Made by a program: the position numbers and the translations under genes. Below the pieces are notes generated by a model. The model was not told where the DNA came from and did not search any database. It saw only the letters and a program-made list of their open reading frames with translations. From NCBI RefSeq assembly GCF_026151205.1, contig NC_087082.1:8502901-8566900 (forward strand): DNA of 64,000 bases, in the 5' to 3' direction. Origin of the DNA: Bolinopsis microptera. Lineage: Eukaryota > Ctenophora > Tentaculata > Lobata > Bolinopsidae. This document shows positions 1 to 64,000 of this stretch, piece after piece (positions within the stretch are counted from its first letter, which is position 1; every line of letters begins with the position of its first letter).

Positions 1-2340
1 GAGATTAATTCTGTCACATTTTATAGAATTTTCAATTTTGGGTGCATTGCCGAAATCATTTATATCTAATTTTGGTTTGGAAAGCGTATGGACAATACAG
101 GAGTATGGACGATACAGTCGATTCAAGAGAGGGCAGTTCATGTTAACATTGTCACAAAAATGATGTGACGAAGTCAACATTGCTTGCCCTATTTTGAAGT
201 TCACCATACCTCTATTAGAGTTCAATATTCTTTCAGAAATAATTGGTAGATTATTGTCCAGCACATCAGAGCTCAAGTTTAATATTGTTAAGTTAAATTT
301 TGCTAAGTCACTAAAAATGTGACAGAATTAAAATTTTGTGCCCCAACAATATAAATTTAATGCAGCAAACTGGTATGGGCTGCTATATTTCTTGTATTAA
401 TCAATTCCAACCATATAATAATAAGAATGTTAATGTGAATGAAAAATTATCAAACGTTTAAAAAAACTTATGTTACGAAATTAACATTGCTTGCCCTATT
501 TTGAAGTTCACCATATCTCTATAAGAATTCAATATAACTTTATCATGCTAAAAATTTCGATAAACAAGTTATCTTCCAGCGCAAGGAGCAAACAGAGTTA
601 TAATATTTTTTTGTGACAAAATTAATCTATTTTTTACCATGTTGCGATGTTTCAATTGTGACACTGTAAACATATTACTACCATATAATAATTTATGTGA
701 CTGGTGCGTGGTTGTAATAGTGTTGATTGATCCAGTATATAGTAAGTAATATAGGGTGTTTAAGCTGGCATATCAATATTTGCTCAATTTCACCAAAATT
801 TGGTCAAACACAGCAGCAAGGGGTCCATATTTACTCCGTTACATGTTTGTAGTGTGACAAAGTAAACATTTCCGTGCCGGCCGTATTTAGGCGATATCTT
901 ATCACCTGATTAGGATATCGTTATGTGTCAAAGTTTGCCTAGAGGATAAATAATTTCATAATGTGACAAAGTCAGCTACACCGTGCCTTTTGATAGGGCC
1001 ACTAATATTTACCACTATCCTCAAACTCAAATGAACGTGTCCATATAAACACAAAGTATCAATGTGCGTTTCGTTGCTTTATGATAATAATGTCCATCGC
1101 ACGATAAGCTGAAATTTTCGTTATGAATGTGCTATAACCGTAAACTATCACATTTGCTGGAAATTTTTGACATGAGAATCTTCTGCCCGCTCTCGAGATT
1201 TTATGCATCACTGATCTTAGTTGGAACTAATGTCTGACATTGTTCTTTTTTCTAAATCTTAGCGTTATTGAGCGCTATGGAATTATTGCACTTTTTAGAT
1301 TTGTCTAAAATTAGAATATTCACCCAGATCCATTACTATCGCGGGAAATTATCAGCGCTCAGTCTTCACGACTTTTCGGGGATAAAAGAGAAAATAGAGA
1401 CGTAAAATATTGATTAGGGAATATTTAGAACTTTATTATTATCGACGAATAAAACTGCGTACGGTTTATACTGGTAATATATGACGAATAAGGACATTGT
1501 ACTGATATTAAAAGTTGGAACTAGTGCTTTGAAAAATGTCTGACATTGTTCGTTTTCCTATATCTAAGCGTTGATGGGCGTTATTAAATTATAATACTTT
1601 TTAAATTTGTTAAAAATTAGAAAAGATTATTCACTCAATGACTCCGCAATCCATTTTTTTGAAAAAACAAAATTAAATAATAATCACGAGGAGTACACAA
1701 ACACACGCTAAATATAACAATTATGGAATTGGTAGTTATGTATTAATTTGGTATTCCATAATGATCGGAATCTGTCGAACAAAATTGTGATAAAGTGATT
1801 AAAGACACATTTCATATAGAAACATATATTATCATGACAGTCAAACGAAAAAGGAGAAATAATAATTCTGACAGTTAATTTTAAAGATATAACAAACATC
1901 TTCTTTCAAGGCGATATTGTCTTTTTCGTAAAATAATTCACAAAATAGAAATGCATTCGAATATCAATCGAGCAAATTTAATTTTTGTTGATCATCTTAA
2001 TCATTGATCCATAATGTTTTGTTTTTTTCGTCTTTTTATCTTTCTTTTTTCTTTTAATTTAAAATATTAACCATCTTGATCAATGGCTTTTTATTTTTCA
2101 TCAATCATCTTAATCAATATGTTTGTAAAAAAATCGATCATCTTATTAGATCATGGTTAAGATTATTAACCAATTTTAGTCCACACAGCACTTAGAGGTG
2201 GACCATTTCATGAGACAAAATCATTATCAATAAATTTAACCGATCATCTTAATCATTGCAAATTTAAATATTCGCCTAAATCAGAGTTGTAAAGCAAAAT
2301 TAATCACTTTATGTCATAAATATCATAGTCTTTTTTGAGC
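1..2340. other. AT-rich non-coding DNA with dispersed short repeats
   Basis: No coding exon could be supported. A segment of about 65 bp containing cattgcttgccctattttg occurs at about 165-230 and again at 475-540 in the same orientation. A second pair containing tgtctgacattgttc lies near 1230-1275 and 1535-1585. From 1930 to 2260 variants of atcatcttaatcattgatc recur several times. These look like old dispersed or tandem repeats. Confidence 0.6.
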
Positions 2341-2367
2341 CAGATAACAAACTTTGCCGAGTATGTA

Positions 2368-3366
2368 CTATGTTTGTAGTTCTGATGAGATCTCTGTATA
2401 TCCTCGTCTTCTTTGAGCCAGATGACGAACTTTTCCATAGATGGTGAGTGGTAGAAGGAGAACTTTTGCTATGTAGTTTCTGTACCGTGCTCTCATTTCC
2501 GGTTTATGCAGGATCAGGATGGTTGGGAACAGTGCTGCGTTCATCAGAGGAAGTGTGAATCGTAACATTACCAGGATGGGTAATGGCAATACGTTCAAAA
2601 TATACAATATCAAGGGGTATGTCATAATATAGTACAAAGAGACGCTACACAAGTACAGTAACGAGATTAGAAACACTGTTAAGTTAACTTGGTTTGCAGT
2701 GTTCAGCTGTGGATTTTCGTGACCTCCAAATGCTTTCTTTATATGGATCATCTGAAGAACCATGCATACAAGCACGATCAAGCAAGGCAGACCAAACTGA
2801 ACTAAAGATATAACTATGTCCATGATAATCATCATGTGATTTGCTGCGCCATCAGACAATGCAAAGTAACGCATCATCAACCTTAGTACAAGAGATGTTG
2901 TGCCTTTTCCAATTGTTTCTAAGGTAGTGATAACGTTCCATGGACCCACAAAAACACCACATTTTGGGCTATCATTAACACTAGATATGAGATCATTCAA
3001 GAACCAAACATCAATAATGCACAGGACCAGGAGAATGGACGGGTAAATGAAGAGGACTATTTTCAAAAGTCGGTTATTCTGCGTGTAAAATGGACGCATT
3101 ATGTTAATAGTCTTCACAACCGTTAGCACAAGAACACAAAACGTCGAAGTAACGTAGCAGAGTACACCAAACTTTTGACAGACCACAAATGTCCACGGAT
3201 GCATCCTCATAGAAGGGTCCTTCAAGCACAGTAGTGATATTGAGCCTCGTCCTATCTCTAAACACGCACTTCCAATGTCCATAGCACCAATCAGAATGAA
3301 GAATAGGCAAGAAATCCTTCTCCAGTCCTTGCGGTAATCATATATGATCACAGAGTTCTGGATCAT
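2368..3366 (-). CDS. Rhodopsin-like (class A) GPCR, divergent, 5' end frame-broken
   Basis: Intronless 332-residue open frame with six clear hydrophobic helices (TM2 to TM7). The first residues (MIQNSVIIYDYRKDWRR) look like the end of TM1 and intracellular loop 1. The frame stays open upstream for about 50 more bases and encodes the rest of a TM1-like helix, but without an ATG. At the cytoplasmic end of TM3 the usual DRY is VKT (TVVKTINIMRPF). The TM7 NPxxY region is degenerate (NAALFPTIL). An orphan membrane receptor is inferred; ligand unknown. Because TM1 is cut off from a start codon, this is either a pseudogene, a one-base sequence error, or a gene with a short 5' exon not found. Not similar enough to the GPCR at 11042 to call a recent duplicate. 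Confidence 0.7.
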   Translation of the reverse strand: MIQNSVIIYDYRKDWRRISCLFFILIGAMDIGSACLEIGRGSISLLCLKDPSMRMHPWTFVVCQKFGVLCYVTSTFCVLVLTVVKTINIMRPFYTQNNRLLKIVLFIYPSILLVLCIIDVWFLNDLISSVNDSPKCGVFVGPWNVITTLETIGKGTTSLVLRLMMRYFALSDGAANHMMIIMDIVISLVQFGLPCLIVLVCMVLQMIHIKKAFGGHENPQLNTANQVNLTVFLISLLYLCSVSLYYIMTYPLILYILNVLPLPILVMLRFTLPLMNAALFPTILILHKPEMRARYRNYIAKVLLLPLTIYGKVRHLAQRRRGYTEISSELQT

Positions 3367-3473
3367 GATATAAAGAGCAATCGTGATATTGATTGGGGAT
3401 ATATACTGATAGCCATTTAGTAATGACCGTCAAAAACTATGGAGGTACTGGGAGGCGAGTTAGCGGTAGTCAT
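3367..3473 (-). pseudogene. Out-of-frame N-terminus and TM1 start of the minus-strand GPCR
   Basis: An ATG at 3473 (minus) opens a short peptide (MTTANSPPSTSIVFDGHY) that looks like a receptor N-terminal tail and then meets a stop. In another frame, from about 3420 down, the sequence YISPINITIALYI runs without a stop straight into the receptor body. A single indel near 3415 would explain both pieces. That is inference; a missed intron would be too short. Confidence 0.45.
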
Positions 3474-3588
3474 ATTATTAGTCCAGATCATTGTTCTGCA
3501 GCGTAACTTTACGAGGATTTGGAGGAAACGAACTAACTATACGATCCCGAAATGAACTGCGGAAAAATACTAGGAAACTTGCTCTTTT

Positions 3589-3815
3589 GTATCAAATTAT
3601 CTGTGACGAAGATAATGCACCATGATAATCTTACTTATAGTAGCTACAGTGACATTTGGATTGTTGCGACGTTATTTCCTATTATCAAACTATACCAATA
3701 TTTGTATCCTAAAAACTTTATCAGCTTTTGTATCAAATTTCTTATATTAGGAAGATAACGCACCATGGAAATTTCACATATAGTAGCTACAGTGAGTTCT
3801 GGATTGTCGTCAGAG
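3589..3815. repeat. Direct duplication of a roughly 90-bp segment
   Basis: The stretches near 3589-3670 and 3726-3815 share ttttgtatcaaatt, a gaagataa(t/c)gcaccatg block and tagtagctacagtga in the same order and orientation, with scattered differences. They lie just upstream of the minus-strand GPCR. Confidence 0.6.
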
Positions 3816-3830
3816 GCAACATATAAGTCA

Positions 3831-4948
3831 TCATAAGTGCTAAATTGAAATACAGGAAAGTAACTTGAAAGTATTAGATAATAGATGCTAACCCTCAAAT
3901 TTAACACCCTCAGTTAATAATGCTTGCGACAAATCGACTTCTGAATCACTTCAGGGTGTCTTGTTATTATTTGTAGCTACAGTCATCAATCCTTGGAAGT
4001 TCACGAACACACTGTAACGCAGTAATGATAGACTAATCGACGATGCTAGCTAAATATTTCAGGGTAAATGTTCTATCCGAAGCCGATTGGTCATGCAGTA
4101 ATAAACATAAGACATGTTGCATAACTGATGACCACCAAGCGAGTCCTAAACAATTAATAATCTTAACTATATGAACATAATTATTGTATAAGGTGTAATA
4201 GATAAGAGTATATTTTAGGGGTTTTGAGAACGTTTAGAATACTGTGAGACCATAAATAAAACTATCGTATATTATGAAAATCAGCCATCTTTGATTTTCC
4301 CGTCCGTGTCACAGGTCCAGGCAAAATTTCCTGCGGAATCCATCACAATTGATAATATATCTTGCCTAGAATCCCTCTTTCCTGGAACTAAGTTGAACTG
4401 AAATATTTCGATTGTTTTGACTACTGATATAATATCCACGACAGTATACTGTATGCGACATTATGATAATTTGATCTTAAAAACGTCGAATTTAGAAGGC
4501 TAAAAGTGGATAAACGCTCTAGTCATTATTCTGGTTTAACCGTGCACTAGGCTTGTCATATAAAGGCCATTGTCTTGATTGAATAAATAATAAGGGGTTT
4601 GCAAAGGTTTACAGACAATAGTACCAAGTACAAACAGTATGTATTTATCGCGAATACTCGACCATTTGAAACATATCAATGAGTTGTGTGCCATTCTTAA
4701 GAATCAATATTCTTAGAATCAAGATTCAATCGAGAGTGAAAAGTTTCATCTCTTTAGATTCAAGTGTTGTCTATTTCTGTTATTGGCTAAGGTTAGGTTT
4801 GGAACGTTATGACTAGTTACGACAAGTTAATTTTATATGCGACTATTAACACAGGTCAACTGGTACATTGCATGGTTGCTTAGTTATGAAGTAATTAATG
4901 CATGAATACCAATGCTTACCTTATTAACGACACAATATTACCTTTATT
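3831..4948. other. Non-coding, nothing recognised
   Basis: AT-rich sequence with short, unsupported reading frames only. No repeat, splice pattern or protein similarity was recognised. Confidence 0.5.
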
Positions 4949-5568
4949 GGGGGATGGAGGGGTGAAGGGGATGGAGGGGGTGGATGGGGTGGAGGGGGAG
5001 GAGGGGGTGGAGGGGGTGGAGGGGGTTGAGGGGGTGAAGGGGGTGGAGGGGGTGGAGGGGTGGAGGGGGTGGAGGGGTGGAGGGGATGGAGGGGTGGATG
5101 GGGTGGAGGGTGTGGATGGGGTGGAGGGGGTGGAGGGGGTGGAGGGGATGGAGGGGTGGATGGGGTGGAAGGGGTGGAGGGGGTGGATGGGGTGGAGGGG
5201 TGGATGGGGTGGAGGGGGTGGAAGGGGTGGAGGGGGTGGAGGGGGTGGAGGGGGTGGAGGGGTGGAGGGGGTGGAGGGGGTGGAGGGGGTGGAGGGGGTG
5301 GAGGGGGTGGAGGGGTGGAGGGGGTGGAGGGGGTGGAGGGGGTGGAGGGGGTGGAGGGGGTGGAGGGGGTGGAGGGAGTGGAGGGGGTGGAGGGGGTGGA
5401 GGGGTGGAGGGAGTGGAGGGGGTGGAGGGGGTGGAGGGGGTGGAGGGGTGGAGGGGGTGGAGGGGTGGAGGGGTGGAGGGGGTGGAGGGGATAGGGGGAT
5501 GGAGGGGTGGATGGGGTGGAGGGGGTTGAGGGGGTGGAGGGGGTGGAGGGGGTGGAAGGGGTGGAGGG
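4949..5568 (+). repeat. G-rich minisatellite (ggggtgga)n, strand-asymmetric
   Basis: About 620 bp of 8-9 bp units of the form gggggtgga, with variants carrying gaa, gat or a shorter G run. The plus strand has almost no C. Every frame is open for long distances on both strands (Gly/Trp/Glu-rich or Pro/His/Ser-rich), which is an effect of the repeat and not evidence of a gene. Runs of 4-5 G at short spacing make G-quadruplex formation likely. Confidence 0.9.
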
Positions 5569-5888
5569 TCAGACATAGACAAAAATGGCTAACGTAACAT
5601 GACGTGACTAATCCCTTACCAACGATATGATTTATACTTTCAATACCAATATATAACAGATGTTTTGAATATGCACTATGACGTTAAGTATGACGTTAAG
5701 TTGTAAGTTTTAACGTAACTTCTTCTTATCAAGTAACATTTTGTCCTTACTCGGGTCGATCAGAAAACATTGTGTTCAACACAATATCATTCGAGACTCA
5801 ATAACTGTGCACAATTTCATCACATTATTATGATTAAGTTTTTAATGTCATGTTGTGAGTCTAGTACCACATGTTTTGTGAGTACTAG

Positions 5889-5889
<1 letters not shown>

Positions 5890-5922
<33 letters not shown>
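5890..5922. repeat. Poly(C) run of 33
   Basis: An uninterrupted C homopolymer about 320 bp after the G-rich minisatellite. Its length is probably unstable in the genome and in reads. Confidence 0.9.
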
Positions 5923-5923
<1 letters not shown>

Positions 5924-6997
5924 ACAGTGCTAATTATTGCGCTTATTATGAGCTTAGTTCATTAACTTGACTCACAATTCCTTTTTAGACGCAAGTCAAG
6001 TTTTCCGTCCTACTCTTTTCTCACCATCCGTTAAAAAGTAACACAGTAGGCCTTACCCGACATCATGTTCACAACTAGCTGTCGAGTGAGCGGCGCTCTG
6101 TAGGAAATTTATTTGCAGTGTTAATAAATCACTTGACTTAGGCATTACGAGTCTTAAAGTTCCGTTTCGATAAGTTAATTTAGTTTGACTGCGTCAATGC
6201 GGGTTTTAGTTTTTACTGCGTGGGTTCATAGTATTTCACCCTCTTTAACGGCGACACTGGATTTCGGCCGTGTTACTCTTGTAGGATGAATAATTTTCTA
6301 AATAGCACAATTATCTTATTGCTTGTCTGAGATTGTACAGTTTTATATATTGCGGTAGACCATTGATATTTTTATAAAAATAGCAGGTGTTGATGATTTT
6401 ACTGAAATTTTAACTGAATCTAGGACTTTATTTCACGATAAATATTTCATCCTAAAAACCGCATTATAAAGTACTTAGTGTTCCAAGTATGACAGTATGA
6501 CTCATACAATAAAGAGGCTGTGTAATTATAAATATTTTACTCGTTTTGTACTTAATTAACAAGATACATTTTTGTAACCAGAAATCCTGGACCCAGTTTT
6601 AATACCGGTCCCTGCTTTAGCCGTAGCCCCGGTCCCTTTGAGTCCCGATCCCGGCTTAGTCTCGGTCCTAGCACTTTTTTCCAGTCCCGGTCGCGGTCCC
6701 AGCCGGTCGACCCTTGACTCTATTGTAACATGTTGTTTATCATCATGTTTTAGTTTTAATTTGTCTGACTCTATTTTTGTGAATGGGAAGCATTATCAGA
6801 CCTTCCACCACTTCGGATATTTTAATTCATAAAACATTTTACCGAAATCACAAAACGTATTCCTCTTTTTTTTTAAACTTTTCGATCAGTTAATCAACTT
6901 TAGAGTGTTCGTAAATTTAACAAAAACCTCTCTTGATATTTCCATAATAGTTAGGGATAATTAACTTTAATACAGATTACAGAACCATCTGGACAAG
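5923..6997. other. Non-coding, C-rich patch at 6590-6710
   Basis: Nothing coding was recognised. The patch at 6590-6710 carries repeated variants of ggtcccgg/cccggtccc. Confidence 0.5.
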
Positions 6998-7310
6998 CAT
7001 TTTTTACAGGAATGTGTTGTCCATAGTCTCAGGAACCACCCCAAAGAGTTTTAAATCTGGATCTGACGGGGGGAAAAAAGTTAGAGCACATTTTCTCCAG
7101 CCGCCTAAAGATCGCGCTTGAAAAACTCGTAACTACCGTCAAAAAGACACCCAGGAGCCCCATAGGGTGTGCAAAATGACCGCAATAGTAATATTTGTGT
7201 CAGATCTTTATGTATTGAAATAAATTTATTATTATGGACTACGCTCTCGAAAATTTACTAAAATTTGAAAAAATTTACTAAAATTTTGAAGATTTACAAA
7301 AAATTTGGAC
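6998..7310. repeat. Left copy of a 300-bp inverted pair
   Basis: This stretch returns reverse-complemented at about 10210-10540. Anchors include acccaggagccccatag (7150-7166) with agctcgtaactaccgtcaaa-like sequence beside it, and aaaatttactaaaatttgaa at about 7250. The copies are diverged by roughly a fifth by eye. They may be the two ends of an old element or two insertions of one family. Confidence 0.6.
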
Positions 7311-7789
7311 AGCAAAGTATATCAGTATCCTCTGCTTAGTGCTTTTACCTCAACATTTTTGTTTGAGGACAAGTTCAAAGCTTTAATAGCTACCGTTGTA
7401 TCAGCATCATCAGTATAGCTACATGTACCATGGTGTCTGCGGTTGATGCTGCTGTAAAAACGTTGGACAAGAGCTGAGCCTTATAAGCTCATGCTTGTTG
7501 AGCTGATGAACAGTTTGCTAAGTTGCAAAACAGCAGAAATCAATATTTTCACTGATCTTACTGATCATACAAATCATATAAAGATGTAATTTAAACCTAA
7601 TTCTGATAAATCAGAGGATACTGATATACTTTGCCTCCTTATACATCGTTTTAGTGAGAACGATAATGAAATTGTGATGACGACAAGAAACAGCTCACAC
7701 TCAATCTTACTTACTTTGATACTTTGATGAGGTGTGGCCCGAATGTCAGGGCCATCGTACATCACGTAGAAAACCCGATCACATAGACA

Positions 7790-8330
7790 ACCCGACTGGA
7801 GGTTCCAGTTTATAAGAGAGTTGCTGCAGACAGCAGTGTAGCCTGCCGTTGGAGGATTGTCAGGAACTTTGTCTAGGGCAGTATTCACGGATATTTATGT
7901 TCAATCAATAGTGTTCACAGATTTTGGCAGTAGGTTCCATAATTTTGCAGCTTTGACAGAAAAAGGGTTCTCATACATGGTTTTTATGTAGGAAGGGCAG
8001 TTCTTAGCAAGTGGAGGTATTCTAACTTTGGTTCCTAGGCGATCATTTAGATTGAACTTCATTTCAATGTTATTTGTGATTTTTCCATTGAGGAACTTCC
8101 AGGCATTTTTAATATGTATCTCTCTCGTCTTCTTAGGAGGGATGGGAGGTTGAGAGTTTTAGTCTTTCCCATTAGTCCAAGTTCTGGCAGCCTGATATCC
8201 TGCGGGTGAAGGATCCTTTGAACTGCTTCCAGTGCTTGGAATTCGTGTACTTTGTGAGGATTCCAGAGGGCGGAGCAGTACTCAAGCCTAATTCGGACAA
8301 TCTTTAATATAATTCTAAAGATTTTTTCTG
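7790..8330 (-). pseudogene. Degraded C-terminal tail of a non-LTR reverse transcriptase
   Basis: On the minus strand, in several frames, one reads RLEYCSALWNPHKVHEFQAL, then a QRRRERYI-like block (NLPSLLRRRERYILK), then VKAAKLWNLLPKSV, and finally ALDKVPDNPPTAGY with NSLINW. These blocks, in this order, are the conserved tail of CR1/L2/Jockey-type retrotransposon polyproteins (the region after the polymerase thumb). Frameshifts separate them, so this is a dead 5'-truncated copy. The catalytic YxDD region is not present. Confidence 0.75.
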
Positions 8331-9689
8331 TATGTACGTTTGTCTGTACGACCGCCCACGTGCCAATTTGGTGAGTAATAGGAAGTTAGGTAAAAACCAA
8401 AAGATTGCATAGCAACGGTGTTGTAATGCACACGTGCAAAGATTGTTGGAACAGCATTTTTATCGGTTTTGTGGTAATTACATTGTGTTTATATTAAGGT
8501 GATTTACATTTAAATCGGCTGTATCTTCGGTTAAGATGAACACTTTTTGATGCGATTAAAACTTTCTTTCAAAGAACACTACTTCTACGTCATCCCTGTT
8601 ACCACGGGCTTTCTAGTATTCTTATAATTACCATGCAAGTTGGGCCAGTTGCACTAGACATGGGACAGTTTAGCTACTCAACATGGTATTTAATACAGCA
8701 AGCTTTCTCATAACTCGGAGGAACAATTACATCTCCTTCCCTAGGCTCTCTGTTCAAGAAGGAAGGAGATTAGCTCTAAGTTATTACATTAGCTTCTTGT
8801 AGGTGGGTAGTAACCTAGTAACAACGTGACCAGCCTCTGCCCCCTGTCACGTTTTGAGAGTTTACTAATCAACCTCGGTTGCATGCACCATCGCTCCTTA
8901 AACTACCTCAACATTGACACCACTAAAACATATATAACTCTTCACTCTACTGTCCCCGGCCCTGATGATAAAAACACGTTGTTTGAATCAAACAACCTGT
9001 TACATTTCACTTATATTATGTTTCCAGAACCTCCTCCAGTTTACTAAGTACTATGTTAGTCAGTAATGGTTAATTTTACAATCTTATTTATAAAAAGGTT
9101 AAAAACACTGTTCAACAAGCTTAATAACCATTTTCAATTATTTCTGTCACTCCTTGACGTACATTCATCAAGGAATTTAGATATGATTTAACTCCATAGG
9201 TAAATCTGTAAATATTGTGCTATACTACAGCTTCAGTGACCAAGTTTATTGGTAAGATCCCAAGTCCTGATCAGATCTGTCGCTAAATGTCTGTCTGCTG
9301 TCAAAATAAATTAATGTAAAACTTATTAATCACAATTTTAATGTTATGGTCAGCCTGACATAATAAATTGTGATAATTCCAAGTAACTTCGTTCTCATTT
9401 TATATCATTGTTCTAAAATGTACAAAAAAGGAATTAACCAAAACTCAGAGCTCATCAGGCTGCTCACCAGTGTTCCAAGGATCCGGACCATGTGATTACA
9501 CTACAGGTTATATGTATAATTCCGCGAGCAGTTGACTGTTGAGTAATTCTTAAAAAGGAAGTTGATTAGACTTAAGCTTCCATCCCCCTGATGGAAACTC
9601 TGGATCGTGCTTGAATTAATATATTCAAAATTGCTTCTGCAGATGCGAGAGCTTATCAAATTAAAAGCAAAACTTGAGTTGAGTAAAGA
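8331..9689. other. Non-coding, nothing recognised
   Basis: Only short reading frames without recognisable domains. A 73-codon open stretch at 8826-9047 (plus) has no features that would support it. Confidence 0.45.
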
Positions 9690-9717
9690 TGACGTCATGT
9701 ACAGTGTACACTGTACA
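9690..9717. promoter_or_regulatory. Perfect CRE next to a 20-bp perfect palindrome
   Basis: The octamer tgacgtca (9690-9697) matches the consensus cAMP-response element bound by CREB/ATF proteins. It is followed without a gap by tgtacagtgtacactgtaca (9698-9717), identical to its own reverse complement. It lies about 1.3 kb upstream of the GPCR start at 11042 on the same strand. Regulation of that receptor is only a guess. Confidence 0.5.
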
Positions 9718-10209
9718 CCTTCCTTGTGTCAATTTCGCTGAATTTAATTATTATTGATTACCTTTACAATATTATGTGGATGATTAGAAAGTGATCTGTT
9801 CAATCGATGTTAAAAGACCTCGCATGATTAGTGATTACCATTTATGTTTATAAACATAAAACAATGAAATGATAATAAAATCCAGCTTTTCCAGCTTTGG
9901 GACTGTAAATTAATGCTTTTCATACAAAGTTACAACAAAGTCTTCTTGTTATGTATCCTGGGTTTGGACAGGATATTACCCGCTTAAAATATTTCCATCT
10001 CGTTACATAATACTGAAATATAATATATTTACAATAAATTATGCAATCACAACATTATAATCAACAAAATAAATTTAATCACAGAATCTCAGACTATATC
10101 TCTACTATGTTATTATGTTATAGTTTCCAATAATGTTTAAAATTCTGGGCCTTGAGAGATCTTATACATTAAGTTTTGGGATGATTGTAGTACCTGAATC
10201 CTAAAATCC

Positions 10210-10540
10210 TTATAACTAGACAACGTTTTGATTAAATTGTACTACAATTTTTTCGAAATTTTAGTAAATTTTTCAAAGTTTAGTAAATTTTTGAGAGCAT
10301 AGCCTATAAAGATGAAATTATTTCATTAGATCTGACGACCCTGAAACACTGACTCGCCTCACATAATGTCACTATTGTGGTTATTTTGTACCACCTATGG
10401 GGCTCCTGGGTGACTTTTTGACGGTAGTTACGAGTTTTTCAATTGCTGTCATTAGACGCCTGGAGAAATTTTGCTCTAGCTTTGTTTCCCCATCAGATCA
10501 AGATTCAAAACTCTTTGGGATTGGTTCCTCAGGCTATTAT
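10210..10540. repeat. Right copy of the 300-bp inverted pair
   Basis: Reverse-complement partner of 6998-7310; contains cctatggggctcctgggt and the block ctttttgacggtagttacga. Confidence 0.6.
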
Positions 10541-11041
10541 ATGGCTATTACATGACTATTATGTGGCTATTATATGGACAACACATTCCTGTAGAAAACC
10601 GCTTGTCGCAAATTTTTCCCAGACATTGTGCACATAATTCCGTAACTATAAGTCAGAAAACCTCAAAGGTCGCGTAACACATGAAACTTTAGCAGTTTAG
10701 CAAGTTTATAATATGAGATGGTAATGACATTATTGAGTTAACATGCTTATAATGGGTGTATGAGATTTAGATATCAACTTTCGATCAATTTCTCATTACA
10801 TCATATAAGCGTCTTGTTACATTATGTTGATCAGTTTCAGAGTTTTAAATGGTCTGAACTTCCCGGTTTTTGTCACCAGCCATTAGTTGGTAACTCATCT
10901 TACTCCCTGGCTCCGATTTTTAGCTGTTTTGAATTCGAAAATGCTACTCATCACTTCCGATTAATATAATTTTCGAGCTGTACCTTTTAACTTCCAAATG
11001 TGTCACACTAAAATAAAGGTGTTCAGCTGAACAGGATTAGA

Positions 11042-12304
11042 ATGAACGCAACGCAGAAGTACAACCCCCACGTTATAATGGACGAGATGGACTTATCTGG
11101 TGGACCCGCGGCAGACAAACTCCTGGGAGTTCTCCTCCTCCTGTTTGGACTTATTGGTACCCCTGGAAACATTCTAGCTTTAAGATACTTCCACTCCACT
11201 GGAAGGAAGGACTTGTCAGCTGTGTTGTATATGATAAACTGTTTTTGTGATTTTTTGATTAGTTTGGGGCATTACCCGGCAACAATAGCACTTCTTAGGG
11301 GTCGAATCCCAGGAATTTTCAATAATCTTATCTTTTGTGGTTTTTGGAATGTTGTTTTCTTTTTCTTGCAGAAATTCACCATTTTCACGGTCATGCTGCT
11401 GAGTGTATCAAGGACTGTTGCCATCGTACTACCATTCTACAAAGTCAACAAGTTCTGGGCATTGTTGAGTCTAGGGAGCTATGCAATAATGTTGCTAGTA
11501 ATAGAGATAACAGGAGCAATCTTCAAAGCAAGGTTTATCTACCTTTCCGTGGGACCATTCTGTCTCCTCCAGCCTGATGCAGATATATTGGAAAGAGTCA
11601 CGATCAGGTTGGTCCTGCTCGTCGCAGTCCCTTCAATCATCACCTTCATAAGCTTCGTCGTCTCAGTCATTCGACTTACTTGTCAGGATAAAATAAGAGG
11701 AGCTCAAAACCAGAAGAAGGAGGCATCCAACACAATCGCTATCTTCACAGGTTGTTTCATCTTCTGCAACATGCCCTACTGCATCATGCTTACCCTGGAG
11801 AATGTTAGAGTCCATTCTCATCTACCATACCCTGGACCGTACTTAAAGAACAGGGTGATGTTCTGGTACGCATGGCCAGTGTCCTGTGTGGCGTTCATCG
11901 TGCTCAATTCTGCCATCAACCCCGTCCTATACTACATGAGAATGACTGGTTTCAAGAAATGGAGCAAGGAGGGGAGGAAAAGCATATTAAAGCTTCAATC
12001 AACATCGTCCAGCATCGTTGCCACATTTATCACCGTAAAGGAGCGTGATAGTCGCCATGGTCGCCATAGCATGAACACTATCGACAGAAGCGCTATCTCT
12101 AGCCAGCCGAGCCAGGAAACCTTGGTCAGTGGCGACAGGATACCCAGGTCTAACAAGCGGAGATGGCACAGCACAGGAATTATCGATAGGACCAAGTTGA
12201 AAAGTAAACAGGAGAGCTCGAGCAATATCGACTCAATCAGCATGCGAAACAATCGAGAAGAAAACAGTGTGAGCAACATCGTCAAAAACAGAGTCGCCCA
12301 GTAG
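11042..12304 (+). CDS. Intact intronless class A (rhodopsin-like) orphan GPCR
   Basis: 420 residues, seven predicted helices. TM1 carries the conserved Asn (LIGTPGNILALRYF); TM3 starts near a Cys (LIFCGFW) that can pair with the Cys of extracellular loop 2 (VGPFCLLQP). The TM3 end is SVSRTVAIVLPF, so the DRY motif is SRT: Arg kept, acidic residue and Tyr lost. TM7 has the canonical NSAINPVLYY. TM6 has FIFCNMPYC in place of the usual CWxP. The tail of about 100 residues is Ser/Arg-rich with many possible kinase sites. The start is the first ATG, giving a short extracellular tail with an Asn-glycosylation site (NAT). Function: plasma-membrane G-protein-coupled receptor, ligand not predictable. 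Confidence 0.9.
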   Translation: MNATQKYNPHVIMDEMDLSGGPAADKLLGVLLLLFGLIGTPGNILALRYFHSTGRKDLSAVLYMINCFCDFLISLGHYPATIALLRGRIPGIFNNLIFCGFWNVVFFFLQKFTIFTVMLLSVSRTVAIVLPFYKVNKFWALLSLGSYAIMLLVIEITGAIFKARFIYLSVGPFCLLQPDADILERVTIRLVLLVAVPSIITFISFVVSVIRLTCQDKIRGAQNQKKEASNTIAIFTGCFIFCNMPYCIMLTLENVRVHSHLPYPGPYLKNRVMFWYAWPVSCVAFIVLNSAINPVLYYMRMTGFKKWSKEGRKSILKLQSTSSSIVATFITVKERDSRHGRHSMNTIDRSAISSQPSQETLVSGDRIPRSNKRRWHSTGIIDRTKLKSKQESSSNIDSISMRNNREENSVSNIVKNRVAQ

Positions 12305-12777
12305 CAGATTTAGAAACTGAGAAAAAATGTCTTATCGAAAGGACTAAGGACGTTACTTTAAGTCAAGTTATGTCAGCACTAAGCAGCTTGATATCTGAGG
12401 TAAATTTTCCAACAGAAATAAGAAAATACCCAGCTCAGGGACCTTCTCTGCGTGTCCTCCTGAATGAGCAGTGCGAGACTGATTGTAGCATACTTGGATC
12501 CTTTGAAGAGACCTGCTACGAAGTCATTTTGGCCATATGGAAGGTTAAAAGTGCAATAATGAACCTTGCTCGAACCCCTAGTGGTTCTTCGGACATTACT
12601 TTGATGAATATGGTACGAGGATGAAACATTGGGACAATTATTGTGCTGTAAGAGTAGTTAATTTGTGTGTTTTTACTTCTGTTTGTGTAATGATCCCTTC
12701 ACGTGTGATAAATCTGGTAAAGATTCTGTACATTTTCAGTAGAAATACGTTTTTGTTGTGTACAAAAGTAGATCACA

Positions 12778-12783
12778 AATAAA
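12778..12783 (+). promoter_or_regulatory. Polyadenylation signal AATAAA downstream of the GPCR
   Basis: First AATAAA after the receptor stop (470 bp downstream). It lies only 34 bp from the last recognised exon of the antisense PX-SH3 gene. Confidence 0.45.
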
Positions 12784-12816
12784 AAAGAAATATCCAATAT
12801 TAAAACTGTCACAAAC

Positions 12817-14610
12817 CTGATTCACTTTTTTCCACGACCTCAACGATTTCACCAGCAATAAGTTTGACACTTTTCTTGTCTTTCGGGTTGAAATCTTCTA
12901 TAGCCTCAAATTCCTGCCGGAATGAGTAAATTTAATAAATATGCATGGTTAAAACGATAGAAAACATTTTTCAAACGTGAATTAAAAAAATGTTGTGCCA
13001 TATTTATTATCATATATATTCCCTACCTCAAGCGCAACTGGGCCCCCTATCTCCTCAGCAGCGTTCTTAGTGTCGGCGTCATCACTGAGGGAATGTTAAT
13101 AAGCACAAAAGTTCATATGATATAAGTAAAGAAAAAACCTTCAGTCTGACCGATTCAGTAAAAGGTTTTCATAGGGACACTACGTCAAAAAAAAACTTCA
13201 ATTAATGTAATAATGGTAAAACTTAAAGTAGTGGGAAAAAACCACAATTATTGACCCTTACTCTGCGCTCTTCATGAAAAGAAGATCATCATCGTTAACA
13301 GTGAAGAACTCCTCCATGATCTCACAAGAAATATACTTCACGTCCAGTTTCATCAGGGCCTCCAAGTATTCTCTCAGAGATGACATACGCTCTTCTGCCA
13401 CCTTAGCAGTCGTCCGACTGATAGCACTACCCTCTGAGAATCGGTGTGTTTTTAATACAAGAATAATCATATATTGTGTTATGTGCTTGTATGGACTAGC
13501 TGATAATCAGAACGATATTATCATCGCTTCGGGCGTGCCCATTGCTGGATTATGAATAACAGAAGAGTAAACAATTATTCTTCAACTAAAAAGTTCCGTT
13601 TTGACTAGCTCACTCGGGAGGGGTGGTAACAATCTCGGTTTAGAACTTATCAGTTCCCTGTAGGCTTCTATCATGTCACACTGAGAAGTAAGTATTGGAG
13701 GAATTTAAAATAACTGTTGCTGGGCAATGATAAAACAGGGTTTCAAGATAAAATTCATTATGAGTTTTATGTTGACTGATTGAGGAGTACTACCCGGAGG
13801 CATTACTTGGCACTAACGCCTTAAAATCTTAAATTACAATCAAATATTAATATATGCACACATGTATAAATATATCCAATACAATAACGCTATTATCAAA
13901 ATTAAATAGTACTATTAACAATTTTTTTTAATAAGACTTATCTCTTGTAGCAATAGTATTGTAAAAATGCTATTAAACATGTTCTACTGTTATTGATGTT
14001 AACTAGGACAATTATTTCTGATTTAATATAGTTGACATAAGCTGTCTGATTGTAACCAGTCCTTTCATCGAAAGGCAATTTCATCCTATTGTATACAAAA
14101 TTAAAGAACTGCAATTCGAAGTCCTCACATGCATTTGGAAGAACTCTGAGTAACGTCTGTAAATCACTGAGACACTTTTATTCTTCCTTGTTAACCGCAT
14201 AACGTACACCTGAATTGATAAAGAGTGAAACTTCAGTGTGGAATTGTGGGGGGAGGGGTGGGGGCTGCCAAATCCACTTCTTCAATAAGACGCAGTGTTT
14301 TCTCTGACTCCACCGTAACTTATACTAAGGAGGTGGTTACCAAGGGTCAGATCTATAAGATTGGCATGATGGTAGACAAATGACTGAATACCATTGCTAC
14401 TTAACAACTCTAGATAGGTAGGTACCTTATAATTGGCATCATAGCTATGTCTAACATTACAATTCTGATAACCACAAGTATTTAAAGTAAAAAACGGACA
14501 ACAAACTGATTTCAAAATACACTTACATAATACTTGTCTGGATTCCGTATTTTCTTAGTAGCAACTATAGCAGCAGTCACTACAGAGTTCTTCTCCTCTG
14601 GTTCACCCAT
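12817..14610 (-). CDS. PX-SH3 domain protein (p47phox/NOXO1/SH3PXD2-like), 3' end not found
   Basis: Six minus-strand exons with matching GT-AG sites and phases: 14527-14610, 14129-14209, 13614-13680, 13262-13433, 13027-13084, 12817-12913. The product begins MGEPEEKNSVVTAAIVATKK. It builds a full PX domain: IRNPDKYYVYVMRL, the phosphoinositide-binding VIYRRYSEFF, the Pro-rich loop LLPPLPK, the helix EERMSSLREYLEAL and the terminal IMEEFFTV. A short acidic linker follows, then the first half of an SH3 domain (EFEAIEDFNP, IAGEIVEVVEKSES). PX-SH3 order is that of NADPH-oxidase organisers and Tks adaptors, which bind membrane lipids and proline-rich partners. The SH3 stops at a donor site at 12816; reading through gives only two residues and a stop. 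The remaining SH3 exons were not found, and the GPCR at 11042-12304 lies on the other strand just beyond. Confidence 0.85.
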
Positions 14611-15623
14611 ATTCCTACACCTACAGAGATATTACAGACAAAAGAGTTTTTATCTATTTCTCCTCATCAGATTCAGGGAATAATTTGAAGTTTTGTGCCA
14701 AATTGTTTTCTCTATCATTAGCATACCGATTCTAGCCTTCTTCAAATCTTCATGTTCGCAACTTTTTAGACACGATATACCTTCATTTTGATCAAATTAA
14801 AAAGCATCGTTTGTGATGGTTGTCTGATGTCTAGACTCTAGTGTCTACCTCATTTTACTGCTAGAGTCACCACCCAATTAAGGCAAAAATGGCATTATTC
14901 TATCGGATCAGTTACACGGGACCGAAAATGGAGTCGAGTTAGGCTAATCAATTGAAGAAAAATTCAGTTAAAACAAATTTGGGTCGAGGAAAGCTGATGT
15001 CTGAAAATATCCTACCGCAGTAGTATATATATATAATAGGACATATTCAAAATTTTCATTGCATCAAAGTTTTCTCCGGATATACTGCTTCCAGTACCTT
15101 GATGCCTGATGGGGACTTGCGTCGCTCTCACCGACCTCACTGATTGGTCACTGGTACAAATTTCAGTAAAAACCGCGAAATTTCGGTTAAGGGGACACAA
15201 GAAAAACTTCTTTTCAAAAATCTTCCAAAACCTCTTTTTATATTCTGATAATTTTTCGTTTATCAAAGCTTTTTTGGGAATAGGACTTTGGGTAACTCAA
15301 TCGTGTCTTGTGGCATCCTTAGTGACCTTGTAAAATGGTCATTGAAGAGAAATTCAGTCAAAACAGTGAAATTTGGGTCGCGGAAAGCTGAAATTTGAAA
15401 ATGTCCCTCCAGTTGGAGACAAGGATATTACTTGAACCAAATAAAATTGTTGGGAGAGATTTACTGGGCCGCGCTCAGCCTGTCATTCCGCCTAATCTCT
15501 ATTTATGAACATAATAGCCTGAGATCCCCAGGTAAGGAGAGATAAGGTGTTTTTATTAAGGATTGTACCGTCTTGTTTTTTTATATATCCTGTCATCACT
15601 CCTGGAGTAATGGATATTGTATG
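14611..15623. other. Non-coding upstream of the PX-SH3 gene
   Basis: No exon recognised. Short duplicated pieces occur: a tcagt(t/c)aaaac...aatttgggtcg(a/c)gg block appears near 14960 and 15355. The promoter of the PX-SH3 gene should lie at the left end of this stretch; no core element could be assigned. Confidence 0.4.
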
Positions 15624-15629
15624 TTTATT
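15624..15629 (-). promoter_or_regulatory. Polyadenylation signal for the acidic terminal exon
   Basis: AATAAA on the minus strand, about 55 bp after the stop codon at 15683-15685. Confidence 0.55.
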
Positions 15630-15682
15630 TCAATAAATATAATAATCAGTAAATTAGAATAGAAACTTGTCTTCTTTTCAGC

Positions 15683-15841
15683 TCACTCTTCTGAAACCTC
15701 TTCCTCTACATTCTCAACCTCATCTCCAACTTCCTCATCTTCATCATCAACATCATCACCCCTGTCTTCATCGCTGGTGGTGTGTGCGAGATTTAGGTCC
15801 AGTTCATCAACAGGTATTGCTTTCTCATAATACCGTCCTGG
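15683..15841 (-). CDS. Terminal exon of a minus-strand gene, acidic C-terminus
   Basis: An acceptor (attag at 15842-15846, minus) opens 52 codons in frame: PGRYYEKAIPVDELDLNLAH, then a tail in which about two thirds of residues are Asp or Glu, ending VEEEVSEE and a stop. An AATAAA follows. The earlier exons, upstream on the minus strand, were not recognised, and the intron would contain the whole 91-bp satellite array. The same stretch has AG and GT sites on the plus strand and could be read there as a Ser-rich exon. The minus reading is preferred because of the stop plus poly(A) signal and the non-repetitive start. Protein family not recognised. Confidence 0.5.
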   Translation of the reverse strand, partial: PGRYYEKAIPVDELDLNLAHTTSDEDRGDDVDDEDEEVGDEVENVEEEVSEE

Positions 15842-18800
15842 CTAATATTAAATACTAGTGGACTCTATGCAGCTCTTCCAGCACCCCTAATTTTACTGAT
15901 CTGGAGGTCACATTTTATTGGGCCAGTACAGGCTAATATTAAATACTAGTGGACTCTATGCAGCTCTTCCAGCACCCCTAATTTTACTGATCTGGAGGTC
16001 ACATTTTATTGGGCCAGTACAGGCTAATATTAAATACTAGTGGACTCTATGCAGCTCTTCCAGCACCCCTAATTTTACTGATCTGGAGGTCACATTTTAT
16101 TGGGCCAGTACAGGCTAATATTAAATACTAGTGGACTCTATGCAGCTCTTCCAGCACCCCTAATTTTACTGATCTGGAGGTCACATTTTATTGGGCCAGT
16201 ACAGGCTAATATTAAATACTAGTGGACTCTATGCAGCTCTTCCAGCACCCCTAATTTTACTGATCTGGAGGTCACATTTTATTGGGCCAGTACAGGCTAA
16301 TATTAAATACTAGTGGACTCTATGCAGCTCTTCCAGCACCCCTAATTTTACTGATCTGGAGGTCACATTTTATTGGGCCAGTACAGGCTAATATTAAATA
16401 CTAGTGGACTCTATGCAGCTCTTCCAGCACCCCTAATTTTACTGATCTGGAGGTCACATTTTATTGGGCCAGTACAGGCTAATATTAAATACTAGTGGAC
16501 TCTATGCAGCTCTTCCAGCACCCCTAATTTTACTGATCTGGAGGTCACATTTTATTGGGCCAGTACAGGCTAATATTAAATACTAGTGGACTCTATGCAG
16601 CTCTTCCAGCACCCCTAATTTTACTGATCTGGAGGTCACATTTTATTGGGCCAGTACAGGCTAATATTAAATACTAGTGGACTCTATGCAGCTCTTCCAG
16701 CACCCCTAATTTTACTGATCTGGAGGTCACATTTTATTGGGCCAGTACAGGCTAATATTAAATACTAGTGGACTCTATGCAGCTCTTCCAGCACCCCTAA
16801 TTTTACTGATCTGGAGGTCACATTTTATTGGGCCAGTACAGGCTAATATTAAATACTAGTGGACTCTATGCAGCTCTTCCAGCACCCCTAATTTTACTGA
16901 TCTGGAGGTCACATTTTATTGGGCCAGTACAGGCTAATATTAAATACTAGTGGACTCTATGCAGCTCTTCCAGCACCCCTAATTTTACTGATCTGGAGGT
17001 CACATTTTATTGGGCCAGTACAGGCTAATATTAAATACTAGTGGACTCTATGCAGCTCTTCCAGCACCCCTAATTTTACTGATCTGGAGGTCACATTTTA
17101 TTGGGCCAGTACAGGCTAATATTAAATACTAGTGGACTCTATGCAGCTCTTCCAGCACCCCTAATTTTACTGATCTGGAGGTCACATTTTATTGGGCCAG
17201 TACAGGCTAATATTAAATACTAGTGGACTCTATGCAGCTCTTCCAGCACCCCTAATTTTACTGATCTGGAGGTCACATTTTATTGGGCCAGTACAGGCTA
17301 ATATTAAATACTAGTGGACTCTATGCAGCTCTTCCAGCACCCCTAATTTTACTGATCTGGAGGTCACATTTTATTGGGCCAGTACAGGCTAATATTAAAT
17401 ACTAGTGGACTCTATGCAGCTCTTCCAGCACCCCTAATTTTACTGATCTGGAGGTCACATTTTATTGGGCCAGTACAGGCTAATATTAAATACTAGTGGA
17501 CTCTATGCAGCTCTTCCAGCACCCCTAATTTTACTGATCTGGAGGTCACATTTTATTGGGCCAGTACAGGCTAATATTAAATACTAGTGGACTCTATGCA
17601 GCTCTTCCAGCACCCCTAATTTTACTGATCTGGAGGTCACATTTTATTGGGCCAGTACAGGCTAATATTAAATACTAGTGGACTCTATGCAGCTCTTCCA
17701 GCACCCCTAATTTTACTGATCTGGAGGTCACATTTTATTGGGCCAGTACAGGCTAATATTAAATACTAGTGGACTCTATGCAGCTCTTCCAGCACCCCTA
17801 ATTTTACTGATCTGGAGGTCACATTTTATTGGGCCAGTACAGGCTAATATTAAATACTAGTGGACTCTATGCAGCTCTTCCAGCACCCCTAATTTTACTG
17901 ATCTGGAGGTCACATTTTATTGGGCCAGTACAGGCTAATATTAAATACTAGTGGACTCTATGCAGCTCTTCCAGCACCCCTAATTTTACTGATCTGGAGG
18001 TCACATTTTATTGGGCCAGTACAGGCTAATATTAAATACTAGTGGACTCTATGCAGCTCTTCCAGCACCCCTAATTTTACTGATCTGGAGGTCACATTTT
18101 ATTGGGCCAGTACAGGCTAATATTAAATACTAGTGGACTCTATGCAGCTCTTCCAGCACCCCTAATTTTACTGATCTGGAGGTCACATTTTATTGGGCCA
18201 GTACAGGCTAATATTAAATACTAGTGGACTCTATGCAGCTCTTCCAGCACCCCTAATTTTACTGATCTGGAGGTCACATTTTATTGGGCCAGTACAGGCT
18301 AATATTAAATACTAGTGGACTCTATGCAGCTCTTCCAGCACCCCTAATTTTACTGATCTGGAGGTCACATTTTATTGGGCCAGTACAGGCTAATATTAAA
18401 TACTAGTGGACTCTATGCAGCTCTTCCAGCACCCCTAATTTTACTGATCTGGAGGTCACATTTTATTGGGCCAGTACAGGCTAATATTAAATACTAGTGG
18501 ACTCTATGCAGCTCTTCCAGCACCCCTAATTTTACTGATCTGGAGGTCACATTTTATTGGGCCAGTACAGGCTAATATTAAATACTAGTGGACTCTATGC
18601 AGCTCTTCCAGCACCCCTAATTTTACTGATCTGGAGGTCACATTTTATTGGGCCAGTACAGGCTAATATTAAATACTAGTGGACTCTATGCAGCTCTTCC
18701 AGCACCCCTAATTTTACTGATCTGGAGGTCACATTTTATTGGGCCAGTACAGGCTAATATTAAATACTAGTGGACTCTATGCAGCTCTTCCAGCACCCCT

Positions 18801-21800
18801 AATTTTACTGATCTGGAGGTCACATTTTATTGGGCCAGTACAGGCTAATATTAAATACTAGTGGACTCTATGCAGCTCTTCCAGCACCCCTAATTTTACT
18901 GATCTGGAGGTCACATTTTATTGGGCCAGTACAGGCTAATATTAAATACTAGTGGACTCTATGCAGCTCTTCCAGCACCCCTAATTTTACTGATCTGGAG
19001 GTCACATTTTATTGGGCCAGTACAGGCTAATATTAAATACTAGTGGACTCTATGCAGCTCTTCCAGCACCCCTAATTTTACTGATCTGGAGGTCACATTT
19101 TATTGGGCCAGTACAGGCTAATATTAAATACTAGTGGACTCTATGCAGCTCTTCCAGCACCCCTAATTTTACTGATCTGGAGGTCACATTTTATTGGGCC
19201 AGTACAGGCTAATATTAAATACTAGTGGACTCTATGCAGCTCTTCCAGCACCCCTAATTTTACTGATCTGGAGGTCACATTTTATTGGGCCAGTACAGGC
19301 TAATATTAAATACTAGTGGACTCTATGCAGCTCTTCCAGCACCCCTAATTTTACTGATCTGGAGGTCACATTTTATTGGGCCAGTACAGGCTAATATTAA
19401 ATACTAGTGGACTCTATGCAGCTCTTCCAGCACCCCTAATTTTACTGATCTGGAGGTCACATTTTATTGGGCCAGTACAGGCTAATATTAAATACTAGTG
19501 GACTCTATGCAGCTCTTCCAGCACCCCTAATTTTACTGATCTGGAGGTCACATTTTATTGGGCCAGTACAGGCTAATATTAAATACTAGTGGACTCTATG
19601 CAGCTCTTCCAGCACCCCTAATTTTACTGATCTGGAGGTCACATTTTATTGGGCCAGTACAGGCTAATATTAAATACTAGTGGACTCTATGCAGCTCTTC
19701 CAGCACCCCTAATTTTACTGATCTGGAGGTCACATTTTATTGGGCCAGTACAGGCTAATATTAAATACTAGTGGACTCTATGCAGCTCTTCCAGCACCCC
19801 TAATTTTACTGATCTGGAGGTCACATTTTATTGGGCCAGTACAGGCTAATATTAAATACTAGTGGACTCTATGCAGCTCTTCCAGCACCCCTAATTTTAC
19901 TGATCTGGAGGTCACATTTTATTGGGCCAGTACAGGCTAATATTAAATACTAGTGGACTCTATGCAGCTCTTCCAGCACCCCTAATTTTACTGATCTGGA
20001 GGTCACATTTTATTGGGCCAGTACAGGCTAATATTAAATACTAGTGGACTCTATGCAGCTCTTCCAGCACCCCTAATTTTACTGATCTGGAGGTCACATT
20101 TTATTGGGCCAGTACAGGCTAATATTAAATACTAGTGGACTCTATGCAGCTCTTCCAGCACCCCTAATTTTACTGATCTGGAGGTCACATTTTATTGGGC
20201 CAGTACAGGCTAATATTAAATACTAGTGGACTCTATGCAGCTCTTCCAGCACCCCTAATTTTACTGATCTGGAGGTCACATTTTATTGGGCCAGTACAGG
20301 CTAATATTAAATACTAGTGGACTCTATGCAGCTCTTCCAGCACCCCTAATTTTACTGATCTGGAGGTCACATTTTATTGGGCCAGTACAGGCTAATATTA
20401 AATACTAGTGGACTCTATGCAGCTCTTCCAGCACCCCTAATTTTACTGATCTGGAGGTCACATTTTATTGGGCCAGTACAGGCTAATATTAAATACTAGT
20501 GGACTCTATGCAGCTCTTCCAGCACCCCTAATTTTACTGATCTGGAGGTCACATTTTATTGGGCCAGTACAGGCTAATATTAAATACTAGTGGACTCTAT
20601 GCAGCTCTTCAGCACCCCTAATTTTACTGATCTGGAGGTCACATTTTATTGGGCCAGTACAGGCTAATATTAAATACTAGTGGACTCTATGCAGCTCTTC
20701 CAGCACCCCTAATTTTACTGATCTGGAGGTCACATTTTATTGGGCCAGTACAGGCTAATATTAAATACTAGTGGACTCTATGCAGCTCTTCCAGCACCCC
20801 TAATTTTACTGATCTGGAGGTCACATTTTATTGGGCCAGTACAGGCTAATATTAAATACTAGTGGACTCTATGCAGCTCTTCCAGCACCCCTAATTTTAC
20901 TGATCTGGAGGTCACATTTTATTGGGCCAGTACAGGCTAATATTAAATACTAGTGGACTCTATGCAGCTCTTCCAGCACCCCTAATTTTACTGATCTGGA
21001 GGTCACATTTTATTGGGCCAGTACAGGCTAATATTAAATACTAGTGGACTCTATGCAGCTCTTCCAGCACCCCTAATTTTACTGATCTGGAGGTCACATT
21101 TTATTGGGCCAGTACAGGCTAATATTAAATACTAGTGGACTCTATGCAGCTCTTCCAGCACCCCTAATTTTACTGATCTGGAGGTCACATTTTATTGGGC
21201 CAGTACAGGCTAATATTAAATACTAGTGGACTCTATGCAGCTCTTCCAGCACCCCTAATTTTACTGATCTGGAGGTCACATTTTATTGGGCCAGTACAGG
21301 CTAATATTAAATACTAGTGGACTCTATGCAGCTCTTCCAGCACCCCTAATTTTACTGATCTGGAGGTCACATTTTATTGGGCCAGTACAGGCTAATATTA
21401 AATACTAGTGGACTCTATGCAGCTCTTCCAGCACCCCTAATTTTACTGATCTGGAGGTCACATTTTATTGGGCCAGTACAGGCTAATATTAAATACTAGT
21501 GGACTCTATGCAGCTCTTCTAGCACCCCTAATTTTACTGATCTGGAGGTCACATTTTATTGGGCCAGTACAGGCTAATATTAAATACTAGTGGACTCTAT
21601 GCAGCTCTTCAGCACCCCTAATTTTACTGATCTGGAGGTCACATTTTATTGGGCCAGTACAGGCTAATATTAAATACTAGTGGACTCTATGCAGCTCTTC
21701 CAGCACCCCTAATTTTACTGATCTGGAGGTCACATTTTATTGGGCCAGTACAGGCTAATATTAAATACTAGTGGACTCTATGCAGCTCTTCCAGCACCCC

Positions 21801-22539
21801 TAATTTTACTGATCTGGAGGTCACATTTTATTGGGCCAGTACAGGCTAATATTAAATACTAGTGGACTCTATGCAGCTCTTCCAGCACCCCTAATTTTAC
21901 TGATCTGGAGGTCACATTTTATTGGGCCAGTACAGGCTAATATTAAATACTAGTGGACTCTATGCAGCTCTTCCAGCACCCCTAATTTTACTGATCTGGA
22001 GGTCACATTTTATTGGGCCAGTACAGGCTAATATTAAATACTAGTGGACTCTATGCAGCTCTTCCAGCACCCCTAATTTTACTGATCTGGAGGTCACATT
22101 TTATTGGGCCAGTACAGGCTAATATTAAATACTAGTGGACTCTATGCAGCTCTTCCAGCACCCCTAATTTTACTGATCTGGAGGTCACATTTTATTGGGC
22201 CAGTACAGGCTAATATTAAATACTAGTGGACTCTATGCAGCTCTTCCAGCACCCCTAATTTTACTGATCTGGAGGTCACATTTTATTGGGCCAGTACAGG
22301 CTAATATTAAATACTAGTGGACTCTATGCAGCTCTTCCAGCACCCCTAATTTTACTGATCTGGAGGTCACATTTTATTGGGCCAGTACAGGCTAATATTA
22401 AATACTAGTGGACTCTATGCAGCTCTTCCAGCACCCCTAATTTTACTGATCTGGAGGTCACATTTTATTGGGCCAGTACAGGCTAATATTAAATACTAGT
22501 GGACTCTATGCAGCTCTTCCAGTACCCCTAATTTTACTG
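15841..22539. repeat. 91-bp satellite array, about 73.6 copies, nearly identical
   Basis: The unit starts gctaatattaaatactagtg and ends ttattgggccagtacag. Starts recur at 15841, 15932 and so on to 22482. The 6,641 bp between first and last start equals 73 x 91 minus 2, and two units with a one-base deletion (cttcagcac for cttccagcac, near 20609 and 21609) account for the difference. Other variants seen are one C-to-T (cttctagcac, about 21519) and agtacccc in the last, partial unit. Such uniformity means very recent amplification or strong homogenisation. The unit is AT-rich with no coding potential in common with its neighbours. Confidence 0.97.
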
Positions 22540-22564
22540 TCAGTATTCCTAAATTTTGCAAAAC

Positions 22565-22630
22565 TGACATTGACATTAATTGACATTAATTGACATTAAT
22601 TGACATTAATTGACATTAATTGACATTAAT
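22565..22630. repeat. 10-bp tandem repeat (ttgacattaa)n
   Basis: Six to seven uninterrupted copies of tgacattaat, 26 bp after the 91-bp array ends and 33 bp before the first MULE-like exon. Confidence 0.95.
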
Positions 22631-22663
22631 TGACGTTGCATCCCCCCCTTTACAATTATTTAG

Positions 22664-25600
22664 TTTCGAAAAACGGAGCAAGCTTTTCGATCACAGGTTC
22701 ACAAGAAATCACTTGATGAAGCTGTTAAAGAGATCAAGAACAATTTGGTCAAAGAAGAAGGACTGAATTGGCCGATTTCAGATTCCCGAAAGACGAAACT
22801 AACTGGTAAATAAATATCTGTAATTTTTAAGATTTGTATTTAATACTCTTCAAAACTTTACGGAATCCAGCAATTATAACGTATAAGAATCGAATAAACT
22901 ATTTCCCCGTCTGTAAAATCTGACGGGAAACCCATCACGGTAATGCACAGTGAACTGTTCTATATGTAGTCAGTCTGAGCTGAGCCTTAAAAGCTCTCCT
23001 TTTCCCACTGATCTGTCCGGGCAAATGTAGCTACTGTAGTCGCCCTCTGTTTTGCGTTGACGTTTAGCTTTTGTCAGCACCTGAGATGCCGTATCAGTTC
23101 TATTCAACGAAAGCTGAAGCTGAATAGTTCTTGATGTGTTGGCTCTCTTTAAACAAACTCTACAATTATCACGTAGTGCAGTTTTCTCGTTAATCTCGGC
23201 GAGAAGTTTGACAACCTTGTCTTCTAACTGCTCATCGTCGGATTCACTTATTCCATAGATAACTGTCGTCATTTTCAGCTATTGTCTCGACTGCAGCTCA
23301 ATACAGATCTTTTTTGGCATAAGAGCAGCTGCACAAGTTTTCTTTAGGACAGAAGAATATTTTTTATCTCTTCTCTGTCATTTGTGTATAGTCCATAGTA
23401 CAGTTTATGTATACAGATTACAGGCTACACAACGATCACACTAAAGCACTAAAAGACGAGCAGTTCTTACAGCAGCTGATAACAGATCTCGCTAATTGAA
23501 ATAAAATTAAAAAACGACTACACGCTAATTATGACTGAAAATCAAGAAATTAAAAAGTCGTATTATAATCATACATCTTAAACATATAATAACAAAACAG
23601 CATTTTATTATCATAAGTACATTTTGCAGGCTTACAAAATCATATGAACTAAAATAGCACACATTTGTCTGGTACTTTTTTGACCTAAGTTGATTTAATC
23701 AGGTAATAAACTCGGCGTGGCGTTTTCCCACGGTCAAGTAGAGTTCGAGGACGCTCCCTTCGTTAAAAGCAGACAGTGCTTTCTGAGGTGCCCCCATGGT
23801 GTCTCAAACAAAAAGAAACCTATAAATGTTGGTTATAAGTTAATTTTTAAAATCTTTCTTTTGTTAATTCTTTTCTTATGTTACCAGTCGGCAGTCCTAT
23901 ATTTTATCATGAAAGTTTCTGGGATGACTAAATTAAACACTGCTTAATATAAGTATATCTTAATAGTGGTGTTCTTTAACTTCAATTTATTATTATTACT
24001 AAGCTTAGAAGTTACGGCGCTGTTCTGAACTTTAAGTAGTCCGATCTCATATAACATTTTATTTCAGGATAAGGGAAAGCAGCGGATTAGAAAGCTAACC
24101 ATCAAAGCTACGAAGTGTGAGGCAGAGATACGTCTGTATGAATATAGAGTTTATACAATTAACCGGGTAATAATTTCTTTACTGATCTGTAAAAACAACA
24201 CACTTATTTGTTAGATACGTGCTATTTGATCTTATGTAGTAGTAGAAGTAATATTAATAAACCCGTGATGGGGAGTACATCGAGAGTATACTACATCAAT
24301 TTATATATCGAAAATATCAATAGCGACAAGAGAAACGCCATTGTTTGACGTGAGGAGAGTGAGGGCTCCTCAAACTACATTAATTTAATTCCTCCTGTAA
24401 CGTCCTCAATAATAATAATAAATTTGCAGTTTATATTAGTATCAAGGCGGTAGAATTCCAAGAATTTTATTAGCACGCACTGCGCACGTAATTGAGTAAA
24501 TATTTGTGCAGATTAGCTTAAGCGTGGCAGTGAAAATTAAAAGATGGCAGTGACTGACTAATAGATGCTTTATCGCAGTTCATTTTATTTGATGGCAATA
24601 TTGTTTGGACTTAACTCGAACAGATGGTATAGTTTCTTTGTAATTCTGTTACGAGCTGTAGAGAACGACGTTTTTTTCAGCGGCAAGTTTTTGTTTATCG
24701 AGTAAATAATAAATATCGTTGTTCCTAAACGAATTAATGAACTTATCCTGTAACTTTAAAGGGAAGGATTTTATTTATTTCGTTCTGAATCCTAATAATC
24801 GTTACCTTAAATATGAGAGAGGCTATAATCGTTAATCGTTATCAAGATAATGAGTTTGATTACGTGTCTGCCATCTGCGAAAAAAACACATATATTGGGA
24901 TATATCTCTTACATTTGCAAGATCGTTTATGTAATCAATAGTCAATAACTAGACAATAATAATGAACAACATCGGACCAAGAATGGCCTGGATGACACGT
25001 AGTCAAGCAAACATTAACGATTTTAAATCAAATAGTGGACGAAGACACTACAAGACAGTAGAATAATAGGGGTGTGTATAAGCAAGAAGATGGCTCGCAG
25101 GAGGTTGAACTACCGCTTCCCGCCGGCATGTCATCCGTGACGTCATCCCACACGGCTTGAAGTGGTGTGACGTCATCTCACGTGGTGTAACGTGGTGCAA
25201 TGCATCCTCAAATCCTGTCACATGATGTGACATCATCTCACGTGGTGTGACGTGGTTCATCTCACGTGGTATGTCATCACCTCACATACTGTCACGTGAT
25301 GTGATCTCATCTCACGTGGTTACTGCTCTCTTGCTTGCACCAGGGGGATAAATCATACCACGTGGTGTGACCCATCTCACGTGCTGTCTCATCACCTCAC
25401 ACACTGCCACATGGAGTGGTCTCATCTCACGTGGTATAGTGTCATCTCACATCATGACTCATGGCTTAACCCAGGTCATGTGACCCACACAGTTATCCTA
25501 TCATTATACCTTAACGTATACAGCCTGTCACGTGATTAGTCACATGATACCAGACATGTCCTAATATGGAATAATTCTAGTCTTATCGTCAATGTGCCTG

Positions 25601-28600
25601 GATCTTGTTTCAGTGCAAACACATTCAGCTTGACACGTGATTACATCAAATATTTGAATGTGATATAAGACTGCTATAACCCTTCAGATGTGCTGCAACC
25701 CCTATCTAACCACATAATTGCATCAATTATTATAATGTTATATAATGCTGCTTGTACCCTTCAAATGTGTTTTAATTTTATCTAGTCACGTGATTACATC
25801 AATTATTAGAATGAGATTAAGACTGCTTTAACCCTTCAGATGTGCTTTGACTGTATCTAGTCACGTGATTATATTTGTGTAATGCGAACTAGCAGGATTA
25901 GGTACCATATCCCTCCATATGACACACCAGTGTAGCATGAATCTGCTTCTTACTCCCCTCATATATATTTAAACCATGCATCTAGTCTCATAATTACATC
26001 AATTATACTAGGCTATATATTATTTTGTTTGTATCTAATTTTGTAATGTCACCCTCCGCCCCGGAGGGGCGGAGGGTGAGGGTGACTACTGATTTCCCCG
26101 GGGCAATTCACAAAGAATCATTTGATTAATGCTGATTGTGTGGTGGTCACTTTGAGCAAGCAAATCCATGTCTGAAAAATTGCATGTAATGTAGGAGTGT
26201 TATTCAATATATGAGGCTGACGTAGAGTGAGAGTACAGCTGTAACAAGACCCAGATTCTGAATTTAGCAGTCTTTACCCAGATGAAGCATCATGTGACTA
26301 ATCACGTGACAAGCTGTATGTATTGGGGTGAAACAACCGACCTTAGCGTGAATAATTAAGTCCGTGAAAATAATATCTGTGACATTAAGGTCCGTGAATA
26401 ATAAAGTGCCCCGGTAATTATTTCCATTAATTTTAGTGTGTGTATCCCTACATAGTACATATGCATAGATATGTGTAATAGCCGATTACTATATTAGTTT
26501 ATAGTAAACTAGGACAAATATAATCACTTTTCAGTCACATTCTAGAGTTCAGAAAAAGAGTAATACACTTATTACAAAATCACCAAAAATGTTCAAAATT
26601 TGTTGGACATTTTTGGGCAGTCGTGAGCGTGAATAATTATGTCCGTGAAAAATTTGATCCGTGAAAAATTTGGTTCGTGACAATTATGTCCGATAGTATA
26701 GATTACATATCACAATGTGATTTGTGACCTCTTGAAAAGGCTGAGTTCTAACCATGACCCCTACAATCTACACAATACATGAAACAAACTCCGTCACTTT
26801 AGACAGGATTTACTTTTCAATACCCAAGAATTATCTAAGAATCGTGATGACATATTTAATATTGGTCATGAAAGTCAATATACAATTTCTTTGAATTATT
26901 CTGGTAAAATGTTAGAAGGAAAAATTAGAAGGAAAATAATGTGCTTTTGAAGTAACTTTTAATATTAACTCCCCTTAAAATTAACATACATAGTTTACAT
27001 AGTCTAATTCATGATCTAATTACCCAAAAAGAAATTTACCCAAGAAAACATTTCAACTATGCGACTCATAAATCCAATCCGGATTTTACATGGGTCACAT
27101 AGTATAATTCGAAATTTACGAAAAATAACAATCCTCTCAGGGTTTTAAGCTTTCGGGGACATAAAATTTCCAAGATTTCCGAGAATTTTCAGTTTTTGCT
27201 TCAACCAGGATCATTGGCCGAATATTCACTTCAATCACCAATCGTCTAATGAAAAAAGGAGGTTTTCTTGGAAATCAAACAATATTCCCGTTGCGAGTCT
27301 TGCAGCAGTTTAAATGAATTATGAAAGTGTCCCTGTCTTAATGTTACTCCTGGTTAAAGAATATCGTTTGTTCCTGTGTCTGTATGAGTATCCTTATCTT
27401 CAGTCAACTAACCATCTGTTTGTATGATAATTGGAACAATCGGGACACAGGACCTGCGTGACTTAGACTAGATACCAGGATGAACGTGTACTCTCACATA
27501 CGTACATGCCCATATTAGGGTATAACGTGCTCCCTCTTCTTAGAAATCGTCATATCTACTCCGAAAGCATGCTTTTAAGATTTAACCCCCGATTGATAAA
27601 TGTGACTAGCCACGCTCTTCTACCACTTTACTAATAATAGCCTTACTCTTTCTGTTGTGGTACCCCTCAAATGTTATGGTACCCATAACATGTGGTAGTA
27701 CTCCTCCAATTTGGGGGTACTCCATCTAGTCGCTGGTTTTAAGCCCACCTTCAAAGTGACAAAGCGAACAAAAGTTATGATAAAATACCACGTACAGGAA
27801 CACCCCGAGGTTTCACCTTCTCGCCCCGAGCAGCCGTACCCATCGCCCCCCCACGGACCGACACGGACATGATTAATTGCTTGAACTTTTCGATACCTGA
27901 CTTTTTTATCTGAGTACTGGTTATGAATGGTAATTCAGAAAGTGATAAATCTCGAAGATGATCTCCGTCTGACTAATTGACATAGAATTTGCGATGATCC
28001 CCTTGTACCATCTGGTGTGACCCTTTAATGTCCCCACTGGGGAGTATTCCTACATGTTGGGTGCAGTGCTCGACAGACTCAAGAGTTACAGCTCCATCTC
28101 CAGGATGGTGCTTGCTAATCAGTGTGAAAATAAATCTATATGTATATGTTTTCACATTCATTCAGAGGCACATATTAGGTGCAGTAAAAAAATCTAAATT
28201 ATGCGGTACCGCACCCGACTATAAAGGTAAAATGTGCGGTAAGGTGCGGTAAATTTTTACCAATTATGCGGACTTTTTCTGAAGGACTTTGGAACTTCTA
28301 AACGTATAACCGCCGCTCTTATCAAAAATAGATCTGTTTAACTTTATGTGTTACTGAGGGTGTAGTTCTTTACTAAGACCATGATTGAACCTATATTGAG
28401 ATTCAGTTATCTGAGAACAGTGACTTGATCTGGTAGAGATCAGGAGATAGTTATTTGAAGATGCCTCTTGATAAAGTCGATCAGATCCCATGCCTGATCG
28501 CAAATATGTGACACGCTTGTTGGCATTGATCGTCAGTACTTGTAATCCATTTGATTCAAGATCCATTAAGCCCACTATAAAGCCAACGCTACAACGAATA

Positions 28601-31600
28601 GAGCTCATTACCCGATAAAAAGGCTGCAGCTATGATCGAAGTACGGTAACGGCGAGGGTTCCATAACGGTCTGGGTCACGGTCCCGAAAGGGCCTGGGTC
28701 AGGGTCCCGAAAGGGCCTGGGTCACGATCCTAAAAGAGCACGACTTTTAAAATATTTTGGTTTTTACACTCGAAAATCTTAACGCGAAAATTTCAAAATT
28801 ATGTGAAATTACGCGGAAAATTCTAGATTATGCGGAAATATGCAGAAAATTACAAAATGTGCGGAAATGTGCGGAAAACAATAAATTATGCGGAAATGTG
28901 CGGAAAACAGTAAATTGTGCGATCCCGCACCCATCGCACCTAATATGTGCCTCTGTAAATCATTAATATCCTGTTTATATCCATTATTGCTTTTATCAAG
29001 TCGTTTACTGAGATGTTTTGGAATTCGTAAATCCAAGGAGAAGTATATGTTTTCACATTCATTAGCTTTGAATTTTTGGGGTAGGTTACCTTCAGTGGAA
29101 AGGAAAGAAATGGATTCACAAAACTTTGAGAGAAAGTGATAAATCTCGAAGATGATCTCCGTCTGACTAATTGACATGATTTGCGATGATCCCCTTGTAC
29201 CATCTGGTATGATTCTTTAATGTCCCCACTGGGAAGTATTCCTACATGTTGGGTGCAGTGCTCGACAGACTCAAGAGTTACAGTTCCATCTCCATGATGG
29301 TGCTTGCTAATCAGTGTGAAAATAAATCTTTGAAAGGATCTTTAATAAGTTGTATGTATAAGTTGGATTATTCCCTCCCTGCTATTATATATGTGATTAT
29401 TTACAATTATATGCGATTATTTGCGAGTATAAACAATAAAATGTGATTTTAAGATATAATATACGTGATTATATACATAAATGAATGCGATTATATGTGA
29501 TTATATGCGATTATATGCTATTATATGCGATTATATGTTATTATATGCTATTATATACTAATGTTATATGCTATTTCGTGCGATTATATGCGATTATATG
29601 CGATTATATGCTATTGTATGTTATTATATACTAATGTTATATGTTATTTCATGCAATTATATGCGATTATATGCGATTATTTGCGATTATATGTGATTAT
29701 TTGCGAGTATAAACATTAAAATGTGATTTTACTAGATATAATATACGTGATTATATACATAAATGAATGTGATTATATGCGATTATATACTATTATATGC
29801 AATTATAGTATCAGTATTGGAAAAACTAGATATTGCTCACAGACGTCATCTGCGATCAATTATGAATTACAAATACCCTCACATCATCTCCAACAAGAAC
29901 TTGTATAAACGCTGCAATAGCGAACCATTGCCAGCTAAAGTGACTCATAGTCGGAGGAGGATGCTCGGACATGTACTGCGTGGGTCTACAGATGGTTCAG
30001 CCTATTCGTCGCTTGTTTTTGCTGTTAACACCTTACAGCTTCAAGGGCGGCGTGGAAGACCGCAGTCAAACCTTTTCTCACTGATTCTACACGACCTTAG
30101 TGTTCGAAAATTATCGTTAAATAATTGTGATTTGAACTATTTAACGTTAATTGCTCAAATAGAGTTAAATGGAGAAGTATGCAAATTGCATGACTTTCGT
30201 TTGAGAAAGATTAGGGGGGCAGAAATGTTTACTTTGTTTACTATCTGTTTCTTAGAGCTTTTGTTTATATATATGGGATTATATGCTATTATATGTTATT
30301 ATAAGCTATTATATACCAATGTAATATGTTATTTCATGCAATTATATGCGATTATTTGCGATTATCGCTATATAATGGCTGTTGCTTAACATTCTAAAAC
30401 GCTTGCACTGCAATCATGAGTTCTGTAACCTGCTCATTCTGTGACAAGTCTTATGCCAATAAATATAGTCTGTATTCACACATTAGTAGGTATCATCGAG
30501 AGAACCGAGAGTCGAATGAAAGTTCTACCATTCTGCAACCACTGTCAAAAGCTAATTCAGATGCAGCTGATGTCAAATTGGATAGTTCTGATTCCATACA
30601 CTCAGATTCTGATACAATTGTATCTGAAGAATCTCAGCAAGGTAGTTCTAACTCTGATGTAGCAGCTAGTGATGATGAGGAATCTCAGCAAGATAGTTCT
30701 AACTCTGATGTATCAGGTAGTGATGATGAGGAATATAGTGATGTAACAAGTAGCGACGATGATTCTAGCAAAGAATATAGTACTGATGAGTTAGAATCTG
30801 ACACTATCTGGCAACATAAAGACAAGCGGAAAGGAGTGGCAATCAAACAATCAATAAACAAAAGGATAAAGATATCGAAATTAGATGTTCGGGGGTTGAG
30901 CACCGGTGAGATTGATGAGTATTTGAGAAACGGAAGCAAGTTTAAAGGTGCATATCCATGCGATCAAATCCCCAATTTTCCGGATAGTGAATATTCCCTC
31001 ATAATTAATACAGATAATTCATCTTTACCTGGCTCACACTGGACTGCTTTGGTAGTAAGAGGAAACAATGCATATTACTTTGATAGCTTTGGACGATTAT
31101 ATAATAATGGTTCATTTCCATCTGAATACATTGAGAATTTAGGTAAAATTTGCTTTGAAAAAAAGATTGTGTTTCAAAATAAAGTTTTGCAGAGTTTTCA
31201 TAGTAATACTTGTGGTGAATTTTGCATTTATTTTATTAAACAGTTTGAGAAAAATGTTACTTTTTCAAGAATATTTCATGATTTTACTGTAAATTTAAAT
31301 TCAAATGATGTCAAGATTATGAAATTGTTCAAGAAATGAATTGTAGTGATTTACTTTTAATTTTTAATAAATTTTTCTGTTTCATTTAGACAAATTCAAC
31401 AACATTTTATGATAAGCAAAATAAACATGTTTTTAAATTATACATTTACAAAAATAAAATTAAAAAATAAAAAATCTGATCTTTCTTAATGGAAAATCCC
31501 TCTCTCCAATCATGCGGTATATCAGCAATCATAGTCAATCTCGCGTTGTAGATCAATATATTCTACAAGTCTTCTTCTTATCCGAATGGCCTTGGCATTC

Positions 31601-32308
31601 AACCACCCCCACTCCTCCTCTGCATCTCGTCTCCGTTCCTCTGCTTCATGTTGCAATATCTCTACCTCGCGTAGCCTTTCGCCAACTTCTTTTAACGCTT
31701 TTTCCTATGAAGATGAATGAAAAAATAAAAAAAATAAAAGTATGATACTAAGATATCACATTAAAAATATGATCAATCATTGAAAAAATATCAGCCCATA
31801 GAAAGTGGAAAGGATGTCTAATGAAAGCTCTGATATGAAGAAAAACAAAACTGTTAAATATAAAACTCACAATTACACTCTCAGCAGCATCAGGATCCAC
31901 AGTGGCGTTCTCATAGTAATCATTAATCGATTGAATATCCTCCTCCTGAAATATAAAAACAGATGGTGTTAAGATAAAACTATTGTTAGGAGTCTATGAA
32001 AGTTCTCAGATAGAAGAAGTTATAAAACAACATGTTTTTTTAAACTTGAATAATGTCACGCCACTGTTAGCAGAATGGCTGTAAAGAATACTAACCTCAC
32101 TATGAGGGGGAGGAGTAGCTCTGTTACCAGAACTGTGTGTTGCGGAGATCGCATGATTATCTGAAGTAACCGTGGAGGGTATGAAGGATGTAGAGCAGGG
32201 CATGGTGGTTACTGGGGTGGGTGGGGCTGAGCTGGGTTGTCGCGCTGACTCCGCATTCATCTCCACACCTTCACAATTCATGTTGCGACTAGAATTTTTG
32301 TGTTAGGC

Positions 32309-32339
<31 letters not shown>

Positions 32340-35300
32340 GATATATAATTGGTGGTTATGCTTATTAAAACACACAAGTTTTTTCATGGATATTTCATGA
32401 TTTTACGGTAAATTTAAATTCGAATGATGTCAAGATTATGAAATTGTTGAAGAAATGAACTGTAGTGATTTACTTTTTATCTTTAATAAATTTTTCGGTT
32501 TCATTTAAACACATAAAAATAAAAATAAAAAATAAATGGAATGAAATAGAATAAAATGTCGTTTATAAAAAAATTAAATAAAAAAAAATTAAACAGTTTC
32601 TTTTTTGTTTCTGCAAATGATCCGTGCCCCCTGAAAAAAATAAAAATTTAATGATGAGTAAAATACAGAATCGCGACTATCAGAGGTTAACTTTAAGTAA
32701 ATGAGAGAGGTTAAGTTTTTCGATGTTTAAACTTACTGCTATTTCTCTATACAGGAGGCTGTGCTCCTCGGGGATGAGTAGTAACATCCATTCGCAATAG
32801 CAAACATGTACTATTTCCTCTCTTATCCGTACCGGGAAACGGTTGGCTCCGCAATTGATGACTATACCGCAGTTATCCATGATACTAATTGGCTGATAGA
32901 TGATAAGATACAAAATTAAGAAAGTGTAACCAAAATGAAAAATTTATATGGAGTATGACGCTCTGCAACAAAAGTACATTCTTCCTAGATCAAGAGCATC
33001 TTGAGATTTGTTCATGTGGAGTGTGACACAACATGGTAAAGTAGTAAAAGTACATTCTCCCTAGATCTATAACACCTTGAGATTTACTCATATGGAGTGT
33101 GACACACCACAGCAAAAGTGCATTCTTCCTAGATCAAGAGCATCGTGAGAAGCATGTTAAGGAGTGATGAGCATTCCTTCGCTCTTGAGAAGAAGTCATC
33201 AAGTTAAACAATAAAATGCATAAGAGTACCAGCTATCATCTGAAAGCAAAAAATCATCGATGTGCTAACTACTGGTTATGAATGCTAAATCAGAAAGTGA
33301 TGAATCTCGAGGATAATCTCTGTCCAACTAGATGATATTTTCAATGACCCCTATTCACTCCTCTGGGGTAATCTATTAATGCACCTCCCTACTGAGAAAT
33401 ATTCATACATGTTGGATGCAGTGCTCGACAGACTCAAGAGTTATAGATCCTTCTCCAGAATGATGTATGTTAAACAGCATGGAGATAGACCTTTGGAGGG
33501 GGGGTCTTTAATAGGTAATAATTTGCAATTATAGGGTGGTTTAAACAGCAGAAAAGCTTAGAGTTCATTTTTTAAATTTCTATCGAAACAAAGAAAACAA
33601 GTCAATATGAAACCATGAAGTTACTTGATAGCCCCATTCACTGGTTTTTATACTACAATCAATTAGATTGTCATTGAAATATGAGTCTACTTCTCCAAAA
33701 GCTCGCTCAATTCAATTATTTCTCAAGCAGACAGATTGCAAGCTGTAACGTGTTTTTGATAAGATATCTTCATATCAGATGTTAATTTTGGTACCAAGGC
33801 ATGATGGGTTATCTTGATTAACAGTATACAATCTCCCCATGGCATGACTTTGAAATTCCACTGTTATCTGACAACTGACAATTATCAGCTGTTTAACGCC
33901 TTAGTCAGCTTATGATACATCACAAGACAGGCTGTGGACGTGTTGCTTTGAAACAGGATATTTCTTCAAGCAGTAAACTGCAACGTGTTTTTGATATGAA
34001 ATCTGTATATTAGTTGATAATTTTATCTGCACCAAGGCATGCCATGGTATCTTGACTACCAACACATAACCTCCTCATGGTGTGACTTTGAAATTCCACT
34101 GTCATCTTGCAACTGACAATTATCAGCTGTTTACCACCTTAGTCAACTCATGATACAACACAGATTATTTGCATACATGATCAGTTATACGTGATTATAT
34201 AAGATTATATGTGATTTATATACGTGAGTAAATGCAATTATCTCTGATTGTGTGTAATTATATGCGATTATATGGGATTATTTGCATGTATATGAACAAT
34301 TATACGTGAGTATATGGGATTATATATTATGATTTATGTATGTGAGTGAATGCGATAATCTGAGATTATGTATAATTACATGCGATTATATAGTATATAT
34401 GCGATTATGTGTGATCGCAGGGTATAATACATGACAAGTTTAACCAACCATCAATGTCGGTGCAGTTGAAGACCTCAAAGTTTTGTGAATCCATTTCTTT
34501 CCTTTCCACTGAAGGTAACCTACCCCAAAAATTCAAAGCTAATGAATGTGAAAACATATACTTCTCCTTGGATTTACGAATTCCAAAACATCTCAGTAAA
34601 CGACTTGATAAAAGCAATAATGGATATAAACAGGATATTAATGATTTACAGAGGCACATATTAGGTGCGATGGGTGCGGGATCGCACAATTTACTGTTTT
34701 CCACACATTTCCGCATAATTTATTGTTTTCCGCACATTTCCGCACATTTTGTAATTTTCTGCATATTTCCGCATAATCTAGAATTTTCCGCGTAATTTCA
34801 CATAATTTTGAAATTTTCGCGTTAAGATTTTCGAGTGTAAAAACCAAAATATTTTAAAAGTCGTGCTCTTTTAGGATCGTGACCCAGGCCCTTTCGGGAC
34901 CCTGACCCAGGCCCTTTCGGGACCGTGACCCAGACCGTTATGGAACCCTCGCCGTTACCGTACTTCGATCATAGCTGCAGCCTTTTTATCGGGTAATGAG
35001 CTCTATTCGTTGTAGCGTTGGCTTTATAGTGGGCTTAATGGATCTTGAATCAAATGGATTACAAGTACTGACGATCAATGCCAACAAGCGTGTCACATAT
35101 TTGCGATCAGGCATGGGATCTGATCGACTTTATCAAGAGGCATCTTCAAATAACTATCTCCTGATCTCTACCAGATCAAGTCACTGTTCTCAGATAACTG
35201 AATCTCAATATAGGTTCAATCATGGTCTTAGTAAAGAACTACACCCTCAGTAACACATAAAGTTAAACAGATCTATTTTTGATAAGAGCGGCGGTTATAC

Positions 35301-38300
35301 GTTTAGAAGTTCCAAAGTCCTTCAGAAAAAGTCCGCATAATTGGTAAAAATTTACCGCACCTTACCGCACATTTTACCTTTATAGTCGGGTGCGGTACCG
35401 CATAATTTAGATTTTTTTACTGCACCTAATATGTGCCTCTGAATGAATGTGAAAACATATACATATAGATTTATTTTCACACTGATTAGCAAGCACCATC
35501 CTGGAGATGGAGCTGTAACTCTTGAGTCTGTCGAGCACTGCACCCAACATGTAGGAATACTCCCCAGTGGGGACATTAAAGGGTCACACCAGATGGTACA
35601 AGGGGATCATCGCAAATTCTATGTCAATTAGTCAGATGGAGATCATCTTCGAGATTTATCACTTTCTCTCAAAGTTTTGTGAATCCATTTCTTTCCTTTC
35701 CACTGAAGGTAACCTACCCCAAAAATTCAAAGCTAATGAATGTGAAAACATATACTTCTCCTTGGATTTACGAATTCCAAAACATCTCAGTAAACGACTT
35801 GATAAAAGCAATAATGGATATAAACAGGATATTAATGATTTACAGAGGCACATATTAGGTGCGATGGGTGCGGGATCGCACAATTTACTGTTTTCCGCAC
35901 ATTTCCGCATAATTTATTGTTTTCCGCACATTTCCGCACATTTTGTAATTTTCTGCATATTTCCGCATAATCTAGAATTTTCCGCGTAATTTCACATAAT
36001 TTTGAAATTTTCGCGTTAAGATTTTCGAGTGTAAAAACCAAAATATTTTAAAAGTCGTGCTCTTTTAGGATCGTGACCCAGGCCCTTTCGGGACCCTGAC
36101 CCAGGCCCTTTCGGGACCGTGACCCAGACCGTTATGGAACCCTCGCCGTTACCGTACTTCGATCATAGCTGCAGCCTTTTTATCGGGTAATGAGCTCTAT
36201 TCGTTGTAGCGTTGGCTTTATAGTGGGCTTAATGGATCTTGAATCAAATGGATTACAAGTACTGACGATCAATGCCAACAAGCGTGTCACATATTTGCGA
36301 TCAGGCATGGGATCTGATCGACTTTATCAAGAGGCATCTTCAAATAACTATCTCCTGATCTCTACCAGATCAAGTCACTGTTCTCAGATAACTGAATCTC
36401 AATATAGGTTCAATCATGGTCTTAGTAAAGAACTACACCCTCAGTAACACATAAAGTTAAACAGATCTATTTTTGATAAGAGCGGCGGTTATACGTTTAG
36501 AAGTTCCAAAGTCCTTCAGAAAAAGTCCGCATAATTGGTAAAAATTTACCGCACCTTACCGCACATTTTACCTTTATAGTCGGGTGCGGTACCGCATAAT
36601 TTAGATTTTTTTACTGCACCTAATATGTGCCTCTGAATGAATGTGAAAACATATACATATAGATTTATTTTCACACTGATTAGCAAGCACCATCCTGGAG
36701 ATGGAGCTGTAACTCTTGAGTCTGTCGAGCACTGCACCCAACATGTAGGAATACTCCCCAGTGGGGACATTAAAGGGTCACACCAGATGGTACAAGGGGA
36801 TCATCGCAAATTCTATGTCAATTAGTCAGACGGAGATCATCTTCGAGATTTATCACTTTCTGAATTACCATTCATAACCAGTACTCAGATAAAAAAGTCA
36901 GGTATCGAAAAGTTCAAGCAATTAATCATGTCCGTGTCGGTCCGTGGGGGGGCGATGGGTACGGCTGCTCGGGGCGAGAAGGTGAAACCTCGGGGTGTTC
37001 CTGTACGTGGTATTTTATCATAACTTTTGTTCGCTTTGTCACTTTGAAGGTGGGCTTAAAACCAGCGACTAGATGGAGTACCCCCAAATTGGAGGAGTAC
37101 TACCACATGTTATGGGTACCATAACATTTGAGGGGTACCACAACAGAAAGAGTAAGGCTATTATTAGTAAAGTGGTAGAAGAGCGTGGCTAGTCACATTT
37201 ATCAATCGGGGGTTAAATCTTAAAAGCATGCTTTCGGAGTAGATATGACGATTTCTAAGAAGAGGGAGCACGTTATACCCTAATATGGGCATGTACGTAT
37301 GTGAGAGTACACGTTCATCCTGGTATCTAGTCTAAGTCACGCAGGTCCTGTGTCCCGATTGTTCCAATTATCATACAAACAGATGGTTAGTTGACTGAAG
37401 ATAAGGATACTCATACAGACACAGGAACAAACGATATTCTTTAACCAGGAGTAACATTAAGACAGGGACACTTTCATAATTCATTTAAACTGCTGCAAGA
37501 CTCGCAACGGGAATATTGTTTGATTTCCAAGAAAACCTCCTTTTTTCATTAGACGATTGGTGATTGAAGTGAATATTCGGCCAATGATCCTGGTTGAAGC
37601 AAAAACTGAAAATTCTCGGAAATCTTGGAAATTTTATGTCCCCGAAAGCTTAAAACCCTGAGAGGATTGTTATTTTTCGTAAATTTCGAATTATACTATG
37701 TGACCCATGTAAAATCCGGATTGGATTTATGAGTCGCATAGTTGAAATGTTTTCTTGGGTAAATTTCTTTTTGGGTAATTAGATCATGAATTAGACTATG
37801 TAAACTATGTATGTTAATTTTAAGGGGAGTTAATATTAAAAGTTACTTCAAAAGCACATTATTTTCCTTCTAATTTTTCCTTCTAACATTTTACCAGAAT
37901 AATTCAAAGAAATTGTATATTGACTTTCATGACCAATATTAAATATGTCATCACGATTCTTAGATAATTCTTGGGTATTGAAAAGTAAATCCTGTCTAAA
38001 GTGACGGAGTTTGTTTCATGTATTGTGTAGATTGTAGGGGTCATGGTTAGAACTCAGCCTTTTCAAGAGGTCACAAATCACATTGTGATATGTAATCTAT
38101 ACTATCGGACATAATTGTCACGAACCAAATTTTTCACGGATCAAATTTTTCACGGACATAATTATTCACGCTCACGACTGCCCAAAAATGTCCAACAAAT
38201 TTTGAACATTTTTGGTGATTTTGTAATAAGTGTATTACTCTTTTTCTGAACTCTAGAATGTGACTGAAAAGTGATTATATTTGTCCTAGTTTACTATAAA

Positions 38301-41300
38301 CTAATATAGTAATCGGCTATTACACATATCTATGCATATGTACTATGTAGGGATACACACTAAAATTAATGGAAATAATTACCGGGGCACTTTATTATTC
38401 ACGGACCTTAATGTCACAGATATTATTTTCACGGACTTAATTATTCACGCTAAGGTCGGTTGTTTCACCCCAATACATACAGCTTGTCACGTGATTAGTC
38501 ACATGATGCTTCATCTGGGTAAAGACTGCTAAATTCAGAATCTGGGTCTTGTTACAGCTGTACTCTCACTCTACGTCAGCCTCATATATTGAATAACACT
38601 CCTACATTACATGCAATTTTTCAGACATGGATTTGCTTGCTCAAAGTGACCACCACACAATCAGCATTAATCAAATGATTCTTTGTGAATTGCCCCGGGG
38701 AAATCAGTAGTCACCCTCACCCTCCGCCCCTCCGGGGCGGAGGGTGACATTACAAAATTAGATACAAACAAAATAATATATAGCCTAGTATAATTGATGT
38801 AATTATGAGACTAGATGCATGGTTTAAATATATATGAGGGGAGTAAGAAGCAGATTCATGCTACACTGGTGTGTCATATGGAGGGATATGGTACCTAATC
38901 CTGCTAGTTCGCATTACACAAATATAATCACGTGACTAGATACAGTCAAAGCACATCTGAAGGGTTAAAGCAGTCTTAATCTCATTCTAATAATTGATGT
39001 AATCACGTGACTAGATAAAATTAAAACACATTTGAAGGGTACAAGCAGCATTATATAACATTATAATAATTGATGCAATTATGTGGTTAGATAGGGGTTG
39101 CAGCACATCTGAAGGGTTATAGCAGTCTTATATCACATTCAAATATTTGATGTAATCACGTGTCAAGCTGAATGTGTTTGCACTGAAACAAGATCCAGGC
39201 ACATTGACGATAAGACTAGAATTATTCCATATTAGGACATGTCTGGCATCATGTGAGTAATCACGTGACAGGCTGTATACGTTAAGGTATAATGATAGGA
39301 TAACTGTGTGGGTCACATGACCTGGGTCAAGCCATGAGTCATGATGTGAGATGACACTATACCACGTGAGATGAGACCACTCCATGTGGCAGTGTGTGAG
39401 GTGATGAGACAGCACGTGAGATGAGTCACACCACGTGGTATGATTTATCCCCCTGGTGCAAGCAAGAGAGCAGTAACCACGTGAGATGAGATCACATCAC
39501 GTGACAGTATGTGAGGTGATGACATACCACGTGAGATGAACCACGTCACACCACGTGAGATGATGTCACATCATGTGACAGGATTTGAGGATGCATTGCA
39601 CCACGTTACACCACGTGAGATGACGTCACACCACTTCAAGCCGTGTGGGATGACGTCACGGATGACATGCCGGCGGGAAGCGGTAGTTCAACCTCCTGCG
39701 AGCCATCTTCTTGCTTATACACACCCCTATTATTCTACTCAAGACGTATTATATGATTATAATAGTAGACCAATTTTAATTTTAAATTTAAACCAAAGAA
39801 ATGTGCAAATTTCGAGAGAATGGAACGCAGACATGCCCATAGTCATTTCTACGTAACTTACAATAATTGTAATAATAATAACACTTTACCAGGTTCCTAA
39901 AGGAGCTACCAGGGCGCAGAGAGCGGATGCAATAGCAGCAGTGAGGGAAAGTGCTGAAGACACATCCGAATTTGAGCTTCACACTGTGGTTTACCAAACA
40001 TGCAGAAACCACAACCACAAAATTGTTCCACAACGGAACGCTATATCATCTGGTTTGTTCTGTCACAAACACTATTATACTATATACCTCTTTCTACCTC
40101 CTTCCTACGTCCATTACTTCAAGCTTCCGGCCTCCAATTGTTTGTGCATCCTAAGGCTTACTATCACAACAATCTGTTTAACTTACCCCTTCTTTTTATT
40201 GATAGCATATCTATTATTAAATGAATTGATAATTATTTTACTGCAATTGTTGTTACTATGATTTATAAAAGAGTTGTCCTTACATTTCAAAATTGCAGAG
40301 GACACAGAATTCCTTACAAAAATAACCAGCATCGGAGTAGTAGGAGACTCGACCCTGACTGCTCAGATGAATTACCAGGCTCAGTTAGGAGCAACAAGTT
40401 CGGTTATCTCCTCCTTTGATGTGCAAACTGTTGCCAACAAAAGACGAAAGATTCAACACAGGAAACGTAAGTTCTGTTTAATTACATCTCCGTGCCGGGT
40501 GGGCGACAGTTAACCCCCGAAAAATGACCCCCCGACAATTGACCCCCGAAAAATGACCCCCCGACAATCTAATCCAATACAATTAACCATAACCCTAACC
40601 CAGTATAACCCTAACCCAGTATAACCCTTACCCAGTATAACCCTAACCCAGTATAACCCTTACCCAGTATAACCATAACCCAGTATAACCATAACGCAGT
40701 ATAACCCTTACCCAGTAACCCTAACCCAGTATAAACCTAACCCAGTAACCCTAACCCAGTATAACCCTAACCCAGTATAACCCTTACCCAGTAACCCTAA
40801 CCCAGTATTACCCTTACCCAGTAACCCTAACCCAGTATAAACCTAACCCAGTAACCCTAACCCAGTATAACCCTTACCCAGTAACCCTAACCCAGTATAA
40901 ACCTAACCCAGTAACCCTAACCCAGTATAAGTATCCCTAACCCATTAACCCTAACCCAGTAACCCTAACCCAGTAACCCTAACCCAGTAACCCTAACCCA
41001 GTATAACCCTAACCCAGTATAAACCTAACCCAGTAACCCTAACCCAGTAACCCTAAACCCAGTAACCCTAACCCAGTAACCCTAACCCAGTAACCCTAAC
41101 CCAGTATAACCCTTACCCAGTAACCCTAACCCAGTAACCCTAACCCAGTAACCCTAACCCTAACCCGATCAATTGACTCAGTGTACATGGGGGGGGGTCA
41201 ATTATTGTCGAGGGGTCAATTCTCGTACTGAGCCCTAGATTTTGCGACAATTGACCCCAGTGTACTTATATTGCATTATAGGGGGCCAATTGTCGGGGGT

Positions 41301-44300
41301 CGATTGTTGGGGGGTCAATTGTTGCGGTACCCTCCGTGCCGTACAGTTCTGTTTTGTACGGCGGTTTCACGCCGTAGTGTCTCGGATCCGGTAGAATTAT
41401 ATTAAACATTGAAATAGTCAGGTAGTTTTTTTCTTGATACTTAAAATTTAAGTAGAAAAAGTCTGTATGTACTGCTTGTCTTGATGCTCTAAGTGCTAAA
41501 AGTGTTACAAGCAAGAAATGTGATATGGCATTCATTTCTCTAAAATGAATTTAATGCAATTTTGAAAATTCATTATGCGTAAATCTGTCAGCTGGACTGG
41601 AAGGAGATATGAAACGTTTAGAAGAAATTGTTGAAAAAGAAAGGGAAAACAAAGACAGCCTAATCTTTGTTCGGTACCCGACAGAGGAGAATCGTGAATT
41701 TGGGTTTCTGTATCAAAGTGGTGAGTACTTTGTGCTAAATATCGTTCACTGACCATTAAACAACAATTTGGTGTTTTTATTCTTCTGATTCTTTTAAATC
41801 TTGCAATTGCTATTTTTTTCGGTAAACTTAATGATATTTCAGCATTTATGAAGCACTTACTGTCCGTGTATGGCAGTATGACGGTTTATTTAGATGCAAC
41901 ACATAATGTGTGTGACTTAGCAGATATCTCGCTGTTTATTTTGGCTGTCAGAACCAACTGCGGCTTTCAGGTATTACCAAAGGTGTTATCAATTTTATTT
42001 ATAGCTCCGTTATTATTAGTCTATTCGTTCGATTCAGCGAGTGAATGAAATCACAATAAGAATATAATCGTGAACATTTCAGCCAGTGGCTGTGTGGCTC
42101 TCCAGTAAAGAGGAAGGTTCTAACATAGCAGAGTACTTGCAAATGCTGAAAGATGCCAACCCAAATTGGTCACCGCGATTCGCGATGTGCGACAATTGCG
42201 GAGCAGAATTCAATGCTTTTTTGAGTGTTTTCCCAGCAAACTCGAGTGAGTTGAAATACGAAATCTCACAATTGATAAATTGGTTTAAGACTAAGTCTGA
42301 TAGTATTCAGGGGTCATCAATTCAATTTACTGTGAGGTACTCTTCAGCCCAGACACAACTAAGAATCTTTTTTTACATAGCCATTTTATATTTATATGTC
42401 TGGTTAAATTAGCATTATCACGACTAGCGTTATTCATTTCACTGTGTCGTTGCAGGTGAAAACTATGGAGGAGTGAAGTGTCTCATTTGTACTTTCCATT
42501 TACTCCAGGTAAAATTCACTACACTGCTACTAGTTATTTAATTTGCCAGTCCCTGTTTGCTTATTATGATAACTTAAACAATAATCTCAGAATGTGTGTT
42601 TTCTGGGTGTGCGTGCGTATGTAATTTCCGAGCGGCTTAATCAAGAAAACGAAACCATTTCGCCAGAATCATTCGGGATCCAGAGTTCCCTCGAACCTCG
42701 AACATGGTTGAGGGCTTTCACAGAGGATTTAAATCCTGAGTGCATCGCCCAAAGCCCTCTGTTCAAGAGTATGTGCGAGCTATCAAAGAGCAGCAAGTGA
42801 CTGACTTTCACATCGACAGGTTGAGTGTTGGCAAGACACCCGCTAAGAGGCGAAGGAATTTAAATCAAAAATAAGGGGTAACACTGGGCTAGATGTAGGG
42901 TAGAGTTCACATGTTCTGTAAATCGTAGTTAATTATACGTCATATGATCTGACCCCTAATAATAGAGGGGGCCTGGAAGTCGTGCAGCCGTCCGAGTAAC
43001 GGGGCTGGTATAGTGCCAACAAAACTATGAGGAAGCCAAATGGTAAAGGGTTTTTAAATCGGTCGGTGGTAAGTAGTTTAATTGATGGTTTTGTACCACA
43101 ATATACATACAAATGTTACATAAAATGGCTTGAGCAGCTTAATCAAGAAAACGGTAAGAATTACGGGGCTCGCTCTCTATCCCATAACTGTTAGAGTCTG
43201 TTAAGAGTTAGATCCTAGGTTTACACGAGACGTGGTAGCCTGTGAGCGTGTTAGAGTCTGTTAAGAGTTGGAGTCCTAGGTTTACACGAGACATGGTAGT
43301 CTGTAAGCGTGTTAGAGTCTGTTAAGAGTTAGATCCTAGGTTTACACGAGACGTGGTAGCCTGTGAGCGTTTTAAATCCTGGGGTTACACGAGACGTGGT
43401 AGCCTGTGAACGTGTTAGAGTCTGTTAAGTGTTAAGAGTCCTAGGGTTACACGAGACATGGTAGCCTGTGAGCGTGTTAGAGTCTGTTAAGAGTTGGAGT
43501 CCTAGGTTTACACGAGACATGGTAGCCTGTGAACGTGTTAGAGTCTGTTAAGTGTTAGAATCCTAGGGTTACACGAGACATGGTAGCATGTGAGCGTGTT
43601 AGAGTCTGTTAAGAGTTATAGTCCTAGAGTTACACGAGACATGGTAGCCTGTGAGCGTGTTAGAGTCTGTTAAGTGTTAGAGTCCTAGGGTTACACGAGA
43701 CATGGTAGCATGTGAGCGTGTTAGAGTCTGTTAAGTGTTAGAGTCCTAGGGTTACACGAGACATGGTAGCATGTGAGCGTGTTAGAGTCTGTTAAGAGTT
43801 ATAGTCATAGGTTTACACGAGATATGGTAGCCTGTGAGCGTGTTAAATCCTGGGGTTACACGAGACGTGGTAGCCTGTGAGCGTGTTAGAGTCTGTTAAG
43901 TGTTAGAGTCCTAGGGTTACACGACTCACGAGACATGGTAGCATGTGAACGTGTTAGAGTCTGTTAAGAGTTATAGTCCTAGAGTTACACGAGACATGGT
44001 AGCCTGTGAGCGTGTTAGAGTCTGTTAAGTGTTAGAGTCCTAGGGTTACACGAGACATGGTAGCATGTGAGCGTGTTAGAGTCTGTTAAGAGTTATAGTC
44101 ATAGGTTTATACGAGACGTGGTAGCCTGTGAGCGTGTTTAATCCTGGGGTTACAAGAGACGTGGTAGCCTGTGAACGTGTTAGAGCCTGTTAAGTGTTAG
44201 AGTCCTAGGGTTACACGAGACGTGGTAGCCTGTGAGCGTGTTAAATCCTAGGGGTTACACGAGACGTGGTAGCCTGTGAATGTGTTAGAGCCTGTTAAGT

Positions 44301-47300
44301 GTTAGAGTCCTAGGGTTACACGAGACGTGGTAGCCTGTGAGCGTGTCAAATCCTGGAGTTACACGAGACATGGTAGCCTGTGAGCGTGTTAGAGTCTGTT
44401 AAGTGTTAGAGTCCTAGGGTTACACGAGACATGGTAGCATGTGAGCGTGTTAGAGTCTGTTAAGAGTTATAGTCATAGGTTTATACGAGACGTGGTAGCC
44501 TGTGAGCGTGTTTAATCCTGGGGTTACAAGAGACGTGGTAGCCTGTGAACGTGTTAGAGCCTGTTAAGTGTTAGAGTCCTAGGGTTACACGAGACGTGGT
44601 AGCCTGTGAGCGTGTTAAATCCTAGGGGTTACACGAGACGTGGTAGCCTGTGAACGTGTTAGAGCCTGTTAAGTGTTAGAGTCCTAGGGTTACACGAGAC
44701 GTGGTAGCCTGTGAGCGTGTCAAATCCTGGAGTTACACGAGACATGGTAGCCTGTGAGCGTGTAGACCGCTCCTCTATCGTTGTTTTGAGTGTCCGATCC
44801 AAAACGAAATCCTAGGGTTCACGAACGTGGAAGCCTGTGAGCGTGTCAAATCCTGGGGTTAAACGAGATGTGGGAGCCTGTGAGTGTGTTAGTTTCCTGC
44901 GGAAGGTGTTATTTGCCTGTGGGAAAAGCGGTTATGCTGCGGTTCTAAGGTTAGTAGAGGCTATTAGAGCCTTTCCTTTGTTGTAGAGATGGCTAATCCC
45001 TTCCTTTGCATAGGTTAGAAACACCCATGCACCTCCCGTTCGAGCCACCCACCCCACACCGCGTGGAGGTTCGGTGAGGTTTTCGTGGGGCTCGATGTCA
45101 TGTTATACTTTAATCTTATTAGGGGAGGGAGCACTGTTTGGGGTATGTTTGAACTGCAGAGAGAGTTCATACTTTCATACGACAATGTTATGCGTGTTTT
45201 CAAATATAATAGACAGGTGTGGTGTGGAGTTAACAAGGGTTAATTTCTAAACCGATAAAAAATGGAAAGCGGTTCAAGACGGGAGTGATGAGGTGTAATA
45301 GTCGGTGTTCGGACCTTAAGATCTTGGAATGTGTTATGTGGTGCCTAATAATGACTTAATTATCCACGAGAATGAACTGATTATGAGATTATTGTTTAAG
45401 ATACTATTGGATACGTGGGACACTCCGAATAGAATTGCTCACATAATGCGGGTTTTGAATCAGCGGGTAATTACTTCTTTACTTCTACCCTTTTTAACTG
45501 CGGCAGTTAAAAATATAATATACACAACTATCTTTTATTATTAACCTAATCCCCCCAATCCCCGTATCTTACGTCGTTAATTTTAGGCTTGGAGAAAGTG
45601 GATGTATAAGAGTGAGAACGACGTTCACCCTAATCGGCGAGAAGCAGATCTCGACCTACTTCGAAATATTCTGTATGCCAAAGATTGGTTAGAAGTACAA
45701 TCAAAGGTCAACGAGCTGAAGGATAAAGCATCACCACAAGTAAAGCGGTATTACATGTCAACCTACGATCCTATAATAGAAGTAAGTTTACTCTCCTGGA
45801 ACAGTTCTGATTTGCTGTCAAAATAAACCAGTTACCAGAGATTGTGGCTGTAGTCCTTCACTCTTTAACAATAGCTTAGGTTTTAAAGAAGAACTTATAC
45901 ATCTTCAATAAATTTTATGCATTTTAAATAATCAATTTCAAAGAGATGGGCATTGCGCTATCGAACAAAAAGGATAGATAAAAGCAACACGAACAACGGT
46001 GTTGAGATTATGAACAAGGTGTTCAAGTACAGCAGCGAGGGGAAAAGAGGAAAAGTCATCCCAGTGCCAGAAATGATAACGGTGGGTTATACTTATGGTG
46101 CCTCTACCTTTTCAGCTGAACATGATATTTTATTGAATTGGTTCAAATAAATTGAAATTGATTGGATTGGTTTTTATGTATGTATATTTTCAAAGTCTGA
46201 ACTGATTAACAATTTTGAATTTTAGATATTTTCCCCCGCTTACGACTGGAATTGTTTGGTTGAACACGTATTACGGGCGCAATGTCCCCCTTTCCTATTA
46301 TCTCGTTCTTCTTCGTTTGATCGAAGTTGTCTGACTAGATATTGATGGCTTAATACTAACATGCTTGTTTGACAGATTTTTGTCTATCAGACATTGTCAC
46401 GATAAATAGTTGTGGACTGTGGTTAGCACTTCAACCTCCCTGCGTTGTCAAATACCACGAATCACCTACATCATAAATCTGATGTTTGTTTTGTTAAAGT
46501 GTAGTGCAAAACCTCTTTGGGTTTGCCGTTTTCTCCTCTATAGTCAACCCCGAGGCCAGAACACAATGATACATGCGTATTCGGGGAGTACCTAGACCTA
46601 GATAGTGAACCATCTCTCTGAAGTAGAGTCCTTCTTGGTGATCTTGTAGCTCTTCTGGGTAACTTCAGTTCTTTCTTTAATACTTTACTTCTTCAGCTTC
46701 TTCTGCGAGACTTTCTGAGGAAGAAAAAAGAATCATATAAAGTGGAGAACTTCTCCAACGAGGAGAAAATGAAAGAGCCGACCAGTGAAAGCAGGATTAA
46801 TGAACGAATAGTGTGACATTGGGTTCTCAACCATGGAAATTTAGAAGTCCCTACATGCTGTTCTTTCTGGCTCCATGTGCTAGTTAGGGGTCTGAGGTAT
46901 CCGAAAAATCATGTTTTGAGTACCCAAAGTGTTCTGGGTGCCAGGAATGAGGTTATTAAAGCGGCGAAAATGACCGATTTTGGACTATTTATGAGCTTTT
47001 TTGCCCATTTTCATGAGATAAAGAATCAGGAAAGCTGCTCTAGATGATTGAAATGGTTGATACCAATGAGGATACACCCAACACACATAAATATTCGTGA
47101 TATATGTGATTTTAATGAGAAAAATATGATCTCAGGGCCCATTTTATACCAAAATTTGCCAAAACCACTCGCACTTGTCAAAGCTTCCTCATTTTAGACA
47201 CATTTAATGATTATTATGGTATCTAACTTATGGTGGATCTGATACGAGTATGTCTTAGCTTCATTTTAAGCCATCAATGAGCATGCTGGTGTGTATGAAA

Positions 47301-49153
47301 GTACTTTTATCCTCCCGTGGCCGTCCATTGATATAGTCTGGGCCATGCGCGCGCGCGCGCGCTTTTACAAACATGAATTTTCTCCCTCAGTATCTATCTA
47401 AATCTTTTAAAGACATGATTTGAATGCTATCCTACTCAGCACATGAGTGCTACAGGATGGTGAAAGAATTTCTATAAAAAATCGTTAAATGTGGAAGATA
47501 TGAGGTCATTATATGTGTGTGCGCGCGCGCGCGCGCGCGCTTTTACAAACTTGATATCCTCAGTCCTTTCACATATACTGAGATTTTGTTTCAAACTTAA
47601 TTGACTCTGAACCGAAATTGCCAAAGGAAACAGATAGTGTAACTCAGAAAGACCACAAATGTATAGTTTGTGAGATATTGAGGTTATACTCCAAATAATT
47701 TACAATGATGTCACACCAGAAAACCTCTATTTTTGGTATATTTAACCTCATATCTTGAACGCGCAGTACTGGATTGAGCTAAACTTGGTCAGGTTTTGTA
47801 GCCCTGACTATCCTCGATCATATGGAACAGGAATAAAACTGTTTAGATGTTCTATCTTAATTATATTAGGCACTTAGTTCTGAAAAGTGAGAATGTCATT
47901 AATACTGCTTTCACTGCGACGAGTAATGTACCCAGTTACATGGTGGAGGCACCAAAACTTCTCTGGGATTGGTGGAAAAAGGAGAGAAAACTTCGACTGA
48001 AATACGATAAGGGTGAGTTAAAAGTTTCAAACCCGCTTAAAAATACGACACTAACTTGGTGCTATATCACTACATTATATGTGTAAGGCAAATTTCTGGA
48101 GAATCGAGTATTTTTTGTAATAATTTGAATTATAAAGCGACAAAATATTATGTGTTCTCTCTTGGTTTGATTTTTTGAATAACAGCCAGTAATTTTAGAA
48201 GGTAAACGGTCAAGCAAAGTGTGCAAGGTCGTTGATGGAGTATTCCATGTGAAATCCTCTCACCGGTCTGAGCCCCACCAACTGAACATCAGAGGACCAA
48301 CTTGCACCTGCAGAAACTTCAGCAGGACCCACTTCCCCTGCAGACATATTTTTCAAGCTATCGATGATGGTTTAATGAAATGGGAGGACCTACCTGAAGA
48401 TTACAGAAACATACCGTTCTTCGTAAAAGATAAAGGTCTGGGAAGGTCTGTTAAATTGATCTGTATGCATGTTTACATTCCAATTTGAATAGACAAGACA
48501 AAATTGAGGTTTATAACTCGTTCATGTGCTATGGCCGTGCGTCAGCGTCGATGTAGGAGGTGTGCATGTGGAGCCTGCTAGTAGAGAAAATATGAAGTTT
48601 CCAACAGTAAATATTATTATCAATATCAAAGGCAGGGTATTACTTCGACCTCCGAGGCGAGGTATCCGTGTGGACCCTGGTTGTTATCAGGGTTGGAAAG
48701 ACAAAGATAATTTTGTCTGTTAAAGTGGGTTATCACTCTCTGCCATCAGAGTCATAAATCACATCTCCGCAGGGTTTGCCAGGTTTTCCCTAATATTGCT
48801 TTGCTTCCAATTCTTATAATAGTCAAAATATAAAATCCAATATTATTTTTTCAGGAAGTGATATTGGGATATGGCCAACTGATGCAGATGTAAACAAATG
48901 CTGCGATTATCCAGCATCAGAAGACGAGGATGAAGAAGTAGAAGATGATGAGGTTGGAGAAAATGGGGATAAAAGAAAGAAGAAACGGGACATAGACTAT
49001 AAAGGAGATTGGCGGGAGCTTTCAAACAGAATAGCTTCCTTCGTTAATGATCCCGAGTTTGACGTGATGGACGATGATGTCCGTGCATTATGTTTAAAAA
49101 AACTGTCAGATACCGCCAATGATGTGGCATCCTATATTTACAAAAGAAACTAA
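22664..49153 (+). CDS. MULE transposase-like gene, 14 exons, FAR1/FLYWCH-like + DDE + SWIM
   Basis: Exons: 22664-22805, 23703-23838, 24068(or 24091)-24166, 39893-40052, 40299-40466, 41592-41720, 41843-41970, 42083-42245, 42456-42508, 45587-45781, 45944-46085, 47878-48012, 48199-48435, 48855-49153. All have GT-AG sites and compatible phases, except that the second-to-third junction is ambiguous. The N-terminal zinc region reads CFLRCPHG, TIKATKCEAEIRL and CRNHNH, as in FAR1/FLYWCH-WRKY-GCM folds. The MULE core shows the DDE residues in TVYLDATHN, FAMCDNCGAEF and TNNGVEIMNK, plus the CLICTFHLLQAW motif. A SWIM finger follows (CTCRNFSRTHFPCRH), then an acidic, Lys-rich tail. The first exon has no ATG, so the 5' end is missing. 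Many introns, intact DDE and no visible TIRs suggest a host-maintained transposase-derived gene, probably a nuclear DNA-binding protein; an active MULE cannot be excluded. Confidence 0.85.
22970..23272 (-). pseudogene. Stand-alone RRM-like fragment of a non-LTR ORF1
   Basis: A 100-codon frame in the first intron of the MULE-like gene, antisense to it. The start (TTVIYGISESDDEQLEDKVV), then CRVCLKRANTSRTIQLQL, then a VLTKAKRQRK block and YICPDRSV match the order of motifs in the RNA-binding ORF1 domain of L1/RTE-like retrotransposons of invertebrates (an I-G-x-P/S-E start, R-V-G-x....R-P-I centre). The glycine usual after CRV is Cys. No other parts of the element are attached, so it is a fragment or captured domain. 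Confidence 0.55.
24167..25050. other. Intron 3 of the MULE-like gene, left of the Polinton
   Basis: Non-coding; nothing recognised. Together with 39746-39892 it makes an intron of about 1.04 kb before the insertion. Confidence 0.5.
25051..25056. repeat. Polinton target-site duplication, left (caagac)
   Basis: Six bases immediately before the left terminus, identical to 39740-39745. Six-base duplications are the rule for Polinton/Maverick insertion. Confidence 0.92.
25120..25580. promoter_or_regulatory. Subterminal cluster of CACGTG motifs (left arm)
   Basis: About a dozen copies of tcacgtgg/tcacgtga and near variants within 460 bp of the left tip, mostly in the form ctcacgtggtgtgac. The mirror cluster is at about 39215-39680. 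Repeated subterminal motifs in transposons are often protein-binding sites; here that is inference. Confidence 0.55.
26050..26078. other. Perfect GC-rich hairpin, 13-bp stem
   Basis: caccctccgcccc, loop gga, then ggggcggagggtg. The same hairpin lies in the right arm at 38718-38746. It stands out in AT-rich sequence. Confidence 0.85.
26330..26700. repeat. Repeated gtccgtgaa motif in the left arm
   Basis: About eight copies of (g)tccgtgaa or close variants near 26335-26405 and 26628-26695, mirrored in the right arm at about 38100-38460. Function unknown. Confidence 0.55.
27937..29130 (+). repeat. 1,194-bp unit, left-arm copy
   Basis: Begins agaaagtgataaatctcg; the same start recurs at 29131, exactly 1,194 bp later, where a second unit begins and is cut off at 29329. 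The inverse unit is present twice in the right arm. It encloses a conserved 85-codon minus frame (28351-28608), a heptamer-like tract of tgcggaaa (28800-28930) and a 25-bp repeat with cgaaagggcctgggtca (28670-28730). Whether any of the short frames is translated is unknown. Confidence 0.85.
29440..29820 (+). repeat. Degenerate (atatgcgatt)n tract
   Basis: Ten-base periodic sequence of the type attatatgcg, with attatttgcg and attatatgct variants. Related tracts lie at 30270-30375 and 34160-34420. The reading frames through it (Cys/Asp/Tyr/Ile-rich) are repeat artefacts. Confidence 0.85.
29820..30230 (+). pseudogene. Reverse-transcriptase C-terminal tail fragment
   Basis: An open stretch reads EKLDIAHRRHLRSIMNYKYP, then HIISNKNLYKRCNSEPLPAK, then SRRRMLGHVLRGSTDG and a QGRRGRPQSNLFSLI block. 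This order is the conserved tail of many invertebrate endonuclease/RT polyproteins (QRR-x-LR, YP-x-x-ISN-x-x-LY, R-x-x-x-LGH-x-LR, GRRGRP). No polymerase core precedes it; the upstream part is the atatgcgatt repeat. It is probably an insertion remnant inside the Polinton. Confidence 0.7.
30416..31339 (+). CDS. Adenain-like cysteine protease (Polinton PRO) with C2H2 finger
   Basis: 307 residues. Residues 6-27 form a C2H2 zinc finger (Cys6, Cys9, His22, His27). Residues 55-130 are Ser/Asp/Glu-rich with two near-identical repeats (SNSDV...SDDEE). The C-terminal 130 residues look like an adenovirus-protease/C5 fold: His208 in GSHWTALVV, Asp223 in YYFDSFG, Gln259 and Cys266 in TCGEFCIYFI, the expected His-Asp-Gln-Cys order. 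In Polintons this enzyme is thought to mature capsid precursors. An acidic linker with a zinc finger is an unusual fusion. The start is the first ATG after the repeat tract; an AATAAA lies at 31366-31371. The frame is intact, so it may be expressed although its usual partner genes are missing. Confidence 0.82.
   Translation: MSSVTCSFCDKSYANKYSLYSHISRYHRENRESNESSTILQPLSKANSDAADVKLDSSDSIHSDSDTIVSEESQQGSSNSDVAASDDEESQQDSSNSDVSGSDDEEYSDVTSSDDDSSKEYSTDELESDTIWQHKDKRKGVAIKQSINKRIKISKLDVRGLSTGEIDEYLRNGSKFKGAYPCDQIPNFPDSEYSLIINTDNSSLPGSHWTALVVRGNNAYYFDSFGRLYNNGSFPSEYIENLGKICFEKKIVFQNKVLQSFHSNTCGEFCIYFIKQFEKNVTFSRIFHDFTVNLNSNDVKIMKLFKK
31522..32281 (-). CDS. Small spliced Polinton gene, 147 residues, coiled coil
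   Basis: Three minus-strand exons: 32096-32281 (starts MNCEGVEMNAESARQPSS), 31871-31945 and 31522-31704, all phase 0 with clean GT-AG sites. The N-terminus is Ser/Thr/Pro-rich and probably disordered. The second exon is acidic (EEDIQSINDYYENAT). The third is Glu/Arg-rich and should form a coiled coil (EKALKEVGERLREVEILQHE), ending EIDYDC. Convergent with the protease gene, whose stop is 183 bp away. Family not recognised. The exon joins are inferred from splice signals and phase. Confidence 0.6.
32308..32348. repeat. (TA)n microsatellite
   Basis: About 40 bp of alternating T and A, 27 bp upstream of the start of the 147-residue gene. Confidence 0.9.
32380..32513 (+). pseudogene. Duplicated 3' end of the protease gene
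   Basis: Repeats about 31259-31392 with roughly one difference per 12 bases: the codons for FHDFTVNLNSNDVKIMKL, the stop and the following AATAAA are all present. It lacks the rest of the gene. Confidence 0.85.
32589..32880 (-). CDS. Small two-exon Polinton gene, about 61 residues
   Basis: Exon 1 (32737-32880) starts MDNCGIVINCGANRFPVRIR and ends LLYREIA at a GTAAGT donor. Exon 2 (32589-32630) begins after TTTTTTCAG and encodes GARIICRNKKETV and a stop, in phase. An earlier in-frame ATG at 32913 would add 11 residues. Contains four Cys and a hydrophobic centre (CEWMLLLIPEE). No family recognised; similar genes in other Polintons would be the test. Confidence 0.5.
32948..33155. repeat. Three imperfect 80-bp tandem copies
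   Basis: Blocks with aagtacattcttcctagatc, agcatcttgagat and catgtggagtgtgacac recur at about 32975, 33045 and 33115. Confidence 0.7.
33270..33500 (+). repeat. Diverged copy of the TIR-internal unit
   Basis: Matches the start of the 1,194-bp unit (actggttatgaatg, gtgctcgacagactcaagag) at about 80 percent by eye. An older copy than the ones in the arms. Confidence 0.65.
33723..34165. repeat. Direct duplication, about 240-bp spacing
   Basis: Two copies (33723-33928, 33966-34165) share aacgtgtttttgat, tgactttgaaattccactgt and acaattatcagctgttta. Confidence 0.75.
34474..35667 (-). repeat. 1,194-bp unit, extra right copy
   Basis: Nearly identical to 35668-36861 (offset exactly 1,194) and to the inverse of 27937-29130. 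It is the inner of two tandem copies; the left arm has only one full copy. Confidence 0.9.
35468..39739 (-). repeat. Right terminal inverted repeat (4,272 bp)
   Basis: Inverse of 25057-29329. Includes the second 1,194-bp copy (35668-36861), the GC hairpin (38718-38746) and the CACGTG cluster near the tip. Confidence 0.93.
39740..39745. repeat. Polinton target-site duplication, right (caagac)
   Basis: Identical to 25051-25056. Confidence 0.92.
40498..41332. mobile_element. Foldback-like element with telomere-like core
   Basis: Flanked by the 9-bp direct repeat tccgtgccg (40489-40497 and 41333-41341). The ends are inverted arrays of gacaattgaccccc: left 40500-40575, right 41185-41332 as its inverse (gggggtcaattgtcg). 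The core, 40580-41170, is a minisatellite of aaccctaacccagt with variants. It lies in intron 5 of the MULE-like gene. No coding sequence. The 9-bp duplication and inverted ends support a transposed unit; the family is not identified. Confidence 0.7.
40580..41170. repeat. Telomere-like minisatellite (aaccctaacccagt)n
   Basis: About 40 copies of a 10-19 bp unit built on ccctaaccca, with the forms gtataaccctaaccca, gtataacccttaccca and gtaaccctaaccca. The strand shown is the C-rich complement of TTAGGG-like sequence, but the pure hexamer appears only at 41154-41166. Confidence 0.9.
42655..42874 (+). pseudogene. C-terminal fragment of a second MULE transposase
   Basis: Reads FARIIRDPEFPRTSNMVEGF, HRGFKS, an in-frame TGA, then VHRPKPSVQEYVRAIKEQQV and TDFHIDRLSVGKTPAKRRR to a stop. 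The T-(S/N)-N-x-V-E-x-F-H-R block is the region of the third catalytic acid in FLYWCH-associated MULEs. The TGA stands where CGA (Arg) would be expected. It lies in intron 9 of the MULE-like gene, same strand, but from a different family than the host gene (whose own block is TNNGVEIMNK). Confidence 0.65.
43188..44892. repeat. 60-bp minisatellite, about 28 copies
   Basis: Units gttagagtctgttaagtgtt + agagtcctagggttacacga + gac(a/g)tggtagcctgtgagc. A shorter type lacks the first 20 bases (gttaaatcctggggttacac). Higher-order blocks of about 320 bp repeat: 44041-44360 and 44400-44715 are almost identical. In intron 9 of the MULE-like gene. Confidence 0.92.
46086..47877. other. Intron 11 of the MULE-like gene with two (CG)n tracts
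   Basis: Non-coding. Alternating gc runs at 47347-47362 and 47521-47540 (the second preceded by gtgtgt) are each followed by ttttacaaac(a/t)tga, so the tract and its flank are duplicated. Alternating CG can form Z-DNA. No exon recognised otherwise. Confidence 0.6.
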
Positions 49154-49254
49154 TTATATAGATAACATAGATACGATTATATTTGATAATATATTACTTT
49201 AAAAGCCGTGCAATCATTTTAGATATTAGATATTAAACTAACCATATTATGATA

Positions 49255-49960
49255 TTCTCCGTCTAACTTTTCGATCTGTCTCCATCTCACTATTCAATCT
49301 GTCTCAACGTTCATTCTCTGTTTAACTATTCAATCTCTGTCTCAGTGTTCATTTTCTTGTTTAACTATTCAATCTTTGTCTCAGCGTTCATTCTCTGTCT
49401 CGACATTCATTCTCCGTCTCACTATTCAATCTGTCCCAATGTTCATTCTCTGTCTCGACGTTCATTCTCCGTCTCACTATTCAATATCTGTCTCACTGTT
49501 CATTCTCTGTCTCGACGTTCATTCTCCGTCTCACTATTCAATCTGTCTCAACGTTCATTATCTGTTTAACTGTTCAATCTCTGTCTCAGTGTTCATTTTC
49601 TTGTTTAACTATTCAATCTTTGTCTCAGCGTTCATTCTCTGTCTCGACATTCATTCTCCGTCTCACTATTCAATCTGTCTCAACGTCCATTATCTGTTTA
49701 ACTATTTAATCTCTTTCTCAGTGATCATTCTCTGTTTAACTATTAAATCACTGTTCATTCCTGTCTCGACGTTAATTCTCCATCTCATTATTCAATCTCT
49801 GCATCAGTGTTCATTCTCTATTTTAGGGTTAATTCCCTGTCTTACCCTTCAATCTTTCTCGGTGTTCATTCTCTGTCTCACTGTTCAATTTCTGTCTCAC
49901 TGTCCATGCTCTGTCTCGCTGTCCAATCTTCGTGTTTCTTTCCAAGTGTTACAGCGACAA
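49255..49960. repeat. Degenerate 19-20 bp minisatellite after the MULE-like gene
   Basis: Units such as gttcattctctgtctcgac, gttcattctccgtctcacta and ttcaatctctgtctcagt alternate. Long open frames through it (Ser/Leu/Cys/Ile-rich) are artefacts of the repeat and its length. Confidence 0.85.
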
Positions 49961-50802
49961 GAAGACGGAATGATATTGTTGTAAAATAAAAAGCTTGTCC
50001 GCTTTAGTTATAGTGATATTAAAACATATACAACACCATGTATTATGAAATTTTAGATTTTGTTACAAAATATGGACAGTGAATTTGATGTTGTTGTCTA
50101 ATAATACAAGACGTGAGGCGCGGCGACATTATAAATTTTAGAATTGCCCGCGCATTTTAGTACTTTGCCGCGGCTCCACTAGTTTTTAACGTTTACCTAC
50201 CGTCCTCTGTGTCCTCTCACTGCAATCAAAACCGTCTTGTACCGTCTTGTTGTGACAAATAGTCTACACTATCATACAGTAATAGTATAATATCTTAATA
50301 ATGTAATACATCATATATGACAACGACACCAATTGGAAGTTCCCTGATATGATTGCCGTTTGAATCTCTGGATCTATTTTTTGATCTATTTTTATATTGA
50401 TATGATTTTTATATACCTATATATTCCTCGCATAATTTCCATGTCCGCCTAAATAAACCTGGCACCATCAAATCTTGACGGATGTTACTCGTCTGAATTT
50501 CTTCGAAGTAGCGCGCGCCGCTTTCTTCTCGAAATGTTATGGCAAGTGCTACGAAGTAGCGCGCGCCGGGCCAGACAATTAACAATGGTCAACATCAAAT
50601 CTTACCTCTAGAAACCCCAGAACTCATCAAGCCTAATTTGAATTCAAAACTAGTTGACCAGCTACGTACAGTTTCCTGGACAATTGGAACCTTTTTGGCC
50701 ATGCACAAGCTAATATAGCATGTATGGTCCTGCAGTGGGGTCTCCGACCTCCGTGTCCTTGGATATCTGTGTACAACTCGTGGCGCGCATGTAATTTAGG
50801 TA
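49961..50802. other. Non-coding, nothing recognised
   Basis: A short direct repeat, gaagtagcgcgcgccg, is seen near 50505 and 50552. No gene. Confidence 0.45.
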
Positions 50803-51060
50803 GGGGGTCGTTCACATATTACGTAATCATTTTTGAACATTTTTACCCCCCTCTGTGATCAGTTTTACACATAGCTATTGTGTCAAAATTACACTTGTAG
50901 GTTTGTACAACCTACCAGAACGAGCGCAGAGTTGGACTCGTCGACGGTCCTGGAACAGATATTTTAAGAGTATCACCCGTTAAAATTACACTAGCGTAAT
51001 CTTTCGGAAACCCCCCCTCAGCTCATATCACAGCTGATTACGTAATATGTGAACGACCCC
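50803..51060. mobile_element. MITE with 26-bp TIRs and TA duplication
   Basis: Left end ggtcgttcacatattacgta (from 50807), right end its exact inverse, tacgtaatatgtgaacgacc (to 51058), so TIRs of at least 26 bp including the G runs. TA flanks both sides (50801-50802, 51061-51062). No coding capacity. A TA target suggests Tc1/mariner-like mobilisation. A related right end (gctgattacgtaatatgcga, 51847-51880) lies 800 bp away after a poly(C) run. Confidence 0.8.
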
Positions 51061-51169
51061 TAGGTTATAATTCGCGCTCACTAAATTGTAAATCGCTCGC
51101 CCAAACTTTTGCCATTCAACTGTTAACGGCGCACATTTTTGTATTGGATAAATTGCAAAATATTATTCA

Positions 51170-51440
51170 TAACACTATATTTTCCAATTATAGTGAAGAA
51201 TAGTGTGCTATATTTTCCAATTATATTGGAGAATAGTATGCTATATTTTCCGTTATTATATTGGAGAATAGTGTGCTATATTTTCCAATTGTATTGGAGA
51301 ATATTGCGCTTTATTCTCCATTATATCTGAGAATATTGCGCTTTATTCTCCGTTATGTCTGAGAATAGTACACTATATTCTTCATTATATCGGAGAATAG
51401 TACGTTATATTCTCCAATTATATTGGAGATAGTGTGCTGT
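51170..51440. repeat. Tandem 33-bp hairpin-forming repeat, about 8 copies
   Basis: Unit tattttccaattatattgga + gaatagtgtgcta; within each unit tctcca and tggaga are inverted around a short AT centre. Spacing of the ttttcc motif is 33, 33, 35 and about 32 bp. Starts about 110 bp after the MITE. Confidence 0.8.
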
Positions 51441-51817
51441 ACTGTCCAATTATATTCAAGAATAGCCAAGTTTAGTCGTAAAATCACGAAAAAGTCCAAT
51501 TCTTTTGCAAGTGCAACAATCTAATCAATAAAACCCTTTTTGACATGGAAATTTGACCAGTTCAAGGGCCAATATTAAAGAAGAAAACAGCTTATTGAAA
51601 TATATACAAATTCTCGCTTCTTGATCTCAGCTTTGTTGAAGCATTTTATATCATCAGGGTAAAATTCATAGGTTTTCTTTTGAATAAAATATAAAGTCGT
51701 ATTTCGTAATCGAAGTGCCTAAAATGTTGGTAATATTTCGAAGGTTGATAAGCTAGTCACAGAAGCGTCATATTTCAAATTGATACCTGTTTAACTATAG
51801 TCGGATATCCGTTCAAT

Positions 51818-51841
51818 CCCCCCCCCCCCCCCCCCCCCCCC
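51818..51841. repeat. Poly(C) run of 24
   Basis: Directly precedes a MITE right-end remnant (51847-51880). Confidence 0.9.
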
Positions 51842-52853
51842 GGCCTCGGCTGATTACGTAATATGCGAACAACCCCTAAGGTAATACCGTGCTTTCCGTT
51901 CGATTGCAGTGACTTCCATATTTACGTTTAATACCATTCTGAAACCAGAAATATTGTGACAGTGAACAGGTAGCTGGAAAAAGGATATTTTTGTTTGCTT
52001 TTATTGATCAAATATGATCATCAAAATTTCAACCGCATCAAAATGAGAATAAATCACTGAAACCTCCAAACACTGTATTTTGAAAATGTTTCAAATTACA
52101 TTGGAAAATACAACGACTGTTCAATTACATATTCGATCGACACATTTTCATTCAGTACTTGCAACATAATTTTAAGCGGTTACCTTGTCCGTAATTTGGT
52201 ACTATTAACTGCCGTGAATAATCTCCATAGTAGAGATATAACCGTAATATTATAATTATATCTCTTCTTTATTGCTATTATTACACTAATTGATCCTAAA
52301 AACCCATATTTAATAAAATGAAATCATCAACACCGACACTAAAATTGAAAAGCCATAACCTCCAAATTTAACATCATTTTCATCAATAAAAATGTACATC
52401 ACGTGTTTGCACCGGGCAAAGTCTTTTATCACAAATATAGGAGCATCATGCACAAAAAATAAATATAACTTATTCACTTTCAAGTTTGTTCAAATATCAG
52501 GCAATTAAAGCGGTTTTGATTTCGGTTTGTGAGTGTAAGGAGAGCTCCCACAGTCTTTTGAAAATGGAGATAGCCGACGACGATTGAGTTTTCAAATACG
52601 TACTATAGAATCTAACGATCGAACAACATATGACAAAGTCGTTTTTCTACAGTAATACTTAATAGCTCTTGAGTAGTAGGAGTAAAAATAAACATGATTT
52701 ACCATGACACTAAAAGATACACACAAGGACTTAGAAGTTCAGAAAGGTAGCTAATATTTCACAGGAAACCGCTTTACTTACTACAGTTTTATTTCTTTAA
52801 TAATAAATTATTGAGCTCGTTAATAGCGTGAGTAATGATAACTGCCTCAAATC

Positions 52854-55800
52854 TCAAACATCACACACGTACAACTTTTTAATAATAAACTTAACAACCG
52901 AACCAAGCGCCATATCGTCTCCGTAACGTCGGAGATCCCTGATGACGTCAGAGATCTCGCTGATGAAGACACGTGATGAGTCACGTGGTGTCACCTCATC
53001 CGGGATTGTTGTTCTGCAGGGACATGGTGCGAGTCCTGCTGTTTCCCGCTGAATCTCTGCTCCCTTCCGACAGGTGTCGCACTCTTGAGAACTGAAACAA
53101 ATTCTGTTAGAAGTATTGTACTTTTGAGAGGGAACTGCGCTGAATCAAAATATAGGCTCAAATAATTTATTTCAAATCTAAAATCAACATAAACAGTTTA
53201 AAGTTAAAGGTCAGAATACAAAATGAACATTTTTTACATCTTCAAAAGATTATATCTGAACGACTAAACGCGATGAAACATCAACTAATAGACTAGATTT
53301 AAAAAAAGATAATCAAATTCCACAAAAGTAAACAGTCGCCTCAGCAAAAATAAAACGAGCTGTATGGCATGCCATAAAAGGTCGCATGCGTATGACACAC
53401 TCACTCATCAATCCATCTGATTCTTAGATCATTTTATTCAATGATAATACTCCTAAAACATGCTTAATTGTAGAATTGTAATATTCAAGGGGTCATTAAT
53501 TTCCTTCTCTAGATTTCTTTATCAGGATTTCTTAAAACCCCACACTTATAGTTTTTCAGCCATTATCATTGGTGTGTCAACAATAATCCTAACACTGGCT
53601 AAAACCATTGCCCTAAAATATGCAAACTATAATTGTGGGGCTTTCTCTATAAACAACGGCCATCCAACGGATTAGTGCAAGACGACGGATCGTGAAATAT
53701 AGAGACAAAAGAGCGGTTTGGGGGACGAATAGAAAGTTGCTTACATGATGAGGCCGAAGGGCGGGGGAGGGACTGCGGGCCCCCATGGGGACACAGTACG
53801 CATTACCGGGAGAAGAGAGAGTCAGCGGGTTGATTCCCTGAGAGAGTTGTTCGTTCATGTGCCTGAAATGATTCCATGTTTAGACAATTATTCGGCTATA
53901 AACTCTTATCACACAACTTGCATAACTCAGTGCTAATGCAGCTGAGACAAGCAATGATTTCAATGTGACGATAAGCAAAGTTATTTTAACTGTATGAGGT
54001 GTCCATATGATAACAAAACACTCATGACTGCTTGTACGTGGTATTACTGGCAAGAATTCTTGTGAAATGACGACGCAGTGTAGAGACTGCACGTGATAAA
54101 TTCGATTTAAGATGGTGGTACGTAGTCGAGGGTTTTGAAAACTTCCAATTAGGGGCCCAAGTCGTCGACTATACGTCAGTTAGCGTTAATTTAGTGAATC
54201 TTTCGGAAAGCCCGCATGGTTTTAGACGGAAATAAGACTAAACGTGCGCGCGAAGTTTACTTTGCTTTTAATGCAGGCCAAGACAAAATCTGCTAGTACC
54301 AAAAGATGCATCAACTGAAAATGTGAGTATCTGCTTGAGGGATGCGCTTCGCAAGTTTTAACAAAAACCGATACAATTGACCAATAGGAAAGCTATAACG
54401 ATTAAAATAGGTTATTATGTCACCTACATCTAATTCATCACGAGACATTCACAATATCGGCGACACGGTCACTGGTCAGGATCATTTAATAACCGCCACT
54501 GCTTATTATGTATTATTTATTACGTTCCCACTCACATGCAATGAGGCGAATATAATTCATAATTATAAATTCACCCTTCAGCTTCCCATTCTGTGTGTAT
54601 GACATAATCAAGAACGGAAACATTGTACATTCTCAAATCTGAACGTGTCATGCTCCCATCAGTCATGAGAAATTAACACTCTGTCAACTATTCAGCACTG
54701 TGAGTGAGGTCTTATGATTTCTGGGCTCGTCGAAATGAAGAGTAAATTCTGGTTCTGAATGTGACAAAAGATGTATGTGGCAGCTGATACGCAAATGTTC
54801 ACATTATTATATTGTACGCGACCTTAAATAACTAGCCTCTCAATCCACCAAACGCTTTGACACGAAGTTAAAAGTTTGGACCAGCTTATTAAGGCATCAT
54901 GTAGCCTCCAGGCTCGAAAAACCCCGACAAACCCCGACAAATCCCGACGTGTCGAGATATGTCGTATCATGTCGGGCCCACTGGCTACATGAGGCCTAAT
55001 AGGGTATTGTTGGTATTAAACAATTTTTAAAAAATTTAAAAAAAAAAAAAAAGAAAAAAAGAAAGAAGAAAAAGACAAGACAAGCCTCATCAACAGCCCG
55101 TGACTGCCATTGATCAATCTTCTTTAGGCAACTTCTAATCACTTTTCATCCATTATTAACGAATCCCGACAAACCCCGACAAACCCTGACAAACCCCGAC
55201 GTGTCGAGATATGTCGTATCATGTCGGGCCCACCGACTACATGATGCCTTTATTATCTTACTTAATTAGTAACGGACTGGAGCTGAATTCCAGGCCTTGA
55301 TGACAATATCACTACAGACTTAAAACGAACAGCCAGTTTTGGATCAATATATTCCCAACATAATTCCACTCGAGTCGTGGTTAAAGTGAAAGCGAAAGTG
55401 AAAGTGAAAGTGAAAGCGAAAGCACACACTAAACTAACCTCTCCTCGTCCATTTCTAGACTGCTATTACTCTCACTAAGGGCTCTGCTGAGCTTCAGTCT
55501 CTGTTCACGTTCCCAGTACAGCTGTCTGTTTAACTTGAGGTTCTCCTCTCGTAGTCTGCATTCCTCAGCGCTCATGTTGCTCGCTTCACTGTCTGAGAGG
55601 TGTGGGGTAAGGGGGTAGAGTTTATCTCTGGTTCTAGTACAGACAATAATTATATAGTATAACGATTTAGAATATGTTATTATATATGTAGTAATAATAG
55701 AGGGCCCTACGGTATTTCCTATCGAAAAGCTAGGAAATCTGAACTCTAAACATAGATTAGTAAACGAATTTTTGACCGTAGAAACGGTTAAAATTGGTCC

Positions 55801-58757
55801 GGTAATTATTGGATTGATTTTTATTTGTATTTTAATTGGCTGAACCGCCAATTCTAAATCGGTAGTACACTATACATGTGCGTAAAAGTTGAGGAGGATA
55901 CAATATGTGATATCGAAAGTGAAGTATAATCACTAATTAGTATACACTGAAAATGTAACTATACCCCCACCCACAAATACAGACCACAGGTAAATTACAC
56001 TTAAAACCATTTCCAGATCAAAAGCCCACGTTACACAGCTCTGCCACTGATTTATGCAAATTACCGTAGCCACCAGAATGCTGGAATGTACCAGTACCTC
56101 CTCTAGCTCTGCCGCTGCCGCCGTTGCTGAGCCGGAGCTGGCGGTTAAGTCGCTGCACCTCTGTTTGTAGCTCCTTGACGCGGAGCACTAGGTCGGTGTT
56201 GTTTGTTCGCAGGGAGTTGTCCTCCATTAGCGTGGTGGAGTGACAGGGTGACGCTGGGGGCGTGCTGTCTTGACCCATCTTAGCTATCAGCACACTGGGA
56301 GTAATGTGGCATTATTTTACGGTGTTTTAAGGAAATATTATTATTATCGAACTTTACACAAATTTGAAGTAGCTAGAAATATAAACATCTGCATCCTAAA
56401 GCTCTAAAGATCTGATAAGTCTACAACGGAGGTCGGAGACCGGTAAAACATCTTAAATGCCAATAACTTAAATACTAAAACTTCTTTATCATATTTATTT
56501 AAATACTACTACAACTGCTAGTCAGAAAATGTGTGACATTTATGTAAATTAGATAGGATTGTGAACTTAGTGTCTTGAAAATCGTGGATTAACGATTCAT
56601 TGTACAGTCCTAATACTTCATTTAACGAAAGAGTAATGGAAAAAACGGAAGATTAAGCTAAGGGTGAACTTACCTCTTCTCGTTTTCTAGCTGCTCCATT
56701 CTCTTCCAGAGTCTATTTACAAACTGTTCTTGTTCAGCTTCCAGATGGTTCTCTAGATCAATCTTCTCCTTTCTTAGCTGAGCAGGAAGTAATTATGTCA
56801 TTAAAGCAATTATCAGCGGTAATTGGTAAAAGAGGGCCAATGCATTCTCAGGATAGAAAATTTGTTGTATAATTTGAAATTTCATGATTTCTTACTGATC
56901 TGATTTTAAAAGTTAAATTCTTGAATAACGGCCACAACAAATTTAGAGTTTTTATGTTGATAATTCCTTCGCTATGTTAATAATTAAAGGTATTAACGTA
57001 ATATAAGGTGTTAAAGTAAAAAGACGATTGACCGAAATAAAGCAAAAAAAACTTTTCTTCAAATTAATACAAAAGAGTCCACCATCAAACAGACAATTCT
57101 ACAGCTCAAAGTAAAATTTAGTAGATAACGTATAATATGACCACTGTAGAAGGACTCTGAAAAAGTGCAGCATTTCACTGGTAACTTAATCCTGGATTAC
57201 AAGAGGTTATCATTCGAGTTCACTAGTACCTGCATAGTACGTGTGTTCATGCAACATGATATCAGGCTGGAGCCGGTGGTGAAGGGGGCTAGTAGGGGAG
57301 AGCTGAGGTGGTGGCATGGGGGCAGAGGGAGGAGAGGGCAGCAGATGGGAAGGGGCGTGTGGAGGGGAGGGCTGATGGCAAATGAGGGAGAGAATGCAGG
57401 GGAGGGGCGGGAAGAGGGGGCTTGAGAGGGGATGATTACCCTTACCTTTATATTACCTTGTATATGATCTAACCATTACCAGTATCGTACAGCTTTTCTA
57501 TTAAGCAGCCTATAATAACCTAGCACAACATTACACATTATATAAAGAGATGGTGGACACAGTGTGATGCTCGGTAACGAGCAGCTCAATTATACTGAGT
57601 TTGGTTATCAGAGTCCTGGTGCTACGATACATTGTAGGTGCGCTGTGGTGCTTCCATTTTATAGGTTATCACAGTCCTGGTGCCACGATACATTGTAGGT
57701 GCGCTGTGATGCTTCCATCTTATAGGCTATCAGAGTCCTGGTGCTACGATACATTGTAGGTGCGCTGTGGTGCTTCCATCTTATATGCTATCTTCTCACA
57801 TTTTGAACTTTTGGCATTATGTAACACGGCGAATATTTCAACGTTTCAGACTCGTTCCTTCTTATCGTTATGATAGGAATGATCTAGAGTGAACTGATAA
57901 GATGGAATGCAAGAACCCAGTAAATGAAACATTAAGTGTCATTACATGATAAACGATGAGCTGTTAATCAGCTGATTTAGTGCGGGAACGCATTTTGGAG
58001 ATTATAAAAACTCTAGACTTTTCGAGATCCTAACTAAATCTGCATTATAGCTAAAGACATTAGTTATAACAATTTAGCGATACCCAGGGTTTCCCTCTTA
58101 ACCCTCCCTATACACACCTCGAGAAGTGCTTCCTGTTTTCTGACAACTTCACTCTCCAGTTTCAGTATTTTCCTCTGAAGATGTTGAACTTGCGACAACT
58201 GCTCCGATTCTAATGTCTCTTCAAGCTCACGTTTCTCTTTTCGTAACTGAAGATACAAAGATATCATTAGGTAATAGTTTTCTAAGCTTAGAAAGAAGAC
58301 CTCACGTAACAAATGAAGTAGCAGCTCAGTAGTGCTAATGAAATGATTTCACAGAGGACTTTATTTAGCAGCTGGCATGTGTGTCGTGCTAACCGCTAAC
58401 GTTGCACTGCGAGTGTACTTGCACGTGTATGTGCAAAATCAGCGTGCAAAATTAGCGTGCAAAATTAGCGTGCATGTGTGTTTGTGTGTTACTGCACGTG
58501 TACTTGTGTGCACGTGCGGAAATGCGTGTGTATGTGTGTGCGTGTGTGTACCTACATGTGTCTGTGCGCACCTGCACGTGTGTGTATGTGTGTGTGTACT
58601 GTGTATATGTGTGTACCTGCATGAGTTTCCTAGAGAGGTCGTTAGTAAGACACTCTTCCTCTTGCTCGTAGTCTTTAGCTAGCTGTTCTTTATCTTTCTT
58701 TAGTTTGGAGATGGTCTTCATCAGCGTGTTGGAGATAAACTCTTCTTCTTGTTCCGC
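52854..58757 (-). CDS. CCDC6: CCDC6-like coiled-coil protein, 5' exons outside or not found
   Basis: Minus-strand exons: 58617-58757, 58118-58246, 56674-56777, 56098-56294, 55439-55633, 52854-53091. They encode [89 protein letters not shown], then [12 protein letters not shown], then [20 protein letters not shown] and [13 protein letters not shown]. This order and spacing (EEEFISN/LTN, L-R-x-E-K repeats, NRLWKRM, S-P, SESxSSLEMD) is that of animal CCDC6. Its human form is a cytosolic/nuclear coiled-coil phosphoprotein tied to DNA-damage signalling and a frequent fusion partner of RET. Phases agree except at 56098/55633: that donor is phase 1, while AACCAG needs phase 2; starting at AGAG|AT instead would fit. 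The last exon ends in a poorly conserved Ser/Thr-rich tail. Confidence 0.85.
54891..54997. mobile_element. Short inverted-end element, copy 1
   Basis: Starts aaggcatcatgtagcc and ends ggctacatgaggcct. Inside are aaaccccgaca repeats and a hairpin-prone cgacgtgtcgagatatgtcg...atgtcggg segment. No coding capacity. Confidence 0.6.
55158..55250. mobile_element. Short inverted-end element, copy 2 (left end lost)
   Basis: Same core as copy 1: aatcccgacaaaccccgaca, then gacgtgtcgagatatgtcgt, ending gactacatgatgccttt. No left aaggcatcatgtagcc is present. Confidence 0.6.
57280..57430. repeat. G/A-rich tract in a CCDC6-like intron
   Basis: Dense ggagggg/ggggagg runs on the plus strand; polypurine, may form quadruplexes. 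The open frame through it is not supported. Confidence 0.6.
57598..57790. repeat. Three 61-bp tandem copies
   Basis: Unit ggttatcagagtcctggtgc + tacgatacattgtaggtgcg + ctgtggtgcttccattttata, at about 57603, 57664 and 57726, over 90 percent identical. Confidence 0.9.
58400..58620. repeat. (TG)n-rich tract touching a CCDC6-like donor site
   Basis: gtgtgtatgtgtgtgcgtgt-like sequence with tgcacgtg inserts, and a triple gcgtgcaaaattagcgtgc at 58440-58472. It begins right at the splice donor (58616) of the exon 58617-58757. Confidence 0.85.
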
Positions 58758-60400
58758 CTGGAAATAATATTGTGAAAACTTGTTGTGATTGGCTGTTTTT
58801 TTGTCGATTAGTTTATTTCTTATAATTCAGAAATAAACTGTATTCAAATTATTATAACCTGTCATGAGACACACTTGTTGACTTATCCATAAACTTAAAT
58901 TTTTATTAAACAAGAGCTGTTTTCTTAAAAATAACAAAATTATTTTTCATTGAATTTTTGACGTTTTGACAGTATGTACAAAGCAATAGATAAGGTTTTA
59001 GTCCACAAAATGATAAACTGACGTAGGAAAAACTAGGACAAACTAGAACCTGTGAACAAACTCATGACTTCATGAGGGTGTCCCGGACCCCAACCACCCA
59101 CCGGTGCCCAAATAGGCCAAATCACCTTAACATACCCAACACCCAGATTTCAGGTGTTCTACCTGTAGCTAGTGGTCCCCTGAAGGGGGACCACTATACA
59201 TATATCTCAGAGAATGTATAGTTTAGGCTTACCATTCATATAAAGTTGGTTTCATTCAAAAATATTGATATTTGACCATTTAATGTATGTATTAATGGGC
59301 CAAATTCTATCAAATTTGGTGCGTATGCCCAAATACTTTCAACACTACTATATAACAAATAATTTGAGGATGTCGAAAAAGAATGTCAGTCAAGCAAGTT
59401 CGCAAGTAATGCAGCACTAATTGGAAAAGGTGTGTGGGGGTGATGCGGGGTGGCCGGGTCGTGTACTCAGAAGACTAGCCATGGACTCCTGAAGCAAGTT
59501 GAGTAATTATCATTTTTCTACAATCAGCATCAGCACCGCCATAAACATCATCATTCAAATCCACGTCCACGTGACCCTACCCTGACCCTACTTTTAACCC
59601 TGCGAACTTGCTTGGCTACAGTCTGGATATCCTTAAATATTTGTATATATATGATACTGCTGTATGTAGTGTTGAAATGTATGGTGACTACGGTCTGCAC
59701 TTGAAATAGAAGAGCCTCAATAAAATAGCAGTTATTATAAGTAATGGTTTTGTGAACCACTGCAAATAGCAAATTTACTAAAACGTATTGATATGTAATT
59801 ACTTTATTGCTCATTTAATGTATGACAAATTCAAATTTAAATTATACTTTAAATTTATACTGATATCTTTGATTGTCATAACTCTAAAAGTATTAACAGA
59901 TGAATATTAATTTTTTCTAAATGTTTAAAATTGCACTTGAGGTTTAGCTGTGCTTTTATCATTATGCTGTCCTATTCGTGTTAGAGTGAGAAGATTATTT
60001 AACCCAAGACAGTTATTCAATGGAAATCTAAAAAGTAAAGATATCCACCTGCAGTCTTGCAAAATCCCTCTCCCCATTTTTTCCCCTGTTATCTGCCTCC
60101 CCACACATTTTTTATTAAAAAATTTATATATAATACCCTCAGACTATTTACCCTTTATATGTGTACATTCATTCAGATTTGAGATTCTAACTAATATTTG
60201 TGTGGGATTGTTTATTGATAAAGTTGAAAATTTACATTGAATTTGAATTGATAGCCCTTCCTTACCCCAACCCCTCCGATCCTTACCCCAGCCCCTTCCC
60301 CCTCATTGCACATTCACTCCATTTTACATCTCATCCAAAACAATTGACGTTTCGATATACTTTATTCATTTTCAATCAACAATCGTACTTAATAACTCAT
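58758..60400. other. Intron or flank between CCDC6-like exons and the retrotransposon
   Basis: No exon recognised. A perfect hairpin, tagtggtcccc / ggggaccacta with a 5-base loop, is at 59170-59196. Confidence 0.5.
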
Positions 60401-60570
60401 TAACTAGCCTTAAATATACTGGTGATTCCTGCTAAGCTTAACGTGATCACTGATAAATTTATGTTACTCATCTCACTGCCGCCTAGCTTGTTTCAGGTTT
60501 ACTGGTCTGGTTCGATGGGTCTGACCCTGGCCCCCTCCGCTCACCCCTGTACTCCGCATCCATTATCATC

Positions 60571-62739
60571 ATGAAAAAGACCGACAAGAAACTCGACAGG
60601 AGATCGGACCTCTTTAATTCCACGTCTCGAGGGTGCAAGTCAGCTGGATCCACCCCTATTTCGAGCCCAGCTTTAAGCCGAAAAGTCACTAGCAGAATAC
60701 ATAATAGGAACACAGAGCCAGATGCAGATCTAACATCTGATGGAGACTTTGTAGATGTAGAGAGCAACGAACCAGCATCGATCCCAGGAACGCTACTCTC
60801 TAAGTGTCCCTGCTTTGTAGAGTCAAAGAACCCTGCAATCTTATGTGTTACTTGTAAGCAGACCTTCCATTCTAACTGTGTTAACCTTGCTGGCCTCACA
60901 GCAACTTCTCTAAAGAAGCTCAGCACTTCCTGGAAGTGCCCGGACTGCTTTATCTTTCCTTACACAAGAAGATTGAAGGAGGAGGAAAAATCCAAAGCGT
61001 TAACAGAATTCTTTAGCAATATTTCTAAGATATCAAAGTGTAATGAGGAACTCAAAGAAAGTACAACAACCATAGAGTTCTTCAACGAGCATATCAAACA
61101 CCTCATACTCAAGGATCAGGACAGTTTCAAAGAACACTCCAAAAGAACAGAACGATTAGTGACTGGAATTGAAGATATCACTGAAGACATAGCTTCTATC
61201 AAGGGTGTACTTACGAAAGTAAAGGAGAGTGGCTCAGCTCTTGAGACAACCAGCAACTCTCTCAAACAGGAGATTGATGGCCTGAAGGACTCTCTCAAAA
61301 ATATACCTATGACAGAGCAACCTCCGACTAACAGCAGTACTTTCGATCATGTTGACAACCTGATGACCCAGATCAAAGTGCAATTGGAAAAGATCAATGA
61401 TCATGTATGTCCCTCAACGTCCACACAGAACTTTGATGAAGGTGAACTACCTTACAATGAATCTATCCTTATGACCCCTAACACTACTTCTCCTCACTTT
61501 GCTGCATCTCAAATTCCTGAAGGCCCTGCATGTGACCCTTATCTAACTTATCAGGAAGATATAGTGCCTGTTGAGCTTCACAGCAAACTTATAAAGCTGC
61601 TGGAGGACAATAGTGCGGATTTTTCTTCGGTTGGTGGCAGCAGGGATGTTGTCTACTTTGGTGAACATGGATACTGGTACACAGGAGCCTATCATCAGGC
61701 AAAGGAAACTCCACCGGAGATACAAGATCTTTTGGACTGTGTGCGTCCCTCTCTCCCCAATAGGAAGAGCTGGCTGAACTCTTGCCTTGTTACAAGATAT
61801 ACAGGCAATAGTAGCCATATCCCCCAACACTGCGACAATGAGGTTCTTATTGACCCAGAATCGATAATAGTCACTGTGTCCCTTGGTGAAGAACGCACAA
61901 TAAAGTTCACACATAAGTCGACTGAAAAGTCCTTAAAGCTCAAAGATGGAAGTGTATACGTGATGTCCAGAATGTCCCAGGAAATCTGGAATCATGGTAT
62001 TGAACCCCTCGCTAATGAAGAAGATGGCGAGGAATCTGAAGAGAAAACTTCTGTGAGGTACAGCTTTACCTTTAGGCATATTGCGCCTTTCTACAAAAAT
62101 AGCACAGTGTTAATTGGAGACTCAAACACTAAGTACATTAAATTTGGTAAAGATGTTGGAACTCTAGGAAAATGGGTTCCCGGTAAGCGAATGTGGGCTG
62201 CTAAAATCGACGATATTCCTGCTCCCAAAGACATAGGCCCCTTTCGGAACATTGTTATACATACGGGAATCAATGATATTCGAGATGATTCCAACAGACC
62301 ATCCACTAGAACACTTATTGCTAAGCTTAAGAAGAAATGTTGTGAAATTCAGCAATTTTATCCTAATAGTAAAGTTCATATTAGTTTACTCTTGCCCACC
62401 AAATCACAGTTTGTTAACTCACGTATAGGGGAGTTAAACAGTTTAATTGTCGACATGGTTTATAATAGGAAAAACATGTTTATTATAGATAACTCTGTAC
62501 TAGGTTCTGTTAACGGATGTATGCCCTCTAAGTATGGTAGATTCTCACGTGATGGCACACCATTGGTCAATGATGTTGTTCATCTCGGGAGAGAAGGCCT
62601 GAAAATATTTTGTATGAACATAAAACGGTGTATTGTACAACGTGGTGGAAGTCAGTCCACGGAAAGATTTAAAGGTGGAAATGGTGACTATAGGAGTGCC
62701 CTAAGTAGGGGTAGTAGGGGTGATATCTTACCGATATGA
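60571..62739 (+). CDS. Retrotransposon ORF1: PHD finger + AlkB-like dioxygenase + SGNH esterase
   Basis: 722 residues. PHD-type zinc finger at 79-126 (Cys79, 81, 92, 95, His100, Cys103, 123, 126; first pair CPC). Coiled-coil region about 135-280. AlkB-like Fe(II)/2-oxoglutarate dioxygenase at about 330-505: the HxD pair in HIPQHCDNE (His420, Asp422), the distal His475 in IWNHGIEPL, and RYSFTFR (Arg496-Arg502), the RxxxTxR signature. SGNH/GDSL hydrolase at about 512-690: Ser518 in LIGDSNTKYI, Gly566-Asn568 in IHTGINDIR and Asp668/His671 in NDVVHLG. AlkB enzymes remove alkyl groups from nucleic acid; esterase domains are known in CR1/L2 ORF1. The second could act on lipid or protein partners. 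The stop overlaps the ORF2 start (ATGA). All catalytic motifs look intact. The AlkB part is the uncommon one. Confidence 0.88.
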   Translation: MKKTDKKLDRRSDLFNSTSRGCKSAGSTPISSPALSRKVTSRIHNRNTEPDADLTSDGDFVDVESNEPASIPGTLLSKCPCFVESKNPAILCVTCKQTFHSNCVNLAGLTATSLKKLSTSWKCPDCFIFPYTRRLKEEEKSKALTEFFSNISKISKCNEELKESTTTIEFFNEHIKHLILKDQDSFKEHSKRTERLVTGIEDITEDIASIKGVLTKVKESGSALETTSNSLKQEIDGLKDSLKNIPMTEQPPTNSSTFDHVDNLMTQIKVQLEKINDHVCPSTSTQNFDEGELPYNESILMTPNTTSPHFAASQIPEGPACDPYLTYQEDIVPVELHSKLIKLLEDNSADFSSVGGSRDVVYFGEHGYWYTGAYHQAKETPPEIQDLLDCVRPSLPNRKSWLNSCLVTRYTGNSSHIPQHCDNEVLIDPESIIVTVSLGEERTIKFTHKSTEKSLKLKDGSVYVMSRMSQEIWNHGIEPLANEEDGEESEEKTSVRYSFTFRHIAPFYKNSTVLIGDSNTKYIKFGKDVGTLGKWVPGKRMWAAKIDDIPAPKDIGPFRNIVIHTGINDIRDDSNRPSTRTLIAKLKKKCCEIQQFYPNSKVHISLLLPTKSQFVNSRIGELNSLIVDMVYNRKNMFIIDNSVLGSVNGCMPSKYGRFSRDGTPLVNDVVHLGREGLKIFCMNIKRCIVQRGGSQSTERFKGGNGDYRSALSRGSRGDILPI

Positions 62740-64000
62740 CCTCAATAAACTTCAATATTACAAGAGAGAGATGTCCAGGTTGTGATAGCAATGTACTAAG
62801 CCATCATAAAATCATAATATGTGAGAGTTGCGATACAATATATCATGCCAAATGTTCTGAACAGAGTTTTAAATTTGATCATGTTAAACAAATGTGGCAC
62901 TGCAGTCAGTGTTACGCCTTCAAATCCCAAAGGTACAATCCTTTTAACTCAATTATTTATGACAAATATGATCCCAACACTGTAGAAAGAGACGAGGATA
63001 TGGAGACTATTTCAAACATTCTAAAAGACTGTAGGTATTATAACATGACAAATTTCAACCGGCTGTCAAAAAACATACTTAACCATAACAAGCCGTTTAT
63101 ATCTATTGTGTTTAACAACATTGATGGGAACGCATCTAACTTTGACAGCTTTATTACTGATATGAGTCAATATGATGAGAAATTTGCAGTTATTGCGCTA
63201 GCTGAAACAAACATTAATGAGGAAAATAAAGATCTATACAAAATTGATGGTTACAGCAGTGAGTACAACTCTAAAACTGATGGGAAAAAGAAAGGTAGTG
63301 GCCTTGGTATATATATTGACAATCAGTACCAATACAGCCGAATCGAAAAGTTATGTAAATGCTCTGACAATCTTGAAACACTTTTCGTTGAGATCACTAA
63401 CACAGAGGTTCCACAGATTGCTGGTGTTGTTTACAGGCCCCCTAGTGGTGATATTCAAGATGCACTTGCTGAGCTTGATGTGTTGATGAAATTTCTACCG
63501 TCTAATAACGTAGCCTTGACAGGTGACTTCAATGTTGATCTTTTGGCCCAGGGACGAAACATAGCTGAATTTGAACAAACTATCTACAGTAACAATTTAA
63601 TCCCTTTGATATCGATTGCCACCCATGCCAAGCCGGGTTGCAATGAAAGCTTAATTGATAATATTTTAGTGAACTCTACTGAGCGTGTGTTAGGATCTGG
63701 AATTCTTGAATCCAAGATTTCCCATCATAACCCCATCTTCTGTTTCATATCGTGTAATATTAAAGAGAGTTCAAATACTGCCAAACTTAAACCTAAGTAT
63801 GATTACTGTGAGTCTAATATAGAAAGTTTCCTTAATGATATTGGAAAGGATATCTACCAATCGAACTTTTCGTATGATGAGGAAGGTTTTGAAAAATTTG
63901 TCAAAACTGTCCACGAAAAAATCGAACTGAATTTCAAAGTGGACTGTACTGCTGGTTTTCAATCAAAACGCAATAGATTGATGAATCCATGGATCACTTC
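62736..64000 (+). CDS. Retrotransposon ORF2 (partial): PHD finger + APE-type endonuclease
   Basis: Open for 421 codons to the window edge. It starts at the ATG of the ATGA overlap with the ORF1 stop, giving MTSINFNITRERCPGCDSN; no nearer ribosome-entry feature is seen, so re-initiation after ORF1 is likely. Residues 13-59 are a second PHD-like finger (CPGC, CESC, YHAKC, WHCSQC). The apurinic-endonuclease-like domain follows: FNNIDGN, ALAETNIN, SGLGIYI, GVVYRPPSGD, LTGDFNVDL, IDNILVN and SHHNPIF. Those are the usual N, E, YRPP, GDFN and SDH blocks, except that SDH is SHH. The reverse transcriptase should follow beyond the edge. Nicks target DNA to prime reverse transcription. Confidence 0.88.
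   Translation, partial: MTSINFNITRERCPGCDSNVLSHHKIIICESCDTIYHAKCSEQSFKFDHVKQMWHCSQCYAFKSQRYNPFNSIIYDKYDPNTVERDEDMETISNILKDCRYYNMTNFNRLSKNILNHNKPFISIVFNNIDGNASNFDSFITDMSQYDEKFAVIALAETNINEENKDLYKIDGYSSEYNSKTDGKKKGSGLGIYIDNQYQYSRIEKLCKCSDNLETLFVEITNTEVPQIAGVVYRPPSGDIQDALAELDVLMKFLPSNNVALTGDFNVDLLAQGRNIAEFEQTIYSNNLIPLISIATHAKPGCNESLIDNILVNSTERVLGSGILESKISHHNPIFCFISCNIKESSNTAKLKPKYDYCESNIESFLNDIGKDIYQSNFSYDEEGFEKFVKTVHEKIELNFKVDCTAGFQSKRNRLMNPWIT

Follow-up and report, generated by a model that had tools for sequence, protein, structure and literature searches.

How did a Polinton come to consist largely of its own ends? In the 64,000-nucleotide stretch analysed here (the window), an element of 14,683 bp with AGT/ACT ends (25057–39739) gives more than half of its length to terminal inverted repeats. 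A sequence-only reading had offered two answers, a new non-autonomous class that keeps its protease (PRO) or a deletion derivative with arms grown by conversion. Our data, all drawn from one genome assembly, show the element to be real, and it is probably best explained, on its sequence, as a mosaic Polinton derivative that is non-autonomous and belongs to a set with many palindromic Polinton-type members.

Ends, arms and centre of the window element

The tip, AGTAGAATAATAGG, starts at 25057 and its reverse complement at 39739, with CAAGAC outside both. The Polinton-type (Polinton/Maverick) AGT...ACT termini and 6-bp target-site duplication claimed from the sequence are both present, the duplication being exact. 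The features of the locus are as follows.

25051–25056, no strand: left 6-bp target-site duplication CAAGAC, exact
25057–29329, + strand: left arm (terminal inverted repeat), 4273 bp, with the tip given above
27873–27918, − strand: polB-like scrap in the left arm, 34 bp at 97%, resembling polB of the C3 element; protein match not significant (E 0.44)
30398–31339, + strand: ORF of 313 aa, a C2H2 zinc finger and acidic region in in-frame fusion with a complete adenain-like cysteine protease domain
31261–31392, + strand: 3′ end of the protease gene, with a 92% copy at 32380–32511
31524–32283, − strand: putative three-exon small gene, readable with GT/AG borders
32380–32511, + strand: duplicate of the protease 3′ end, 92%
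33270–33477, + strand: older arm-segment copy inside the centre, 78–79%
34474–35667, − strand: extra 1194-bp arm unit, a tandem copy of 35668–36861 (2 of 1194 positions differ)
35467–39739, − strand: right arm, 99.6% identical to the left arm by alignment
36880–36925, + strand: right-arm counterpart of the polB-like scrap, as in the left arm
39740–39745, no strand: right 6-bp target-site duplication CAAGAC, exact

Alignment of the two arms (25057–29329 against 39739–35467) spans 4275 columns, of which 12 hold substitutions and 4 hold gaps, the differences clustering at 25372–25549 and 29161–29295. Together the arms make up 8546 of 14,683 bp (58%), in agreement with the proposed 4.3-kb repeats occupying over half of the element. 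The centre (29330–35466) has the predicted length of 6.1 kb, at 6137 bp, but takes in part of the extra arm unit. Mirror symmetry is confined to the arms and does not run from the terminus through the centre.

The predicted adenain-like protease is present in the centre, although a protease by itself was an incomplete account of the gene content: judged by its sequence, the ORF is a chimera, in which the zinc-finger and acidic N-terminus comes from a gene of another Polinton-type lineage. In Pfam, the ORF remains below threshold for both Peptidase_C5 (17.2 bits, cut-off 21.3) and Peptidase_C48 (17.2 bits, cut-off 20.7); the counterpart domain in a related copy (the C7 copy, described below), to which the window domain is 89% identical, exceeds the Peptidase_C5 cut-off with 22.8 bits, and we assign the window domain to the adenovirus-type maturation proteases through that identity. 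A PDB search returned a weak match to the cysteine protease S273R (E 0.052), and AlphaFold modelling of the domain alone produced no usable fold (mean pLDDT 37.6). A PHROGs search, with a best E of 0.041, was uninformative.

Further Polinton genes were sought in the window. A tblastn search in which every one of 20 polB loci was represented by its longest ORF gave a best match at E 0.44, located in the arms and not in the centre, consistent with the earlier claim that the centre lacks polB. There was no rve (integrase) match among the seven window frames run against Pfam, and neither a major nor a minor capsid gene was recognised in the window element, where the capsid-like ORF of the C7 copy had no match. 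Its place in the gene order suggests that this ORF, which has no Pfam match, is a capsid gene; a scan of viral contigs with it found no relative.

Related copies and palindromes across the genome

At least five copies, 3.8–14.7 kb long, have window-type tips (the window, C1, C2, C7 and C12 copies). PRO is present in the window, C12 and C7 copies and absent from the C1 and C2 copies (two of five), so the idea of a non-autonomous class that keeps PRO fails. The sequence-only reading named as its refutation full-length relatives in the absence of further short copies; short copies do exist, the C1 and C2 copies measuring 3.77 and 9.03 kb. The C2 copy (9,028 bp) is a spacer-free palindrome, mirror-symmetric through its centre, and one of the same-tip copies consists of arm sequence only. 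The C7 copy (C7:17082598-17096137) contains capsid-like genes and has arms of 1138 bp with the same kind of tips. polB occurs only as fragments in the C2, C12 and C7 copies.

Genome-wide, relatives of the zinc-finger gene fused to the window protease lie mostly in inverted pairs; all 36 adjacent pairs are inverted and none is same-strand (5 of the 36 were actually read, 3 of these with clean ends). Eight of the 20 polB matches from a genome-wide family search are in inverted pairs, one adjacent polB pair (C6:15345187/15349766) is same-strand, and capsid-type loci are mostly unpaired; one related capsid and protease locus carries a convergent polB piece. The 15.26-kb C7 polB element is mirror-symmetric across the central 2.7 kb that was read, and the 6,675-bp C4 element is so along its length (one alignment, 98.0%, 35 mismatches, 100 gap positions). 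Turn-round points differ between related palindromes: the 259-bp spacer of C9:6594451 is found in both arms of the C7 element, and the spacer of C9:662254, 303 bp long, consists of sequence from the arms of C9:6594451.

Both ends were delimited in 15 elements, every one of which begins with AGTAG; arm identity within single copies is 96–100%. The 6-bp duplication is exact in 13 of the 15, matches at five of six positions in the C2 copy and is not visible in the C5 polB element, while flanks are unrelated in all 15 (ungapped reverse-complement identity 0.21–0.30 over 178–200 bp). Because of these duplications and unrelated flanks, the elements are not assembly foldbacks and most probably were already palindromic when they entered the chromosome.

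A polymerase capable of acting in trans exists, given open frames of at least 1184 residues in 11 of the 20 polB loci (within the fetched piece) and a polB dN/dS of 0.044 between two families (dS 2.6, saturated). By pattern, polB ORFs of 1184–1192 residues contain the exonuclease motifs and polymerase motifs A and B, with no pattern match for motif C. A Pfam scan of ten Polinton ORFs placed Endonuclease_7 just under its cut-off in two polB ORFs, for which DNA_pol_B_2 was unlisted at E 0.01, yet the genome family search had put their loci above its cut-off. A PDB search with one polB returned only a weak Endonuclease VII match.

Origin of the palindromes

The many long palindromes among the Polintons of this genome suggest that linear, virus-type DNA was copied back-to-back before insertion. 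We favour, at a probability of roughly 0.6, that the palindromes are snap-back copies of truncated protein-primed linear genomes, that is, inverted dimers mobilised in trans. Polintons would replicate off the chromosome as linear DNA, from their end repeats, by protein-primed polB, and truncation, or fold-back of the new strand, would leave a single end repeat. Copying round the resulting hairpin would give an inverted dimer with the identical end repeat at both termini, which could itself be replicated and integrated once more and would gain a 6-bp duplication on insertion. The window copy, with its 4.27-kb arms, additional arm unit and central fusion of a zinc-finger gene to the protease, could then have followed from subsequent deletions, switches of template from one lineage to another and local duplications, in an order that we infer. 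This view is supported by the duplications and unrelated flanks, the mirror symmetry, the differing turn-round points, the inverted zinc-finger pairs and the open polB frames. The end motifs of Mavericks are expected to permit the jumping-back step of protein-primed replication, according to PMC8097293. Against it stand the window copy, whose palindrome is incomplete, the lack of any extrachromosomal form among the data, the low share of polB matches in inverted pairs (8 of 20), the same-strand polB pair, the mostly unpaired capsid-type loci and the C5 polB element with no visible duplication. Asymmetric deletions at the centre of older palindromes would account for the differing junctions as well.

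The most serious competitor, though an unlikely one, is arm growth after insertion, in which gene conversion or break-induced copying carried one arm into the loop. It would predict the high arm identity within copies equally well, and the clustered differences between the window arms and the varying junctions of related copies speak for it; however, symmetry runs through the very centre in elements with differing tips and target sites, and the 36 inverted zinc-finger pairs would demand far-running conversion at almost every site. The growth of arms by conversion proposed from the sequence fits less well than snap-back copying, because its relatives form palindromic units with 6-bp duplications at their borders and unrelated flanks. 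That the window element arose from a full-length Polinton by a one-off internal deletion is improbable, and we reject it. In its favour are the C7 copy, with its capsid-like genes and similar tips, and the capsid and protease locus with a convergent polB piece, but further short copies share the same tips, a simple deletion does not yield window arms nearly four times as long as those of the C7 copy, and the window ORF combines parts of different lineages. An assembly or sequencing foldback from inverted duplicate reads would be another source of perfect palindromes, which long reads are known to produce as an artefact; we consider this highly improbable and reject it as well, since the symmetry ends at the AGTAG tips, the duplications and flanks are as described, and 16 columns differ between the window arms. 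Least credible of all are two head-to-head insertions of one element at one place, which would explain why a locus has two polB or two zinc-finger genes but are rejected given a single duplication round the whole element and central stretches in which, in eight palindromes checked, the 10-base tip of the element itself never recurs exactly (best 2 or 3 mismatches).

Snap-back copying may, more tentatively, be part of a divided Polinton system, in which capsid and protease elements, polB elements without recognised capsid or protease genes, and zinc-finger-only palindromes each form a unit of their own, all having 6-bp duplications and tips of the Polinton type. Palindromes made by snap-back, which would correspond to defective-interfering genomes in integrated form, might then be the commonest zinc-finger form and frequent in polB units, and modules could be swapped between lineages during shared replication, as in the zinc-finger–protease chimera.

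Comparison with known systems

Adenovirus and other protein-primed linear replicons form symmetric palindromic defective genomes by snap-back copying. The elements described here resemble these as inverted dimers with one original end at both termini, but are chromosomal insertions with target duplications, whereas the adenovirus-type genomes are free or packaged DNAs. With non-autonomous miniature and foldback elements they share an inverted-repeat structure, incomplete coding capacity and mobilisation in trans, the last of which we infer here; unlike them, they have Polinton-type tips and 6-bp duplications, and in several of them both arms still have an open polB or zinc-finger gene.

To our knowledge, protein-primed linear replication of Polintons has so far been inferred from genes alone. 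Its fossil record would lie in integrated palindromes that have exact target duplications, as spacer-free inverted dimers are predicted by snap-back copying and not by cut-and-paste transposition. Such palindromes would further demonstrate that a virus-like transposon can spread through a germ line in forms resembling defective-interfering genomes, and that genes for polB, capsid and regulators can reside on different elements; they would also indicate how a genome comes to contain long, near-perfect palindromes. Among the titles listed by a literature search on palindromic Polintons, none dealt with this subject, though it may already be in print.

According to PMC8097293, intact vertebrate Polintons/Mavericks are 12.7–24.6 kb long and have end repeats of 46–1447 bp (402 on average); they share eight conserved genes, of which one frog has seven. 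Our elements are like them in their AGT.../...ACT ends and 6-bp target duplication, in a polB whose Endonuclease VII-like region falls slightly short of the Pfam cut-off, and in a capsid-like gene followed by a protease, with a convergent polB piece at one locus. Unlike the vertebrate elements described there, our 15 delimited elements span 3.8–15.3 kb, and several are mostly arm, with no more than one or two recognised gene types.

A Polinton-derived element and the copies sharing its tips

The window element spans 14,683 bp (25057-39739; G000:C11:8527957-8542639, on contig C11 of assembly G000), and the Polinton-type ends and CAAGAC duplication noticed in the sequence-only reading are borne out, with tips AGTAGAATAATAGG and CAAGAC exact on both sides. 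Across 4275 aligned columns, its arms, the terminal inverted repeats (TIRs) 25057-29329 and 39739-35467, differ by 12 substitutions and 4 gap columns (16 in all), mostly within 25372-25549 and 29161-29295. An additional arm unit, 34474-35667, repeats 35668-36861 in tandem. The centre, read earlier as ~6.1 kb, indeed measures 6137 bp between the arms. No polB (the Polinton DNA polymerase gene) and no capsid-like gene was found in the element. It is Polinton-derived by its tips and duplication; by gene content it fails the definition in PMC4642659, which describes Polintons as 15-20 kb long, all with polB and integrase (PMC4028283 is similar). For intact vertebrate Mavericks, PMC8097293 gives lengths of 12.7-24.6 kb and TIRs between 46 and 1447 bp.

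With the first 344 bp of the element as query, both ends of at least five elements, including that of the window, were found in the 264.65-Mb assembly.

Copies with the same tips (contigs of the same assembly; TSD, 6-bp target-site duplication)
C1:7846793-7850563, 3,771 bp; TSD AGCTGA; arms 914 bp at 100%
C2:16220367-16229394, 9,028 bp; TSD ACAGTA/ACAATA
C12:1926555-1941066, 14,512 bp; TSD GACTTC; one arm split
C7:17082598-17096137, 13,540 bp; TSD TATATC; arms 1138 bp, 99.6%; tip AGTAGAATAGTAAG

Outside its 914-bp arms, the C1 copy is also arm sequence. The C2 copy has no spacer, because its mirror symmetry reaches the centre (3 mismatches in 4234 bp) and its central 560 bp are self-complementary at 99.6%. 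One C12 arm is interrupted by 4.4 kb of sequence (L012:1487-5924, in a fetched piece) that contains endonuclease and reverse transcriptase domains. In the C7 copy, successive frames of 182, 183, 204, 122 and 449 aa precede a 155-aa protease, with polB remnants on the strand opposite to these genes.

Palindromic and fuller polB elements

A PF03175 family search of the genome gave 20 polB matches (eight in four inverted pairs, two in one same-strand pair on C6, ten single), and the palindromic form holds for polB elements in part.

polB elements
C7:6690411-6705670, 15,260 bp; TSD exact
C9:6594451-6608817, spacer 259 bp; TSD exact
C9:662254-674315, spacer 303 bp; TSD exact
C8:6275905-6289861, spacer ~1.6 kb; polB inward-facing, stop-broken; TSD exact
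C13:13624197-13632401, arms ~2.2 kb
C3:11680502-11688675, 8.2 kb; arms 531 bp at 97%; one polB
C5:13157518-13167203, 9.7 kb; arms ~440 bp at 96%; one polB; no 6-bp duplication visible when looked for at its ends

In the parts of the C7 polB element that were read, the outer 4.18 kb of the arms are 99.9% identical and the central 2666 bp are self-complementary (98.9%). The spacer of C9:6594451 lies within both arms of this C7 element, and that of C9:662254 is arm sequence of C9:6594451. The turn-round point differs among related polB palindromes, as would be expected if each arose by its own snap-back event, but equally if central deletions were asymmetric. All eight palindromes checked lack their own 10-base tip at the centre.

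Searching with the capsid-like ORF of the C7 copy gives 62 matches, which group into 36 places (15-kb clusters, its own place included). These capsid-type loci are mostly unpaired; the one inverted pair seen, C9:8585060/8592588, carries both capsid and protease. The capsid match closest to any of the 20 polB matches is 411 kb off. At C1:8053725, a polB piece not listed by the family search, 50% identical to the C11 polB, is convergent with capsid and protease, the arrangement of most vertebrate Mavericks according to PMC8097293; fuller Polintons therefore exist in this genome. A frame near a capsid-plus-protease locus (L061:2782-3345, in a fetched piece) matches the nuclease-related domain NERD at 22.4 bits (cut-off 22.1).

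A chimeric protease gene and zinc-finger palindromes

Window 30413-31336, within the protease ORF, has 134 genome matches, which show that this ORF is a chimera of two genes. Residues from ~154 onward match proteases, mostly in frames of 150-187 aa, with identities of 89% (C7), 83% (C5:23590159), 66% (C1:8055026 and C7:16169122) and 29-42% (others). Residues 1-153 match a separate gene, whose frames mostly measure 235-262 aa and encode a C2H2 finger, then an acidic stretch, then a C-terminal domain missing from the window ORF. At the fusion point, the C7 protease starts MSDVRGLG, while the window passes from the zinc-finger protein into KLDVRGLS; the whole chimera also occurs in the C12 copy (98%). 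The missing C-terminal domain is similar to an ORF in the C3 polB element and, by eye, to ORF L061:700-1071 adjoining a capsid-plus-protease locus, and so appears to belong to a Polinton gene.

Protease codons give a dN/dS of 0.09 between the window and C7, and zinc-finger genes 0.37-0.45; for polB, values are 0.044 between two families, where dS is saturated in between-family pairs, and 0.17 within one. The window and C12 proteases give 0.24 at a dS of 0.02, with changes too few to infer continued selection after the loss of the other genes.

Palindromes are frequent in this genome. Once the 2 chimeras, 38 rows for the protease alone and 7 second-piece rows are set aside, the 134 matches resolve into 87 zinc-finger places. 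These form 36 adjacent pairs <10 kb apart (31 outward, 5 inward, 0 same-strand), with 15 places unpaired. The inward pair C11:8111016/8115952, with unlike identities of 57% and 92%, may not be a single element. All five pairs read (C6, C21, C2, C4 and C13) have inverted arms and three have clean ends; C6 lacks clean ends, and in C21 the arms extend past the fetched piece. A zinc-finger inverted pair at C11:19577727-19584473 lies ~4 kb from a polB match.

Zinc-finger palindromes with clean ends
C2, 5.9 kb; arms ~2.55 kb at 99.9%; TSD CGTAGG
C4, 6,675 bp; one end-to-end alignment to itself (98.0%; 100 gap positions) without a clear spacer; TSD ACACGG
C13, 6,783 bp; arms 2838 bp at 100%; spacer 1107 bp; TSD GAAGAT

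Mosaic origin and possible end rescue

Both arms of the C2 copy contain a 583-bp polB fragment, 89-90% identical to the C3 element, as does one C12 arm; the other C12 arm keeps 292 bp of this fragment. The window arm blocks corresponding to its flanks in these relatives (25057-25976 and 26032-26338) nearly abut, so the fragment is missing there; elsewhere in the window arms, only a 34-37-bp polB-like scrap is found. Additionally, the C6 palindrome matches both the zinc-finger part and window 29131-29681 at 85-87% identity, and the tips and protease are those of the C7 lineage. We infer that the window element was built from at least three lineages.

The palindromes are bounded by target duplications and their flanks are unrelated; therefore, either an inverted dimer was inserted as a unit, or the symmetry arose later at many sites. 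A protein-primed linear molecule that lost one end could fold back, and fold-back copying would yield an inverted dimer that regains the end repeat on both sides, making replication and insertion possible again. For protein-primed linear replicons, forming a palindrome would thus be a way of rescuing a lost end. Symmetric defective adenovirus genomes resemble the palindromic elements described here. In the window copy, a snap-back dimer would account for the arms, and the present centre would need later recombination and duplication.

Elsewhere in the window, a long low-complexity repeat at 4899-5683 gives overlapping open frames on both strands. By eye, frames at 2368-3429 and 11012-12304 resemble seven-helix receptors, and a 750-aa frame at 60487-62739 with a PHD-finger-like start is perhaps a retroelement ORF1.
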